NCBI RefSeq assembly: GCF_004328705.1
Contig: NZ_CP035319.1
Location: forward strand, 4,030,001 to 4,094,000
DNA from: Rhodococcus sp. ABRD24
GTDB taxonomy: Bacteria; Actinomycetota; Actinomycetes; Mycobacteriales; Mycobacteriaceae
Direction: 5' to 3'
DNA length: 64,000 bases
Positions 1 through 64,000 of this stretch are shown in pieces. A program made the position numbers and the translations under genes. The stretch's first letter is position 1. Every line of letters starts with the position of its first letter. The notes beneath the pieces were generated by a model that saw only the letters and a program-made list of their open reading frames with translations, was not told the origin of the DNA and searched no databases.

Positions 1-770
1 CGTTCCAGGATGCGCCGGTTGAGCTCGCCCGCCAGGGCGGCCAGCTGCACCCGGTCGTTCGCGCCCGCCACCAGATGGGCATCGCTGATGTGCTGGGCCC
101 GAACGGTTTTCCCGGCCTGCCGCGCGATCGAAATGACATCGGTGAGATACAGCTCGCCCTGCGCATTGTCGGCGTTCAGTGACGACAGTGCCGCCCTCAG
201 TGTGACGGCGTCGAACGCATAGACCCCCGAATTGACCTCGGTGATCGCGAGCTGCGAGTCGGTGGCGTCGGCCTGCTCGACGATCGCATTGACCTCGCCG
301 TCGGTGGTGCGCAGGATTCGGCCGTACCCGGTGGGGTCGGCGGCGGTGGAGGTGAGCACGGTCACCGCGGCTGCCGGGGCGCAAGTGTGGGTCGCGAGCA
401 GTGCATGCAATGTGTCGCCGTCGAGTAGCGGTACATCGGCGGCGGTGACGAGCACGGTGCCGTCGAAGTCGTCGGGCAGAGCGCTCAGCCCACATCCGAC
501 GGCGTGACCGGTCCCGTTCTGCTCATGCTGGACGGCGGTGGCTACGGCGCGCCCGAGATCCTTGGCAACCTCGTCGACCGCAGCACCGACGGCGTCGCGA
601 TCGTGGCCGACCACCGCCACCAGTTCCGTCGGCTCGACCGCGGCCGCCGCATGTAGTGAGTGCGCGAGCATCGAACGACCAGCCAGGGTGTGCAGCACCT
701 TGGGGGTCTTCGACCGCATTCGCGTCCCGGCACCGGCTGCGAGGACGATGACGGCGGTCTGCGGTGGCAT
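1..770 (-). CDS. glmU: Bifunctional UDP-GlcNAc pyrophosphorylase / GlcN-1-P acetyltransferase GlmU (N-terminal part)
   Basis: Makes UDP-N-acetylglucosamine in the cytoplasm for peptidoglycan and arabinogalactan linker synthesis. Only the N-terminal 256 or so residues lie in the window; the gene continues past the left edge, so the left-handed beta-helix acetyltransferase domain is not visible. The start is the ATG at 770, giving [18 protein letters not shown]; the LAAGxGTRM...PK signature of nucleotidyl transferases sits at residues 10-25. Further pyrophosphorylase segments ([11 protein letters not shown], then GYGRI, then EVNSGVYAF) are intact. The neighbouring tRNA-Gln and TetR gene match the order around Rv1018c/Rv1019. 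About 290 bases without a gene lie between its start and the tRNA and presumably hold its promoter. Confidence 0.96.
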
Positions 771-1064
771 GAAGCTCCCTCGAGGTCGATCTACGCTTTG
801 CCGCTTGTGCGGGCGGTCTCGTCGCGCACGTTCCGAAGAAGAATATCGCGCGCTGTTCGCCTGCCGGCAACGCGCTCTTCCAATGAGCTCGACCCTAGCG
901 GTGGGTGAGGGTTGCGGTCTGCAGAACCGAACGAGCTACGAAGTCGGCGTCGCGGCGCCGGAGGCAAGTTAACGGAAGAGTAACGGCGAGCAACTGCCTG
1001 CTGGCTGGGGGTGTGGAGAATCACATGCTGCAGCGGGCGATGTCGATCGTCGAAATCGAAGGAG

Positions 1065-1135
1065 CTCCGCCGCCAGGACTCGAACCTGAACTATCTGAAC
1101 CAAAATCAGAGGTGCTGCCATTACACCACGGCGGA
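1065..1135 (-). tRNA. tRNA-Gln (anticodon UUG)
   Basis: The minus strand folds as a cloverleaf of 71 nt. The acceptor stem is TCCGCCG with CGGCGGA. The anticodon stem is TCTGA/TCAGA around the loop TTTTGGT, giving anticodon TTG. The T arm is TCAGG-TTCGAGT-CCTGG and the discriminator is G. The 3' CCA is not encoded (CTCC follows). It lies between glmU and a TetR gene. Confidence 0.95.
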
Positions 1136-1301
1136 TTGCCGCGCCGACGGGCCGTAGCCCGAAGCGCGGAAACGATCCTCGCATGCCGACGCGCCGCACG
1201 TCGAACTGCTCGCGAAAATACATCGGTTTCGCCCGATAGGCTGGCCACTACCTGCATCGTCGCTGCAGTGGACGGCGTGTCGGAAAGGACGGTTACCTCG
1301 A

Positions 1302-1946
1302 GTGTCGAGACCATCGCGGGAAACTCCGGGTGCCGAACGCGCCCCCCGTACCCGCATGACGGGTACGCAGCGTCGTGAGCAGTTGATCGAGATCGGGCGG
1401 GCACTGTTCGCTGAGCGCGGGTACGAGGCGGCGTCGATCGAGGAGATTGCAGCGCGCGCGAACGTCTCCAAGCCTGTTGTCTACGAGCACTTCGGCGGCA
1501 AGGAAGGGCTGTACGCCGTCGTCGTCGACCGTGAGATGTCGAAGCTGCTCGAGATGATCACCTCGTCGCTGACGCAGAATCGGTCCCGCGTCCGGGTCGA
1601 GAGGGTTGCACTCGCGCTGCTGACATACGTCGAGGAGCGGACCGACGGGTTCCGGATTCTCGTGCGGGACTCGCCGGTCGCCGCGGACGAGGGTACGTAT
1701 TCGAGCCTGCTCAACGAGGCGGTACGGCAGGTGGGTCACATCCTCGCGGGGGACTTCGCCCGGCGCGGATTCGATCCGGAGCTCGCTCCCTTGTATGCAC
1801 AGGGTCTCGTCGGCATGGTCGCAACCACCGCAACATGGTGGCTGGACGAACGGACGCCCTCCAAGGAAGTGGTGGCCGCGCATTTGGTGAATCTGTGCTG
1901 GAACGGTCTGACGAACCTGGAGGCGGACCCCCAGCTCGGGGAATGA
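1302..1946 (+). CDS. TetR/AcrR-family transcriptional regulator (Rv1019-like)
   Basis: DNA-binding repressor of the TetR family. The N-terminal helix-turn-helix is clear: RREQLIEIGRALFAERGYEAASIEEIAARANVSK followed by the typical VVYEHFGGKEGLYAVVV recognition-helix region, around residues 23-75. The rest is an all-helical ligand/dimer domain. In M. tuberculosis the gene between glmU and mfd (Rv1019) is also a TetR regulator, so this is the likely ortholog, now separated from mfd by the 2140-10539 insert. The GTG at 1302 is preceded by GGAAAGGA but at long spacing; an internal ATG at 1356 would give 196 residues and is a real alternative. The effector is unknown. Confidence 0.85.
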   Translation: MSRPSRETPGAERAPRTRMTGTQRREQLIEIGRALFAERGYEAASIEEIAARANVSKPVVYEHFGGKEGLYAVVVDREMSKLLEMITSSLTQNRSRVRVERVALALLTYVEERTDGFRILVRDSPVAADEGTYSSLLNEAVRQVGHILAGDFARRGFDPELAPLYAQGLVGMVATTATWWLDERTPSKEVVAAHLVNLCWNGLTNLEADPQLGE

Positions 1947-2139
1947 TGCCTACGTCGTTCGCGTTGTCCTCGCGGATCGGCAATGCTACGGTCCCGCGGT
2001 TGTTCCGCTGAACCTGATCGTTCGCTGATTTCGGGGACCCGCGCGGCGGGCTCGGTGGATGTGTCGGGCGGGCGGCACCAGGTCGCCGGTGACGAGCGGC
2101 TGTCGGTTGTGTGGACGCGGGGACGGTAAGGACAGGTAC

Positions 2140-2772
2140 ATGGCCAGGCAGGATCGGGCGGAAGCGACCCGCGACTCGGTACTTCGTGGTGCCGCCGAGG
2201 TCTTCGGCCGGCTCGGATACGCGCAGTCGAGTCTCAGCGAGATCATCATCGAGTCGAAGGTGACGAAGGGTGCGCTCTACTTTCACTTCGCGTCCAAGGA
2301 GGAACTCGCGCGTGCCGTCATCGACGAGGGCTGCGCACGGTTGGACGCCGCGGTTCTGCCGTGGCTGGATCGGCGGACTCCGGCGCTCGAGGCGCTGATC
2401 GGAATGTCGTGTGTCATCTCCGACACCGCGGCGACCGATGTGCTGGTTCGTTCGATGTTCCGCCTGGTCACTGAGATCGGTGACTATCGTGGCTCAGGCA
2501 CCGCGATCTTCGACACCTGGCTCCGGACCCATTGCGTCCTCACCCGCCGCGCGGCCACCGAGGGCGACTTGCGTGCGGACGTGGATCCGGACGAGGTAGG
2601 GCGGTTGTTGCTCGAGTTGGTCAGCGGCGTCCGCCTGCTCGCTGCGGCCACCCGCGAACTCGACGACCTCGCGCCTCGCCTGGGTGGGGTGTGGCAATCG
2701 ATCCTGCCTGTGTTCGTACCGGAATCGAAGGTCGAGTACTTTCGTCAGTTCGCCGCCCGCCGTTTGCGCTGA
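2140..2772 (+). CDS. TetR-family regulator resembling gamma-butyrolactone receptors
   Basis: A 210-residue TetR regulator. The N terminus (QDRAEATRDSVLRGAAEVFGRLGYAQSSLSEI, then SKVTKGALYFHFASKEELARAVIDE) is close to the ArpA/ScbR type of gamma-butyrolactone receptor, which keeps the VTKGALYFHFxSKEELA stretch. The C-terminal part is less diagnostic. The ATG at 2140 places the helix-turn-helix at the expected distance from the N terminus. It is the first gene of the accessory block that carries the carrier-protein operon and reads in the same direction, so it is the natural candidate to control it. No gene for a butyrolactone synthase (AfsA type) is visible in the window, so the ligand is open. 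Family assignment is from pattern only. Confidence 0.8.
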   Translation: MARQDRAEATRDSVLRGAAEVFGRLGYAQSSLSEIIIESKVTKGALYFHFASKEELARAVIDEGCARLDAAVLPWLDRRTPALEALIGMSCVISDTAATDVLVRSMFRLVTEIGDYRGSGTAIFDTWLRTHCVLTRRAATEGDLRADVDPDEVGRLLLELVSGVRLLAAATRELDDLAPRLGGVWQSILPVFVPESKVEYFRQFAARRLR

Positions 2773-3003
2773 CCGTACGTCTGCCGGTGGCCGTGGACGC
2801 CGAAGCGGCGCTGGGCGTTCGGTTGTTGTAGTACTCGGCTGCTAGTAATCTGACGGCGGGCATGTCGATCGAGGTCGGCTGTCCGGACGCGCTGTCGGTC
2901 TGCGGGGGGCTAAAGCGGACACCGTTGTCGTGAGGCTGTCTACTCGACTGCTCGCCTGGGAAATGCCGAGGTGCAGTGCGTAGGCGGCAAGGGGGAGATT
3001 CTT

Positions 3004-4065
3004 GTGCCACAAAGCAATTCCAGTGCGAGATCATTGGCCGAACGGGGAGAGCTGATCGGGTCGGTGATTGCCGGCCGGTGGGCTTCGGACGTGGACGGGG
3101 AGGGGCGATTTCCGCGCGAGGCGGTTGACGGGCTGTGCCATCAGGGTGTGCTGGGCAGTGCCGTGCCGGTCCACCTTGGCGGGGGCGGCGCATCGATGTC
3201 CGAAATATGTGAACTTGTACGGATTCTCGGGCGTCATTGCGCTTCCACTGCGATGGTCCTCGCAATTCATCAGGCGATGGTGTTTGCGATTTCCCGGCAC
3301 GGGAGCGGGGGGCGCTTCGACCGGGTGCTGTGTGAGATCGCGGATGATCAGTTGCTCGTGACCGGGTGTTTCCGCCAGCCTGCCCGCTTGGGGGAGGGCA
3401 GCTCGTCGACCACTGCGGGAGCGACGGTTCTTTTCGGTGAGGAAGCTGATGTCGTGCTAACCCGAGTCGGCGTAGCCGACGGGGCGGGCGGTGGTCACGA
3501 AGACGGGCTGGCGCTGGTCCGGACCGACGAAATCGCTTTGCGCCAGGAGTCTTACGGTGACGGGCTGGGGCTGCGTGGGCTCGGCTGGAACACCTACTCG
3601 TTGGAGGTGCCCGACCACGCTGGTGATCGCTTCTGTGACAGGTTCGGCCGCGTCGCGGCAATGACGCTCGAACCGGCACTTCGGCTTCTGTCGGGAGCAG
3701 CCGGAGTGGGGATCGCCGATACCGCGCTGGACACGGCCGGTCGCTTCGTCGTGGATCACGGATCGCTTGGTTTCGTTGACGATTGGTCGGAGCATGCGCT
3801 CGAGCTCGCTCAGTCGGAGGGTGCTCGCGACGCGGCCTGGGATTGCATCCTCGGGCATGCTCGGAACTTCGGTGACTGTGCGGTGGCGGGTATCGACTCC
3901 GGGTCGACAGTCGCGTCGGCGATGGGTATCTGCGGCCCGGCGGGGTATCGCGAGACGGGAGAGTTCGGCCTCGGGCGCCAACTGCGGGACTCTCTCGGGA
4001 TCCGGGAAATGGTCGTTGCTGCGATCGGCATCGAGCGCGGTGGGCGGATCTCGGATAGGTTCTGA
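3004..4065 (+). CDS. Acyl-CoA dehydrogenase-like protein, shortened middle domain
   Basis: A 353-residue flavoprotein-like protein. The N-terminal helical domain (RFPREAVDGLCHQGVLGSAVP, then ILGRHCASTAMVLAIHQ) and the C-terminal segment ending in CGPAGYRETGEFGLGRQLRDSLG match the second dehydrogenase of this locus (4885-6072). The middle beta-domain is short: where the second enzyme has the TTEVGIGGDVRRS motif plus about 25 residues, this one has only LVTGCFRQPARLGEGSSS and a truncated strand. It may be a non-catalytic partner, as in the alpha2beta2 dehydrogenases of mycobacteria, or a diverging duplicate. The GTG at 3004 follows AAGGGGGAG at good spacing. It precedes the operon with a gap of about 150 bases. 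Confidence 0.75.
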   Translation: MPQSNSSARSLAERGELIGSVIAGRWASDVDGEGRFPREAVDGLCHQGVLGSAVPVHLGGGGASMSEICELVRILGRHCASTAMVLAIHQAMVFAISRHGSGGRFDRVLCEIADDQLLVTGCFRQPARLGEGSSSTTAGATVLFGEEADVVLTRVGVADGAGGGHEDGLALVRTDEIALRQESYGDGLGLRGLGWNTYSLEVPDHAGDRFCDRFGRVAAMTLEPALRLLSGAAGVGIADTALDTAGRFVVDHGSLGFVDDWSEHALELAQSEGARDAAWDCILGHARNFGDCAVAGIDSGSTVASAMGICGPAGYRETGEFGLGRQLRDSLGIREMVVAAIGIERGGRISDRF

Positions 4066-4070
4066 CGCCA

Positions 4071-4093
4071 ATACCAACTTTCAGTCTGTTTGT
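4071..4093 (+). promoter_or_regulatory. Possible operator upstream of the carrier-protein operon
   Basis: ATACCAAC, then six bases, then CTGTTTGT: an imperfect inverted repeat that loosely recalls the ARE boxes (ACAnACC...GGTnTGT) bound by gamma-butyrolactone receptors. It lies just after the first dehydrogenase gene and before the holo-ACP synthase gene. The match is weak and the half-sites differ at several positions. Confidence 0.25.
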
Positions 4094-4217
4094 CCTCATT
4101 ATCCAGGGTGATCAGTCTCTTATTGTCGGGTTGTGCGGGCGTGCGGTAGCTTGTGATCCGGTTTGCTGCGGGGCGCTGACCGTCTGTCGATCGAGGTGGG
4201 CACGATGGGGGGTGCAT

Positions 4218-4649
4218 ATGTCCGGGAGAACGGTGACCACCGGAGGTTCGCGGATCGGGTGCGACGTCGCGATGGTCGGCGACGTCGACCGCAGCATCGA
4301 GCGGTTCGGTGAGCGATACCTGCGTCGAGTCTTCACCGAGCGGGAGGTGGCGGAATGCGCCGGCCCGATTCAGGCGTGCCGACTTGCAGCGAGATTTGCT
4401 GCAAAGGAGGCGGTGATGAAGGTGCTGCGTCCGTCGGACGACGCGGTGCCCTGGACGAACATCGAAGTGCGGCGGGCGAGTTGGGGCGGCTGTGTCGTCG
4501 AGCTGTCGGGTAGTGCGGCTCGTCTGGCCGCGCAGCAGGGTGTCGGTGAGGTGCAGATTTCGATTTCCCACGACGGCGGCGTTGCGGTGGCCATGGCTAC
4601 TGCCGTCGTTCTCGGTGGGGCCGAACTGAACAGGGGGGAGTGGTCATGA
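4218..4649 (+). CDS. Holo-[acyl-carrier-protein] synthase-like phosphopantetheinyl transferase
   Basis: Transfers the 4'-phosphopantetheine arm of CoA to a carrier-protein serine. The 143-residue length and motifs fit AcpS: IGCDVAMVGDV at residues 13-23 (metal-binding Asp16) and FAAKEAVMKVL at 60-70 (Glu64), plus the QISISHDGGVAVAMA C-terminal strand. The ATG at 4218 has a G-rich ribosome site (GATGGGGGG) and removes an unconserved upstream extension. The gene overlaps the carrier-protein gene by ATGA, so the likely substrate is that carrier protein. An AcpS in a pathway operon suggests a dedicated activator rather than the housekeeping copy. Confidence 0.9.
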   Translation: MSGRTVTTGGSRIGCDVAMVGDVDRSIERFGERYLRRVFTEREVAECAGPIQACRLAARFAAKEAVMKVLRPSDDAVPWTNIEVRRASWGGCVVELSGSAARLAAQQGVGEVQISISHDGGVAVAMATAVVLGGAELNRGEWS

Positions 4650-4888
4650 CGGAGAGTGCCATCCGGGATGTGCTCGATCGGCATGCGCGCCTGGTGGAGG
4701 ATGCGCGCCGCATCGATTCCGCGTCGGACTTGTACGAATTGGGATTGACATCGCACGCAAGTGTGAACGTGATGCTGGCGCTGGAGGATTCGTTCGACAT
4801 CGAGTTCCCCGACGAGTTGCTGCGCAAGAGCACCTTCGAGAGTGTCGATGCCATCCGGAGGGCCCTGTCGTCGCTGGGGGCAGGATGA
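4646..4888 (+). CDS. Small acyl/aminoacyl carrier protein
   Basis: An 80-residue four-helix carrier protein. The attachment site is Ser36 in DLYELGLTSHASVNVM, where family members read LGLxS. This is followed by LALEDSFDIEFPDELL, typical of the carrier proteins served by stand-alone amino acid:carrier protein ligases (Bradyrhizobium and Agrobacterium examples). The ATG at 4646 overlaps the stop of the AcpS gene; a GTG two codons earlier is possible. Its own stop overlaps the next start. Expected role: carry an activated amino acid as a thioester to the dehydrogenase encoded next. Confidence 0.93.
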   Translation: MTESAIRDVLDRHARLVEDARRIDSASDLYELGLTSHASVNVMLALEDSFDIEFPDELLRKSTFESVDAIRRALSSLGAG

Positions 4889-6072
4889 GCGTCTCGGCGG
4901 TCGGTGTGCTCGAGGGGGATGCGGTCGAGCGTGCCACCCGGGTCGCCGCCGACGTGGCGGCGCTGTGGGCGGACGAGGTGGACCGCGACGCTCGTTTCCC
5001 AGTAGAGGCAGTCGATGCGCTGAGGGGTGCCGCGCTCCTGAGCTGTGCTGTGCCACGGCATCGCGGTGGCGAGGGTGCCTCCCTGCCGGCGCTGTGCCGG
5101 ATGGCGCGGATTCTCGGACACCACTGCGCAGCAACAGGAATGGTCTTCGCGATGCATCAGAGTCAGGTGATGTCTCTGGTGCGGCACGGTGACAGTGCGG
5201 CGATGAGAGACTTCGTCGATGCTGCTGTCGGTGCACAGTATCTACTGGCCTCTGCTACCACGGAAGTCGGGATCGGCGGGGATGTACGACGGAGTTCCTG
5301 TGCGATCGAGATGGTCGCCGGCCGTGCGACGGTATCGAAGAATGCCCCGGTCATCTCGTACGGAGAGTACGCGGACGCGGTTCTCGTGACGGCCCGGCGC
5401 ACGCCGGACAGCCCGGCGAGCGACCAGGTACTGGTCGTGTGCCGGCGCTCCGATGTCGAGCTCGAGCCCACCGGAGCCTGGAACACGTTGGGGCTCCGCG
5501 GTACCTGCAGTCCGGGCTTCGCGCTCCACGCCTCTACGGAACCTGGTCTGATCTGCACCGATCCGTACTCGGAGATCTCCAGTGAGACAATGCTGCCGGT
5601 GTCGCACTGTCTGTGGTCGGCGGTCTGGCTCGGTATCGCTGACGCCGCTATGGACAAGGCGCGCAGGTTTGTCCAGTCTGCGGGCCGCCGAGACCCCGGT
5701 GTCGTGCCGCCCGGGGCACTTCGGCTCGCCGAATCGGCCGCTGCCCACCAGCAGATGGTGGATCTCGTGGACAGTGCCGCCGTGCGCTTCGAAAGGGCAG
5801 CTCGAGATCCTGACGACACTGTCGTTCGCGTTCCGAACGGAGTGGGCTTCGCGCTCGCGATGAACAATCTGAAGGTCAGTACGTCGAACCTGGTGGTCGA
5901 CATCGTAGGTCAGGCGATGCTGATCTGCGGTATCGCGGGATACCGCGAGGACGGGAAGTACAGCTTGGGTCGCCATCTGCGTGACGCGTACGGCGCTCGC
6001 ATCATGGTGAACAACGACCGCATCACCGCCAATTCCGCGCAGCTGGCGTTGGCATACCGGGGGGCATTGTGA
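4885..6072 (+). CDS. Acyl-CoA dehydrogenase-family flavoprotein, probably acting on a carrier-bound substrate
   Basis: A full-length 395-residue member of the acyl-CoA dehydrogenase fold. The N-terminal helical domain has ILGHHCAATGMVFAMHQSQ. The middle domain has the FAD-contact motif SATTEVGIGGDVRRSS. The C-terminal helical domain ends in GIAGYREDGKYSLGRHLRDAYGARIM. It is translationally coupled on both sides (ATGA with the carrier protein, GTGA with the ligase). Relatives such as prolyl-carrier-protein dehydrogenases oxidise an amino acid while it is tethered to a carrier protein. By position that is the likely chemistry here, rather than fatty-acid beta-oxidation. I could not place the catalytic base with certainty. 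The shorter paralog at 3004-4065 could be a partner subunit. Confidence 0.88.
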   Translation: MSVSAVGVLEGDAVERATRVAADVAALWADEVDRDARFPVEAVDALRGAALLSCAVPRHRGGEGASLPALCRMARILGHHCAATGMVFAMHQSQVMSLVRHGDSAAMRDFVDAAVGAQYLLASATTEVGIGGDVRRSSCAIEMVAGRATVSKNAPVISYGEYADAVLVTARRTPDSPASDQVLVVCRRSDVELEPTGAWNTLGLRGTCSPGFALHASTEPGLICTDPYSEISSETMLPVSHCLWSAVWLGIADAAMDKARRFVQSAGRRDPGVVPPGALRLAESAAAHQQMVDLVDSAAVRFERAARDPDDTVVRVPNGVGFALAMNNLKVSTSNLVVDIVGQAMLICGIAGYREDGKYSLGRHLRDAYGARIMVNNDRITANSAQLALAYRGAL

Positions 6073-7010
6073 GCGAGCAACCGGCCGAAACCCTGACCGA
6101 TCTGGACCGGGCGCGTCTCGATCTTCGATGCGAACTGCTGACCTCGGGTTTGCTGATCGAGTCGTCGGTGCCGGGACTCTACGGGCGGTCCGGACAGTTC
6201 GAGGACATAGTGGACGGTATCGACCGTGTCGTGCGTGCTGCAGGCCCGGGTTCGGAGGCGATCCGCCTGCGGTTTCCTCCGATGTTGCCGCGCAGCGACT
6301 TCGAGCGAACCGACTACATTGCATCGTTCCCCAATCTGACCGGCGCTATCCACTCGTTCACCGGAACCAACGCCGATCACGCACGAATGCTGGCCGACCG
6401 CTCCGAGGGGAAGTCGTGGGACGGCTACTTGGAACCGGCGGACACGATGCTGGTGCCGGCCGCGTGTCATCCGGCGTACCCGATGTTCACCGGGGCACTA
6501 GCCGAAGGCGGGGTCCTCCTGGACGTGTACGGATACTGCTTCAGGAACGAGCCTGCCGTGGATCCGGCTCGGATGCAGGCCTTCCGGATGCACGAGTTCG
6601 TCGTGATCGGCGATCCCGACACCGCTGCGAATCATCGCGCTTCATGGATAGACCGGGGACTCCAGGTGCTGGACGATCTGGGACTGGAGGCGACCGCGGT
6701 TGTCGCCAACGATCCGTTCTTCGGTCGTGCGGGCCGGATGCTGGCAGCCAACCAGCGCAACGAGAACCTGAAGACAGAGTTGACAATTCGTCTGTACGGC
6801 GATCTGGACGAGGGCACCGCGGTGGTGTCGTGCAATTGCCACCAGGACCACTTCGGCGCCACCTTCGGCATCGAGACCTCGGACGGATCTGTGGCGCACA
6901 GCGCGTGCGTCGGGTTCGGAATGGAACGCATCGCGCTGGCGATGCTGCGCACGCACGGTTCGGATCCACGGCGGTGGCCGGCGGGGGTGCGCAGTCGGAT
7001 GGCGCTGTGA
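6069..7010 (+). CDS. Amino acid:[carrier protein] ligase (class II aminoacyl-tRNA synthetase-like)
   Basis: A 313-residue catalytic core resembling an atypical seryl-tRNA synthetase without a tRNA-binding arm. Class II motif 2 is CFRNE at 157-161 followed by FRMHEFV. Motif 3 is GFGMERIAL at 282-290 (Arg287). The expected zinc ligands are all present: Cys133 (AACHP), Glu176 (HEF) and Cys280 (ACVGFG). This matches my recollection of Bradyrhizobium Bll0957, which activates glycine or alanine and passes it to a carrier-protein pantetheine. The GTG at 6069 overlaps the preceding stop. The amino acid used cannot be read from sequence. Confidence 0.92.
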   Translation: MSEQPAETLTDLDRARLDLRCELLTSGLLIESSVPGLYGRSGQFEDIVDGIDRVVRAAGPGSEAIRLRFPPMLPRSDFERTDYIASFPNLTGAIHSFTGTNADHARMLADRSEGKSWDGYLEPADTMLVPAACHPAYPMFTGALAEGGVLLDVYGYCFRNEPAVDPARMQAFRMHEFVVIGDPDTAANHRASWIDRGLQVLDDLGLEATAVVANDPFFGRAGRMLAANQRNENLKTELTIRLYGDLDEGTAVVSCNCHQDHFGATFGIETSDGSVAHSACVGFGMERIALAMLRTHGSDPRRWPAGVRSRMAL

Positions 7011-7996
7011 CCGGACCGCTGCTGCCGGTCGCAACCGCCGGTTATTCGCCGCACGGTATCCACTCGTCGCGGCGGATCTGGGCGGAGACCAACTGCTACG
7101 TCGATCTGTGGGTGGAGATCCTGCACGTGATCGGTGCCGACCCGGTGCCCGCCGCCGCATGTGCCTTCTCGTCGCGATTCGACGGCCGACAGTGGACGTT
7201 CCTGAAGTTCAGGCCGGAGGACCTGGCGGCGTTGTACGGGATCGACGTCGCCGAGATGAATATCTGGCGCCCCGCAATCGACCACCTGGAACACAACCTC
7301 GATGCGGGCATGCTGTCGACGGTCGAGGTGGACGGATTCTGGCTGCCGGACACCGCCGGTACGAGTTATCGGCGGCAGCACGTCAAGACGACCATCGCCC
7401 CGAACCGGATCGACCGAGCCGTGGAAGAGCTCGAGTACTTCCACAACAGCGGTTACCACCTGCTCCGCGGCGAGGACTTCCGGTGCCTGTTCGGTGTCGG
7501 AGACGAACCGGTGTCGTCGTTCGCCCCGTACGTCGAGCAGGTGCGGTTCGACCGGCGTCCCCTCCTTGACGAAGGCCGGTTCGGCGCGGTGCTCCGCCGG
7601 CATCTGCGGACGCGCTCGCCGGACAATCCGGTGGCAGGTCTCGCGGCGCGCGTCGAGTCAGACGCGGCGTGGCTACGGGTAGCCGGGATGGAAGCCTTCC
7701 ATTCGTGGACCTTCGGAACGCTGCGGCAGTGCGGCGCGTCCGCCGAATTGGCCGCCGATGTCTGCGAATTCATGGATTCCCGTGGCTATCCGGGCGCGGC
7801 GGCCGCCGCCGGTGGGTTCCGGGCTGTTGCCGAGGGCGCCAAGTCCGTCCAGTTCCGCATGTCGCGGGTCGCACACGGACGCGCCGTCGACCCCCGAGCC
7901 CAGCTTGCAGCGATGGCGGAAGAGTGGGAGCGGTCGATGGACATTGTCGTGAAAGCTGCAGAAGCTGACCAACCGATTCAGGTGTCCGCACGGTGA
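7007..7996 (+). CDS. DUF1839 family protein
   Basis: A 329-residue soluble protein of unknown activity. I recognise the DUF1839 family from the WAETNCYVDLWVEILH start and the WTFLKFRPEDLAALYGIDVAEMNIW stretch. Family members, as I recall, sit next to amino acid:carrier protein ligases in rhizobia and actinobacteria. No membrane segment or signal peptide is visible. The GTG at 7007 overlaps the ligase stop and the 3' end overlaps the GH2 start, so it is translated with the operon. It may accept or transfer the carrier-bound amino acid, but that is inference from context only. Confidence 0.82.
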   Translation: MTGPLLPVATAGYSPHGIHSSRRIWAETNCYVDLWVEILHVIGADPVPAAACAFSSRFDGRQWTFLKFRPEDLAALYGIDVAEMNIWRPAIDHLEHNLDAGMLSTVEVDGFWLPDTAGTSYRRQHVKTTIAPNRIDRAVEELEYFHNSGYHLLRGEDFRCLFGVGDEPVSSFAPYVEQVRFDRRPLLDEGRFGAVLRRHLRTRSPDNPVAGLAARVESDAAWLRVAGMEAFHSWTFGTLRQCGASAELAADVCEFMDSRGYPGAAAAAGGFRAVAEGAKSVQFRMSRVAHGRAVDPRAQLAAMAEEWERSMDIVVKAAEADQPIQVSAR

Positions 7997-10539
7997 CCGA
8001 CATCGAGATGGTAGATCTGCTGGACGGCGCGTCGTGGCGCTGCGTCGCAACCGACCCCGACACGGTGACTGAACCTGGGAAGCTTGACGACGTCGAGGGG
8101 CGATGGCTGTCGGCCACGGTGCCGGGTACCGTCGCGTCCGCTCTACGCGCGGTGGACGGCGACCCGGCGGCACGGTCGGCGGTCGTCGACGACAGTGACT
8201 GGTGGTTCGTCACTGAACTACCCGGTCGCCGTCCGCATGCCGGTCCGTGGAGACTCCTGTCGGACGGCCTTGCGACACACTGCGACATCTGGGTCGACGA
8301 TCGACTGGTCGCGTCGTCCGTATCGATGTTCGTGCCGGTTGCGGTGTTGCTGCCAGACCTTCCCGCGGGGTGCTCCGTCGCATTGAGGTTCCGCTCGCTG
8401 ACGGCGGAGTTGCGGATGCGGCGTCCGCGCGGCCGTTGGCGGTCGACACTGGTCTCCGCGCAGGGACTCCGGTGGATCCGGACTTCTCTGCTGGGCCGTG
8501 CGCCGGTGTTCTCCGGCGTGCCCGCACCGGTCGGGCCCTGGCGGCCCCTCCGGATCCTGCCGGGCCGGGCTCCACGAACCAGGGGTGTCCGCGTCGACAC
8601 CTCGGTGCACGGCGAAGTCGGCGTCGTGAGGGTGTCGGGCGCTGTCACCGGCTGTGCCTCGGCCACGAAAGTCACCGTCCGGATCGGAGAAGCCACGGTC
8701 GATGCGCAGCTCGCGCAGTCCGACGCGGGGGACCGGGAGTTCGCGGTCGTGGTGGAGATTCCGCGGGTCTCACCGTGGTGGCCACACACACATGGCGACT
8801 CGCCGCTGTACGACCTGTCGATCGAGTCGGGCGGGAGGACCCTGAGCTCCCGGCGGATCGGATTCCGTGACATCCGGATAGAGCGCGGCCCCGCATTCAA
8901 CGGTTTCGCGGTGTACGTCAATGGCGTCGAGGTGTTCTGCCGGGGCGCGGTGTGGACACCTACTGATCCGATCGGACTCAACGATCGAGACGGAACTCGA
9001 AGGACACTCGAGCGGGTCGCCGAGGCCGGGATCAACATGATCCGGATACCGGGGACGATGGTGTACGAAACCGACGAATTCTGGAGTGACTGCGCGGAGC
9101 TCGGAATCATGGTGTGGCAGGACGTCATGCTCGCTACGCTCGATCCACCCGATGACCCGGAGTTCGAGAACCTGCTCGTCGGCGAGGTCACCCACCTGCT
9201 GCGCCGCCGGGGAGGGAACCCAGCTCTGGTGGTTCTGAGCGGTGGCAGCGAGACCGAGCAACAGCCCACGATGCTGGGTTCGGTGGATCGGCACGTCCGG
9301 GCGGTGCATGAGATCCTGCCTGCACTCGCGTCGGCGGAGGCGCCCGGTGTCGCCTACGTGTCTTCCTCGCCGTCCGTTCCGGCGGACTCCTCGATGCTGC
9401 CGACACGCCTCAGCAGTGGAGTGAGCCACTATTTCGGAGTGGGCGCCTACCGCCGTCCGCTCGGCGACGTCCGGCAGACGCGGGTGCGGTTCGCGGCGGA
9501 ATGCCTTGCGTTCGCGGTGCCGCCGTCCGATCGAGCCGTCGAGAAGCATTTCGGCAGCGCCGCCGTCGCCGGCCACGACCCGCGCTGGAAGGCCGCAGTC
9601 CCTCGTGACCGTGGCTCGTCCTGGGACTTCGAGGACGTACGGGACCACTACGTGAGGTCGGTGTTCCACGAGGACCCAGCGGAGGTGCGGTGGTCAGATC
9701 CCGAGCGATACCTCGATCTCGGCAGGGCCGCGATCTGCGAGGCTGTCGGTGAGAGCTTCCAGTTCTGGCGGCGGCCCGACTCCGGGTGCGCCGGCGCGCT
9801 CGTCCTCGCATTGCGTGACCTCGAGCCTGGGCCAGGCTGGGGCCTGCTCGACTGGGCCGGCGCGCCCAAGGCTCCCTGGTTCGTCTTGCGATCACTCTCG
9901 CGTCCTGTCTGCGTGCTGGTGACCGACGACGGACTGGATGGACTGCGGATCGACGTTCGCAACGACACCACCGGCACCGTCGATGGCGAACTGCGGGTGC
10001 GCTCACACACCCGCAATGGTGCGGTGTCACTCGATGTCGCGGAGGCGGTCCGAATCGCACCTCACGACGGGCTGTCGTGGTCACTCGATGCGCTCATCGG
10101 CCGGTTCACCGACCTGTCTCACGCCTTCCGGTTCGGACCGCAGGTCCACGACAGTCTCACCGTCACGCTGCTCGGTCCGGCGGGCGAGGTCCTCGACGAA
10201 CGGGTCCGTTTACTCGGGGGGAGCGCTCGTCCGCTCGAACGGTCCGTCGGGCTGACGGCGACGGCCCGACAGGACCGGGCCGGGGCGTGGATCGTTGACG
10301 TCCGGACCGAGGCACTCGCGCAGTACGTCCGGTTGGACGTGCCGGGCTTCGACCCGGTGGACTCGTGGTTCCACCTGGCGGCCGGAAGCGGCCGTGCGGT
10401 ACCGCTGCGCCCGTCGGAGGAGTGCAGCGGGGAGCAGCCTGTCCGGGTGGTGGGCCGCGTCGGGGCCCTGAACTCGCTCGTGAGCGCGCCGATCGTCGCC
10501 GACACCCTGCTGAGCCAGGACGTGCATAGAATCGACTAG
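7993..10539 (+). CDS. Glycoside hydrolase family 2 protein, beta-mannosidase-like
   Basis: An 848-residue GH2-type protein: jelly-roll and immunoglobulin-like domains in the first 300 or so residues, then a TIM barrel beginning near [25 protein letters not shown], then further beta domains. Two glutamates line up with catalytic positions of beta-mannosidases. Glu420 sits in [12 protein letters not shown], where mannosidases have WxGNNE. Glu503 sits in RFAAECLAF, where they have SEFG. The acid/base motif is therefore altered. No signal peptide is seen, so it is probably cytoplasmic. It is the last gene of the coupled operon (GTGA overlap with DUF1839). Its presence suggests the amino acid ends up on, or is released from, a sugar; this is inference. 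Confidence 0.85.
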
Positions 10540-10609
10540 GCTGGCGCGGGCCGCTATTGGCTGCTCGCCCATGCTCGAGCTGTTCGCCAGCAGTTCGTCG
10601 TCACTGCTC

Positions 10610-10614
10610 AGGAG
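10610..10614 (+). promoter_or_regulatory. Ribosome binding site deciding the mfd start
   Basis: AGGAG seven bases before the TTG at 10622. The upstream in-frame ATG at 10571 has no such site. The protein starting at 10622 ([15 protein letters not shown]) resembles the start of the mycobacterial protein. Confidence 0.7.
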
Positions 10615-10621
10615 TGCGTTC

Positions 10622-13600
10622 TTGACTTCCCCGCCGTCCGTTGCCGACACCCCACTCACCGGATTGGCGAGGACAGCGCTCGGCCACAGCGCGTTCGCCG
10701 GGATTGCCGACGAAATCGGGCACACCGGCGTCGATGTGGTGGCGCCGCAGCCCGCGCGGGCTCTCGTGGCCGCCGCACTGGCCGAACACACTCAACTTCT
10801 CCTGGTGACGGCCACCGGTCGAGAGGCCGACGACCTCACGACCGAACTGCGCCAGATGCTCGGTGCCGGAGTCGCGCAGTTCCCGTCGTGGGAGACCCTG
10901 CCGCACGAGCGGCTGTCGCCGAGCGCCGATACGGTCGGACGCCGGCTCGAGGTGCTGCGCCGTCTGGCCCGGCCCGAGGATCGCCTGTACGGTCCGCCGC
11001 TGCGGGTAATCGTGACGACCGTACGATCTCTCGTTCAGCCGATGGCACCGGGACTGGGTGAGATCGAGCCGGTCGTGCTCGAGGTCGGTACCGAGCACGA
11101 CGTCACAAGACTGATCGAACGCCTCGTCGAGATGGCGTACACGCGTGTCGACATGGTCGGCAAGCGCGGCGAGTTCGCGGTCCGGGGCGGCATTCTCGAT
11201 CTGTTCCCGCCCACGGCCGATCATCCGGTGCGTATCGAGTTCTGGGGCGACGAGGTAACCGAACTCCGCGCGTTCTCGGTGGCCGATCAACGCTCGCTGG
11301 CCGAGGTCGACGTGCAGACGGTGATCGCGCCCCCGTGCCGCGAACTGCTCCTCACTCAGGATGTGCGTGACCGGGCGGCCCAGCTGGCGGTGGACAACCC
11401 GGCGGACGCGGCGCTCGTGGAGATGCTCGACAAGATGTCGGCCGGCATCCCGGTCGAGGGTATGGAGGCCTTGCTGCCGGTCGTACGCCCGAGCCAGCTC
11501 CAGCTTCTTGCCGAGATCCTGCCGGCGGGTACCCATGTTCTGCTGTGCGACCCCGAGAGGATCCGCACGCGGGCAACCGACCTCGTCCGCACGGGCCAGG
11601 AGTTCCTCGAGGCATCGTGGACGGCCGCCTCGATCGGCGGCGCGGCGCCGCTGGACACCTCGGTGCTGAAGGGCGACGGAATCGATCTGGGCGCATCCGC
11701 CTACCGGTCGCTGCGGCAGGTGCGGGAGTCTGCCGAAGCGGAGGGTCGGCCCTGGTGGACCATCAGCCCGCTGTCCTCGGGAAGCGGTGAGGAGCTGGAG
11801 CTGGCCGTGACTCCTGCGCCGCAGATCCGCGGCTCCGACGACCTGCTCGCCGAATTGTTCGTGACGCTGCGCGCCCACGTGGCCACTGGCGGCCGCGCGG
11901 CGGTCGTGGTCGCGGGAGCGGGCACCGCGCAGCGCGCACTCGAGCGGATGAGGGAGGCCGAGGTACCCGCCGCGGAGCTTCCGCCGGGTGCCGAGCTGCC
12001 GCGTGGCCAGGTCGGCGTCCTGCGGGGCTCACTACAGGACGGCTTCGTGCTCGCCGGCTCCGAGAAGGAGCCGGGCCTGGTGGTCGTGACCGAGACGGAC
12101 CTGACCGGGAATCGGGTGGCCGCCGCCGGTGACGGCAAGCGGCTGCCGGCCAAGCGTCGCAACCAGGTGGACCCCCTCGCACTGACAGCGGGCGACATGG
12201 TGGTGCACGACCAGCACGGCATCGGCCGGTTCGTCGAAATGGTCGAGCGCACGATCGGCGGCGCGCGGCGCGAGTACCTCGTCATCGAGTATGCGGCCAG
12301 CAAGCGGGGGCACCCCGGCGACCGGCTGTTCGTGCCGATGGAATCGCTGGACCAGCTGTCCCGCTACGTCGGTGGCGAGCTGCCGGCACTCAGCAAGCTC
12401 GGCGGATCCGACTGGACCAACACGAAACGCAAGGCACGCAAGGCGGTTCGCGAGATTGCCGGTGAGCTGGTGCAACTGTACGCCGCCCGTCAGGCCGCAC
12501 CGGGCCACGCCTTCGGTCCGGACACGCCGTGGCAGAAGGAGATGGAGGACGCCTTCGCGTTCACCGAGACGCAGGACCAGCTGACGGTCATCGATGAGGT
12601 CAAGGCCGACATGGAGAAGGCGGTGCCGATGGACCGCGTCGTGATCGGCGACGTCGGCTATGGCAAGACCGAGGTCGCGATCCGCGCCGCGTTCAAGGCC
12701 GTCCAGGACGGCAAGCAGGTCGCGGTGCTGGTCCCGACGACCCTGCTCGCACAGCAGCACCTGCAGACGTTCACCGAGCGTATGGCGTCGTTCCCCGTGA
12801 AGGTGCGTGGGCTGTCCCGCTTCACGGATGCGGCGGAGTCCAAGGAGACCATCGCGCAGATGGCGGACGGCGAGATCGACATCGTCGTCGGCACGCACCG
12901 TCTGCTGCAGACCGGTGTCCGGTGGAAGGATCTCGGTCTCGTGATCGTCGACGAGGAACAGCGCTTCGGTGTGGAACACAAGGAACACATCAAGGCGCTC
13001 CGCACGCACGTCGATGTTCTCACCATGTCGGCGACGCCGATCCCGCGCACGCTCGAGATGAGCATGGCGGGTATCCGGGAGATGTCGACGATTCTGACCC
13101 CGCCGGAGGAGCGTCACCCGATTCTCACGTACGTCGGCGCGTACGCCGACAAGCAGGTGGCCGCCGCGATTCGCCGAGAGCTGCTGCGCGACGGCCAGGT
13201 TTTCTATGTGCACAACCGGGTCAGCTCGATCGACAAGGCAGCCAAGCGTATTCGCGACCTGGTGCCCGAGGCGCGGGTAGTGGTCGCGCACGGTCAGCTG
13301 AACGAGGACACGCTCGAGAAGACCGTGCAAGGGTTCTGGGAGCGCGAGTTCGACGTGCTCGTTTGCACGACGATCATCGAGACCGGCCTCGATATCTCCA
13401 ACGCGAATACCCTCATCGTCGAGCGAGCCGACTCGCTCGGCCTGTCCCAACTGCACCAGTTGCGTGGCCGCGTCGGTCGCAGCCGGGACCGTGGCTACGC
13501 GTACTTCCTGTATCCGCCGGAAAAGCCGTTGACCGAGACCGCCTACGACCGGCTCGCGACGATCTCGCAGAACTCGGACCTCGGTGCCGGCATGGCCGTC

Positions 13601-14257
13601 GCGATGAAGGACCTCGAAATCCGCGGTGCCGGAAACGTTCTGGGCGCCGAGCAGTCCGGCCATGTCGCCGGCGTCGGCTTCGATCTGTACGTGCGTCTGG
13701 TCGGTGAGGCCGTCGAGGCCTACCGCGCAGCAGCCGACGGGCGCCCGATCACCACCGACGAAGGTCCCAAGGAGGTGCGAATCGACCTCCCGGTCGACGC
13801 CCACATCCCGCCCGACTACGTCGCGAGCGACCGCCTGCGCCTCGAGGCGTACCGCAAGCTCGCCGCTGCGTCGGACGCCGACGCGATCACGGGCGTCTTC
13901 GACGAACTCGTCGACCGCTACGGCCCGCTGCCGGAGGAGGTACGGCGCCTGGTCTCGGTGGCAAAGCTGCGGCTGCTGTGCCGGGAATACGGGCTCGAAG
14001 AAGTCGCGGTCACCGGAACGCAGCTGAAGATCTCGCCGATGGCGTTGCCGGATTCGAAGCAGTTGCGGCTCAAGCGGATCTATCCGAGTGCCCAGTACCG
14101 TGCCACCACCGGCATGATCCAGCTTCCGGTACCGCGCACCGGAACCGGTGGCGTCGGTGCGGAGCGGATGCGTGACGTGGAATTGTTGCAGTACATCGCC
14201 GACCTCCTGCTCGCGCTCGACGGCAAGGCGGCGGGCGCAGCAGTCATGGAGGCCTGA
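10622..14257 (+). CDS. mfd: Transcription-repair coupling factor Mfd
   Basis: ATP-driven translocase that removes RNA polymerase stalled at DNA lesions and recruits the UvrABC system. The 1211-residue protein has the full architecture: UvrB-like N-terminal module ([17 protein letters not shown], then [13 protein letters not shown]), the RNA-polymerase-interaction domain ([16 protein letters not shown]), and the RecG-like helicase with Walker [16 protein letters not shown] and DEEQ box [11 protein letters not shown]. Motifs IV-VI follow ([10 protein letters not shown], then [11 protein letters not shown]) and then the C-terminal TRCF domain. The start is taken at TTG 10622. It precedes mazG by 3 bases, as in mycobacteria, so the two form an operon. 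Confidence 0.97.
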
Positions 14258-14260
14258 CCT

Positions 14261-15133
14261 GTGACGGTGGTCCTACTCGATCCGCTGCGCCCCACGACCG
14301 TGCCGCTCGAGGCCGTACCCTTGCTCGCCGGAGGCATCGAGATCACCGACTGTGTGCCCGAGTCCGCCCGGATGCTGCTGCCGGATCCCGTTCCCGGCGC
14401 GCCGGTCCTGATCTCCACTGATCCGACGCATCCGGCGGTGCAGGTGCGGATCGCGGCAGGTGAGCGTGTGATCACCTCGCCGCGTGTCGCGGGAGAGAAC
14501 CTCGTAGAAGCGGCCGAGGTGATGGACCGGCTGTGGGGATACGGTGGATGGGAGGTCACCCAGACGCACGAAAGCCTGGCCCACTACCTCGTCGAGGAGA
14601 CCTACGAGGTTCTCGATGCCATCGCGTCGGCGAATCCGGACGATCTACGCGAGGAACTGGGCGATCTGCTGCTGCAGGTGCTGTTCCACTCACGGATCGC
14701 CAACGCGGCTGGACGATTCGACGTCGACGACGTCGCGGGCGCACTGGTTGCCAAGCTCGTCCACCGCAGTCCGCACTTGTCCGAGGACGCGGTCGGTCCG
14801 ATCGACATCGCAGAGCAGGAGCGTGCATGGGAGGTGCGCAAGGGCGCGGAGAAGGCCCGGGGTTCGTGCGTCGACGGTATCGCAGCCAGCCAACCGGCGA
14901 CGTCGTTGGCCGCGAAAGTGATCCAGCGCGCCGGTAAGGCGGGTTTTCCGGCCGAGTTGGTGCCGGCCGAGTTGGTGCTCGGAGCACAGCAGGTGACACG
15001 GGCAGAGGATGAGTTGCGGACAGCAACGAATACCTTCACTGCCCGGGTCAGGTCGGTAGAGGCCGCGGCACGGGCGGACGGAGTGATGCAGTTGACGGCT
15101 TCCGACTGGATCCGGTATTGGTCGCGAGCCTGA
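14261..15133 (+). CDS. mazG: Nucleoside triphosphate pyrophosphohydrolase MazG
   Basis: House-cleaning enzyme hydrolysing (often damaged) NTPs to NMP and pyrophosphate. The 290-residue protein has an N-terminal region as in mycobacterial MazG, then the all-alpha MazG domain. Its metal-binding pattern is intact: VEETYEVLDAI, then EELGDLLLQVLFHSRI, with a following VxxKLVHRSPHLSED. The start is a GTG 3 bases after mfd. It is slightly shorter than the mycobacterial protein because the C-terminal tail ends soon after SDWIRYWS. It is the last backbone gene before the glycan cluster. Confidence 0.93.
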   Translation: MTVVLLDPLRPTTVPLEAVPLLAGGIEITDCVPESARMLLPDPVPGAPVLISTDPTHPAVQVRIAAGERVITSPRVAGENLVEAAEVMDRLWGYGGWEVTQTHESLAHYLVEETYEVLDAIASANPDDLREELGDLLLQVLFHSRIANAAGRFDVDDVAGALVAKLVHRSPHLSEDAVGPIDIAEQERAWEVRKGAEKARGSCVDGIAASQPATSLAAKVIQRAGKAGFPAELVPAELVLGAQQVTRAEDELRTATNTFTARVRSVEAAARADGVMQLTASDWIRYWSRA

Positions 15134-15458
15134 TCGGGCGCGTTACGCCGGGTGATTGAGGGATGAATCACGTTTGCTTCGGTGGACGCCGGAAACGGGG
15201 ATCAGGTATGTTTCCGTCAGTCAAAAAGACTGTAGGTCGAGCATTGTGCAATTTTTCGGACCGGGGTGGGGGCTCGGGTCGGAGGCAGTGCCGACGGCGA
15301 TGAACTGAATTCTCTGTTGCCCGCGACCGTGATCCGTCGCGCCTCCGACGCGTCGCGTCCAGGCGGCGCGTGTTCTCGTCGGATCCGGTCGTGCTCGCCT
15401 TCATCGCTCGATGTCGGAAGTCCGAAGCGGAAACCGAAGTGGAAGACCTGGGGGGACG
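15134..15458. other. Non-coding stretch upstream of the glycan cluster
   Basis: About 325 bases without a credible gene between mazG and the first glycosyltransferase. It includes a small hairpin CAGTC-AAAAA-GACTG at 15218-15232 and a locally AT-rich patch around 15220-15260. It probably holds the promoter and leader of the glycan operon, but I cannot point to firm -35/-10 boxes. Confidence 0.5.
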
Positions 15459-16310
15459 ATGACCCTGTACGCGCGTGAAATCGACAATCTCGGAGGCGAT
15501 GTCGGGGATCTGGGTGATCTCGGGGGCGGCGTCGATCTCGCGGAGTCCGTGCCGGTCGAGGAAGCCGCGGAACCGCCGCCGCGCCCGACGGTCACCGTCG
15601 TCGTGCCTGCCCTCAACGAGGCCCGAAACCTGCCGCACGTCGCCGCACGGATGCCGGCGGATATCGACGAAATCGTCTTCGTAGACGGGCATTCGGTCGA
15701 CGACACCGTCGAGGTCGCGAAGAAGTTGTGGCCGCGGGCCAAGATCGTCCTGCAAACCCGGCGCGGCAAGGGCAATGCGCTTGCCTGCGGCTTCCAGGAG
15801 GCGACGTGCGACATCGTCGTCATGATCGACGCCGACGGCTCCACGGATCCGGCCGAGATCCCACGCTTCGTCGACGCTCTGGTAGCCGGAGCCGACTTCG
15901 CGAAGGGCAGTCGCTTCATCGCCGGCGGGGGGAGTTCGGACATCACGGTGAGTCGTCGGATCGGCAACAAGGCGCTCAACTCGATCGTCAATATCAAGTT
16001 CGGCGCCGCCTTCACTGATCTCTGCTACGGCTACAACGCTTTCTGGAGGAATCACGTGCCTGTGATGCAGCTGCCCGCGGCGGGTCTGGCCGAAGCGCAA
16101 TGGGGAGACGGGTTCGAGATCGAGACTCTCATCAACGTGCGTGTGGCCAACGCCGGGCTGCGGATCGCGGAGGTCCCCAGCTTCGAGCAGGACCGGATCC
16201 ACGGCGTCAGCAACCTCCACGCGGTGCGCGACGGGTTGCGAGTCCTGCGGACCATTCGCAGTGAACCGCGTGCGCGGCCGCGTGTGATGTCCACCGATCG
16301 CCAGGGATGA
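15459..16310 (+). CDS. GT2 glycosyltransferase, polyprenyl-phosphate-sugar synthase type
   Basis: A 283-residue family 2 glycosyltransferase with a GT-A fold. It has PTVTVVVPALNEARNLPHV near residue 45, DEIVFVDGHSVDDT, the metal-binding MIDADGSTDP, GSRFIAGGGSSD and a C-terminal EIETLINVRVANAGLRIAEVP. The spacing matches dolichol/polyprenol-phosphate mannose or glucose synthases, which make lipid-linked single-sugar donors. No trailing membrane domain is present. The ATG at 15459 is preceded by CTGGGGGGA; a longer in-frame start lacks such a site. It opens a tightly packed cluster, and its product could feed the GT-C-like membrane protein at 24459. Confidence 0.88.
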   Translation: MTLYAREIDNLGGDVGDLGDLGGGVDLAESVPVEEAAEPPPRPTVTVVVPALNEARNLPHVAARMPADIDEIVFVDGHSVDDTVEVAKKLWPRAKIVLQTRRGKGNALACGFQEATCDIVVMIDADGSTDPAEIPRFVDALVAGADFAKGSRFIAGGGSSDITVSRRIGNKALNSIVNIKFGAAFTDLCYGYNAFWRNHVPVMQLPAAGLAEAQWGDGFEIETLINVRVANAGLRIAEVPSFEQDRIHGVSNLHAVRDGLRVLRTIRSEPRARPRVMSTDRQG

Positions 16311-17315
16311 GTGAAGTCGATGAATCCGACACTAGTCCAATCATTTTCGATGAACGGTCCCGATGTGGAGGCGGCCACGTCGCTGTCGGTGGTCGTCTGT
16401 GCCTACACAACCGAGCGCTGGAGTGATCTGTCGGCGGCAGTGCGGTCGGTGCTCGACCAGCGGCAGGCGGTGCACGAGTTGCTTGTCGTGATCGACCACT
16501 GCGACGAACTCTTCGAGCGGGCCTCCGCGCAGTACGGGGACAACCTGTCGGTGCGTGTCCTGGAGAACGCAGAGGCCCGTGGGCTGTCCGGTGCGCGGAA
16601 CACCGGGGTCCGGGCCGCAACCGGTGCGGTCGTCGCGTTCCTCGACGACGATGCGGTGGCGGCGCCGGACTGGGCGGAGTCGCTCCTGGTCCACTACGAC
16701 GATCCCGACGTCATGGGTGTGGGGGGATATGTAGCCCCGCGGTGGCCGAAGTCCCGGCCGAACTGGATGCCACCGGAATTCGACTGGGTGGTCGGGTGCA
16801 GCTATGTCGGCCAGCCGCTTGCCGTAGCGCCTGTGCGGAACTTCATCGGATGCAACATGTCCCTGCGGCGCACGGTCTTCGCCGACGTAGGCGGCTTCGA
16901 CGATGCTGTCGGGCGAGTGGCGTCGAAACCCGCCGGCTGTGAGGAGACAGAGTTGTGTATCCGGGTCCGGTCTCGGCATCGGTCCGCGCGGTTGCTCCAC
17001 GACCCCGCGGTCCGGGTGACGCACCGGGTCACGGAGCCTCGGACGACATTCCGCTACTTCGTCAGGCGCTGCTACCACGAAGGAATCTCGAAGGCCGTTG
17101 TCACGGAGTTGGCCGGCTCCCGCGATGCGCTCAGCAGCGAGCGCGAGTACACGACACGGGTGTTGCCGCGTGCGGTAGTGACCGGGCTCCGGTCACCGTC
17201 GGACGGTGGCCTCGCCCGCGTCGGTGCAGTGCTCGCGGGCCTCGTGGTGACGATCGCCGGCTACTCGCGTGGACGTACAGCCCGCAGACTGTGCCGCGGA
17301 GCCGGGTATGTCTGA
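16311..17315 (+). CDS. GT2 glycosyltransferase
   Basis: A 334-residue family 2 glycosyltransferase. Landmarks are LSVVVCAYTTERWSDLSAAV near residue 25, ARGLSGARNTGVRAATG, the DxD-like FLDDDAVAAPDW, a nucleophile/acceptor region NFIGCNMSLRRTVFADVGGFD, and a C-terminal amphipathic helix that may touch the membrane. It likely adds a sugar to a lipid-linked glycan at the inner face of the membrane. The start is GTG 16311 directly after the previous stop; an ATG at 16320 is equally plausible. The 3' end overlaps the next start by 8 bases. Confidence 0.85.
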   Translation: MKSMNPTLVQSFSMNGPDVEAATSLSVVVCAYTTERWSDLSAAVRSVLDQRQAVHELLVVIDHCDELFERASAQYGDNLSVRVLENAEARGLSGARNTGVRAATGAVVAFLDDDAVAAPDWAESLLVHYDDPDVMGVGGYVAPRWPKSRPNWMPPEFDWVVGCSYVGQPLAVAPVRNFIGCNMSLRRTVFADVGGFDDAVGRVASKPAGCEETELCIRVRSRHRSARLLHDPAVRVTHRVTEPRTTFRYFVRRCYHEGISKAVVTELAGSRDALSSEREYTTRVLPRAVVTGLRSPSDGGLARVGAVLAGLVVTIAGYSRGRTARRLCRGAGYV

Positions 17316-18630
17316 GGACCGCGACCGGACGAAGCCGGTCCTCCTGCACCCCGTGCTGCCGTCCAGCGAGGTGCCCACGTGGCCAGGAGCGGTGTGGGTG
17401 GGTCGGCTCGACCTGGGCGCGTCCGGCGTCACCGACCGAGATGGCTACCGATTGGTCGGAGCGGACGGATATCGTCGGGCACGACTGGCAATCCTCCGCG
17501 ATCGGGAGCTGTCGGGATTCGTGGAGGTCGACGTTCACGGGGATCATCTCGACGGGGCGGAGGTCTCACGGGCGGTAGCGGGGTTGAGCCCTGCTACCGG
17601 GCCCAGGCTCCGGATCCTGAACAGGGATGTGGCAAGGCCGGTCACCGTGGTCGTGTGTACCCGCGACAGGGTAGCGATGCTCCGGGTCGCGCTGGAGTCG
17701 ATTCTCGCATCCGACTATCCCGACTTCGACGTCGTCGTCGTCGACAATGCGTCTGCCACCGACGAAACCCGACGCTATGTCGACGAGTTCGATGATCCGA
17801 GGGTGCGGGTGGTCGTGGAACCACGGGCAGGCCTGTCGCGGGCCCGCAATGCGGGGCTGCGTGCGGCCACGGGGGAGATCGTCGCCTTCACCGACGACGA
17901 TGTCGTCGTCGACTCTGGATGGCTCGGGGAATTGACGCGGGCGTTCGACTGGGATTGTTCGGTTGCGTGCGTGTGCGGAATCGTGCCGAGCGGGGAGATT
18001 CGCACGCCGGCGCAGGCCTACTTCGATCAGCGCGTCGGTTGGGCCAGTTCGTGCACGCCGCGACTCTTCGATCTCGCCGACCCGCCCGCCGACGTGCCGT
18101 TGTTCCCGTTCCAGGTAGGTATCTACGGCACCGGGGCGAACTTCGCGGTCGACCGCCGGACGGCCGCATCGCTCGGCGGTTTCGACGAGGCGCTCGGCGC
18201 CGGATCGCCCACCGACGGTGGCGAGGACCTCGACATGTTCTTCCGGGTCCTCCACGCAGGTCGACAGCTCGCATATCAGCCGGCGGCCATAGTCTGGCAC
18301 CGGCATCGCGCTGACAACGCGGCCCTGGCCGTGCAGGCCCGTGGTTACGGGTTGGGCCTTGGCGCGTGGCTGTGCAAGATCATGCTGCATCCACGGACAG
18401 CGGGGCTCGCGGTACGAACCGCGATTGTCAAGGTGCCCACGGTCGTCCGCCTCTCACGCAAACTGTCAGTCGATGTCGCGCCGTCTCGGGCGCTCGCCGA
18501 CTCGTTGCCCCCGGGCATCGGGGCGGTCGAGCTGTGGTCGATTGCCAAGGGGCCCGCGGCATATCTGCGGGCACGGCGGGAGGGCCGACGTCGAGCCCCA
18601 CTCGAAGGGCTCGACGATGGCTGCGTCTAG
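17308..18630 (+). CDS. GT2 glycosyltransferase with N-terminal extension
   Basis: A 440-residue protein. An N-terminal domain of about 110 residues (LHPVLPSSEVPTWPGAVWVG, then RLVGADGYRRARLAILRDRE) of unknown function precedes a GT2 domain: VTVVVCTRDRVAMLRVALES, VVDNASATDETRR, GLSRARNAGLRAATGEIVAF, the metal site TDDDVV and GTGANFAVDRRTAASLGGFDEALG. The N-terminal part recurs in actinobacterial GT2 enzymes. The ATG at 17308 overlaps the upstream stop (ATGTCTGA); a longer in-frame start exists but would overlap more. The 3' end overlaps the hydrolase gene by 14 bases. Substrate unknown. Confidence 0.85.
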   Translation: MSEDRDRTKPVLLHPVLPSSEVPTWPGAVWVGRLDLGASGVTDRDGYRLVGADGYRRARLAILRDRELSGFVEVDVHGDHLDGAEVSRAVAGLSPATGPRLRILNRDVARPVTVVVCTRDRVAMLRVALESILASDYPDFDVVVVDNASATDETRRYVDEFDDPRVRVVVEPRAGLSRARNAGLRAATGEIVAFTDDDVVVDSGWLGELTRAFDWDCSVACVCGIVPSGEIRTPAQAYFDQRVGWASSCTPRLFDLADPPADVPLFPFQVGIYGTGANFAVDRRTAASLGGFDEALGAGSPTDGGEDLDMFFRVLHAGRQLAYQPAAIVWHRHRADNAALAVQARGYGLGLGAWLCKIMLHPRTAGLAVRTAIVKVPTVVRLSRKLSVDVAPSRALADSLPPGIGAVELWSIAKGPAAYLRARREGRRRAPLEGLDDGCV

Positions 18631-20371
18631 AGACGACACCCGATTCGTCACCTGGTTCGGCCCCGCCGCACAGCGACTGTTCGGTGCCTTGGACATTCCA
18701 CCGGACGGGCAGTGTCGGGGCGCCGTCGTGCTGTGCCCGCCGATCGGGAAAGAGCACGTGGACGCGTACCGAGGCGTGGCGCTGCTGGCGCGCAAGCTGC
18801 GCGAACACGGATTCATGGTGCTGCGCTTCGATTATCCCGGCGTCGGTGACTCGACCGGTGCGCCCGACGCGGCCGACGCAGTCGAGCGGTGGCTCGACAG
18901 CGTAGCGACGGCCGTCGACTACGTCAGAGCCGCCGGTGCGCCTACCGTCACACTCGTCGGACTGCGCGTGGGCGGCCTGATTGCCGCGCACGTGGCCAAC
19001 CGTTGCGGTGGACTGGCCGCCGTCGTCCTCTGGGATCCGGTGACACGGGGCCGCAACTTCCTTCGCCGCCAGAGTGCCCTGTACCAGATGTCCGTCGGCG
19101 TGGACGAGCCGTCCGATCCACGGATCTCGGTGATCGGTGCAGTGCTGGCTCCCCGGGCAGCGGCGCAATTGTCGGCGCTGGATCTGCGTTCAGCCGAGCT
19201 GTCCGGTGTGGGCCGGGTCCTTGTGGCGACGCGGCGCGCAGATCATGGGTCGGCGGCAATCCGAGACCTGGTCGAGCAGTGGGACGCGGACGACATGGCT
19301 CTCGATGATCACGACCTGTTTCTCGAGCCCGAGGACTTCCTGGTCCGGATGCCGGTCCCGGATATCGGCGCGATCGCCGGGTGGATCGATGGCGCAATCG
19401 GATTGGACCGGTGCCGCGTACACCCGATCCTGTGCACGGAGGCCGAGGTGGGGCGCACTGCGGATGGGCGTGCGATCGTCGAGAGCCTCCTGTTCCTGGG
19501 CGAGCACCGGTTGTTTGCCATTCGAACTGCCGCCGAGGGGACACAGACTGGCGGCCCGACATTGATTCTGTACGGTACTGCGAGCGAGCATCGGGTGGGG
19601 CCGGTGCGGATGTGGGTGGAGTTGTCCCGCGACATCGCCGAATCAGGCGTGGTGGCATACCGTTTCGACCGCCGCGGTACCGGCGAGACGGGGGTCGTGG
19701 CGGACGACGAGCGCACCACCATCTACACGCCCGAGTCGAGACAGGACGCGATTTCGATCGTCGACTCCGTCGGCGCGCCGGCCGAGTCGGTCGTGTTGGC
19801 GGGGATGTGCTCGGGTGCATGGAATTCGAGCTACGCGGCCTTGCACCGCAAGGTTCGCGCCGTGGTGCTGGTGAACATGGCCGACTGGGCGATCGCCCGC
19901 AATTCCTTCGTCAAACGCTCGACGATGGCGACCGACACCTGGTCGGGTTCGGGACGTGTGTTCGATGCGATGCACCGCCACGCTCCCGCGATCAAGAACC
20001 GGCTGCGCACCGTGCTGCCGTACCGCGGATGGCTCGTCCTGGGTCGGTTCGGTTTGCTGCAGGTGCCCGAGATCATGCTGCGCCCCTTGTGGAAGCGTGG
20101 TGTGCGGACCAAGGTGCTCCTGTCGCCGAATGACCACGAGTTCTTCGAGACGAACAGGGGAGAGGAGTCCGTTCGGCGACTGCAACGCGATGGCTGGGAC
20201 GGGCGCATCGTTCGGTATCGGACCGGTGATCATTCGTTGTACAGCAGGGACCTGCGAAAGATGGTGCGTGCGGACATCGTGCGAGCCGTCGTCGATGCGA
20301 TCGGTCCGGTGGCGACGCCCGCTCATGCCTCGGTGTCGGCGGCAGTACCCGACGGGGTGGGGGCGCAGTGA
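18617..20371 (+). CDS. Tandem alpha/beta-hydrolase protein without canonical serine nucleophiles
   Basis: 584 residues holding two alpha/beta-hydrolase domains (about 1-260 and 295-565). Domain 1 runs GAVVLCPPIGKEH, VLRFDYPGVGDSTG, then GLRVGG at 115-120. The nucleophile elbow G-x-S-x-G therefore carries Arg117 instead of Ser, as in the hydrolases associated with exosortase and exopolysaccharide loci. Domain 2 runs YRFDRRGTGETG, then GMCSG at 396-400, putting Cys398 at the nucleophile position, with SPNDHEFF and TGDHSLYS downstream for the acid and His. It could deacylate or transfer acyl groups on the glycan. The ATG at 18617 lies inside the previous gene, indicating coupling. Confidence 0.8.
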   Translation: MAASRDDTRFVTWFGPAAQRLFGALDIPPDGQCRGAVVLCPPIGKEHVDAYRGVALLARKLREHGFMVLRFDYPGVGDSTGAPDAADAVERWLDSVATAVDYVRAAGAPTVTLVGLRVGGLIAAHVANRCGGLAAVVLWDPVTRGRNFLRRQSALYQMSVGVDEPSDPRISVIGAVLAPRAAAQLSALDLRSAELSGVGRVLVATRRADHGSAAIRDLVEQWDADDMALDDHDLFLEPEDFLVRMPVPDIGAIAGWIDGAIGLDRCRVHPILCTEAEVGRTADGRAIVESLLFLGEHRLFAIRTAAEGTQTGGPTLILYGTASEHRVGPVRMWVELSRDIAESGVVAYRFDRRGTGETGVVADDERTTIYTPESRQDAISIVDSVGAPAESVVLAGMCSGAWNSSYAALHRKVRAVVLVNMADWAIARNSFVKRSTMATDTWSGSGRVFDAMHRHAPAIKNRLRTVLPYRGWLVLGRFGLLQVPEIMLRPLWKRGVRTKVLLSPNDHEFFETNRGEESVRRLQRDGWDGRIVRYRTGDHSLYSRDLRKMVRADIVRAVVDAIGPVATPAHASVSAAVPDGVGAQ

Positions 20372-21738
20372 GCTCGGCCCTGTCGTCGGCACCCTCTCTG
20401 CCTCCTTCGCCGCAGACCGCCGGCCCCGAGAGGCCATCAGCGGGGAGGAACCTGCAGATCAACTCGATGGCCCTGATGGCGTCGAGCGTCCTCACCGGGC
20501 TACTCGGTTTGGTGTTCTGGGCAGCTACGGCCAGGCTCTTCCCGGCCGATCAGGTAGGCGTCGCGTCCGCGCTGATCTCGACCGCAATCATGTTGTCCAC
20601 ACTGTCGAATCTCAGCCTCGGCGCGATGTACGAGCGCTTCCTTCCAGTAGCGGGGCACCGTGCCGGGGTGCTTCTGATCAGTGGTTTCGGGGTGGTCGCG
20701 CTGGTCGCCCTCGTGCTCGCGGTCGGCATGATCATCCTAGGACCGCGTGATGTCCTGTTCGAGAACCGATTGGAGATCTTGATCTACCCCTTGTTCGTGA
20801 TCGCTCTTGCGCTCTTCGCCCTCCAGGACCAGACGGTGTCGGGGCTGGGGGTGGCCCGATGGGCGGCGTGGAAGAACATCGTGCACGCGGTGGTGAAACT
20901 GGTTGCGGTCATCGCCTTGGCGGGAACGGCTTCGGCGCTGTCGATCGTGGCGTCCTGGGGTGTGACGGCGGCTCTCACCGTCGTCACGGTCTTCGCGTTG
21001 ATGAGGGCAAAGGTGCGACGCGATCCCCGCTACACTCTGGAACCCGATCTGCCGCCGAGACGCGAACTCGGCGTGTACTTCGGCTCGTCGTATGGGATCT
21101 CGGCGTTGGGTTCGATTGCGCCCCTCGTTGTCCCACTGCTGGTCGTCGTGCATGTCGGGGCCGCGGCCAACGCCTACTTCGCGGTCACGTGGTCGATTGT
21201 CAGTGCGTTGTACATCATGGTGAACCTTATGGTCGGACCCTTCGTGGCGGAGGCGGCCGCCCATCCGGAGAAGCTTGTCTCGCTCGCGGTGCGCTTCGTC
21301 CGCACCATCGCAGTCGTGGCCGTCGTCGGCGGGTTGGGACTGGCATTCGCGGCTCCTGTCGCGCTCCAACTTGTCGGCGCCGAGTACCGGACGCAAGGAA
21401 CACCGTTGCTGCATCTGGCTGCTGTGTTCATTCCGCTCACCGTCGTGGGCGCCGTGTACGACGGATTGGCGCGAGTCGACCGGAAGTTGACGCTCGCCGT
21501 CGTGACGACGTGTCTGTCCACCGCGGTGATCATCGTCGGAACGATTGTGCTCACCCGGTCGATCGGTGTCGCAGGCGTCGGTTGGGCCTACCTGTCGGCC
21601 GAAGCGATCAGGATGGTGATCCTGCTCGGGCCGCTGGTGGCGTCGCTGCGGCGGCTCCGTTCACGCGCGGCCTGGGAACGCTGGTGGGCAGAGCAGTCCG
21701 TCGAGCAGTCGAAGTCCGGGGGCGAGCGACTTGGGTGA
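20368..21738 (+). CDS. Polysaccharide flippase (MOP/MATE superfamily, Wzx-like)
   Basis: A 456-residue integral membrane protein with about 12 hydrophobic segments. The N terminus LQINSMALMASSVLTGLLGLVFWAATARLF plus the following ADQVGVASALIST is typical of oligosaccharide flippases of the MOP superfamily. It would turn a lipid-linked glycan from the cytoplasmic to the outer face of the membrane. The GTG at 20368 overlaps the hydrolase stop (GTGA). A short hydrophilic tail closes the protein. Its presence shows that the glycan made here is assembled inside on a polyprenyl carrier. Confidence 0.9.
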   Translation: MSSALSSAPSLPPSPQTAGPERPSAGRNLQINSMALMASSVLTGLLGLVFWAATARLFPADQVGVASALISTAIMLSTLSNLSLGAMYERFLPVAGHRAGVLLISGFGVVALVALVLAVGMIILGPRDVLFENRLEILIYPLFVIALALFALQDQTVSGLGVARWAAWKNIVHAVVKLVAVIALAGTASALSIVASWGVTAALTVVTVFALMRAKVRRDPRYTLEPDLPPRRELGVYFGSSYGISALGSIAPLVVPLLVVVHVGAAANAYFAVTWSIVSALYIMVNLMVGPFVAEAAAHPEKLVSLAVRFVRTIAVVAVVGGLGLAFAAPVALQLVGAEYRTQGTPLLHLAAVFIPLTVVGAVYDGLARVDRKLTLAVVTTCLSTAVIIVGTIVLTRSIGVAGVGWAYLSAEAIRMVILLGPLVASLRRLRSRAAWERWWAEQSVEQSKSGGERLG

Positions 21739-21739
21739 C

Positions 21740-22936
21740 ATGAGTACGCGTGACGCGATGTGGTCGGGCAGCCGGATACTCGGTGTGGTCGGCCCGGTTC
21801 GACTCCCGTCCAACGACGAGATCGCCTCTCGGGCAGCAGCATTGATCGACGCCGGTCGACGCTGCACGCCGCTGGGCGTGATGGCTGGATTGCATGCGAC
21901 GGACCCGGTGCCGGTGCGTGCGCTCCCTCAGTGTGGAGCCGGCGACCTCCCGCTGGTCCTCCGGCAACTGGCACGCGAGCCGCGCGACGGGCCGCCGCTC
22001 GGGCTTGCCACCGCCGGAAACTACCTGTTCGTGGACCTGTGTCACGGGCTGGGTGACAGTCGGCTCATGGTTCTCCTCACCCGTGCACTGCTGGACGGTC
22101 CCGCCGCTGAGCTGCCTTCGTGGGTGCGTGACCGGGAGGTGTCTGCGCCGCTTGCGCGGGCCGTCTCGACATTCTACGGATCCGATCCGCGCCGACTCCG
22201 CGCGCTGCTGGGGGTCGATCGCGGAAGAACCGACATCGACGATCATGCCCCGACGCGGTCGTGGACACGGTCCCCGTCGGTGCTCGTCGCGTCGGCCTCC
22301 GTCGGACTCGCCGACGAACTGCGTCGATGGCGGGACCGCTGGATGTCGGGTACGTCGCTGGCCGCAATCCTGTGTGCCGCGGTTTCCCGCGAGGTCCGCG
22401 CGCGGATCCCGGCCACCGACAGCACCAGCGTCATCTTCGACTGTCGACGCTATCTACCTGAGTCCGCAACCGTGCACGGGAACTTCACCGCCGGGGTCGA
22501 TCTGACTCTTCCCGATCCGGGAGACCCGATCGAGTTCGGGCGGGGGATAGGCGAGGCGCTCGCGGCCGGCCGGCCACTCGCGTCACTCGCGCACAGCGTC
22601 CACCGATTCAGGCGGGCGGTACGGGCAGGGGGGCGTCCGGGCCCGGCGACGACGGTGTCGTGTTCACCCCGAGCCAGACTGGTCTTCTCCGATGTGGGAC
22701 AGGTGATTCCGCTCTGCAGCCTCGACTGGGTCGACGGGCCGGGCCAGCGCTTCGCGGGCGTCCTGAGCGAGCCTGCCGAGCCCGAGTCGATCGTGTTCAC
22801 GATGCTCCGTCGCGGCCCGGAGCTCGACGTCACTGCGTCGTTGCACGACAACGTGTTCGATGTCGACATCGTCCAGGATGCACTTGATTCCGCCCTGCTC
22901 GATCCGCTCAGCCTCTTCCCGGGAAGGACACCGTGA
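21740..22936 (+). CDS. Condensation-fold acyltransferase-like protein
   Basis: A 398-residue soluble protein. The stretch YLFVDLCHGLGDSRLMVLL contains an HxxxD motif (His102, Asp106), the general base of the chloramphenicol acetyltransferase/condensation/PapA superfamily. The later VIFDCRRYLP...VHGNFTAGVDL region resembles their second half. Likely it moves an acyl group from CoA or a carrier protein onto the glycan or its lipid. Overall similarity is low and I cannot name the substrate. The ATG at 21740 is 1 base after the flippase stop; an in-frame TTG at 21731 is also possible. Confidence 0.6.
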   Translation: MSTRDAMWSGSRILGVVGPVRLPSNDEIASRAAALIDAGRRCTPLGVMAGLHATDPVPVRALPQCGAGDLPLVLRQLAREPRDGPPLGLATAGNYLFVDLCHGLGDSRLMVLLTRALLDGPAAELPSWVRDREVSAPLARAVSTFYGSDPRRLRALLGVDRGRTDIDDHAPTRSWTRSPSVLVASASVGLADELRRWRDRWMSGTSLAAILCAAVSREVRARIPATDSTSVIFDCRRYLPESATVHGNFTAGVDLTLPDPGDPIEFGRGIGEALAAGRPLASLAHSVHRFRRAVRAGGRPGPATTVSCSPRARLVFSDVGQVIPLCSLDWVDGPGQRFAGVLSEPAEPESIVFTMLRRGPELDVTASLHDNVFDVDIVQDALDSALLDPLSLFPGRTP

Positions 22937-23631
22937 TGACCGCACGGCTCGGCTCGCTCCCTGCTCGCAGGCTGTCGCCTTGGCTTCTCGTCGCCTCGGT
23001 GCAGTTCTTCGTGTGTGAGTTCCTGGTGGCAGGGACCTGGCGCGGCCGATACAGCTACAGAGAGAATTACGTCAGTGATCTGATGGTGCCGTTCTGCGGA
23101 CCGGACGGCAGCGATCCGTGCAGCCGGACCGCCGTCGTCTTCCGCGCGTCCGTGGTTCTCGTGGGGCTCGCGTTCCTGGTGGCGGCGTGGGCGTGGCGCG
23201 GCATCGGTGCGATCGGCTCGGCGGGCGCCGCGTACCTGTCGGTCGCCGGCCTCGGTGCGGTGGTGACCGGTGTCGCGAGGCCGGACACCTCCTGGATCGT
23301 GCATTCCGTCGGCGCAACTCTCTTCTTCCTGTTCGGCAGTCTCGCCTGTGTGACCATCGCGTTGTCCGCCCGGGATGTCGTGAGCGGGGCTCTGAGCAGC
23401 GCCGTGCCCTCGATATCCGGGTGGATCGGCGCGACCCTCGTGTGCGGCGTCGTCGGTGCGGCTTCCTACTTCTGTTACAGCTACGGGTGGGACGGTGGCC
23501 TGGGTATCGGCGGAATGGAACGTCTGGGTGGCTACGCGACCGTGCTGGGATTCGTGGGTTGCATGCAGATCGTGCGCTGTATCGGAGCGATCGTTCCCGG
23601 CGTCGCGTCGGTGGGCGGTCGGGATGGCTAG
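22936..23631 (+). CDS. DUF998 family membrane protein
   Basis: A 231-residue protein with six predicted membrane helices. The N-terminal helix is followed by YSYRENYVSDLMVP, the hallmark of DUF998 (Y-S-x-x-x-N-x-x-SDL). Function is unknown for the family. The start overlaps the preceding stop (TGATG), with GTG 22933 as an alternative. Its 3' end overlaps the GH16 gene by 8 bases, so it belongs to the glycan operon. Confidence 0.85.
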   Translation: MTARLGSLPARRLSPWLLVASVQFFVCEFLVAGTWRGRYSYRENYVSDLMVPFCGPDGSDPCSRTAVVFRASVVLVGLAFLVAAWAWRGIGAIGSAGAAYLSVAGLGAVVTGVARPDTSWIVHSVGATLFFLFGSLACVTIALSARDVVSGALSSAVPSISGWIGATLVCGVVGAASYFCYSYGWDGGLGIGGMERLGGYATVLGFVGCMQIVRCIGAIVPGVASVGGRDG

Positions 23632-24466
23632 GTCGCGGTTCCGGAACAGCATCTCCACGGGGTGGTGGATGTTCGTGTGGGTCTTACTCGCGTGCGTCGT
23701 CGGCGCCGGTTGGTTCACCGAGGGTCGGTATGCCGCGGGCAGGGGCGTTCAGCCGACGTCGGTGTTGTTCGTCGACGACTTCGACGGCCCGCCGGGTGCG
23801 CGGCCGGATCCGGCGCGGTGGAGTTACGACATGGGTGCAGGGGGCTGGGGAAACGGTGAATCTCAGACCTATACCGACGATTCGTCCAATGTCCAACTGG
23901 ACGGGGCCGGTCGCCTGGTCATCACGGCGCGGGGCGCAGATGACGGGATCACGTCGGCCCGACTCACGACGGACGACCGGTTCAGCTTCGTCCACGGCCG
24001 TGCGGAGGCTCGACTGAAGCTGCCGGCAGGTGCCGGACTGCATCCCGCATTCTGGCTACTCGGCGCCGACCTCGATCGGGTGGGATGGCCGGAGTCGGGT
24101 GAAATCGACGTGGTCGAAGCCGTCAACGGTGCCGACTTCACGCATCACTCGTTGCACGGACCGTCCGCCTCGGGCACACGGTGGACCGTGGGGTCCGAGG
24201 ACCGCGAGACCCCCTCGCTCACCGACGACTTCCATGTCTACTGGGTGGAACGGGATCCGGGGCGGATCGCGATGGGGATCGATGACCGCACCACCGCGTC
24301 GTTCGAGCCCGGGGATCTGCGCCAAGGGGATCGCTGGGTATTCGACAAGCCGTTCTTCCTGCTACTCAACGTAGCGGTCGGCGGGGCCTGGCCGGGCCCA
24401 GTGGATCCGACGGCACCGTTCCAATCGTCGATGCTGGTCGACTGGGTGAGGGTGACCGATGGCTGA
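23624..24466 (+). CDS. Membrane-anchored glycoside hydrolase family 16 enzyme
   Basis: 280 residues. A single hydrophobic helix (residues about 10-31, WWMFVWVLLACVVGAGWF) anchors a GH16 jelly-roll domain outside the membrane. The catalytic signature is GEIDVVE with Glu160 (nucleophile), Asp162 and Glu165 (acid/base). Carbohydrate-binding stretches such as GGWGNGESQTYTD and WLLGADLDRVGWPESG match endo-beta-1,3(4)-glucanases and related transglycosylases. It may trim, release or attach the exported glycan. The ATG at 23624 overlaps the DUF998 stop. It is a clear paralog of the secreted enzyme at 26670. Confidence 0.9.
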   Translation: MARSRFRNSISTGWWMFVWVLLACVVGAGWFTEGRYAAGRGVQPTSVLFVDDFDGPPGARPDPARWSYDMGAGGWGNGESQTYTDDSSNVQLDGAGRLVITARGADDGITSARLTTDDRFSFVHGRAEARLKLPAGAGLHPAFWLLGADLDRVGWPESGEIDVVEAVNGADFTHHSLHGPSASGTRWTVGSEDRETPSLTDDFHVYWVERDPGRIAMGIDDRTTASFEPGDLRQGDRWVFDKPFFLLLNVAVGGAWPGPVDPTAPFQSSMLVDWVRVTDG

Positions 24467-26606
24467 CCATCGAGCGGCGCTGGTCGCCACGCCACACGAC
24501 GCCGGCGAATCCGGGCGGTCACGGATGCGCCGTTTGGATGCGGTGGCGCTCGTATCCGTCTGCTTCGCATTCGCGACCCTGCTGCCGATTCCCGGGCCGC
24601 TGCAGGCAGTGCTGCTGACGGTCTTCCTCCTGGTCGGTCCCGGCGCGGCAGTGATGACCTGGATACGGGTGCCGGCGGCGGCCGTCGTCGCGGCGGTGCC
24701 GGTGGTGGGTATCGCGGCGGTTGCCGCATCCACGACGGTCCTCGCGTGGTTCCATCGGTGGCCGCCGACCGGACTGTTGCTGGCACTGGCAGGCGCGGTG
24801 CTGGTCTCGGCCTCGATCCACGACTACAGGACTGTCGGGCACCCCGGTCCGATGCTCGCGCGACTGCGAGCGGGATTCAGGCCCGATCGGCCGGCCACGA
24901 TGAGCTCCGCGTGGGCGCGGCTGCGGTCCAATCTGCCTTTGCGGTTGCTCATCGTCGGCCTGGTCTGCTGGGCAGCGGTACTTCCGGGGCTTCGCGACGT
25001 GCCGTACTCGCAGTTCGGATTGCTGTTCGTCGGCGCTGGCCCCGGTCTCGTGGCGGCCCTGGTCCTCGTTGTCGTGGCATTCCTATGGGCGCTGCGCGAA
25101 GGGCGGTTGCCCACCGCCGCAGTGGCGATCGGTGCCGCGATCCTCGTCCAACGGGTGACGGTCACGCTGATCACCGAGGTGCCGATCTACGGATGGACCT
25201 ACAAGCACATCGGAGTCGTGGACTACATCGAGCGGTTCCACGCGCTTCCGCCCGAGGGCATCGACATCTACGGCGAATGGCCGGCCTTCTTCACCAGTTT
25301 CGCCTGGTTCGGGAATGTCACGTCCGTCGACGCGTTGCTGGTCGCGCACTGGTTCGCGCCGGTCGTCCACGCGCTGCTTGCGATCGGGATCGTCTGCATC
25401 GCGCTCCTGATCGGTTTGGACATCCGGGTCGCGCTCGCGGCTGCGATGATCGCCGAGATCGTGAACTGGGTGGGGCAGGACTACTTCTCGCCGCAGGCGC
25501 TCGCGTTGGTGATGGCGTTGGGGATCGTCGCTCTGCTCATCGCATCCCGGGAGAGTCCCCGGGCCGCCTATCCGGCCGTTGCTCTGTTCGCCGCGTTGGT
25601 GCCGACTCACCAGTTGACGCCGTACTGGTTGCTTGCGGTGGCTGCATTGCTGACTGTGACCCGCAGAGTTCGCCCGTGGTGGATTCCGGTCGCCTTCGGA
25701 GTGCTCCTGTTCAGTTACCTCGTGCCGAGACTCGACATCGTCGCTCCTTACGGTTTGCTGTCCGGATTCAACCCCATCGACAACGCCGCCAGCAACGTTG
25801 CACTCGACGGCACCGTCGGCAAACTGTTCACGTCGGTGGTGTGCCGATCACTTTCGGCCGGAGTGATTCTCGTGGCGGCAGCATGCGCGGTGCTGTGGTG
25901 GCGGCGTCAGCGGCCGTCGCTGATCGCTGCCGTCATGGCGTTCAGCTCCTTTGTGCTGCTCGCCGGGCAGAGTTACGGTGGCGAGGCCATCTTCCGGGTG
26001 TACCTGTACGCGGTACCTGGTTGCGCGATCCTGATCGCACCCTTGCTGGTGGACGCGGTGTCGATGTCCGGAGTCGCTGCCAGGTTGCGCCTTGCGGTGT
26101 GGGCAGGGGTGGGCGTTACCGTGATTGGAGCTGTGTTCGCCGGTCTCCAAGGCTATTTCGGCCTGTGGTCGCTGGTCATCGGATACCGATCCCAGGTGGT
26201 TCTGGCGGAGGACATGCTCGCTGCCGAGCAGGCGCCGGCGACGGTGATGTCCCTGTATGCCGCGGGTCTGCCGACACGGGGCAGCGCCGACTACATCCGA
26301 TTCGCCGAGTACGACAAGTACTTCGATCGGCCCTATGTGTCCTATCCGCCCGACGTTCTCGCGAACTTCCCCGACTCCGGACAGGTCGCGCAGTTGACTG
26401 CGGAAGCGGCAGCGCGTGAAGGAGATTCGTTCATTGTCCTGACCGCCCAGGCTTCGGCGGCGCTCGAATACTACGGATACTTCCCGGCGGGAGCCGTCGA
26501 GGAGTTCGAGCGCCAGCTGTGGATGAGCACCGACTGGACGCTCTACGCCGCCGACGGCCACACCACCGTATTCCGGTTTTCGCACGGCATGCCCGATCGG
26601 GGATAA
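24459..26606 (+). CDS. Polytopic membrane protein, GT-C glycosyltransferase or polymerase-like
   Basis: A 715-residue protein with roughly 14-16 hydrophobic segments and an outer C-terminal domain of about 130 residues (from YRSQVVLAEDMLAAE to the end). The central loop YGWTYKHIGVVDYIERFHALPPEGIDIYGEWPAFF, after the third or fourth helix, contains acidic residues as in GT-C enzymes that use polyprenyl-phosphate sugars. I do not recognise a specific family. In this cluster it could polymerise the glycan (Wzy role) or add side sugars supplied by the 15459 enzyme. The ATG at 24459 overlaps the GH16 stop (ATGGCTGA). Confidence 0.7.
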   Translation: MADHRAALVATPHDAGESGRSRMRRLDAVALVSVCFAFATLLPIPGPLQAVLLTVFLLVGPGAAVMTWIRVPAAAVVAAVPVVGIAAVAASTTVLAWFHRWPPTGLLLALAGAVLVSASIHDYRTVGHPGPMLARLRAGFRPDRPATMSSAWARLRSNLPLRLLIVGLVCWAAVLPGLRDVPYSQFGLLFVGAGPGLVAALVLVVVAFLWALREGRLPTAAVAIGAAILVQRVTVTLITEVPIYGWTYKHIGVVDYIERFHALPPEGIDIYGEWPAFFTSFAWFGNVTSVDALLVAHWFAPVVHALLAIGIVCIALLIGLDIRVALAAAMIAEIVNWVGQDYFSPQALALVMALGIVALLIASRESPRAAYPAVALFAALVPTHQLTPYWLLAVAALLTVTRRVRPWWIPVAFGVLLFSYLVPRLDIVAPYGLLSGFNPIDNAASNVALDGTVGKLFTSVVCRSLSAGVILVAAACAVLWWRRQRPSLIAAVMAFSSFVLLAGQSYGGEAIFRVYLYAVPGCAILIAPLLVDAVSMSGVAARLRLAVWAGVGVTVIGAVFAGLQGYFGLWSLVIGYRSQVVLAEDMLAAEQAPATVMSLYAAGLPTRGSADYIRFAEYDKYFDRPYVSYPPDVLANFPDSGQVAQLTAEAAAREGDSFIVLTAQASAALEYYGYFPAGAVEEFERQLWMSTDWTLYAADGHTTVFRFSHGMPDRG

Positions 26607-26669
26607 CAGTTGGGACAAGCCTCCCTGCGGCTGAACCGGCGGTGACGGCGGGGGTGCGACGATGAGCGC

Positions 26670-27524
26670 ATGCGCTGGGGACGATCGATCCGGTTCACGG
26701 GAGTCATAGTGTTTTCCGCGGCGTTGGCTATGGGCGTTTCGCTGCCGCCTGGTGCCGGTGCGCGCGCTGCAGACCGGGAGGGTGAGCATTTGAGAACCGA
26801 TGTCGCCCTGACCTTTTCGGATGAGTTCGACGGCCCCGCCGGAGCAGCGCCCAACCCGTCGTTCTGGCGATACGACACGGGCGGGGGCGGTTGGGGGAAC
26901 AATGAGAAACAGGTGTACACGGACTCGCGCGACAACTCCAGACTCGACGGCAGCGGGCACCTGGTTGTCGAGGCGCGGCGGAACGGAACCGGTTTCACGT
27001 CCGCACGCCTCGTCACGAAGGGGCGGTTCGACTTCACCTACGGCACTGTGGAGGCCCGCATCAAGGTGCCTGCGGGCAAGGGGATACACCCCGGGTTCTG
27101 GGGGCTCGGTGCGAACATCGATACCGTCGGCTGGCCCGAATGCGGAGAGATCGACGCGCTCGAGGTGATCGGTGACGGCTCGCAGTACCACGTGGGTGTC
27201 CACGGACCGAGGAGCGGCGCCGGTAGTGTCGCGGGTGGCCAGTGGAGTCGCTCCGCGGCCGGTTCGATCGGTGCGAACCTTTCGGCCGGTTTCCACAACT
27301 ACGCCGTGGCGAAGTCGCCCGGGTCGATCAGCATGTCGATCGACGGCAACGTCGTGCAGACCGTATCGAAGTCGGATTTGGGTGCGAGGGAGCGATGGGT
27401 CTTCGACGCCCCGACGTACTTGCTGCTGAACGTCGCTGTCGGTGGTGACTGGCCCGGACCGGTGGACGGCACAACGCCCTTCCCCGCGACCATGCTCGTC
27501 GATTGGGTGCGCTACTCGCAGTAG
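26670..27524 (+). CDS. Secreted glycoside hydrolase family 16 enzyme
   Basis: 284 residues with a signal peptide (basic MRWGRSIR, hydrophobic core, likely cleavage near AGARAA at 30-34). The GH16 domain carries GEIDALE with Glu160, Asp162 and Glu165. The surrounding GGWGNNEKQVYTD and GLGANIDTVGWPECGEID run parallel to the anchored enzyme at 23624, so the two are paralogs, one fixed to the membrane and one released. Target is probably a beta-glucan or beta-galactan. It starts 63 bases after the membrane protein, so it may still be cotranscribed. Confidence 0.92.
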   Translation: MRWGRSIRFTGVIVFSAALAMGVSLPPGAGARAADREGEHLRTDVALTFSDEFDGPAGAAPNPSFWRYDTGGGGWGNNEKQVYTDSRDNSRLDGSGHLVVEARRNGTGFTSARLVTKGRFDFTYGTVEARIKVPAGKGIHPGFWGLGANIDTVGWPECGEIDALEVIGDGSQYHVGVHGPRSGAGSVAGGQWSRSAAGSIGANLSAGFHNYAVAKSPGSISMSIDGNVVQTVSKSDLGARERWVFDAPTYLLLNVAVGGDWPGPVDGTTPFPATMLVDWVRYSQ

Positions 27525-27587
27525 CGGTCGCGGCGTGTCGACGATGCGGCTGCGACCGGTCCTCGTGTGATCTCCTACACTCGCGGC

Positions 27588-27734
27588 ATGGCCGACGAGA
27601 CCTCCGAATGCAGTTGCGGCCACGAGTTTGCCGCGCACGAGCACTACCGCCGCGGAACGCCCTGCGCGCTGTGCGACTGCCCGAAGTTCCGTCGGCCCCG
27701 TACCAGCCTGATCGATCGATTGTTCCGCCGCTGA
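27588..27734 (+). CDS. Small Cys/His-rich protein, possible zinc ribbon
   Basis: A 48-codon gene with ATG at 27588 and TGA at 27732. The product has CSCGHEFAAHEHYRRGTPC followed by ALCDCPKF: five cysteines and three histidines in 24 residues, with CxC, CxxC and CxC spacing, then a basic tail. This spacing fits a small metal-binding knuckle. Codon third positions are strongly G/C, as in real genes here. It lies between the GH16 gene and the convergent efeB gene. Function unknown. Confidence 0.65.
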   Translation: MADETSECSCGHEFAAHEHYRRGTPCALCDCPKFRRPRTSLIDRLFRR

Positions 27735-27755
27735 TCGAGATGGTGTCCGAGCCGC

Positions 27756-29066
27756 TCAGTCGAACAGCGTCGACCCCCAGTAGCCGCCGTCGCCGACGCC
27801 CGGCGGCACCGCGAACACCGCTGAGCCGACGTGCTTGATGTACTCGTTGAGCGCATCGTTGCGGGCCAGGTTCTGCTGCATCGGCACAAACTGCTTCTGC
27901 GGATCGCGGCAGTAGGCGATGAAGAAGAGCCCGGCGTCGAGGTGACCGAATCCGTCTGTGCCATCGGTGAAGTTGTAGCCGCGGCGCAGGATCTGAATGC
28001 CGCCGAGCTCCTCCGCCGAGGCAAGCCGCACGTGGGCGTCGGTGTCGATCGCCGGCTTGCCGCCGGCACCCTTCGCCTCGAGGTTGAGCGGCGAGAACTC
28101 GTCCTTCTCACCGAGCGGCGCGCCGCTGCCCTTGCTGCGGCCGAACACCCGTTCCTGCTCGTGTAGCGTCGTGCGGTCCCACGGCTCGATCAGCATTCGG
28201 ATCCGGCGGGCCACCAGGTACGAGCCGCCCGCCATCCAGGCCTGATCGTCATTGGGGTCAACCCACACGAACTCGGACACCGCCGCCGGGTCCTCCGCCT
28301 TGATGTTGCGGGTTCCGTCCTTGAACCCGAACAGGTTTCGTGGAGTGGTCTGGCTGGTCGACGTCGACGAGGTGCGGCCGAAGCCCAGCTGGGACCAGCG
28401 CACCGCGACCACACCGAATCCGACGCGGGCGAGATTGCGGACGGCGTGCACCGCCACCTGCGGGTCGTCGGCGCAGGCCTGGATCGCGATGTCGCCGCCG
28501 CTGCGGGCGGGGTCAAGGGCGTCGCCCGTGAACTTCGGCAGATCCGTCAGAGCTGCCGGCCGTTTACCTGCCAGTCCGAACCGGTCCTTGCCATCGGTGG
28601 CGAACAGAGAGGGTCCGAAGCCGATCGTGAGGGTCAGTTTGGACGCGTGCAGATCGAGCGCCTCGCCGGTGTCGCTCGGCGGCTTGTACTCGCCGGCTCC
28701 GATCGCACCGTCCTCGGTGGCCTCCTCGCCGGCGGTCATCCGCTCGGCCATCGAGGTCCATTTTTTCAGCATCTCGACCAGTTCGTCACGCGAGTCGGTG
28801 ATGACGTCGAACGCGACGAAGTGCATCCGGTCCTGTGCGGGCGTGACGATTCCGGCCTGGTGCTCGCCACGAAAAGGAACTGTTTGCGCCGTCGATGCTG
28901 CCGCCTCGGGGATGGTCAGGCGCCCCACTGCGGCGCCGGTCCCGGCGAGCACGGCGCCCGCTCCGATGGCGCCGAACAGGCGTCGGCGGGACAGACCCGG
29001 ACGTGGCTCGGGCTCTGCGACGCTGTCCTGATTGCGGCCCTGCCCGCCGCTATCCTGCAACGACAC
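27756..29066 (-). CDS. efeB: EfeB, Dyp-type haem peroxidase / deferrochelatase
   Basis: 436 residues. A twin-arginine signal (SRRRLFGAIGAGAVLAG) shows folded export by Tat. The dye-decolorising peroxidase motif GxxDG appears as FGFKDGTRN, with further Dyp segments (DPQVAVHAVRNLARVGFG, then GSYLVARRIRMLIEPWDRT). EfeB works with EfeO and EfeU in uptake of ferrous iron or iron extraction from haem. The gene overlaps efeO by 17 bases in the same direction, and a convergent small gene ends 21 bases from it. Confidence 0.95.
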   Translation of the reverse strand: MSLQDSGGQGRNQDSVAEPEPRPGLSRRRLFGAIGAGAVLAGTGAAVGRLTIPEAAASTAQTVPFRGEHQAGIVTPAQDRMHFVAFDVITDSRDELVEMLKKWTSMAERMTAGEEATEDGAIGAGEYKPPSDTGEALDLHASKLTLTIGFGPSLFATDGKDRFGLAGKRPAALTDLPKFTGDALDPARSGGDIAIQACADDPQVAVHAVRNLARVGFGVVAVRWSQLGFGRTSSTSTSQTTPRNLFGFKDGTRNIKAEDPAAVSEFVWVDPNDDQAWMAGGSYLVARRIRMLIEPWDRTTLHEQERVFGRSKGSGAPLGEKDEFSPLNLEAKGAGGKPAIDTDAHVRLASAEELGGIQILRRGYNFTDGTDGFGHLDAGLFFIAYCRDPQKQFVPMQQNLARNDALNEYIKHVGSAVFAVPPGVGDGGYWGSTLFD

Positions 29067-30177
29067 CTTGCACCTGGCTCACCTCGGCGGACAGCGCGTC
29101 GATCTTCTGCGACAGTGCTTGGCGCTGTGGCTCGGTCACCGTCTCGTACGAGACGAAGACGTCGCCCTGGCGGTACTGCGAGAGGGCCTGATCGAGTTCG
29201 GCGAAGCGCTGATCGATGCGCGCGGCGAGTTCTGGGTTGCGCTCGTCGAGGATCGGGCGCAGCGAAGCGATCGCTGCCTGCGAGCCGTCGGCGTTGGCCT
29301 GGAAGTCGTACAGGTCGGTGTGGGAGAAGATGTCCTCCTCGCCGGTGATCTTGGTGCGGGCAATCTCGTCGAGTAGCGTCTGCGCGCCGCCCGCCATCTG
29401 GATAGGGTCGATCCGGAAGTCCGGTGCGGCAACGCCGTCCGTCAGCTCCTGCAGATCGGCGAGGAGCTGGTCCGCGATCGTGTGCGTGTCGGGCTGTGGG
29501 CCCTGGATCCACAGGTCCTTCTCGAGGCGGTGGAAGCCGGTCCAGTTCCAGCCCGGCTCGACGTCCACCTCGCGCAGGTCGATGCGCGGGTCGAGGTCGT
29601 CGGGGAAGCTCTCGGCGATCGGCTCGATGCGCTCGTAGTAGGTGCGCGTGAGCGGATACTGAGCCTTGGCGCTCGCGATGTCCCCGGCCTTGATCGCGGC
29701 AACGAACGCGGTGGCCGTCTCCTGCAGTGCGGCCAGCTGACTGTCGACGTAGCGTTTGTATCCCGCGGCGGCCTCGGCGAGGCGGCCGTCCTGGTCGGTC
29801 GGGGCCGCCGAGTCACCCGTCACGACGAATTCGCTGCGTATGCCGTCGCCGACCATGCCCGGTTTGCACGCGGTGTGGTAGGTGCCGGCCTCGGCCAGAT
29901 TGACGATCAGCTGGCGGGTGAGTCCGGGTCCGACGTTCTCGACCTCGCCCATCACCCGGTCGCCGTCCCCGAAGACATAGAATTCGGTGACCTTGGCGCC
30001 GTTGTTGGTGATCGCGAATGTGGTGTTGCCGGTCTCGGCAGTGTTGCCCGAGATCTCGCATGCGGTGTCGGTGGCGGTCACGGTGATCGATTCGCCGCCT
30101 GAGGATTTGGACGTGCAGGCCGCGAGGGCGAGCGGGGCGATCATGAGTAGAGCGATCGCGGAGCTGTTACGACGCAC
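29050..30177 (-). CDS. efeO: EfeO, iron-binding lipoprotein of the EfeUOB system
   Basis: 375 residues. A lipoprotein signal ends in LALAAC (Cys21). A cupredoxin-like N-terminal domain (residues about 30-125, with YHTACKPGM) is followed by an imelysin/M75 domain containing the HxxE metal motif in GFHRLEKDLW. It delivers iron to the EfeU permease at the outer face of the membrane. It sits 13 bases after efeU. Confidence 0.95.
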   Translation of the reverse strand: MRRNSSAIALLMIAPLALAACTSKSSGGESITVTATDTACEISGNTAETGNTTFAITNNGAKVTEFYVFGDGDRVMGEVENVGPGLTRQLIVNLAEAGTYHTACKPGMVGDGIRSEFVVTGDSAAPTDQDGRLAEAAAGYKRYVDSQLAALQETATAFVAAIKAGDIASAKAQYPLTRTYYERIEPIAESFPDDLDPRIDLREVDVEPGWNWTGFHRLEKDLWIQGPQPDTHTIADQLLADLQELTDGVAAPDFRIDPIQMAGGAQTLLDEIARTKITGEEDIFSHTDLYDFQANADGSQAAIASLRPILDERNPELAARIDQRFAELDQALSQYRQGDVFVSYETVTEPQRQALSQKIDALSAEVSQVQGVVAG

Positions 30178-30190
30178 GGGGCAGAGCCTT

Positions 30191-31087
30191 TCAGGAGACG
30201 GTGATCTGGGAGTTTTCTTCGGTGGCGGCCGACTTCGGCCGAGTGGTCACGGGCCGCAGGAACAGCGGCAGCACGACCACGAGGTAGACGACCCACGCCA
30301 GGAGTTGGAGCACGGTCGGATCGGGGCGGAAGTTGAAGATTCCGGACAGCACGGTCCCGTACCAGCTGGACGTGTCGAACCCCGACGAGATGTCGAACGC
30401 CATCGTGCCCCCGCCGGGCAGCGGGCCGGCGATCTGCAGGGCGCGGACGCCGTAGGAGAGGATGCCGGCGGCGACGACCACGAGGAAGACGCCGGTGTAA
30501 CGGAAGAATCGGGCGAAGTCGATGCGGACGGCGCCCACGTACAGGAGCACGGTGAGGACCGCGGCGATCACGATGCCGAGCAGGAGGCCGACGAGCGGCC
30601 ACGCGCTGCCGTCGGTGTTCTCGGCATAGCCGACGAGCAGCAGTGCGGTCTCGACCCCTTCGCGTCCGACGGCGAAGAACGCCATTGCGGCGACCGCGAG
30701 CGGCCCGACCTCCAGTGCCCGGCCCATTCCGGTCTTCAGATGTCCGGAGATCGACGCGGCAGCGGTGCGCATCCACAGCACCATGGCGGTCACGATGGCG
30801 ACTGCGATGACAGACGCGAGTCCGCTGATGAGTTCAGCGGCTGTGCCGGTGACGGTCGAGGTACCGAAGTGAATGGCGACGAAGAGGACGGCGACCATGG
30901 CGATGGCTGCGCCGACGCCCGCCCATACCCATTTGAGGGCATCCCGGCGCTCGGACTTGACGAGGAACGCGACCAGGATCATCACGACGATCCCGGTCTC
31001 GAGGCCCTCGCGGACGCCGATCAGACCGCTGCCGAACAGCTGTGTCGCGATGGACGGCGCGCCCGCGGCCGCGGCGAGGACAGACAC
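30191..31087 (-). CDS. efeU: EfeU, FTR1-type iron permease
   Basis: A 298-residue seven-helix permease. The two RExxE iron-binding motifs of the FTR1 family are present: VREGLETG in the first helix and GREGVETA in the fourth. The GTG at 31087 has AGGAG eight bases upstream and directly precedes the first helix. A longer frame exists but adds a basic unconserved leader. It is first in the efeUOB operon, with an IdeR-like box 47 bases upstream. Confidence 0.93.
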   Translation of the reverse strand: MSVLAAAAGAPSIATQLFGSGLIGVREGLETGIVVMILVAFLVKSERRDALKWVWAGVGAAIAMVAVLFVAIHFGTSTVTGTAAELISGLASVIAVAIVTAMVLWMRTAAASISGHLKTGMGRALEVGPLAVAAMAFFAVGREGVETALLLVGYAENTDGSAWPLVGLLLGIVIAAVLTVLLYVGAVRIDFARFFRYTGVFLVVVAAGILSYGVRALQIAGPLPGGGTMAFDISSGFDTSSWYGTVLSGIFNFRPDPTVLQLLAWVVYLVVVLPLFLRPVTTRPKSAATEENSQITVS

Positions 31088-31133
31088 TGCATATGCTCCT
31101 GATCCGAGTCGGTACGGTCGGCGGGCCCTCGAA

Positions 31134-31152
31134 ATAGGCAAGGCAAACCTTA
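31134..31152 (-). promoter_or_regulatory. IdeR/DtxR-type iron box in front of efeU
   Basis: TAAGGTTTGCCTTGCCTAT on the minus strand agrees with the consensus TWAGGTWAGSCTWACCTWA at 16 of 19 positions by my count. It lies 47 bases before the efeU start in a short AT-rich stretch, where iron-bound IdeR would block transcription. Confidence 0.75.
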
Positions 31153-31274
31153 GATTCTCACGCTGAAAATAGCATCACCTGAGGCCGCTCGGAAACCGGG
31201 TCGTATTCAGCCCTTTTCGTCCGAATTGGGTGTTCGGTCCTCAATCCGGCGAGCGTCGCGACCGTCTGGTCTGG

Positions 31275-32147
31275 ATGATGGTTGCCGTGACGAGAGTTGG
31301 GGCGACGAGAGTTGGGGCGACGAGAGTTGGGGCGGCGAGAAACGGGACGCCGAGGGCGAACCCGACGAGAATGCCGCCAGCGCCGCGCCCGCCGAGGCCG
31401 CGTCGCCGCGGGCGGGTGGCCGTGATGGTGACATCGGCTGCCTTGGTGGGTGTGGCGGTCGTGACCCTGTCGGTCGGGCTCGCGGATCTCGACCAGCCGC
31501 CGATCGAGGTCCCCGCTGGTATTCCGCCGGGCCTCGGTGCGCCGGTCCCGGTGATCGACATCAATGCGCCCGGCCGTACCGCGAGCCTGCTACGGGACTG
31601 GGCGGGGCCGCTCGCCACGCCGATCGGGGTTTCCGTCACCGCGCTCGAGGCGTATGGCTACGCGGCGCGCGTGATGGAACAGACCCGGCCGGAGTGCGGA
31701 ATCGGCTGGACCACACTGGCTGGTATTGCGAGTGTGGAGAGCAAGCACGGCACCCATGGGGGTGCGCGCGTTGGTGACAGTGGACAGGTGGACCCGCCGA
31801 TCCGTGGCATCCCGCTCGACGGCTCGCCCGGCGTCGCGGAGATTCCTGACACCGACGACGGCACATCGGACGGCGACGCGACGCACGATCGCGCGATGGG
31901 CCCACTGCAGTTCATCCCAGAAACATGGAAGCGCTGGGGCGTCGACGCGAACGGTGACGGCGTCGCCGATCCCGACAACATCGACGACGCAGCGCTCACC
32001 GCGGCCCGCTACCTGTGCGCCCGTGGCGGCGACCTCACCACCGCTGACGGCTGGCAGAAGGCGCTCATGGCGTACAACCTGTCGGGGGAGTATCTGATGG
32101 AGGTGCGCGATCGGGCGGCGGCGTACTCGGTGGGAATACGGCGGTGA
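31275..32147 (+). CDS. Membrane-anchored lytic transglycosylase (LpqU-like)
   Basis: Cleaves peptidoglycan glycan strands. A basic, Pro/Arg-rich cytoplasmic N terminus (about 50 residues) precedes one membrane helix (VAVMVTSAALVGVAVVTLSV). An SLT-like domain follows, with the catalytic Glu in SVESKHGTHGG and the supporting AMGPLQFIPETWKRWGVDANGDG and ALMAYNLSGEYL. It occupies the place of the M. tuberculosis lpqU before eno, but here there is no lipobox. The start is uncertain: ATG 31275, ATG 31278 and a GTG at 31287 are all possible. The N terminus includes a triple 15-base repeat. Confidence 0.85.
   Translation: MMVAVTRVGATRVGATRVGAARNGTPRANPTRMPPAPRPPRPRRRGRVAVMVTSAALVGVAVVTLSVGLADLDQPPIEVPAGIPPGLGAPVPVIDINAPGRTASLLRDWAGPLATPIGVSVTALEAYGYAARVMEQTRPECGIGWTTLAGIASVESKHGTHGGARVGDSGQVDPPIRGIPLDGSPGVAEIPDTDDGTSDGDATHDRAMGPLQFIPETWKRWGVDANGDGVADPDNIDDAALTAARYLCARGGDLTTADGWQKALMAYNLSGEYLMEVRDRAAAYSVGIRR
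31291..31335 (+). repeat. Three tandem 15-bp units within the transglycosylase N terminus
   Basis: The unit CGAGAGTTGGGGCGA occurs at 31291, 31306 and 31321 (the last with one change). In frame it encodes a repeated five-residue block (TRVGA) before the membrane helix. Copy number could vary between strains. Confidence 0.9.
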
Positions 32148-32235
32148 CGACTCCACGGGCTTCGGAGGTGACGAGCACCAGGAGTGATGGGCGCGACGCG
32201 CGTGCCTCGAGACGGGAGTCGGTTACGCCGGTTAG

Positions 32236-33657
<1,422 letters not shown>

Positions 33658-33665
33658 GCAGGCTG

Positions 33666-34385
33666 ATGAACCAGCGCGGTAGGTCGCGGTCGGGTCGCCC
33701 CTCTCCGGGTGGGCGTCCCGAGCGCCGCAGCGACGGAACCGGGCAGGGGCCGCATCGGCCCCGCCGCGCCCGGTCCGGTGCGCCTGCCGCGCCCACCGGC
33801 AGCAGCGACTCCACCGCACCGGAAACCCCCGGTGCGGACGCAGCGGTCGATGGAGCCACTCGCGCCGCCCGCACCCGCCCCTCCCGGGTGGGTGCGCGGC
33901 GGGTCGCGCCGCCGGAACGGCCCGAGCGCACCTTCTTCGGGCTGTCGACGGGCCGTGCGGTGATTCTCGCCGTAGTGATCTGTGCGCTGGCACTGACTCT
34001 CGCGATGCCGCTGCGCACTTACCTCACTCAGCGCGCCGAGGCGGACCGACTGGCCTCCGAACGCGTGTCGCTCGAGAACGAGCTGAAAGCACTGCAGATT
34101 CAGAAGCAGCAGATCGAAGACCCCGCGTGGATCGATGCGCAGGCCCGTGAACGGCTCGGTCTGGTAAAGCCGGGCGAGACGCCGTACAAGGTCCAGCTAC
34201 CCGGTGACTACAAGCCTCCGGTCAAGGATGCTCCGCCCCCGCCGCCATCGACCGGGGCATGGCACAGCGATCTGTGGCAGCGAATGACGCAACCGCTACC
34301 TGTCGCTGAGCCCGAACCCGCAACGCCGGAGACCCGAACGGTGCCGGCGCCCGCACCTCGAGAACCAGGAGTACCCACCGGGTGA
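33666..34385 (+). CDS. FtsB/DivIC-family septum formation protein
   Basis: A 239-residue bitopic membrane protein: a Pro/Arg-rich cytoplasmic region (1-95), one helix (98-116), then a coiled coil (AEADRLASERVSLENELKAL, about 120-150). The conserved DPAWIDAQARERLGLVKPGE segment follows, then a Pro-rich tail. The family bridges FtsL and FtsQ in the divisome. It is the ortholog of the gene after eno in M. tuberculosis (Rv1024). The 3' end overlaps the DUF501 start by 4 bases. Confidence 0.92.
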   Translation: MNQRGRSRSGRPSPGGRPERRSDGTGQGPHRPRRARSGAPAAPTGSSDSTAPETPGADAAVDGATRAARTRPSRVGARRVAPPERPERTFFGLSTGRAVILAVVICALALTLAMPLRTYLTQRAEADRLASERVSLENELKALQIQKQQIEDPAWIDAQARERLGLVKPGETPYKVQLPGDYKPPVKDAPPPPPSTGAWHSDLWQRMTQPLPVAEPEPATPETRTVPAPAPREPGVPTG

Positions 34386-34909
34386 GTGAATCGTCCGTCC
34401 CTCAGCAAGATCTCGATGCGGTGCAGGCGCAGTTGGGTCGCGTCCCGCGTGGCGTGCTCGCGATCGCCTACCGCTGCCCGGACGGTCAGCCCGGTGTCGT
34501 GAAGACGGCACCCCGGCTGCCCGACGGCACCCCGTTCCCCACCCTGTACTACCTCACGGATCCGCGGCTGACCGCGGAGGCCAGCCGTCAGGAGTCGGCA
34601 GGTGTGATGCGTGAGATGACCGAGCGGCTCGGCACCGACGCGGAACTTGCCGAGGCCTACCGTCTCGCCCACGAGTCCTACCTTGCCGAGCGCAACGAGA
34701 TCGATTCGCTCGGAACCGATTTCACTGGTGGCGGTATGCCGGACCGGGTCAAGTGCCTGCACGTACTCATGGCGCACTCGCTCGCGAAGGGTCCGGGGGT
34801 CAACCCGTTCGGCGACGAGTCCGTTGCGCTTGCCGCCCGTGGCAAGCTGCGGGGCACCGCGATTCCCGCGGACTGGCCGCAGTACCAGGGTCCTGCGGAG
34901 GACGAGTGA
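34382..34909 (+). CDS. DUF501 family protein
   Basis: 175 residues, cytoplasmic. Family features: VAYRCPDGQPGVVKTAPRLPDGTPFPTLYYLT-type N-terminal block (here with IAYRC) and a C-terminal GGGMPDRVKCLHVLMAHSLAKGPGVNPFGDE, both strongly conserved in actinobacteria. Function is unknown. It is coupled to ftsB (GTGA) and to ppx (GTGA), an arrangement conserved with Rv1025. Confidence 0.93.
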   Translation: MSESSVPQQDLDAVQAQLGRVPRGVLAIAYRCPDGQPGVVKTAPRLPDGTPFPTLYYLTDPRLTAEASRQESAGVMREMTERLGTDAELAEAYRLAHESYLAERNEIDSLGTDFTGGGMPDRVKCLHVLMAHSLAKGPGVNPFGDESVALAARGKLRGTAIPADWPQYQGPAEDE

Positions 34910-35862
34910 CCCGCGTCGCCGCGATCGACTGCGGCACCAACTCGATCCGTCTGCTGGTCGCGGATGCCGACGGTAGCGGCCGATTGACCGACGTCAGTCG
35001 TCAGATGCGGATCGTGCGGCTCGGCCAGGGCGTCGACGCCACCGGCGCCTTCGCGCCCGAGGCGATCGAACGAACCCGCGTGGCGCTGAGCGAGTACGCC
35101 GACATCATCCGGGACACCGGCGCGGTGGCAGTGCGGATGGTCGCGACCTCGGCCACGCGCGACGCCGCCAACCGTGAGGACTTCTTCGCGATGACGCGTG
35201 AGGTGCTGGGCGCCGTAATTCCGGGCGCGCAGGCCGAGGTCATCACCGGTGACGAGGAAGCGCGGCTGTCGTTCTCGGGTGCCGTGGGCGAACTCGATCC
35301 GGCCGAAGGACCGTTCGTGGTGGTCGATCTCGGCGGCGGGTCCACCGAGGTGGTCCTCGGCGATGACGCCGGTGTCCACGCAGCGTTCTCGACGGACATC
35401 GGTTGTGTCCGGGTGACGGAGCGCTGCCTGCACGACGATCCACCGAGCGCGGATCAGGTGGATGCGGCCCGCGCCTTCGCGTCGGAGCGGCTCGCGGAGT
35501 CATTCGCCCGCGTCCCGGTCGAACAAGCCCACACGTGGGTCGGGGTCGCCGGCACGATGACCACATTGTCCGCGGTGGCGCAGGATCTGCCCGAGTACGA
35601 CGCAGACCGGGTGCACCTGTCCCGGCTCAGTCTCGAGCAGCTACACGCCGTCGCGCAGCGACTGGTATCGATGACGCACGACCAGCGTGCGGCCCTCGGC
35701 CCGGTTCATCCGGGGCGGGTGGACGTGATCGGCGGCGGTGCCATCGTCACCACCGTTCTCGCGGACGAACTCTCGCGCCGCGCCGGAATCGGTGAACTCG
35801 TCGTCAGCGAGCACGACATTCTCGATGGGATTGCAATGTCGATCCCACTGGGCGGGTCGTGA
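34906..35862 (+). CDS. Ppx/GppA family exopolyphosphatase
   Basis: Hydrolyses terminal phosphate of inorganic polyphosphate or pppGpp. The 318-residue ASKHA-fold protein has AAIDCGTNSIRLLVAD (phosphate-1 loop), the ATSATRDAANREDF segment, GDEEARLSFSGAV, the glycine-rich VVDLGGGSTEVVLG and VAGTMTTLSAVA. It lacks the C-terminal HD domain of long Ppx proteins, as does Rv1026. The GTG at 34906 overlaps DUF501. Confidence 0.93.
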   Translation: MTRVAAIDCGTNSIRLLVADADGSGRLTDVSRQMRIVRLGQGVDATGAFAPEAIERTRVALSEYADIIRDTGAVAVRMVATSATRDAANREDFFAMTREVLGAVIPGAQAEVITGDEEARLSFSGAVGELDPAEGPFVVVDLGGGSTEVVLGDDAGVHAAFSTDIGCVRVTERCLHDDPPSADQVDAARAFASERLAESFARVPVEQAHTWVGVAGTMTTLSAVAQDLPEYDADRVHLSRLSLEQLHAVAQRLVSMTHDQRAALGPVHPGRVDVIGGGAIVTTVLADELSRRAGIGELVVSEHDILDGIAMSIPLGGS

Positions 35863-35939
35863 AGTAGCTCACTCCTCGAACTGCCTAAACTGTTCGATGG
35901 GTTCCACTTGCGTGGCCACCGGAGTCGGGCCGGTGGTGG

Positions 35940-36013
35940 GCCCCCATAGCCCAATTGGCAGAGGCAGCGGACTTAAAATCCGCACAGTGTCGGTTCGAGT
36001 CCGACTGGGGGCA
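35940..36013 (+). tRNA. tRNA-Leu (anticodon UAA) with a short variable loop
   Basis: 74 nt. Acceptor GCCCCCA/TGGGGGC. D stem of three pairs (GCC/GGC) around CAATTGGCAGA. Anticodon stem GCGGA/TCCGC with loop CTTAAAA, giving anticodon TAA. T arm GTCGG-TTCGAGT-CCGAC. Discriminator A. The D arm is of the Leu type, but the variable region is only five bases (ACAGT) instead of the long arm normal for tRNA-Leu. CCA is not encoded in full (CCG follows). Confidence 0.88.
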
Positions 36014-36129
36014 CCGCCGACCCGCGGGGCCATCGGTGCTTCCGGGAGTGCCGATTGATCGGTCGGTCCCCACTACGGCCGCGAGTGGGTGGGCGGAGTG
36101 CTTCGTCGCCCGCGTTGGGGCATTTGCGA

Positions 36130-37470
36130 TCAGTTGGTATGGACCGTCGTGAACGATTCGCCGTCGACCAGTGCCACGCCGGTTCGCGTCGTCGTGAGGC
36201 TCTGGCCGCCGCCGCGTCCTTCGAGCCCGAGACGCTCCAGCGGAACAGCCCAGGCAGTCAGGCCTGTGTGCGGGTCGATCGCGATCAGTGCCTCGGATGT
36301 GACCGCGAGCGCATTCCGCCCGTCGAAGGCGGTCGGTACCGGGTTGCCGGCGGACGCCCGCTGCCATAGCCGGGTCCCGGTGCGCAGGTCCAAAGCGGAT
36401 TCCGACTCCTCGGTACGTACTAGCACGGTGTCACCCACGATCGCGACGTGCGAAGCCGCGCCGAGTTCGGAGTCGCTCCAAAGGAGCTCGCCAGAACTGC
36501 TGTCGTAGGCGCTTTCGTCGATCACGAGCGGTAGCGAGACGTCGGAGGGTCGGTCGAGGGAGGGCCGTCGGGTGCTGGTGGAATCGGTGGTGAACAGCAG
36601 CGTCCCGGCCTGGTCGTAGACATCGGTGCCGGGCACACGTCCGCTTCGGCATTCGGTGCGGGTGACGATCGACCGACCGGATGCAATGCGGGCGGAGGCG
36701 GAGCATTCGCTGATGGCCGTCGACCAGAGTATTCTTCCCGAATCAACTGCGAATCCGGCAGTGCTGCCACCGATTTCGAGGATGCCGGTCTCGTCGATCA
36801 GGGTGAGAACCTGATCGGAGTACAGGTCCTCCCACGCAGTACCCATATCGAACGTCGTTGTCCAGCCCGTGTCCGGGGTGTCGAACGTACCGCCATGAGC
36901 CTCAATGTCGTCGGATTCGGGGTCGCCTTCGACGATGATCAGTCGATCGCCGCTCGCGCCGATTGCGAGGACCCGCCAGTCGTTCGGCAGTGAGGTGCGG
37001 GAGACGTTGCCGGTCCGCGCGTCGAACCCGATGATTGTGGGATCGCCCTCGTAGGAACTCGAGTAGCAGACCACCTTTCCTCGCAACGGTTCTGCGGCGC
37101 ATCCACCGAGGTCTCCCGCGGGTACCGTCCAGCGGATGTTTCCGGTGTCGGCATCGACGCCGATCATGGTCGGCTGATCGAGGGCCGCTGTCCGCGGATT
37201 CGGCAGCGCCATCATTGTGACGAGGGTTCCCCCGGATTCGACGAATCCTGTTTCGCCCAGATCGAACTCGTTGCCGGGCACGGGGCTGCGGAACTGGGCG
37301 AAGGACCGCCCGAAGGTCTCGGCCGCGTCGATGCGCCAGGTCGTGGTAGGCGCGGCAGCCGGGCCGTGGTCGGTGGTGGCGACGACTGCGGCGGCGCTGC
37401 CGACAGTGAGAACCGCTGCCGTCGCGGCGATCACTAGGTTGCGGGCGCTTCTGTCGAGTCCCAAGTTCAA
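36130..37470 (-). CDS. Exported PQQ-type beta-propeller protein
   Basis: 446 residues. A short basic start and one hydrophobic helix (NLVIAATAAVLTVGSAAAVVA) serve as signal or anchor. The rest shows repeated propeller blades of the kind GVDADTGNIRWTVPAG, GFDARTGNVSRT, FAVDSGRILWSTA, ALDLRTGTRLWQRA and AIDPHTGLTAWAVP, as in PQQ/BamB-like domains. No catalytic residues are recognisable. It overlaps the upstream gene at 37467-37470, so the pair is one transcription unit. A scaffold or sensor at the envelope is a guess. Confidence 0.8.
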   Translation of the reverse strand: MNLGLDRSARNLVIAATAAVLTVGSAAAVVATTDHGPAAAPTTTWRIDAAETFGRSFAQFRSPVPGNEFDLGETGFVESGGTLVTMMALPNPRTAALDQPTMIGVDADTGNIRWTVPAGDLGGCAAEPLRGKVVCYSSSYEGDPTIIGFDARTGNVSRTSLPNDWRVLAIGASGDRLIIVEGDPESDDIEAHGGTFDTPDTGWTTTFDMGTAWEDLYSDQVLTLIDETGILEIGGSTAGFAVDSGRILWSTAISECSASARIASGRSIVTRTECRSGRVPGTDVYDQAGTLLFTTDSTSTRRPSLDRPSDVSLPLVIDESAYDSSSGELLWSDSELGAASHVAIVGDTVLVRTEESESALDLRTGTRLWQRASAGNPVPTAFDGRNALAVTSEALIAIDPHTGLTAWAVPLERLGLEGRGGGQSLTTTRTGVALVDGESFTTVHTN

Positions 37471-38834
37471 TTCACCTCCAGACCGGTTGCGGTGCCGATG
37501 GATTCGAGAACGTCATAGCTTGCAGGGAATGTCGTGTGGACACGGACACGGGTGCCCGACGGTCGCGTGACGGTCACGATTCGGTCCGCGCCATAGCCCT
37601 CCTGCTCCACCACGGTTCCGTCCTCACGTATGAGGACCTCGGCGCGGGACCATTCGTTTGCTGGGTCGTACTCGTCTACCGCTACAGGTGCCTGCTGCCC
37701 ACCCTGTAGCGAGATCTCCAGGCGGCCCGCTCCGTCCGGGCCGGTGACCTCGACGGCCGCACACGCCTCGATCGCGCGGCTGTTCGTCAGCTGCAGCGAG
37801 CCGATCGGTGCGGCGAGAACCCAGCCCGGCGGTGCATCGGCGGACCAGTGCTCGTCCAGTGCCCGATCGAGGCGTTCGATCGTCTTTCGCGTCAGCCGCG
37901 TCCCTTCGTTCTCCTGCATTCCCCCCGAGCAGGATGTGATCGGTGCGGCGGTGCCCGGCGGCACGGGCGCGGTCACGCGAAGGCCGGGTGCGGTCACGAG
38001 CGCGACGAGTTCGTCCAACGACACCGGGATGGCGCCCGCCGCGCCGCCGTCGGGCCGGCTGTTGGAGACTGTCGCGCTGGCGTGGGTGCCGTCGGGCAGG
38101 TAGGCCGATGCTCCACGACGGAGTGTCCGGGTGCCGTTGGACTCGGACCAGGTGTCCTGCACGTCGATCACCGAACCGTCCGGCTGTGTCCGACGCTCGA
38201 CGAGTTCACCGGCTACGCACGGTGGCGGAGGGCTGTCACCGCGGCGCACGTTGAAGTACACGTCACCTGAATCCTCACCGCGGATCAGTCGCCCGTGTGC
38301 GGTGGTCCAGCCTCCGAGGGAATCCGGATCCAGGTCGTGGGGGAGTCCGGAAGTCGATTCGTAGTCGGGGATCGGCGCGAAGACAAGCGAGTTGTCCGGG
38401 GACGAGTACTCGAGTTCGACGTCGTCGGGGAGCGCCCCGCGCAGTGCCTCCGACATCGCGGTCGCCTTCGGTCCCGAGAACCACGGGTAGCGGGGGTTGT
38501 CGTAGGAGTCCTCATCGCCCACGATCACCCAGGAGGCTGTGGCGTCGTCCGAGGGTGGCTCGACCACGTTGCAGCCTGGGATCCGAGTCGGAAACGCGAC
38601 GGTCGGCGTGACGTAGAGGGGATCAGCGGGAGGTTCCGTCGAAGTCGTTTGCGCAGGAGCGGTCGTCGCGGTCATGGCAGCCGCTGAGGTCGGGGGAGTT
38701 GGAGGAGTCGACGCGCGGGTCACCATCCCGACCGCAGCGATGCCGCCCGCGACGATCGATATCACGACCAGCGCTGATGTCCACGCGTCCAGGCGTGTCG
38801 AGCTGCGCTTGCGGGCTGCACTGTCCTGGTCCAC
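37467..38834 (-). CDS. Membrane-anchored exported protein of unknown function
   Basis: 455 residues. A cytoplasmic start (MDQDSAARKRSSTRLDAW) precedes one membrane helix (TSALVVISIVAGGIAAVGMV) and a Thr/Pro/Ala-rich linker of about 30 residues. The large outer domain has several cysteines (IPGCNVV, PPPCVAGELV, ITSCSGG, IEACAAVEV). I recognise no family. It is the first gene of a two-gene unit with the propeller protein and starts close to a 330-base non-coding stretch. Confidence 0.7.
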   Translation of the reverse strand: MDQDSAARKRSSTRLDAWTSALVVISIVAGGIAAVGMVTRASTPPTPPTSAAAMTATTAPAQTTSTEPPADPLYVTPTVAFPTRIPGCNVVEPPSDDATASWVIVGDEDSYDNPRYPWFSGPKATAMSEALRGALPDDVELEYSSPDNSLVFAPIPDYESTSGLPHDLDPDSLGGWTTAHGRLIRGEDSGDVYFNVRRGDSPPPPCVAGELVERRTQPDGSVIDVQDTWSESNGTRTLRRGASAYLPDGTHASATVSNSRPDGGAAGAIPVSLDELVALVTAPGLRVTAPVPPGTAAPITSCSGGMQENEGTRLTRKTIERLDRALDEHWSADAPPGWVLAAPIGSLQLTNSRAIEACAAVEVTGPDGAGRLEISLQGGQQAPVAVDEYDPANEWSRAEVLIREDGTVVEQEGYGADRIVTVTRPSGTRVRVHTTFPASYDVLESIGTATGLEVN

Positions 38835-39164
38835 GTTCCCCCACCGCTCGTCCCGGTCCGGTCGCCCGACCGGTCTGTCCGGATCTCGCTCCCCGAGTAT
38901 CGGGTGTTACAGACCGGGAAGGAGGGTGATTCAAGCGATGCCGTATAGTGAACCGGTCGGGGGATGTCATCAGCGCAGCAGGTCGGCTCGGACGGAAATC
39001 TCCAGCCGCTCGCGCGGTGAGCTATCTCAACCCCTCACGAACTTGTCGGTCCAACCCATGCCGGAGAAGCGGGTTGTCGACCGACGGATCATATTCACAG
39101 GGCGCATCCAGCGCCGAGATGCGGTGTCGTCGAGCGAATCTCGCGATGCCTACAAAGGAAGAAC
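38835..39164. other. Divergent non-coding stretch
   Basis: About 330 bases between the divergent anchored-protein gene and the ANTAR gene. No gene with convincing codon use or ribosome site is visible. It presumably holds both promoters. Confidence 0.5.
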
Positions 39165-39536
39165 ATGTACCACAGCACCATCCATACGCCGGGTAGTAGA
39201 GCCCGGCCGGCAGGCGTCCGCGCACCGCGGGATGCCGCGCGCCGTCGATCCGTAACCATCCGTGCCCGTGCCCTCGAGATCGTCGGCATCCTCTATCGCT
39301 GTGACAGCGATCTCGCTGCGGAGCTGTTGATGCGGCATTCGCAGGAGAACAACATCCGGATCGCCTCCCTGATGGAAGGCTTGGTTGCCGTCGTGGACGG
39401 CACCGAGGACGAGATCAGGGCAGGTGAGCAGACGACCCTGGCCTCACACTTCTGGCTTCGGGAGATCCGTCAACTCGGCGAATCGCACCGGCGCAACGAT
39501 CGCTTCGAGCGGCATGTCGCCGCGATACCGTGCTGA
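39165..39536 (+). CDS. Stand-alone ANTAR-domain protein
   Basis: 123 residues. After a basic N-terminal stretch, the segment IRARALEIVGILYRCDSDLAAELLMRHSQENNIRIASLMEGLVAVV (about residues 31-77) follows the ANTAR pattern of three helices with a conserved Ala/Gly and a later Ser-Gln-x-x-Asn. ANTAR domains bind paired RNA hairpins and prevent termination. No GAF, PAS or receiver domain is present, so any signal would have to come through a partner. The ATG at 39165 has GGAAG at close spacing. The next gene downstream encodes a cold shock protein. Confidence 0.65.
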   Translation: MYHSTIHTPGSRARPAGVRAPRDAARRRSVTIRARALEIVGILYRCDSDLAAELLMRHSQENNIRIASLMEGLVAVVDGTEDEIRAGEQTTLASHFWLREIRQLGESHRRNDRFERHVAAIPC

Positions 39537-39787
39537 GCTGCGACAATGCGCGCGAACGGCCAGCCGGAATCCCCGCGTCCGGCAGCAGAATCCGAATTGC
39601 GTCGACTTCCGGCCTCAGGTGTGCTTGACTGTAGGTGGTCATAGTGTTTTGTGCTGGCGCATCCGTGCGCTCACAAATCCTTAAGTAGTGGGGATGGTTC
39701 TCCTCTTCGGGTATCGCTTTCGGCAGTACTGGCCCGGGTCGCTCGAACATCGGCGATTCGTGATCGGCAAAGCAAGAGGAGTACTAA

Positions 39788-39991
39788 ATGGCAACCGGCA
39801 CGGTGAAGTGGTTCAACGCGGAAAAGGGCTTCGGCTTTATCGCTCCCGAGGATGGCAGCGCGGACGTGTTCGCGCACTACTCGGAGATCCAGGGCGGCGG
39901 CTTCCGCAGCCTGGACGAGAACCAGCGTGTGTCGTACGACCTGGGTCAGGGCGCTAAGGGCCCCCAGGCCACGAACATCACCGCGATCTGA
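39788..39991 (+). CDS. Cold shock domain protein (CspA family)
   Basis: A 67-residue OB-fold nucleic-acid-binding protein. RNP1 is KGFGFI and RNP2 is VFAHY; the start [20 protein letters not shown] is typical. It acts as an RNA chaperone. The ATG follows AGAGGAG. A leader of up to about 250 bases lies upstream, common for csp genes. A strong terminator follows. Confidence 0.97.
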
Positions 39992-40022
39992 TCGCGTCTA
40001 CCCGCTAGGGTAGAAGCAGAAC

Positions 40023-40060
40023 GCAAAGGGCCCCGCTCCGTCAGGAGCGGGGCCCTTTGC
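40023..40060. terminator. Strong hairpin terminator after the cold shock gene
   Basis: Perfect 17-bp stem GCAAAGGGCCCCGCTCC / GGAGCGGGGCCCTTTGC with the loop GTCA, 31 bases after the stop. There is no long T run, as usual in high-GC actinobacteria. Confidence 0.92.
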
Positions 40061-40208
40061 CGTTGCAACGGGAGCGGTTGGCCCAGGTCCAGGCGAGGGC
40101 CTGCGGGTTGTCCTCGAACTCGAGGCGCCTCCAGAGGTGTCCGGAATAGGCGCGTACCGGGAACGGTTCCGGATATAGTTGAACTTTGAAATATTTTGGA
40201 GGTAGCGC

Positions 40209-41297
40209 ATGCAGTTCGGAATCTTCACCGTCGGCGACCTGACCGCGGATCCCACGACTGGCCGGACCCCGACCGAGGCCGAGCGCATCAAGGCGATGGT
40301 CGCTATCGCGCAGAAGGCCGACGAGGTAGGCCTGGACGTGTTCGCGACCGGCGAGCACCACAATCCGCCGTTCGTGCCGTCGTCGCCGACGACGATGCTC
40401 GGCTACATCGCGGCCCGCACCGAGCGCATCCTGCTTTCGACGGCTACGACGCTGATCACCACCAACGACCCGGTGAAGATCGCCGAGGACTTCGCGATGC
40501 TCCAGCACCTCGCCGACGGTCGCGTCGACCTCATGCTCGGCCGCGGTAACACGGGGCCCGTGTACCCGTGGTTCGGTAAGGACATCCGCGAGGGTATCCC
40601 GCTCGCGATCGAGAACTACGCACTGCTGCACAGGCTGTGGCGCGAAGATGTCGTCAACTGGGAGGGCCGCTTCCGCACGCCGCTGCAGGCGTTCACCTCG
40701 ACGCCCCGTCCGCTCGACGGCGTCGCGCCGTTCGTGTGGCACGGCTCGATCCGCAGCCCCGAGATCGCCGAGCAGGCCGCGTACTACGGCGATGGGTTCT
40801 TCGCGAACAACATCTTCTGGCCGCGAGACCACTTCGTCCGGCTGGTCGACCTCTACCGCCGTCGCTTCGAGCACTACGGGCACGGCGCGGCCGATCAGGC
40901 CATCGTCGGTCTCGGCGGTCAGGTGTTCATGCGCAAGAACTCGCAGGACGCCGTCCGAGAGTTCCGCCCGTACTTCGACAACGCGCCGGTGTACGGACAC
41001 GGGCCGTCACTGGAGGACTTCACCGAGCAGACGCCGCTGACCGTCGGCAGCCCGCAAGAAGTCATCGACAAGACCCTCTCGTTCCGGGAGAGCTTCGGCG
41101 ACTACCAGCGTCAGCTGTTCCTGATGGATCACGCCGGTCTGCCGCTGAAGACGGTGCTCGAGCAGCTCGACCTGCTGGGCGAGCAGGTTGTGCCGGTGCT
41201 GCGACGCGAGTTCGACGCCCGGCGTCCCGCACACGTCCCCGAGGCGCCCACACACGCGAGCCTGCTGGCCTCGAACCGGGTCGAGGTACTGCCGTGA
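40209..41297 (+). CDS. LLM-class flavin-dependent oxidoreductase (luciferase-like)
   Basis: 362 residues, TIM-barrel flavoprotein. Landmarks: MQFGIFTVGDLT at the start, ATGEHHNPPF, the HLADGRVDLMLGRGNTG block and EQAAYYGDGFFANNIFWP. This pattern fits the FMN-dependent luciferase-like monooxygenases found in corynebacteria (CE1758 type). Substrate unknown. The ATG follows GGAGG, and TATAGT at 40174 may be its -10 box. Confidence 0.88.
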   Translation: MQFGIFTVGDLTADPTTGRTPTEAERIKAMVAIAQKADEVGLDVFATGEHHNPPFVPSSPTTMLGYIAARTERILLSTATTLITTNDPVKIAEDFAMLQHLADGRVDLMLGRGNTGPVYPWFGKDIREGIPLAIENYALLHRLWREDVVNWEGRFRTPLQAFTSTPRPLDGVAPFVWHGSIRSPEIAEQAAYYGDGFFANNIFWPRDHFVRLVDLYRRRFEHYGHGAADQAIVGLGGQVFMRKNSQDAVREFRPYFDNAPVYGHGPSLEDFTEQTPLTVGSPQEVIDKTLSFRESFGDYQRQLFLMDHAGLPLKTVLEQLDLLGEQVVPVLRREFDARRPAHVPEAPTHASLLASNRVEVLP

Positions 41298-41303
41298 TGA
41301 GAT

Positions 41304-42353
41304 TCAGCTTCCGAACAGAGCGCCGAGCGAGGCCAGCGATCCCGTGGGCGTGGGTGTCGGCAGGACGGACGTAGTCAGGACCGACACGGTGTTCGCATCG
41401 CGGTTGGTGACGTACACGTACGCGCCGTCCGGAGTGATTGCGATGCCACCCGGCCAGCTGCCGACCGGAATGTCGCCGAGCAACCTGTCGGTCCGGGTGT
41501 CGATCACCGAGACCTTGTCGAAGACGAAATCCGTCACGTATACGTATGCACCGTCGGGGGTCACCGCGATCGCGGACCGTCCGTACCCTTCGCTGATCGT
41601 CGACGTCAGCTTGCGGGCCGTGAGGTCGATCGTTGAGACGGTGTTGCCTGGATCGTTCGCGGTGTAGGCGCGGGTGCCGTCCGGCGTCAGGGCGATGGCC
41701 TGCGGGCGAGCGGAGAGGAAGACCGAGTAGCGCGTGATGTGCGTCGCCGTGTCGATCGCCAGTAGGGTGCCGCTCGCATCGTGGACGACGTACGCCGTGG
41801 CGCCGTCCGGACTGATCGCTACGTCCTGGGGTCCGCGGTCGACAGGAATCGTCGCGGTGACGGACCGCGCCGCGATGTCCACGACCGACAGTGTGTTGGC
41901 GGACCCACTGGTTGCATAGAGGCGGGTGCCGTCGGGGGACACGGTCACGGCGTTGGCCCCCGAGCCGATCGGAATCGAGGCGGCGACAGTGTCTGTCGCC
42001 ACGTCGATCACCACAACCGAGGAATCCGTGGATGTGCTGACGTACACCTCACGTCCGCCAGGCGAGATCGCTATGTCGAGGGCCGGACCCGCGACATCGA
42101 TCGTGGCGAGAATCCTGCGCGATGCGGTGTCGATGGCCGTGACTGTTCCGACGACGTCGTTGGTCACGTAGGCGCGCGTTCCGTCGGGGGTGATTGCGAT
42201 GCCGTGCGGATAGGAGCCGGCGGGAATGGTCGCGACGACGGCGTCGGCGTGCGCCGGGGCCGGCAGCGCGAGCATCGCCGCGGCCGGCAGGAGCAGGGTG
42301 GTTGCGAGAGCTGCGAGACGTCTGCGGGTGGCCGGCCGTGTGGTCGATGGCAT
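41304..42353 (-). CDS. Secreted YVTN-type beta-propeller protein
   Basis: 349 residues. Signal peptide with cleavage near APAHADA (about 37). Seven similar blades follow, each with ISPDGTRAYVT-type cores (AITPDGTRAYVTNDV, AISPGGREVYVSTST, TVSPDGTRLYATSGS, AITPDGAYVYVTNRD), the YVTN repeat known from surface-layer and Nocardia/Mycobacterium exported proteins. A Pro/Thr linker leads to the C-terminal tail GSLASLGALFGS, which nearly repeats the tail of the neighbouring propeller gene. It ends 6 bases from the convergent LLM gene. Confidence 0.88.
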   Translation of the reverse strand: MPSTTRPATRRRLAALATTLLLPAAAMLALPAPAHADAVVATIPAGSYPHGIAITPDGTRAYVTNDVVGTVTAIDTASRRILATIDVAGPALDIAISPGGREVYVSTSTDSSVVVIDVATDTVAASIPIGSGANAVTVSPDGTRLYATSGSANTLSVVDIAARSVTATIPVDRGPQDVAISPDGATAYVVHDASGTLLAIDTATHITRYSVFLSARPQAIALTPDGTRAYTANDPGNTVSTIDLTARKLTSTISEGYGRSAIAVTPDGAYVYVTDFVFDKVSVIDTRTDRLLGDIPVGSWPGGIAITPDGAYVYVTNRDANTVSVLTTSVLPTPTPTGSLASLGALFGS

Positions 42354-42363
42354 AGGTACTCCT

Positions 42364-43323
42364 TCAGCTGCCGAAGAGGAGTCCGAGGCTGCCGGCGCCG
42401 GATCCGGGCGAGGGTGAGGTCGTCAACGGGGTCGGTATCCGCTCGCGCACACCGTCGACCAAATAAGCGGCGCCGTTGTCGATGGTGAGGACGGCCGGGT
42501 CGCGGAAGCCGTCGAATCGGAGTGTGATCGGTGTCGCGTTACCTGCCGGGACCCGGCGAATCGCGTCCGCGGCCGGCGGCTGGGTCAGCGAACCGAAGGG
42601 GATGGAGATCCAGGGCTCGAGATCGAGGAAGTACACGTCACCGTTGTCCACGGTCAGACCGGCGATCTCGTGCACAGCCTGGAAGGGCAGGATGATCGGA
42701 GTTGTTGCACCCGAAGGTAATTCGATCACCCGCTTGCCTGAGGAGTCGGCCACGAAGACGTTGCCGTTCTCCACCGCGAGGTGTCCGGGTCGGCCTATCT
42801 CGCCGAAGGGGAGGACGGTCGCGGCCGAATCACCCGGGCGCAGCGCGAGGACCCGACCGTTCCAGGTGTCGGCGACGTACACGGTGCCAGCCTCGACCGC
42901 GATCGCTGTCGGGCTCGAGAGTCCTTCGAACGGAAGGGTCTTGGGGGTGGACTCGCCGTCAGCGAGGGCGAGTACGCGGTTGTTGCGAGTGTCTGCGACG
43001 TAGACGTTGCCGTTCTCCGTCGCGACGCCAGCTGGTCCGTGCAGCCCCGTGAACGGCAGGGCTATCGGTTCCTCTTCGCCCGCAACAATTTTGATCACCC
43101 GGTGGAACTCGATGTCGGCAACGTACAGGTCGTTTCCGTCGACGGCGTACGCGCCACCTTCCAGCGTGGGAAGGAATGGCCTCGACTGCATGGAGCCCAT
43201 GGCGCGCGGTCCCGGCGGGTAGCCGGTGGGCTCCGCGAACACGGTCCCGGCACTCGCGACGACGAGGCCGACGGCCATCGCCGTGATCGCAAATCCCGCT
43301 ACGTACTGTCTCGCCGACGCCAT
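42364..43323 (-). CDS. Secreted NHL-type beta-propeller protein
   Basis: 319 residues from ATG 43323 (AGGGG upstream; a longer frame adds an unlikely leader). Signal peptide ends around VFAEP. The repeats read VATENGNVYVADTRNNRVLAL, AVEAGTVYVADTWNGRVLAL and AVENGNVFVADSSGKRVIEL, i.e. NHL blades like the extracellular sensor of PknD. There is no kinase domain. The last residues are GSGAGSLGLLFGS, similar to the tail of the next propeller 10 bases downstream. The pair is probably one operon. Confidence 0.87.
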   Translation of the reverse strand: MASARQYVAGFAITAMAVGLVVASAGTVFAEPTGYPPGPRAMGSMQSRPFLPTLEGGAYAVDGNDLYVADIEFHRVIKIVAGEEEPIALPFTGLHGPAGVATENGNVYVADTRNNRVLALADGESTPKTLPFEGLSSPTAIAVEAGTVYVADTWNGRVLALRPGDSAATVLPFGEIGRPGHLAVENGNVFVADSSGKRVIELPSGATTPIILPFQAVHEIAGLTVDNGDVYFLDLEPWISIPFGSLTQPPAADAIRRVPAGNATPITLRFDGFRDPAVLTIDNGAAYLVDGVRERIPTPLTTSPSPGSGAGSLGLLFGS

Positions 43324-43464
43324 CGAATCACCCCTGTTTGTCCGGTTGCGCACCTTCGGGTGGAGCCTAGCGTCAGCAGGAGACAAGAAATGGTGATTTG
43401 TCCGGATAGCGGCCCGGGTGCCCCCAACCCGCTGCCGTCACGGGGTACGCGCACACTTACAGCC

Positions 43465-44601
43465 ATGCTCTCCGCCGAAAACCTGTTCACCCTCATGCGT
43501 CGGTTCCCCGACGTCGAGGCACCCAACCTGTTCGCCGTCGATGCTGCGGACCGGCTGATTCTCGACGAGGCGGCGGACGCCCTGTCCTCGGCGCCGGCCG
43601 GAACCGTGTCCGTGATCGGCGACCACTACGGCGCCCTCACGCTCGGTGCCGCGGTGCGGTTCGGCGCAACCGGGATCCGCTCGTACCAGGATCCGCTCAC
43701 CGGTGAACGTGCGCTCGCGAACAATGCATCGGCCGTCGAGCTGACAGACTGTTACCGGTCGTGTGGGCTGGGGGAGGAATTGCTGACCGGCGCCCGCGTC
43801 GTCCTGCTGCAACTGCCGCGCAGTCTCGACGAACTCGACGAGATCGCCGACGCGATCGCGCGGTACGCCGACCCCGGCGTGGTCGTGTTCGCGGGCGGGC
43901 GCGACAAGCACATCACCCCGACGATGAATGAGGTGCTGGCGCGGTCCTTCGTCAACGTACGTGCCAGCCGTGGCCGACAGAAGTCGCGTGCGCTGATCGC
44001 TGACACGCCGCGGCAGATTCCGACGGATGCACGCTTCCCGATTTCCGAGTACCTCGACGAATTGGACCTCGACGTCTTCGCACACGGCGCCGTCTTCGCC
44101 GGTACGAAGCTGGACATCGGCACCCGGTACCTGCTCGAGTTCCTGCCACGCGCAATGCCCGATGCGCGAACCGCTGTCGATCTGGGTTGCGGTACCGGAA
44201 TCCTGGCAGTCGCGCTCGCATCGTGGCGCCCCGGACTCGAGGTCATTGCGACCGATCAGTCGGCTGCTGCCGTTTCGTCGGCGGAGGCGACGGCCCGTGC
44301 GGCGGGCGTCGGGGATCGGGTGCGGGGGCTACGCGACGACGCCATGGCATCGATTCCGGATGCCAGCGTCGACCTGATCGTCTGCAATCCGCCGTTCCAT
44401 GTCGGCGCCGCGGTACACACCGGCGCGGCGACCAAGATGTTCGCCGCGGCCGGTCGGGTGCTGCGCCCCGGCGGCGAGATGTGGACGGTGTTCAATTCGC
44501 ATCTCGAACACAAGAGCGCACTGTCGCGCGCGGTGGGGCCAACCGAGCTGATCGCGCGCAACCCGAAGTTCTCCGTCACGCGGTCCGTCCGCACGCGGTA
44601 G
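43465..44601 (+). CDS. Class I methyltransferase of the RsmC/RlmG type
   Basis: 378 residues with two tandem Rossmann-like domains, the N-terminal one degenerate. The active domain has the SAM motif AVDLGCGTGILAVAL and the catalytic NPPF motif VCNPPFHVGAAVH, the signature of guanine-N2 rRNA methyltransferases RsmC and RlmG. It probably methylates a ribosomal RNA guanine. The ATG at 43465 begins MLSAENLFTLMRRFPDV, matching family starts. Confidence 0.87.
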   Translation: MLSAENLFTLMRRFPDVEAPNLFAVDAADRLILDEAADALSSAPAGTVSVIGDHYGALTLGAAVRFGATGIRSYQDPLTGERALANNASAVELTDCYRSCGLGEELLTGARVVLLQLPRSLDELDEIADAIARYADPGVVVFAGGRDKHITPTMNEVLARSFVNVRASRGRQKSRALIADTPRQIPTDARFPISEYLDELDLDVFAHGAVFAGTKLDIGTRYLLEFLPRAMPDARTAVDLGCGTGILAVALASWRPGLEVIATDQSAAAVSSAEATARAAGVGDRVRGLRDDAMASIPDASVDLIVCNPPFHVGAAVHTGAATKMFAAAGRVLRPGGEMWTVFNSHLEHKSALSRAVGPTELIARNPKFSVTRSVRTR

Positions 44602-44609
44602 GGGTCTCA

Positions 44610-44948
44610 CTACTCGACTGGGCCGCCTCCGGACGGGTCTCCGTCGATCTGGCCGCGGTGGCGTCCGAGATCCTCGACGATGACGCCGTCGACGATTTCG
44701 GCGCTCTGGAGCTCGGCTGGGTCCTCGCGTTCCTCACCGGACGGTGGCGTGTCGGGCTCTTCCTCGGCGAGGCGCTGGTCGAGAGTTTCACCCGCCTCGG
44801 CCTCCCTCAGTGTGGTGCCGAAGCGGTCTGCCTCGCTCCACTCGTCCGGCGCGTCGACGACGTCGTCGCCGTCGGCGTTGCGTACCTCGTCCGAATCGAG
44901 GCTCTCGCTCACATCCAGTGTCTGGTCGGATCCCTCTTCTGTTCCCAT
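44610..44948 (-). CDS. DUF5709 family acidic protein
   Basis: 112 residues, very acidic. The segment RFGTTLREAEAGETLDQRLAEEEPD is the conserved core of DUF5709, common in actinobacteria. It starts at the ATG at 44948; a longer open frame upstream lacks support. It ends 8 bases from the convergent methyltransferase gene. Function unknown; probably a cytoplasmic stress protein. Confidence 0.8.
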   Translation of the reverse strand: MGTEEGSDQTLDVSESLDSDEVRNADGDDVVDAPDEWSEADRFGTTLREAEAGETLDQRLAEEEPDTPPSGEEREDPAELQSAEIVDGVIVEDLGRHRGQIDGDPSGGGPVE

Positions 44949-45171
44949 GAACCTATTCTGTGCTGATTGATCGAATCTGGCGATACGGTTGAGTGGGTCC
45001 GTGTCTGGCAGAGGTCGGTATACCCCCGGTAGAGTCCGAAATGTCTGACTCAGGGCGGGTATGGGAACTTCCCGCGTGGTGTGGGACGTTCTATGGACAA
45101 CGAAGCTCGGATTCATCCGGCAGATTCTGTGCTCGACAGCGCACAGAACCACCTCAGAAGGGATGTGCACG

Positions 45172-46011
45172 GTGCGCACCACCAGCAACCCGGTGTTCCG
45201 CAACCTGCCCAAGCAGGAAGGCGGCGGTTACGCCACGTTCGGATCTGCGCCGGCTGGTGCCGCGCAGGCCACACAGGAGTACGGCCAGCCGTACCAGGCT
45301 CCGGAGCAGTACAAGACCGACCAGCGGGCCATGACGATCGATGACGTGGTCACCAAGACGGCGATCACGCTCGGTGTCCTGTCCGTGGCCGCGATCATCT
45401 CCTACTTCCTGGTCGACGGGAACACGGATCTGGCCGCGCCGTTCGTCATCGGCGGCGGCCTCATCGGCTTCGTCCTGGTGATGGTGGCCTCTTTCGGCCG
45501 CAAGATGGACAACCCGGCGATCGTGCTCGCCTACGCGGCCTGTGAGGGTGTGTTCCTCGGTGCGCTGTCGTTCATGTTCACCTCTGTCGAATTCGGCGGC
45601 GTCGGCGGCTCGGCTCTGATCGGACAGGCCGTGCTCGGCACGTTCGGCGTGTTCTTCGGCATGCTGGTCGTCTACAAGACCGGCGCCATCCGCGTCACCC
45701 CGCGCCTGACCCGCATGATCATCGGCGGCCTCATCGGCGTCCTGGTCCTGATGATCGGCAACCTGGTTGCGAGCTTCTTCACCGACGGCGGCTTCGGTCT
45801 CCGCGACGGTGGCGCCGTCGCCATCATCTTCAGCCTCGTCTGCATCGGCCTCGCCGCGTTCAGCTTCCTGCTGGACTTCGACGCCGCCGATCAGCTGATC
45901 CGCGCCCAGGCGCCGGAGAGGGCGGCATGGGGCGTCGCGCTCGGTCTCACCGTCACCCTGGTGTGGCTGTACGTCGAGATCCTGCGCCTGCTGAGCTACT
46001 TCCGGGACTAG
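45172..46011 (+). CDS. Bax inhibitor-1/YccA family membrane protein
   Basis: 279 residues with seven predicted helices after a soluble N terminus (MRTTSNPVFRNLPKQEGGGY). The family fold is clear (AITLGVLSVAAIISYF, ACEGVFLGALSFMF, LVVYKTGAIRVTPRLTRMI). Members are linked to calcium leak and membrane stress. The GTG at 45172 lies behind AGAAGGG and gives the same start as mycobacterial relatives; an ATG at 45163 is less likely. Confidence 0.93.
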   Translation: MRTTSNPVFRNLPKQEGGGYATFGSAPAGAAQATQEYGQPYQAPEQYKTDQRAMTIDDVVTKTAITLGVLSVAAIISYFLVDGNTDLAAPFVIGGGLIGFVLVMVASFGRKMDNPAIVLAYAACEGVFLGALSFMFTSVEFGGVGGSALIGQAVLGTFGVFFGMLVVYKTGAIRVTPRLTRMIIGGLIGVLVLMIGNLVASFFTDGGFGLRDGGAVAIIFSLVCIGLAAFSFLLDFDAADQLIRAQAPERAAWGVALGLTVTLVWLYVEILRLLSYFRD

Positions 46012-46033
46012 ATCTTCAGCACTGCCTCACGAA

Positions 46034-46082
46034 CGGGCGGTTACTGCGACAACGGCCGAGAGCCGGACGCAGTAACCGCCCG
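46034..46082. repeat. Palindromic element, left copy
   Basis: 15-bp stem CGGGCGGTTACTGCG / CGCAGTAACCGCCCG around a 19-base loop. It lies between two convergent genes and can serve as a bidirectional terminator. It matches the element at 47016-47064 at 47 of 49 bases, including almost all of the loop. Confidence 0.92.
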
Positions 46083-46085
46083 TCG

Positions 46086-46940
46086 TCATATGGGTGCACC
46101 GGCCTCACGGAGCTTCTCGCGCACTCGAGTGACGAGGGTGCCGGGCCGGTTGTAAAGGAGTTCGGAACCCACCCGGACCACCGTGAACCCGAGCTTCTCG
46201 ATCCGCGCGGCTCGCTCGATGTCCCAGGCACGCTGGCGGCGGTCGGTCCAATGATGTTCCCCGTCGTACTCCACCAGCACGGACCAGCGGCGCCAGCCCA
46301 TGTCCGCCCACGCGAACTCCCGTCCGTATGCGACGAGCGGGACCTGTGTCTCGGGTCGCGGCAGTCCTGCGTCGACGATTACGAGTCGGGTGTGAGTCTC
46401 GGGCGGCGATTCGGAGCCGGCGTCGACATCGGGGAGATAGCGCCGAAGCCGGACCGCCCCTGGCGTACGCGGGTGACGCTTGGCGATCAGTTCGATGTCC
46501 TCGACGGAGAGTCCACTGTTCCGGCACAGGTCGTCGAGTGCGCTGATCGCATCTCGCCGAGGCAGACGTCGGCCGAGATCGAAGGCGGCGCGGGCGGGGG
46601 TCGCGACACACATGCCGTCGACGGTGCAGACCTCGTCGGCGTCGAGGTGGCAGTTGTGGATCAGCAAGCCTGCCGGTGCTCGCCTGTGCCCGTGGCAGAT
46701 CACTTCGGCAGGTGCCGTGGTGTCGATCCATCGGGCTCCGTGCAGCGCGGCCGCGGAGTATCCGGTGAGCACTGTGGCGGACCCGGCGAAGATCCATGCG
46801 GCCTGCGCGCGGACTCGCGGCGTGACGGCTGTACCTCTGGGAACGTAGACGTCCCGGTAGATGCGGGTGAAGTCGTGGCGGAGGTGATGAACGGTCACGG
46901 TGCCGTCGGCTACGGCCCGCGATCCTCGGAACGGCTGCAT
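46086..46940 (-). CDS. DUF559 endonuclease-fold protein with AbiEi-like N terminus
   Basis: 284 residues from ATG 46940 (MQPFRGSRAVADG; a start at 47009 is possible). The N-terminal part (IYRDVYVPRG, then VLTGYSAAALHGARW) resembles the winged-helix and AbiEi-type domain. The C-terminal part has the restriction-endonuclease-like core of DUF559: SVLVEYDGEHHWTDRRQRAWDIERAARIEKLGFTVVRV, with Glu-Asp-Gly and a following basic motif. Such proteins are common in mycobacteria and related genera; role unknown, sometimes linked to repair or toxin-antitoxin systems. Palindromes enclose the gene on both sides. Confidence 0.8.
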   Translation of the reverse strand: MQPFRGSRAVADGTVTVHHLRHDFTRIYRDVYVPRGTAVTPRVRAQAAWIFAGSATVLTGYSAAALHGARWIDTTAPAEVICHGHRRAPAGLLIHNCHLDADEVCTVDGMCVATPARAAFDLGRRLPRRDAISALDDLCRNSGLSVEDIELIAKRHPRTPGAVRLRRYLPDVDAGSESPPETHTRLVIVDAGLPRPETQVPLVAYGREFAWADMGWRRWSVLVEYDGEHHWTDRRQRAWDIERAARIEKLGFTVVRVGSELLYNRPGTLVTRVREKLREAGAPI

Positions 46941-47015
46941 CCGGCCAGCATGGCGAAGTCGCGCGCCGTCGGACAGCCCCAACCTGCGGGTTGTGGATAA
47001 CCTCCGCAACGACGT

Positions 47016-47064
47016 CGGGCGGTTACTGCGACAACGGCCGAGAGCCGATCGCAGTAACCGCCCG
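47016..47064. repeat. Palindromic element, right copy
   Basis: Same 15-bp stem and nearly the same loop as the copy at 46034. Here the stem extends four more bases on each side (ACGT at 47012-47015 with ACGT at 47065-47068), giving 19 bp. It follows the stop of the thiolase gene on the minus strand and could terminate it. Confidence 0.92.
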
Positions 47065-47089
47065 ACGTGCGGCGAGTGTCAGTGGCTGA

Positions 47090-48307
47090 TCAGCTCAGAC
47101 GCTCGAGCACCATCGCCATACCCTGGCCGCCGCCGACGCACATGGTCTCGACACCGAACTGCTTGTCGTGGGTCTGCAGGTTGTTGAGCAGCGTCGCGGT
47201 GATGCGGGCGCCGGTCATGCCGAACGGGTGGCCGACGGCGATGGCGCCACCGGAGACGTTCAGCTTGTCCTCGTCGATCTCGAGCTCGCGAGCCGAGCCG
47301 AGGACCTGCACCGCGAATGCCTCGTTGATCTCGAACAGGTCGATGTCACTGACCGACTTGCCGGCGATAGCGAGGGCGCGCTTGGTGGCCTCGATCGGGC
47401 CCAGGCCCATGATCTCGGGGGACAGGCCGGAGACGCCGGTGGAAACGACCCGAGCCAGCGGGGTCAGGCCCAGCTCCTTGGCCTTCGTGTCGCTCATGAT
47501 GACCAGCGCGGCAGCGCCGTCGTTGAGCGGGCAGCAGTTGCCGGCGTTGACGGTGCCATCGGGACGGAACACCGGCTTGAGCTGGCTGACGGCCTCGTAG
47601 GTGACGCCGGCGCGCGGGCCGTCGTCGGTGGAGACGACGGTGCCGTCGGCGAGGGTGACCGGGGTGATCTCCCGCTCGAAGAAGCCGGCCTTGATGGCCT
47701 CCTCGGCACGGTTCTGCGAGCGGACGCCCCAGCGGTCCTGGTCTTCGCGGGAGATGCCGGTCAGCTGCGCGACGTTCTCGGCGGTCTGGCCCATCGCGAT
47801 GTACGCGTCGGGGACGATGTCGTTCTCGCGGGGATCGCTCCACTTGACGCCGCCCTGCGCGGCGACGGCGGTGCGCTCCATGGCCTCGGCGAAGAACGGG
47901 TTCTTCGTGTCGGGCAGCGAGTCCGAGTTGCCGGCGGCGAAGCTCGACACCGATTCGACACCCGCGGAGATGAACACGTCACCCTCGCCGGCCTTGATCG
48001 CGTGCAACGCCATGCGAGTGGTCTGCAACGACGACGAGCAGTAGCGGGTGATCGTGGTGCCGGGCAGGCTGTCGTAGCCGAGCTTGATGGCGACGATGCG
48101 CGCCATGTTGAAGCCGGCCTTGCCGCCGGGGAGGCCGCAGCCGAGCATCAGGTCGTTGATCTCGGTGGGATCGAGTTCGGGAACCTTCGCCAGAGCGGCG
48201 GCGATCATCTGCGCGGCGAGGTCGTCCGGGCGCATGCTTGCCAGGGAGCCCTTCACGGCGCGGCCGATGGGCGAGCGGGCAACGGAGACAATGACTGCCT
48301 CGGGCAT
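47090..48307 (-). CDS. Acetyl-CoA acetyltransferase (thiolase), FadA3-like
   Basis: 405 residues. Condenses or cleaves acyl-CoA units in beta-oxidation or acetoacetyl-CoA formation. All thiolase motifs are intact: Cys90 in TRYCSSSLQTTRMA, the NEAFA motif in FEINEAFAVQ, GHPFGMTGAR with the active His, and the second Cys in CVGGGQGMAMV near the C terminus. In M. tuberculosis the thiolase Rv1074c precedes the cbs region, as here. Confidence 0.94.
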   Translation of the reverse strand: MPEAVIVSVARSPIGRAVKGSLASMRPDDLAAQMIAAALAKVPELDPTEINDLMLGCGLPGGKAGFNMARIVAIKLGYDSLPGTTITRYCSSSLQTTRMALHAIKAGEGDVFISAGVESVSSFAAGNSDSLPDTKNPFFAEAMERTAVAAQGGVKWSDPRENDIVPDAYIAMGQTAENVAQLTGISREDQDRWGVRSQNRAEEAIKAGFFEREITPVTLADGTVVSTDDGPRAGVTYEAVSQLKPVFRPDGTVNAGNCCPLNDGAAALVIMSDTKAKELGLTPLARVVSTGVSGLSPEIMGLGPIEATKRALAIAGKSVSDIDLFEINEAFAVQVLGSARELEIDEDKLNVSGGAIAVGHPFGMTGARITATLLNNLQTHDKQFGVETMCVGGGQGMAMVLERLS

Positions 48308-48579
48308 GGAAACTCCTTCGTACGATTGGTCTCTTCGACCATGAACTTACGTTGCCGGGGCCGTGTTACTGCGAGGCCGCCTCGAATCGGTGGCCAGTGC
48401 CCCGCCCTGACACTGTATTTTGCGACGCTCGTGGCCTATGAGCTGGGTAAATGTCCGCGGATCTGGAACGCGTTCGGCACGGTGCAGCGACGACTGTCCG
48501 CGTTGCTGCAGAGAAGCCGAGGACCAGGTCTCGACCCCTTCACGGCGCATGTCCGAATACCATCTGGAACCATGGGGGC

Positions 48580-49965
<1,386 letters not shown>

Positions 49966-49990
49966 TCTTCGGGTCGCTAGGCTGGTCGCC

Positions 49991-51145
49991 ATGAGTGAGC
50001 AGGGATTCTCCAACGGTTTCTCCACCAGGGCCATCCACGCCGGTTACGAGCCGGATCCGCAGACCGGCGCGGTCAACGTGCCGATTTACGCCAGTTCCAC
50101 GTTTGCGCAGGACGGTGTCGGCGGCATGCGCGGTGGCTTCGAGTACGCGCGCACGGGCAACCCGACGCGTCGTCCGCTCGAGGCCAACCTCGCGGCGCTC
50201 GAATCGGGCACGTTCGGACGGGCGTTCGGCTCGGGCATGGCCGCGACGGACTGCGTGCTGCGGTCGCTGCTGCGCCCCGGCGACCACCTGGTGATTCCCA
50301 ACGATGCCTACGGCGGCACGTTCCGGCTCATCGACAAGGTGTTCACGCAGTGGGGGATCGAATACACCCCCGCTGCGGTATCCGATGTCGACGCCGTTCG
50401 TGCCGCGATCCGCCCGAACACCAAGCTGGTGTGGGTCGAGACCCCGACCAACCCGCTGCTCAACATCGGTGACATCGCCGCGATCTCCGAGGTGGCGCAC
50501 GCGGCTGGCGCAAAGATGTTGGTGGACAACACGTTTGCCTCGCCGTATCTGCAGCAGCCACTGCAGTTGGGCGCCGACATCGCGCTGCACTCGACCACCA
50601 AGTACATCGGCGGGCACTCCGACGTGGTGGGCGGCGCGCTGGTCACCGCCGACGAGGAACTCGACACCATGTTTGCGTTCCTGCAGAACGGTGCCGGTGC
50701 GGTGCCCGGTCCGTTCGACGCGTTCCTGACGATGCGCGGCATCAAGACCCTCGCACTGCGCATGGAACGGCACAGCGACAACGCCGAGAAGGTCGTCGAC
50801 CTGCTCACCGGGCACGCCGCGATCTCACACGTCATCTACCCGGGCCTCGAGTCCCACCCCGGCCACGCGGTGGCGTCGAAGCAGATGCGACGATTCGGCG
50901 GCATGATCTCGGTGCGGTTGAAGGGTGGTAAGCAGGCCGCGCTCGACTTCTGCTCACGCACGCAGATCTTCACGCTCGCCGAGTCGCTCGGCGGCGTCGA
51001 GTCGCTCATCGAGCACCCCGGTGCGATGACGCACGCGTCGACTGCCGGTTCCGCGCTCGAGGTCCCTGCGGATCTGGTGCGCCTGTCCGTCGGTATCGAG
51101 GATGCCTCCGATCTGCTCGCCGACGTCGAGCAGGCTCTGGGCTGA
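49991..51145 (+). CDS. metB: Cystathionine gamma-synthase
   Basis: A 384-residue PLP enzyme of the Cys/Met metabolism family. The start FSTRAIHAGYEPDPQTGAV, the EYARTGNPTR motif and the PLP lysine in HSTTKYIGGHSDVVGG are clear. It makes cystathionine from an activated homoserine and cysteine in the forward direction, opposite to Cbs, and may also have lyase activity. The gene is 25 bases from cbs, the same pair as Rv1077/Rv1079. Confidence 0.93.
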   Translation: MSEQGFSNGFSTRAIHAGYEPDPQTGAVNVPIYASSTFAQDGVGGMRGGFEYARTGNPTRRPLEANLAALESGTFGRAFGSGMAATDCVLRSLLRPGDHLVIPNDAYGGTFRLIDKVFTQWGIEYTPAAVSDVDAVRAAIRPNTKLVWVETPTNPLLNIGDIAAISEVAHAAGAKMLVDNTFASPYLQQPLQLGADIALHSTTKYIGGHSDVVGGALVTADEELDTMFAFLQNGAGAVPGPFDAFLTMRGIKTLALRMERHSDNAEKVVDLLTGHAAISHVIYPGLESHPGHAVASKQMRRFGGMISVRLKGGKQAALDFCSRTQIFTLAESLGGVESLIEHPGAMTHASTAGSALEVPADLVRLSVGIEDASDLLADVEQALG

Positions 51146-51156
51146 TCCACTCGCGA

Positions 51157-51200
51157 TTCGCGCACTTACCGGAGCACTCGCATAACGGTAAGTGCGCGAA
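51157..51200. terminator. Palindrome after metB
   Basis: 15-bp stem TTCGCGCACTTACCG / CGGTAAGTGCGCGAA with a 14-base loop, starting 11 bases after metB. It is likely a terminator. Size and layout recall the two palindromes around the DUF559 gene, though the sequence differs. Confidence 0.85.
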
Positions 51201-51311
51201 CGGCGGCAGTTTTACCGAAATCCTGTCCAATCGAGCTCAATCCGACCCCGTGTTGACGGTTTGCCCGTTACCGTGAGTTCCCGGAACAAAGCTCGAGTCC
51301 AGGAGCGGTGA

Positions 51312-52640
51312 ATGTCATTGGATCCCGCGGCCATCATCGTGGCCATCACTGCGGCAGCGAGTGCGGCAATTCAGGGAACCGACGTTCCGCCCCCGGTGAA
51401 AGATCAAGCCGCCGAGGTCATCGCGGGCATCGATCAGGCAGCGCCCGGAGCAGGCGAGCAAGTCAACAGTCTCCTGTCGCTGCTGCCACAGGATGTGCGG
51501 CCGCAGGCCGAGCGGGCCGTGGTCGACTTCACGTCCGCGATCCCCGGGGTGCAGCAGCCCACGACGGGTCCTCTCGCCGATACCGTTTCGCAGCCGGAGC
51601 CCGCACCTATTCCCGCGCCGATGCCGGCCCCGGTCGGCCTGCCGGCGGCTCCCGTCTCGGCGCCGACCCTTGCGATTCCCGGAATCGGCGGTATCACGCT
51701 GCCTTCGTTGCCGGCGATCCTGCCGAATACCAATCTGGGACAGGTGGGTTCGATTGCGGTGTTCGCGCCGTGGTTACGCAAGGCCGGTGAGATCTGCGAC
51801 GGTGTCAAAGCACCCACCCTGGCGGCACTCTTCTCCGTCGAGAACGACTTCCGTTACGGCCCCGGTGCACCGGTGTCTCTTGCCGGTGGGCGTGGTCCGG
51901 GCAAGTTCATGCCGAGTGAGTGGGCGAAGTACGGCAAGGACGCCGATGGTGACGGCAATGCCGACATCCTCGGTGTTGCCGATTCGGTGATGGCGGCTGG
52001 AAACATGCTGTGCGACAACTACGCGCAGGTCGACGGGTGGAAGAAGGATGGCCTGGTCCAGGGCGACACCCTCGATCTCGCGCTCGCGGCGTTCAACTCC
52101 GGAGCTCGCGCCGTGCGCAAGGCGGGAGGCGTTCCGTCCGGCGTCGACGACGCCGCAGACCAGAGCGGGCCCTATGCGCAGAAGATCCGCGCATCGGAGG
52201 GACAGTTCGAGCAGTTGCTGTCGCCGTTCGCGAACTTCAACCTGGACCTCAACCTCCCGACGACGGGCATCGGCGGCGCCGCCGTGCAGCTCGCGATGCG
52301 GTACCTGGGTCTTCCGTACGTATGGGGCGGTGGCAACATCAGTGGACCGTCGATGGGCGGCTTCGACTGCTCGGGTCTGACGTCGTTCGCGGTGTTCGCG
52401 GCGACGGGCGGCAAGGTGACGCTACCGCGTACGTCGGAGACGCAGTGGGGTGTCGGCACCGAGATCCCGATGGCCGCGGCGCAGCCCGGCGACCTGGTGT
52501 TCGGCAACTGGCAGGCCGGTGGTCCCGGACACGTCGGCATCTACATGGGTAACGGCATGATGGTCCATGCTCCGACGTTCGGCGACGTCGTCAAGGTCGG
52601 CCCGATCTTCGACGGCATGAAGGCGCGCCGGGTGATGTGA
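51312..52640 (+). CDS. Cell-wall hydrolase with SLT-like and NlpC/P60 domains
   Basis: 442 residues. N-terminal 30 residues are Ala-rich (DPAAIIVAITAAASAAIQG) without an obvious cleavable signal. A Pro/Ala linker follows (to about 135), then a lytic-transglycosylase-like domain (TLAALFSVENDFRYG with the likely catalytic Glu, then KFMPSEWAKYGKDADGDGNAD). The NlpC/P60 peptidase comes last: Cys353 in GGFDCSGLT, His in GHVGIYMGNG and a further His in MVHAP. It would cut both glycan and peptide bonds of peptidoglycan. How it is exported is unclear. The ATG follows AGGAG. Confidence 0.88.
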   Translation: MSLDPAAIIVAITAAASAAIQGTDVPPPVKDQAAEVIAGIDQAAPGAGEQVNSLLSLLPQDVRPQAERAVVDFTSAIPGVQQPTTGPLADTVSQPEPAPIPAPMPAPVGLPAAPVSAPTLAIPGIGGITLPSLPAILPNTNLGQVGSIAVFAPWLRKAGEICDGVKAPTLAALFSVENDFRYGPGAPVSLAGGRGPGKFMPSEWAKYGKDADGDGNADILGVADSVMAAGNMLCDNYAQVDGWKKDGLVQGDTLDLALAAFNSGARAVRKAGGVPSGVDDAADQSGPYAQKIRASEGQFEQLLSPFANFNLDLNLPTTGIGGAAVQLAMRYLGLPYVWGGGNISGPSMGGFDCSGLTSFAVFAATGGKVTLPRTSETQWGVGTEIPMAAAQPGDLVFGNWQAGGPGHVGIYMGNGMMVHAPTFGDVVKVGPIFDGMKARRVM

Positions 52641-52699
52641 CTCGGTGCTTCGCAGCGCGCGGCGATGCATCCGACAGTCGTATTCGAGACCTGAACGAA

Positions 52700-52735
52700 G
52701 AACCCCGGTTCGAGCGGAGGCTCGAACCGGGGTTC
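52700..52735. terminator. Bidirectional terminator between NlpC/P60 and greA
   Basis: Perfect 16-bp stem GAACCCCGGTTCGAGC / GCTCGAACCGGGGTTC with the loop GGAG, between two convergent genes. Confidence 0.93.
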
Positions 52736-52754
52736 GGTGTCTCAGGTGTCCTGA

Positions 52755-53249
52755 TCAGGCGTGGTACGGCTCCGCGCTGATGAGGGTGACCTTCATCAGG
52801 CTGCCGTTGGGCAGGTTGTACTCGCGGGTCTCGCCGACCTTCGCTTCGAGCAGCGCACCGCCGAGCGGGGAGTTCGGGGAGTAGACCTCGAGCTTGTTGT
52901 CCCGGGCGCCCTCTTCGCGGGTTGCGATGAGAAAGGTCTCGGTATCGGACTCGTCACCGTCGTAGTAGACCTTGACGACGGAGCCGGGCAGTGCGATGCC
53001 GGACTGGGTGGGCGCCTCGCCGACCTTCGCGTTGTTCAGCAGCTCCTGCAGCTGGCGGATGCGTGCCTCCTGCTGGCCCTGCTCCTCGCGGGCGGCATGG
53101 TAACCACCGTTCTCCTTGAGGTCGCCCTCTTCGCGACGCTCGTTGATCTCGGCGGCAATGACCGGACGATTGGCGATGAGCTGGTCGAGCTCATTCTTGA
53201 GCCTGTCGTGAGACTCCTGAGTAAGCCAGGTCACCTGGGTCTCGGTCAT
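52755..53249 (-). CDS. greA: Transcription elongation factor GreA
   Basis: 164 residues: an N-terminal coiled coil ([20 protein letters not shown], then [19 protein letters not shown] with the acidic tip residues) and an FKBP-like C-terminal domain ending in [20 protein letters not shown]. It enters the RNA polymerase secondary channel and stimulates cleavage of backtracked RNA. TAAAAT at 53443-53448 on the minus strand may be its -10 box. Confidence 0.96.
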
Positions 53250-53407
53250 TCTCGATCACTCCCTTGTAGTTGAAGTCCGGTTATGGACTCCCTCGGCAGA
53301 CCGCTGCGAACAGCAGCGATCAACGGGCAGGCCGGCTCTAGTCCGTGGCGAATATCCCCCGGGTACGCCCACCGCGTGAGCAGACTCGTCCTGCCGTCAA
53401 TGCAGCA

Positions 53408-53436
53408 ATACACGGCTCCAAGGCGGAACCGTGTAT
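53408..53436 (-). other. Inverted repeat in the greA leader
   Basis: ATACACGGCTCC and GGAACCGTGTAT pair at 11 of 12 positions around AAGGC. It lies in the 250-base gap between DUF4307 and greA, so it may end the upstream transcript or structure the greA leader. Confidence 0.6.
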
Positions 53437-53499
53437 CGATCCATTTTAGCACGAGCGGGGTTTTCGGCCGTTCGGATCGAAGACCGGTCGGTCGGGTAC

Positions 53500-53925
53500 T
53501 CAGCCCGCCTGAAGGTACGCGGGAACGTCCATGCTGCATCCGTACAGATCGCCCATCGCGGGTGGCTTCGATGCGTGAACGGGAGCAGTGATCTCGACGG
53601 TCTGGGAGGCCGACGGCGCGACGTAGACCTCGCGACGGCCGGTTTCGGAACCGTCCTTGGACCGGGTCCGGATGATGCATACCGCGGCCTCGGACGGGTC
53701 CTCCCGTGTCACGGTGAACTGGATGTTCATCGTCTGAAGGTCCACGATGTCGAATGCGACCTGTTTGCCCTCGACGTCCTTGACCGAGAACTTGGTGTAC
53801 CCGAGGTAGGCGATGCCGATTCCCGCCAGCACGACGATACCGGTGAGCACCCATTTGCCCCAGTTCCGGCTGCGGGACGCTGTGGGCGTGGACCCGTAAC
53901 GATCGGCGGGAGGCGTGCTGTTCAT
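53500..53925 (-). CDS. DUF4307 family membrane protein
   Basis: 141 residues from ATG 53925. A short Pro-rich start (MNSTPPADRYG) and one membrane helix (WVLTGIVVLAGIGIAYLGY) precede an outer beta-rich domain with cysteines in AAVCIIRTR and LYGCSMD. It is the ortholog of the gene next to greA in mycobacteria (Rv1081c). A GTG start at 53973 would add 16 residues but lacks a good ribosome site. Function unknown. Confidence 0.88.
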   Translation of the reverse strand: MNSTPPADRYGSTPTASRSRNWGKWVLTGIVVLAGIGIAYLGYTKFSVKDVEGKQVAFDIVDLQTMNIQFTVTREDPSEAAVCIIRTRSKDGSETGRREVYVAPSASQTVEITAPVHASKPPAMGDLYGCSMDVPAYLQAG

Positions 53926-54115
53926 CACTCTGCTCTCGGGTGGTACGGCACCGTCGGTATCGCCGTCAGCCACGAGTGGCGGGGGTACGACAGACGGTCG
54001 TCTGTGTCAGGTGGAACTATAGGGGAAGGAAGACGGCGCGCCGTGGGTGGTAGCGGTCGACCATTCAAGGTGACACGCCACGCCGGTGACATGCGAAGCT
54101 GAGGTGAAGATACAC

Positions 54116-54991
54116 GTGAGTGGATTGCGACTCATGGCCGTTCATGCCCATCCGGATGACGAGTCGAGTAAGGGTGCCGCGACGACGGCTCGCTACGCAG
54201 CAGAGGGCAACGAGGTGCTCGTCGTGACGCTGACGGGCGGCGAGCGCGGCGACATTCTCAACCCGGCGATGGATGTGCCGGGTATCCGGGATCGGATGAC
54301 CGAGGTGCGCCGGGAGGAGATGGCGGAGGCCGCGCGGATCCTCGGGGTGCAGCAGACGTGGCTCGGTTTCGTCGACTCCGGCCTGCCTGAGGGTGACCCC
54401 AAGCCGCCGCTGCCCGAGGGTTGTTTCGCGCTGGTACCGCTCGAGCTGCCGACCGAGGCTCTGGTCAAGGTGATCCGCGAGTTTCGTCCGCACGTGATGA
54501 CCACGTATGACGAGAACGGCGGCTATCCGCACCCCGATCACATCCGCTGTCACGAGGTGTCGATGGCGGCATATGAGGCGGCCGCGGATCCGGAGCAGTT
54601 CCCCGACGCCGGCGAGCCCTGGGCGGTGCAGAAGGTCTACTACTCGCACGGTTTCATCAGGAAGCGCCTGCTCCAGTTCCAGGAGGAGTACGAACGCCGC
54701 GGGGAGGAGTTCCCGATGGCCGACTGGCTCAAGAAGTGGAAGACCGAGCAGGGTGATCTGATGGCGCGGGTGACGACGCAGATCGAGTGCGGCGACTACT
54801 TCCCGCAGCGCGACGACGCCCTGCGGGCGCACGCGACTCAGATCGACCCCAACGGATCGTTCTTCGCGGTGCCGCTGGATATCCAGCAGAAGATCTGGCC
54901 GACCGAGGAGTTCGAGCTGGCCAAGACCCGGGTGAGCACCGCAATCCCGGAGAACGACCTTTTCGCGGGCATTGTGGAGGATGAGCAGTAG
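54116..54991 (+). CDS. mca: Mycothiol S-conjugate amidase Mca
   Basis: Cleaves mycothiol conjugates of toxic compounds so that the mercapturic acid can be exported. The 291-residue zinc amidase has [16 protein letters not shown] (zinc motif) at the N terminus, [13 protein letters not shown], and the second zinc region [13 protein letters not shown]. The GTG at 54116 (preceded by GAGGTGAAG) gives [15 protein letters not shown] like the mycobacterial protein. Its presence supports a mycothiol-producing actinobacterium. Confidence 0.95.
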
Positions 54992-54993
54992 TG

Positions 54994-55305
54994 ATGACGA
55001 CGTTGGCCTGGGAGTTCCTCGCGCAGGGCACCAGCACTCCCAGTAACCCGTCGGGGCCGGAGTTCGGTAAGGCGTCGCCCTTCGGGCTCGTGCTGATCAT
55101 CGCGTTGCTCATCGGTACCGTTCTCCTGGTCCGCTCGATGAACAAGCAGCTCAAGAAGCTCCCCGATACGTTCGAGCCCGAGCACCCCGAGGCTGACCAG
55201 GCTGCGGACGAGGGCACCGATCGTGGCGCGGCGCCCGGCGGGTCCTCCCAGCGAGAGCAGGATCCGTCAGCCAAGCACGATCCGCCGACGAAGCCCACGA
55301 GCTAG
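54994..55305 (+). CDS. Small membrane protein next to mca (Rv1083-like)
   Basis: 103 residues. A short outer or periplasmic start (WEFLAQGTSTPSNPSG) precedes one helix (FGLVLIIALLIGTVLLV) and a charged cytoplasmic tail. The position directly after mca and the SMNKQLKKLPDTFEP segment match the mycobacterial neighbour. The ATG lies 2 bases after the mca stop; a GTG overlaps it. Function unknown. Confidence 0.85.
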   Translation: MTTLAWEFLAQGTSTPSNPSGPEFGKASPFGLVLIIALLIGTVLLVRSMNKQLKKLPDTFEPEHPEADQAADEGTDRGAAPGGSSQREQDPSAKHDPPTKPTS

Positions 55306-55312
55306 GGCCGTC

Positions 55313-57337
55313 GTGACAGCGGGGGCGCGCGATCGCAACACGCTCGACGACGCGACCAGCCCGTATCTGCGTCAGCACGCCGAGAACCCGGTGCACTGGC
55401 AGCAGTGGGGTCCGGACGCACTGGGCTGGGCGCGCGAGCGCAACGTGCCGGTTCTGTTGTCGATCGGTTACGCGGCCTGCCACTGGTGCCATGTCATGGC
55501 ACACGAGTCGTTCGAGGACCCGGCGACCGCGGCCCTGATGAACGAGCATTTCGTCTGTATCAAGGTCGACCGAGAGGAACGACCGGATCTGGACGCGGTC
55601 TATATGAACGCGACCGTCGCGATGACCGGCCAGGGCGGTTGGCCGATGACGTGCTTCCTCACACCTGACGGCGCGCCCTTCTACTGCGGCACCTACTATC
55701 CGACGGCCCCACGCGGCGGGATGCCGTCATTCACAGAACTTCTGCACGCCATCGCCGACACATGGCGCAGTCGGCGCGGGGCCGTCGACGACGCCGCGGC
55801 ATCCGTTGTCGCAGAGCTGCGGCGTAGCAGCGGAGCCCTGCCCGCCGGAGCTGCGCCGGTTGACGCCGCACTGCTCTCCGGCGCCGTCGCGGCGGTGCTG
55901 CGCGACGAGGACCGTGAGCACGGTGGATTCGGTGGCGCACCCAAGTTTCCGCCGTCGATGCTGATGGAGGGCTTACTGCGCTCGTACGAGCGGACCGGCG
56001 CCGAGCCGGTGCTCCGTGCCGTCGAGCGCACTGCCTCGGCGATGGCCCGCGGTGGCATCTACGATCAGCTCGGCGGCGGCTTCGCCCGCTACGCGGTGGA
56101 CGCCGGTTGGGTGGTCCCGCACTTCGAGAAGATGCTCTACGACAACGCGCTCCTGCTGCGCGTGTACGCACACCTGGCGCGGCGGACGGGGTCCGTCCTG
56201 GCCCTGCGTGTCGCGGAGGAGACGGTGGAGTTCCTGCTGCGCGATCTGCGCACGGCCGCAGGGGCGTTCGCGTCCGCGCTCGACGCCGATACCGACGGCG
56301 AGGAGGGTCTCACCTACTCCTGGACGCCGCGGCAGCTGTCGGAGGTGCTCGACACCGATGATGCCGCGTGGGCCGCGGACGTGTTCTCGGTGACCGACGA
56401 CGGCACGTTCGAAGGCGGCAGCTCGGTGCTGCAGCTGCTCGCCGAGCCCGTGGCGCCCGAGCGCCTCGCCCGGGTGCGGACGCGACTGTTCGCTGCTCGC
56501 AGCCGACGCCCGCAGCCCGGACGCGACGACAAGGTCGTCACCGCGTGGAACGGGTTGGCTGTCACCGCCCTGGCGGAGGCTGGCGCCGCCCTCGACCGTC
56601 CGGAGTGGATTCGGGCTGCCGAGGAGTGCGCCCGTGTCGTGCTCGCGACGCATCTGGTGGACGGCCGATTGCGCCGCGCGTCGCTTGACGGGGTGGTGGG
56701 GGAGCCGGCGGGCGTGCTCGAGGACTACGCGACGCTCGCAACCGGACTGCTCACTCTTCACCAGGTGACCGGACAAGCACCGTGGCTCGAGGCTGCCACC
56801 GGGCTGTTGGACACAGCGCTCGTGCACTTCGCCGATCCGGACGAGGCAGGCAGCTGGTTCGACACGTCCGACGACGCGGAGACGCTGGTGACCCGTCCGC
56901 GCGATCCGCTCGACGGTGCTACGCCGTCAGGTGCGTCGAGCATCACCGAGGCGCTGCTTACTGCGGCTGCACTGACCGATATCGAGTGCGCGTCGAAGTA
57001 CGCTGGTGCGGCCGCGGATTCGTTGGCCCGTGCGGCTGTGGTGCTGCAGCGGGCACCGCGTTCGGCAGGACACTGGCTCGCGATCGCGGAGGCGTCGGTG
57101 CGCGGGCCCATTCAGATCGCGGTGGTGGAGAATGCGCCGTCGCAACTGTCGGCGGCGGCGAGGCGCCTGGCGCCGGGTGGTGCTGTCGTGGTGGCGGGTC
57201 CGGTCGATTCTGCTGCACTGCTGGCAGATCGGCCACAGATCGATGGTGTGCCGACGGCTTACGTCTGCCGTGGATCGGTGTGCGACCGGCCGGTCACGGC
57301 CGTGGCCGGACTGCGGGAGCTCATCGAGAGGCGCTGA
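55313..57337 (+). CDS. Thioredoxin-fold DUF255 protein (YyaL/SSP411 family)
   Basis: 674 residues. The N-terminal thioredoxin-like domain has SPYLRQHAENPVHWQQWG and the redox-type motif GYAACHWCHVMAHESFED. A large (alpha/alpha)6 barrel like that of N-acylglucosamine epimerases follows (GGFGGAPKFPPSM, ARGGIYDQLGGGFARYAVDAGWVVPHFEKMLYDNA). Enzymatic role is not established. The GTG at 55313 is 7 bases after the small gene. Ortholog of Rv1084. Confidence 0.92.
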   Translation: MTAGARDRNTLDDATSPYLRQHAENPVHWQQWGPDALGWARERNVPVLLSIGYAACHWCHVMAHESFEDPATAALMNEHFVCIKVDREERPDLDAVYMNATVAMTGQGGWPMTCFLTPDGAPFYCGTYYPTAPRGGMPSFTELLHAIADTWRSRRGAVDDAAASVVAELRRSSGALPAGAAPVDAALLSGAVAAVLRDEDREHGGFGGAPKFPPSMLMEGLLRSYERTGAEPVLRAVERTASAMARGGIYDQLGGGFARYAVDAGWVVPHFEKMLYDNALLLRVYAHLARRTGSVLALRVAEETVEFLLRDLRTAAGAFASALDADTDGEEGLTYSWTPRQLSEVLDTDDAAWAADVFSVTDDGTFEGGSSVLQLLAEPVAPERLARVRTRLFAARSRRPQPGRDDKVVTAWNGLAVTALAEAGAALDRPEWIRAAEECARVVLATHLVDGRLRRASLDGVVGEPAGVLEDYATLATGLLTLHQVTGQAPWLEAATGLLDTALVHFADPDEAGSWFDTSDDAETLVTRPRDPLDGATPSGASSITEALLTAAALTDIECASKYAGAAADSLARAAVVLQRAPRSAGHWLAIAEASVRGPIQIAVVENAPSQLSAAARRLAPGGAVVVAGPVDSAALLADRPQIDGVPTAYVCRGSVCDRPVTAVAGLRELIERR

Positions 57338-57359
57338 ACCGGGCTGGTCTGCGGAAACG

Positions 57360-57403
57360 ACACGGTCGCCGCAACCTCAGATCGAAAGTTGCGGCGACCG
57401 TGT
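57360..57403. terminator. Bidirectional terminator
   Basis: Perfect 16-bp stem ACACGGTCGCCGCAAC / GTTGCGGCGACCGTGT with a 12-base loop. It lies between the DUF255 gene and the convergent short peptide gene at 57470, and so can end both. Confidence 0.93.
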
Positions 57404-57469
57404 GAACCAGTCTCGTACACAGGCCCTTCGCGGATCCTCCGAAGAAGCTCTATGTGCTGGCGTCACGCT

Positions 57470-57586
57470 TCAGCTGAGCGCGAGCGTGGTGAAGTCGATC
57501 AGGTTCTGGAACGACTTCAGGAGTCCGGCGCCGAGAGCGTCCACGCTCATGACGGGGATCCTGATCAGATCAACGAGGGAACCCAT
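57470..57586 (-). CDS. Short membrane-active peptide A (38 residues), PorA/PorH-like candidate
   Basis: ATG at 57586, TGA at 57470-57472. A near-perfect ribosome site AGGAGGT lies six bases upstream (57593-57599), which strongly favours real translation. The product starts MGSLVDLIRIPVMSV and continues through DALGAGLLKSFQNLI to an FTTLALS end. It has no signal peptide, is about half hydrophobic, has a net charge near -1, and has spacing that would make an amphipathic helix. The size and style resemble the channel-forming peptides PorA and PorH of Corynebacterium, but there is no clear sequence identity. It forms a pair with the gene at 57690. A terminator follows it. Confidence 0.65.
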   Translation of the reverse strand: MGSLVDLIRIPVMSVDALGAGLLKSFQNLIDFTTLALS

Positions 57587-57689
57587 ATTTCTACCTCCTG
57601 GTGGCGCAGATCCGTACAGGCTCTGCGGGACGTATGTGAGTTTGGCTAACGCGACGCCACATGTCGGCGCACCGACATGATGCCAGGTG

Positions 57690-57803
57690 TCAGAGCGCGC
57701 TGCTGGTGATGATGCCGCCGATCCAGTCGAAGATGGTGGTGATCATGTCCCCGGCGATTTCGATCGACGTGACGTACTCGAAGATGGCTTCGAACGAGCC
57801 CAT
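57690..57803 (-). CDS. Short membrane-active peptide B (37 residues), PorA/PorH-like candidate
   Basis: ATG at 57803, TGA at 57690-57692, with GGGAGGG just upstream (57807-57813). The product begins MGSFEAIFEYVTSIEI and ends TTIFDWIGGIITSSAL. It is acidic (three Glu, two Asp, no Lys or Arg), rich in Ile and Phe, with charged residues every three to six positions, as in an amphipathic helix. Like peptide A it starts MGS, lacks a signal and has several Ser/Thr that could be acylated. It lies 103 bases upstream of peptide A on the same strand, so both are probably on one transcript. An acidic two-peptide channel is the favoured idea; a toxin or surfactant peptide is the alternative. Confidence 0.65.
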   Translation of the reverse strand: MGSFEAIFEYVTSIEIAGDMITTIFDWIGGIITSSAL

Positions 57804-58398
57804 GTGCCCTCCCGATTGATGTACGGCGACGCGGGAAAGTCTGCCGGACTACCGACAACTGCCCGTGCGCCTGGCTTCCTCACGACTGAGTCTCGTGATT
57901 GCACGGACATTACCAGAATGATCGGTCGCCTTTGGTGGTGAATCCGATTCCGTACCGCTGGTTGTGCGGGTGGTGCATGCGACAGCACTCCGCCGCCCGG
58001 ATTCGGCAGGTTGGCGAACAATGCTTGGGACAATTGTCGATATTCGATCCGGGCGGGCGCCTCCCGGCCGCGGAGATTTTCAACCCGAGTTCAATTCTTC
58101 CCTATGCGATCGAATGCAGATTCCGTGTGAGGATCGCTCGTGCTCGAACGGCTGGTGTCGGTGGGAGGTGGGAGTGTCACATTGCCTCGACGGGGGAATT
58201 CCGTGTCGAATTTCTGAATCGCCAATCATATTCCATCGCAAAGGGTTTGGGAACAGATTCCGGCGACCGGATCGGCGTCAATTAAGCGAACATTTGATTT
58301 GGTTCTGGCATGTTTGCCCACGGGGTCCATCGCGGAGTAGCTCGAGTCGTAGCGATCGGGACAATTTCCGCCCCGCGGCGCTCGGATATGTCGCGGCA
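57804..58398. other. Long non-coding stretch upstream of the peptide pair
   Basis: About 595 bases without a convincing gene, and visibly less GC-rich than the surroundings, especially 58060-58320. The open frames here lack the G/C third-position bias. TGG followed by TAATGT on the minus strand (57907-57915) could be an extended -10 box for the peptide genes. CACGA...TCGTG forms a small hairpin at 57881-57897 within the presumed leader. Confidence 0.5.
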
Positions 58399-59067
58399 CT
58401 ATCCGAACACGACGAGGCACACCGCGATGAAGTGGCAGGTGGCCGCGATCGCGGTGGCGGCGTGGAAGAACTCGTGATGTCCGAAGGTCTGCGGCCAGGG
58501 GTTGGGCCACTTGGTGGCGTACAGGACGGCTCCGACGCTGTAGAGCACGCCGCCTACGGCGAGGAGGACGAGGGCGAGGATGCCTGCCGCATCCGCCAGT
58601 TTGCCCGCGACCGGGACGATCGCCCAGCCGAGTAGGAGATAGAGCGGGACACCGACCCAGCGAGGGGCGGTGGGCCACAGCATCTTCAGGGCGATGCCGG
58701 CGAGCGCGCCGCCCCACACGACCGTCAGCAGGATCGCACCGGTGCGCGGCGGAAGGGCCAGGAGTGCGAATGGTGTGTAACTTCCGGCGATGAACAGGAA
58801 GATCATCGAATGGTCGGCACGTTTCATCCACGTGCGCGCCCGAACGGTGTGCCAGTGGATGCGGTGGTAGGTGGCGCTGACGGCGAACAGTCCACAGACC
58901 GTGATGCCGTAGATCAGTGTCGCGAGTCCGGCTCGCGGGGACACCTTCGCGTACGCGAGCGACACCAGCACTGCGCTCGCGAGGATCGCGACCACCAGAG
59001 ACCACAGGTGGATCCAGCCGCGCATTCGCGGCTTCACCGGGAGATCGTCGAGCCCGAGTGCCGTCAT
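58399..59067 (-). CDS. Hemolysin III / PAQR family membrane protein
   Basis: A 222-residue seven-helix protein. The PAQR motifs are all present: [28 protein letters not shown] and the C-terminal [18 protein letters not shown], whose His and Asp residues bind zinc in relatives. Possibly a lipid hydrolase of the ceramidase superfamily. The ATG at 59067 follows AGGGGC; an upstream in-frame start is weaker. Ortholog of Rv1085c. Confidence 0.93.
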
Positions 59068-59246
59068 ATCGTGCCCCTGTCGTTCGTTCCGGCTGGTAAA
59101 CCAGCTGACCACCAAACCTACGCAACCGTAACCTACGGTTAAGTAGCTACTGTATCCGCGCCGGACCTTCCGTCGGCGACACTAGGACTGCCGTCGCGGG
59201 CACGTCGAGTTCACGGCGTAGTGTTTCCTCCCGTGGTGATGTCCAG

Positions 59247-60014
59247 GTGAAGTTGCGCGGCCTGCTGTACAGCATCTACGAGCGACGGCTCTTACGCCGT
59301 CTCGACGGTTTGCAGCATCCGCGCCATGTGGCGGTGATGTGCGATGGCAATCGTCGGTGGGCGCGAGAGAACGGTTTCACCGATGTCAGCCACGGCCATC
59401 GCATGGGTGCCCGCAAGATCGCTGAGTTACTTCGCTGGTGCGACGCGGCAGGGATCGAGATGGCAACCATCTACCTGCTCTCCACCGAGAATCTGCGCCG
59501 GGAACCCGAAGAGCTCGACACACTCCTCGACATCATCACCGATGTCGTAGAGGAGATCTCGGCGCCCGGTCAGAACTGGAGTGTGAAGATCGTCGGCACC
59601 CTCGACCTGCTGCCGGAGGATCAGGCCCGCCGACTGCGTGAGGCCGCCGCGGGCACACGGGGGCGCACTGGTACACACGTCAACGTCGCGGTCGGCTACG
59701 GCGGACGGCAGGAGATCGCCGACGCCGTCCAATCGCTGCTGCGGGACAAGTTGAGTGAGGGGCTCACCGGCGAGGAGCTGGTGAAAGCGATGAGCGTCGA
59801 GGGTATCGACAGTCATCTGTACACATCCGGTCAGCCCGATCCGGATCTGGTGATCCGGACGTCGGGGGAGCAGCGGCTGTCGGGATTCCTGCTGTGGCAG
59901 AGCGCCTACTCGGAGATCTGGTTCACCGAGGCGTACTGGCCCGAGTTCCGCCGCGTGGACTTCCTGCGCGCACTGCGCGACTACGCCGCTCGGCACCGCC
60001 GGTTCGGGGCCTGA
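59247..60014 (+). CDS. Short-chain Z-isoprenyl diphosphate synthase (Rv1086-like)
   Basis: 255 residues of the cis-prenyltransferase family. The catalytic Asp33 sits in AVMCDGNRRWAREN. Further landmarks are the TIYLLSTENLRREPEEL region, DLVIRTSGEQRLSGFLLWQSAYSEIWF and the C-terminal Arg-rich tail. In M. tuberculosis the enzyme in this position makes (2Z,6E)-farnesyl diphosphate, the primer for decaprenyl phosphate used in cell-wall glycan assembly. The GTG at 59247 starts MKLRGLLYSIYERRL, as in relatives. Confidence 0.92.
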   Translation: MKLRGLLYSIYERRLLRRLDGLQHPRHVAVMCDGNRRWARENGFTDVSHGHRMGARKIAELLRWCDAAGIEMATIYLLSTENLRREPEELDTLLDIITDVVEEISAPGQNWSVKIVGTLDLLPEDQARRLREAAAGTRGRTGTHVNVAVGYGGRQEIADAVQSLLRDKLSEGLTGEELVKAMSVEGIDSHLYTSGQPDPDLVIRTSGEQRLSGFLLWQSAYSEIWFTEAYWPEFRRVDFLRALRDYAARHRRFGA

Positions 60015-60051
60015 AGCTCCGTCGGTTCGACGGTGCCGAGCGGCGCATCAT

Positions 60052-60984
60052 CTACAGCTTGCGCAGCCGCAACCGGTTGATGGTGTGGTCGCTGTCCTTG
60101 CGAAGAACGAGAGTCGCGCGCGGACGGGTCGGCAGGATGTTCTCCACCAGGTTGGGGCGGTTTATCGAGTTCCAGATGTCCTCGGCCGCCAGCGTCGCGT
60201 GCTCATCGGACAGCGCCGAGTAGTGATGGAAGTGCGCGTTCGGATCGGTGAACGACGTCTTCCGCAGGGCGAGAAAACGTTTGATGTACCACGCCTCGAT
60301 GTCCTCGATGCGGGCGTCGACGTAGATGGAGAAGTCGAACAGGTCCGACACCATCAGCCGTGGGCCGGTCTGCAGCACGTTGAGGCCCTCGATGATGAGG
60401 ATGTCCGGCTGTCGTACCAGGTGATATTGCCCCGGGACCACGTCGTAGGAGTTGTGTGAGTAAACCGGCGCAGCTACTTCCTCCGCGCCGGACTTGACCT
60501 CGGTGACGAACCGGAGCAGCTTGCGACGGTCGTAGCTCTCGGGAAAACCCTTGCGGTGCATGAGGCCGCGGCGGGTCAGCTCGGCGGAGGGGTAGAGGAA
60601 CCCGTCGGTGGTGACCAGATCGACACGCGGGTGGTGCTCCCACCGGGCCAGCAGTGCCTGCAGGACGCGGGCTGTAGTCGACTTGCCGACTGCGACGCTG
60701 CCGGCGACGCCGATCACGAACGGCACCTGACGGTCGGGGTGCTTGTCCCCGAGGAATGTTGCGGTGGCGGCGAACAATCGCTGGCGGGCGGCGACCTGGA
60801 GATGAATCAGACGTGCGAGTGGCAGGTAGACCTCGGCGACCTCGTCGAGGTCGATCTGCTCACCGAGACCGCGCAGCCCGACGAGCTCTTCCTCGGTGAG
60901 GACGAGCGGCGTCGACTTGCGAAGCTTCCGCCACTGCTTACGGTCGAATTCGACGTAGGGGCTCGATTCGCTCACCCGTGCCAT
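60052..60984 (-). CDS. coaA: Pantothenate kinase, type I
   Basis: First step of coenzyme A synthesis. 310 residues with Walker [44 protein letters not shown] and [13 protein letters not shown], ending with INRLRLRKL. The ATG at 60984 gives [15 protein letters not shown], the family start. A longer open frame upstream is unsupported. Confidence 0.96.
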
Positions 60985-61122
60985 CGGCGCACCTCTCGGA
61001 AGAGCGTCGCCGACCGCGGTCGGTGTATGCGCGTGCTGGGGGGAGGCAGGTGCATGCCGCAAATTGTGCTCGTAGCCACACACCGTCGATCCGCCGGGTC
61101 CGACTCGGTCCGAAACCGGCTA

Positions 61123-62358
61123 ATGTCGGCGCGCATGGAGCCGGATACGTTGGTACGTGAATACCTCCTGCTGGGTCTGCGTTTCGACCGCCTGGAAGAG
61201 GGATTCGTCGACGCGTACACGGGCGATCCGGCACTACGCCGCGAGGTCGAGAACGAGCCCCGGCCGGACCCGCGCGCACTCGTCAGCGATGCCCGTGCGC
61301 TGCGAGCTGAACTTCCTTCCGCGGGATTGAGGGAAGATCGGACGAGGTTCCTCGACGCGCACCTGACGGCGTTGGAGTGCTCGGCACGCAAGTTCGCCGG
61401 AGACGACATCGGCTTCGTCGACGAGGTGGCCGCGTACTTCGACGTCCGCATCGCACCCGGAGACGAGGATGTCTACCGGGCGGCGCACCGCCGGATGGAT
61501 GCCGTGCTGCCCGGTTCGGGCACCCTCGCCGAACGCATGGAGGCGCACCGTGCGGCCGACCGGATCCCCCCGGATCGGTTGCGGGACTGTGTCGAGGCGT
61601 TCAACAGCGCGCTCCGCGACCGCGTCCGCGCCGAGTACACGCTGCCGGACACCGAGCAGGTCGACTACGAGGTAGTCGGCGACAAGCCGTGGTCCGGGTT
61701 CAACTACTACCTGGGCGGCTACCGGTCCACGGTCGCGATCAACTCCGATCTCGACCAGCACATGTCGAGCCTGCCGCGGTTGATCGCACACGAGTCGTAT
61801 CCCGGCCACCACACCGAGCACTGTCGTAAGGAGGCGGGGCTCGTCGGCGCCGGGCAGCTCGAGCAGACGCTGTTCGTGGTCAACACCCCGCAGTGCCTCA
61901 TGGCGGAAGGTCTCGCGGACCTGGCGCTGGAGTCGGTCGTCGGGGCAACCGGCTGGGGAAGGTGGGCACAGGAGATCTACGCCGACCTGGGCCTGCGGTT
62001 CGACGGCGACCGGGCCGAGGAGCTGTCGGCGGCGTCGACCGGGCTGCTGTCGGTTCGCCAGGACGCGGCGCTCCTGCTGCACGACCGCGGCGCGAGCGTC
62101 GACGATGTCGCAGCGTTCCTGCAGCGCTGGGCGCTGTCGAGTCCCGAGCGGGCACGGCAGAGCCTGCGCTTCCTGTCGTCGCCGCTGTGGCGGGCCTACA
62201 TCAGCACATATGTCGAGGGCTACCGCCTGCTGGGCGACTGGCTGGCGCAGGCGCCGGTCGGTCCCGAACGGTCCGAGCGGTTCCGTCGGCTGCTGGACGA
62301 GCCGCTCACGCCAGGCGCACTGCGGGACGATCTGGCGAGCGCCGACGGAGCCGCCTAG
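61123..62358 (+). CDS. DUF885 family metallopeptidase-like protein
   Basis: 411 residues, mainly helical. The zinc motif of DUF885 is present as LIAHESYPGHHTEHC, with a further Glu in LMAEGLADLALE. Members resemble M32-type carboxypeptidases. No signal peptide, so probably cytoplasmic. Start at ATG 61123 or 61135. It lies between coaA (divergent) and glyA. Confidence 0.87.
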   Translation: MSARMEPDTLVREYLLLGLRFDRLEEGFVDAYTGDPALRREVENEPRPDPRALVSDARALRAELPSAGLREDRTRFLDAHLTALECSARKFAGDDIGFVDEVAAYFDVRIAPGDEDVYRAAHRRMDAVLPGSGTLAERMEAHRAADRIPPDRLRDCVEAFNSALRDRVRAEYTLPDTEQVDYEVVGDKPWSGFNYYLGGYRSTVAINSDLDQHMSSLPRLIAHESYPGHHTEHCRKEAGLVGAGQLEQTLFVVNTPQCLMAEGLADLALESVVGATGWGRWAQEIYADLGLRFDGDRAEELSAASTGLLSVRQDAALLLHDRGASVDDVAAFLQRWALSSPERARQSLRFLSSPLWRAYISTYVEGYRLLGDWLAQAPVGPERSERFRRLLDEPLTPGALRDDLASADGAA

Positions 62359-62424
62359 AGGCCTTGCCCGGCTCGTCCTTAGACTGGGGGCGATACTTCC
62401 GCAATCCAGCCTGGAGATTCGCTG

Positions 62425-63735
62425 ATGACTGCTGTGCCTGCCACCGACGTGAACACCGCGTCCCTCGCCGAACTGGACCCCGAGGTCGCCACCGCGATGG
62501 CGGGTGAGTTGTCGCGTCAGCGTGACACCCTCGAGATGATCGCGTCGGAGAACTTCGTTCCCCGCGCGGTCCTCGAGGCCCAGGGCAGCGTGCTCACCAA
62601 CAAGTACGCCGAGGGCTACCCGGGACGCCGCTACTACGGTGGCTGCGAGTTCGTCGACGTCGTCGAGAACCTCGCCAAGGAACGCGCCTGCGCAGTGTTC
62701 GGCGCCGAATTCGCGAACGTGCAGCCGCACGCCGGCGCGCAGGCCAACGCCGCGGTGCTGATGGCGCTGATGAACCCGGGCGAGAAGCTGATGGGCATGG
62801 ACCTCGCCCACGGCGGTCACCTCACGCACGGCATGAAGCTGAACTTCTCGGGCAAGCTGTACGAGGTCGCGTCGTACGGCGTCCGTGAGGACACCCACGT
62901 CGTCGACATGGACCAGGTCCGCGAGACCGCGATGCGGGAGAAGCCGCAGGTCCTCATCGCCGGCTGGTCCGCGTACCCCCGTCACCTCGACTTCGCGGCG
63001 TTCCGTTCGATCGCCGACGAGATCGGCGCCAAGCTGTGGGTCGACATGGCGCACTTCGCCGGTCTGGTCGCCGCGGGTCTGCACCCGTCGCCGGTCCCGC
63101 ACGCGGACGTCGTCTCCACCACCGTCCACAAGACCCTCGGTGGCCCGCGTTCGGGCATGATCCTGGCCAAGAAGGAATGGGCGAAGAAGCTCAACTCCTC
63201 GGTGTTCCCCGGCCAGCAGGGCGGCCCGCTCATGCACGCGATCGCCGCGAAGGCCGTCGCCATGAAGATCGCCGGCACCGACGTGTTCAAGGCTCGCCAG
63301 GAGCGCACCCTCGCCGGTTCGAAGATCCTCGCCGAGCGTCTCGGTGGCGCCGACGTCGCCGGCAACGGCATCTCGGTCCTCACCGGTGGCACCGACGTCC
63401 ACCTGGTGCTGGTCGACCTGCGTCACTCGCAGCTCGACGGCCAGCAGGGTGAGGATCTGCTCCACGAGATCGGCATCACCGTCAACCGCAACGCGGTGCC
63501 GTTCGACCCGCGTCCGCCGATGAACCCGTCGGGCCTGCGCATCGGTACCCCGGCCCTGGCCACCCGCGGCTTCGGCGACGCCGAGTTCACCGAGGTCGCC
63601 GACATCATCGCGACCGCGCTCGCCAACGGCGCCGACGCGGACGTGCCGGCCCTGCGTGCCCGCGTCTCCAAGCTGGCCCAGGACTTCCCGCTGTACGACG
63701 GCCTCGAGGACTGGGGCCTGCTGCCCAAGGCCTGA
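62425..63735 (+). CDS. glyA: Serine hydroxymethyltransferase
   Basis: Interconverts serine and glycine with tetrahydrofolate. 436 residues of PLP fold type I. The PLP lysine is Lys236 in [18 protein letters not shown]; other hallmarks are [34 protein letters not shown] and [17 protein letters not shown]. The codon bias is extreme (almost all C/G third positions), fitting high expression. Same place as glyA1 (Rv1093). Confidence 0.98.
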
Positions 63736-63917
63736 TCGTTTCGACGCCTGACCGGCCCGCGCCCTCACGGGGGTGCGGGCCGTTTCGGTTGTGGGGGCGG
63801 TGTTGGAGTGGTGTTCACTCGACACGCCGTGCGCATGTACTGCGCGCGGGGCCGGTCGGGCGTAGCGTCCCGGGTAACAGCCAGCAGGGGAAGCTGACTG
63901 TACGGGAGGTCCTGATC

Positions 63918-63971
63918 GTGACTGAACTACTCAGTGCGAGGGGGCCGGCGCCCGGCCCTCGTGTGGATTGA
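63918..63971 (+). CDS. Possible 17-residue leader peptide
   Basis: GTG at 63918 with GGGAGGT seven bases upstream, encoding MTELLSARGPAPGPRVD. An imperfect hairpin (CGAGGG...CCCTCG, 63937-63961) lies within the reading frame, so translation could affect a downstream gene beyond the window edge. No run of control codons is seen. The 180 bases between glyA and this site hold no other gene. Confidence 0.35.
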   Translation: MTELLSARGPAPGPRVD

Positions 63972-64000
63972 CACACCAGGTTCGGACCGGTCCAGCGAAC

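Follow-up and report, generated by a model that had tools for sequence, protein, structure and literature searches.

The six-gene plus-strand operon at positions 4218-10539 of the window (the whole 64,000-nucleotide stretch of Rhodococcus sp. ABRD24 DNA that was analysed) is probably an aminoacyl-tRNA synthetase (aaRS)-based, carrier-dependent module for coupling an amino acid to an amino sugar carried by the precursor of a surface glycan. Its ligase belongs to the carrier-protein ligases derived from tRNA synthetases; the neighbourhood of such a ligase was reportedly described by Mocibob et al. in 2010. Structure prediction points to DUF1839 as the bond-forming enzyme, which is the new element here; as a CcbD-like condensing enzyme it would turn a guess from gene context into a defined two-step reaction, testable with four purified proteins. 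If this is true, translation-type enzymes would be linked to bacterial surface chemistry in several phyla. A 2010 note added in proof predicted that such a gene set forms an amide between an amino acid and an amino sugar of the cell surface, the neighbourhood comprising the ligase, a carrier, a redox enzyme, a conserved uncharacterised protein, a glycosidase and liposaccharide genes (PMC2922099), the same parts as are found here. The original prediction for this DNA, which called the end product unknown, was thus only partly right, as both the neighbourhood and a role in glycan aminoacylation had already been stated in that paper. What goes beyond the 2010 neighbourhood is the fold relative CcbD for the uncharacterised protein, taken here as DUF1839, the fused alpha/beta hydrolase as a frequent partner, the missing base of the flavoprotein ACAD2, and the splitting of the locus by mfd-mazG in this genome.

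Taken from the first possible start, the longest plus-strand open reading frames span 4131-4649, 4640-4888, 4885-6072, 6069-7010, 6128-7996 and 7993-10539, and the starts originally proposed (4218, 4646, 4885, 6069, 7007 and 7993) all lie in frame inside them. With the genes starting there, each of the five junctions is an overlap of four bases, ATGA or GTGA, confirming the claimed stop/start coupling of the six genes, and the ligase and carrier sites are intact. The window contains 713 TGA triplets, of which 524 would allow a start of this kind, so the overlaps alone are weak evidence; gene order and homology provide the stronger argument for an operon.

Table 1. Features of the operon and its surroundings (positions in the window).
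Feature	Positions	Strand	Evidence
TetR-family regulator, ScbR-like	2059..2772	+	NF041196, 161.2 bits (cut-off 150)
Acyl-CoA-dehydrogenase-fold paralogue ACAD1	3004..4065 (start estimated)	+	PF02771, E 7e-12
4'-Phosphopantetheinyl transferase	4218..4649	+	ACPS domain PF01648, 51 bits (cut-off 25)
Stand-alone carrier protein, Ser36	4646..4888	+	NF005480, 98.7 bits (cut-off 72)
Acyl-CoA-dehydrogenase-fold flavoprotein ACAD2	4885..6072	+	Model pLDDT 92.3
Amino acid:[carrier protein] ligase, class II aaRS-like	6069..7010	+	NF005479, 439.4 bits (cut-off 357)
DUF1839, proposed CcbD-like cysteine condensing enzyme (Cys30, His146)	7007..7996	+	PF08893, E 4e-101
GH2, beta-mannosidase type	7993..10539	+	PF22666, 30.9 bits (cut-off 27); beta-mannosidase matches
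mfd, conserved host gene outside the system	10571..14257	+	TIGR00580, 1049 bits (cut-off 800)
mazG, conserved host gene outside the system	14261..15133	+	PF03819
GT2 glycosyltransferase	15411..16310	+	PF00535, 80.7 bits
GT2 glycosyltransferase	16311..17315	+	PF00535, 78.2 bits
GT2 glycosyltransferase, true start probably later	17269..18630	+	PF00535, 104 bits
Fused double alpha/beta hydrolase	18617..20371 (start estimated)	+	TIGR03101, 90.8 bits, and TIGR03100, 79.9 bits, both below cut-off
Membrane protein, about 10 TM, putatively flippase-like by shape	20368..21738	+	Hydropathy only; no Pfam match
Soluble protein with HGLGD motif	21731..22936	+	Sequence; no Pfam match
DUF998 membrane protein	22933..23631	+	PF06197, 52.6 bits
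GH16 glycoside hydrolase	23624..24466 (start estimated)	+	PF00722, 47.3 bits
Membrane protein, about 14 TM, candidate polymerase or GT-C	24459..26606	+	Hydropathy; no Pfam match above cut-off
GH16 glycoside hydrolase	26670..27524	+	PF00722, 58.6 bits

Judging by its family, the phosphopantetheinyl transferase, one of four PF01648-type matches in the genome, probably activates the carrier at Ser36, a residue that is present as predicted and does not vary across an alignment with 78 sequences from the loci. The ligase, matching PDB 4h2w with an E value of 1.5e-71, retains the three zinc ligands (C133, E176 and C280) as well as R159/E161 and R287, which we take to be motif 2 and motif 3 of class II enzymes, respectively; all six residues align with 4h2w and are invariant in 11 sequences. 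With 313 amino acids it lacks the tRNA-binding N-terminal domain, and its match to the type-2 SerRS 3w3s begins only at residue 309 of the latter. By family membership, the ligase would use ATP to activate a small amino acid, which it would load onto the carrier thiol, glycine or alanine presumably being the amino acid that its relatives load, and the matches to curated ligase and carrier models support the predicted loading of a dedicated carrier.

The next step would fall to DUF1839, whose confident structural model (pLDDT 93.8) has strong fold matches only to CcbD, AziU3 and CtaG, which are enzymes of natural-product biosynthesis and not peptidases, one of them in complex with a carrier domain. 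The overall predicted fold agrees with that of a CcbD/LmbD-type condensing enzyme, and these matches lend support to the original idea that the loaded amino acid is handed over to DUF1839. CcbD is described in PMC12945683 as a cysteine enzyme of the lincosamide pathway that couples an amino acid held on a carrier to an amino sugar, and C(T/S)H catalytic residues are proposed for DUF1839 in PMC10318531. In the model, Cys30 opens the helix formed by residues 30-41, and both Cys30 and His146 are present in 46/46 sequences. Modelled on CcbD in celesticetin biosynthesis, Cys30 would accept the aminoacyl group and pass it to the sugar amine. Sequence identity between DUF1839 and CcbD is only 14-15%, which we counted against the module reading; a DUF1839 profile run against PDB chains matched none of CcbD, CtaG or AziU3, even at E<=10, and no link between DUF1839 and CcbD was found in the openly licensed papers searched. 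CtaG (closthioamide) and AziU3 (azinomycin) share the fold but belong to different pathways, and neither is known to us as a sugar acyltransferase or to have amino sugar acceptors.

Lincosamide synthetase, which combines LmbD/CcbD with an adenylation domain and a carrier, likewise uses a cysteine enzyme to join an amino sugar with an amino acid bound to a carrier. The operon differs from it in that an aaRS-like ligase does the loading instead of a non-ribosomal peptide synthetase adenylation domain, and in that the likely acceptor is a surface glycan. It is possible, though we hold it with some doubt, that a lincosamide-synthetase-like logic is widespread, in which amino acids are loaded in the aaRS manner, oxidised or oxygenated by a base-less flavoprotein, and ligated by DUF1839 to an amino sugar of a capsule or exopolysaccharide; this would be an aaRS-based route by which surface glycans are decorated with modified amino acids. 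D-alanylation of teichoic acids (Dlt) also decorates a surface polymer with a carrier-bound amino acid, but with another ligase, another transferase and at another location.

Beyond mfd-mazG, and absent from the original prediction, lies a set of glycan genes at 15411-27524, whose glycosyltransferases, hydrolase and membrane proteins would build the acceptor. Three GT2 enzymes are present, export and polymerase roles being read from hydropathy only, and these genes around the cassette support a sugar acceptor; an amino-sugar-making gene was not identified in the window's cluster. The fused hydrolase resembles exosortase-A-associated hydrolases 2 and 1, the HGLGD motif suggests from sequence an HxxxD acyltransferase, and the membrane protein with about 14 TM has relatives in 9/80 ligase loci. 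The operon seems to be one half of a glycan locus whose other half follows after mfd-mazG, although the interposition of these genes was counted against the module reading. Genes 85-92% identical to mfd occur in loci L037 and L038 and in four sister genomes, in which mazG adjoins it; in three sister genomes both halves are missing at the same site, and DUF1839 occurs in one of 14 genomes of the genus.

The predicted recurrence of the gene set was borne out elsewhere; Azospirillum brasilense is another bearer of the cassette. Among 80 ligase loci, the carrier was found in 78, relatives of the fused hydrolase in 55, DUF1839 in 48, the phosphopantetheinyl transferase in 44 and GH2 in 42, and the reverse check from DUF1839 (10 of 298 genomes positive) placed a ligase within 2.5 kb in 9/10. 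DUF1839 was not found in 32/80 ligase loci, another point counted against the module reading, and occurs in only five of the 12 genomes of the order that score above the ligase cut-off.

The original prediction held that the amino acid is oxidised while tethered, and this is unproven because in 68/68 ACAD2 sequences no carboxylate occupies either of the two positions that usually carry the dehydrogenase base. These positions, placed via alignments and the customary numbering, hold V/I at the MCAD-type position 375 and S/A/C at the IVD-type position 240. The predicted structure of ACAD2 has the acyl-CoA dehydrogenase fold and equally that of group D flavin monooxygenases, between which the fold search does not separate: a fold or profile is shared with the carrier-tethered dehydrogenases TcsD, ColB1 and prolyl-ACP dehydrogenase as well as with the monooxygenases DszC, MsuC and DnmZ, from which ACAD2 differs in that the usual dehydrogenase base is missing and no reductase partner was seen in the locus. 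Where present, it may tailor the tethered residue, oxygenation being as likely as dehydrogenation. That the flavoprotein dehydrogenates or oxygenates the carrier-bound amino acid, so that an oxidised product such as an imino, oxime or keto acid is transferred, is a variant of the module reading and not its opposite, and we regard it as plausible but somewhat short of probable. It accords with the closeness of the fold to TcsD and ColB1, acting on acyl-carrier and carrier-tethered amino acid substrates, with the retention of an acidic residue at 378, His91 and His241 in 68/68 sequences, and with the occurrence of the flavoprotein in 68/80 ligase loci, in 65 of these no more than 30 bases from where the ligase starts. 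Besides the vacant base positions, it is weakened in that the genes annotated at this locus include neither a flavin reductase nor an electron-transfer partner, and in that no flavoprotein was found in 12/80 loci, in two of which (L069 and L104) it may merely be cut off by the contig end because both begin almost at the ligase.

The remaining alternatives concern the fate of the amino acid. A small diffusible aminoacyl sugar, a lincosamide- or butirosin-like product or signal next to unrelated glycan genes, would suit the resemblance of DUF1839 to the natural-product enzymes CcbD, CtaG and AziU3, the ScbR-like autoregulator-type TetR gene upstream and the mfd-mazG genes between the halves, as well as the lack of a glycosyltransferase marker match in 25/59 long ligase loci, in a comparison with only four genomes as controls and with markers taken from cassette loci, a result that was also weighed against the module reading. 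We nonetheless consider it unlikely, as many lineages have glycan genes next to the cassette, the ligase can elsewhere directly precede relatives of the window's downstream genes, and the two halves are missing together in the sister genomes. Papain-like cysteine enzymes often hydrolyse, and DUF1839 might accordingly be a hydrolase or proofreader that clears misloaded carrier, with the fused alpha/beta hydrolase as the real transferase; where DUF1839 is missing (32 loci), the fused hydrolase takes its place in 28, in 25 of these close to the ligase end. Such a division of labour is decidedly unlikely in light of the biosynthetic, carrier-associated fold matches of DUF1839 and of the 27/48 DUF1839-bearing loci in which both proteins occur together. 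Entry of the loaded amino acid into a non-ribosomal peptide, given as the original proposal for these ligases in PMC2922099, is highly improbable, as no condensation-domain family was matched by any gene tested in the interval 2059-27524 (the protein at 21731-22936 having no Pfam match).

Under the preferred reading as a glycan-aminoacylating module, GH2 would trim or release the sugar part, which is the weakest step of the scheme. The enzyme is probably intracellular, no N-terminal signal being seen by eye and hydropathy giving one hydrophobic stretch near residue 114. Its profile matches 5n6u (E 9.9e-100), and E420 and E503, presumably the acid/base and nucleophile glutamates, are conserved in 98% and 100%, respectively, of a 41-row alignment and align with the glutamate motifs of 6byc.

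Upstream of the operon, the original prediction had left out the ACAD1 paralogue and the ScbR-type TetR gene, the latter a probable local regulator, a 66% identical counterpart of which precedes this cassette in L038. Both genes are present without the cassette in one genome (G683), and when ACAD2 is compared with the rest of the genome, ACAD1 scores highest (35% over residues 14-295).

We predicted that six genes, a phosphopantetheinyl transferase, a carrier protein, a flavoprotein (ACAD2), an amino acid:carrier protein ligase, DUF1839 and GH2, stand in line, and this was confirmed, the proposed starts falling within listed ORFs and a 4-base ATGA or GTGA overlap lying at every junction. Because an overlap-type start is possible at 524 of the window's 713 TGA triplets, the overlaps by themselves are little proof of one unit; the case that the six genes would form one rests on homology and conserved gene order.

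Co-occurrence of the cassette genes with the ligase recurs elsewhere. Named genomes were scanned with a ligase alignment, and partner genes were detected by tblastn with ORF extension in the best 80 of 571 relatives, a sample biased to close relatives. Judged by record title, these loci come from groups including Actinomycetota, Planctomycetes, Gammaproteobacteria, Burkholderiales and Myxococcota. The carrier turned up in 78 of these 80 loci, the flavoprotein in 68, the fused double alpha/beta hydrolase in 55, DUF1839 in 48 (not found in 32), the phosphopantetheinyl transferase in 44 and GH2 in 42. Twenty-four loci have carrier, flavoprotein, ligase, DUF1839 and GH2 in collinear arrangement, and the cassette is partial in seven; DUF1839 lies opposite in strand to the ligase in 17, GH2 sharing its strand in 16 of them. 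Six loci have DUF1839 without GH2: three (L071, L094, L097) end close to a contig edge, two (L086, L108) gave no tblastn match to GH2 despite enough flanking sequence, and L062 is possibly a decayed cassette. On annotated plasmids from Rhizobium leguminosarum and Azospirillum brasilense the order is carrier, flavoprotein, ligase, DUF1839, GH2, with an alpha/beta hydrolase next in A. brasilense. On a plasmid of Tsukamurella the ligase and carrier lie amid glycosyltransferases, neither flavoprotein nor DUF1839 being annotated at that locus.

A survey starting from DUF1839, independent of the ligase-based choice of loci, found it in 10 of 298 genomes of the order, the ligase lying at most 2.5 kb away by coordinates in nine; the tenth, 85% complete, gave no ligase match. 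The ligase model matches in 43 of the 298, of which 12 exceed the cut-off and five of those 12 carry DUF1839. Among 396 genomes of the phylum DUF1839 occurs in three, two already counted within the order, and the ligase adjoins it in the third. The nearest DUF1839 and ligase sequences, among relatives with a named source, are mostly from Rhodococcus. Across 37 loci, partner distances follow ligase distances (Mantel rho 0.74 for carrier, 0.78 for flavoprotein, 0.82 for DUF1839, 0.84 for GH2; reached in 0 of 999 permutations), part of which would be expected simply because the host genomes share ancestry.

Against curated models, the ligase scores 439.4 bits (cut-off 357) and the carrier 98.7 (cut-off 72). 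The closest solved structures to the ligase are amino acid:carrier protein ligases (4h2w, E 1.5e-71; 3mey, 4.3e-69), and its zinc ligands and class II motifs are intact in sequence and alignment, as had been claimed. Glycine and alanine, the substrates of published ligase relatives, are candidate substrates here. Loading of Ala, Gly and Ser by such ligases is tabulated in PMC9437257. GH2, whose nearest relatives by profile comparison are beta-mannosidases, has both catalytic glutamates and probably acts inside the cell, since no N-terminal signal was seen by eye.

The uncharacterised protein Atu2574 is, we assume, a DUF1839 protein. PMC2922099, in a note added in proof, associates the ligase with a carrier, a redox enzyme, a glycosidase, a conserved protein of uncharacterised function (Atu2574) and genes for liposaccharides. 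It predicts that the redox enzyme probably acts as a monooxygenase and that Atu2574 joins the amino acid through an amide bond to a sugar derivative of the cell surface; the core reading, an amino acid ligated to a surface sugar, is therefore already in print. New here are the predicted fold of DUF1839, of the type of the celesticetin enzyme CcbD, a flavoprotein without the usual base, the fused hydrolase as a frequent partner of the ligase, and a locus lying on two sides of mfd-mazG, both halves of which are missing at the corresponding position in three (G685, G686, G678) of the four sister genomes compared there. The original prediction, that an amino acid is loaded, oxidised while tethered and handed to DUF1839 and a sugar-active enzyme, keeps its observation and holds only in part as interpretation; we lean towards transfer of the carrier-bound amino acid onto an amino sugar in the precursor of a surface glycan.

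Downstream of the operon lies mfd (TIGR00580, 1049 bits, cut-off 800), and beyond mfd and mazG follow three GT2, the fused hydrolase, two polytopic membrane proteins, a 401 aa protein, DUF998 and two GH16. Relatives of the hydrolase, of both polytopic proteins, of the 401 aa protein, of DUF998, of one GH16 and of one GT2 come after the ligase in nine Rhodococcus loci (L041-L044, L047-L050, L074). L051 and L053 contain the hydrolase, one of the polytopic proteins and the remaining two GT2, and their DUF1839 and GH2 genes run on the opposite strand. Since the ligase elsewhere adjoins relatives of these genes, the halves in the window are very likely a single locus interrupted by mfd-mazG. In L037 and L038 cassette, mfd and mazG precede a gene from a sugar-phosphate transferase cluster. 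Glycosyl- and sugar-phosphate transferase markers match 34 of 59 cassette loci of at least 18 kb (43 of all 80) versus none of 20 control regions, which were taken from four genomes (Fisher p 2e-6), a comparison with few controls, no taxon matching, markers drawn from cassette loci and loci that are related.

Within the genus, DUF1839 occurs in one of 14 genomes, the window's own, which measures 5.10 Mb and has the window at G000:C1:4030001-4094000. At the site, G685, G686 and G678 have a gene that we take to be glmU-like, TetR, mfd, mazG and the DyP/M75 genes, which possibly serve iron uptake. The fourth sister, G683, lacks the cassette and has beside mfd an ScbR-like TetR (72%) and the flavoprotein paralogue ACAD1 (46%), perhaps a relic or else an independent pair. 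Beyond mazG it carries a glycosyltransferase, a polysaccharide pyruvyl transferase and an aminotransferase, and because this glycan set differs at the same site, the surroundings of mfd-mazG look like a variable surface-glycan hot spot.

Coordinates of features in the window and in compared loci
Feature	Location	Strand	Remark
tRNA-Gln gene	window 1064-1135	minus	upstream of locus
TetR + ACAD1	window 2059-4065		
Six-gene operon	window 4218-10539	plus	
Fused hydrolase	window 18617-20371		
401 aa protein	window 21731-22936		HGLGD motif recalls HxxxD acyltransferases; no Pfam match
DyP peroxidase + imelysin/cupredoxin (M75)	window 27756-30177		adjoin site in three sisters also
TetR + ACAD1, sister G683	L173:12018-13924		
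Genes beyond mazG, same sister locus	L173:847-7345		GT4, polysaccharide pyruvyl transferase, class III aminotransferase, pectate-lyase-like
DUF1839 remnant, Mycobacterium bin	L062:8586-8690		short stretch beside carrier
Second ligase copy	G238:C1:1641171-1642094		in-frame TGA; none in the genome's other copy

The fused hydrolase is related to exosortase-A-associated hydrolases 2 and 1, scoring below both family cut-offs, and the other 13 genomes of the genus hold no close relative (best 26 bits). It accompanies the ligase even in loci without DUF1839, occurring in 28 of the 32 such loci among the 80 and near the ligase end in 25.
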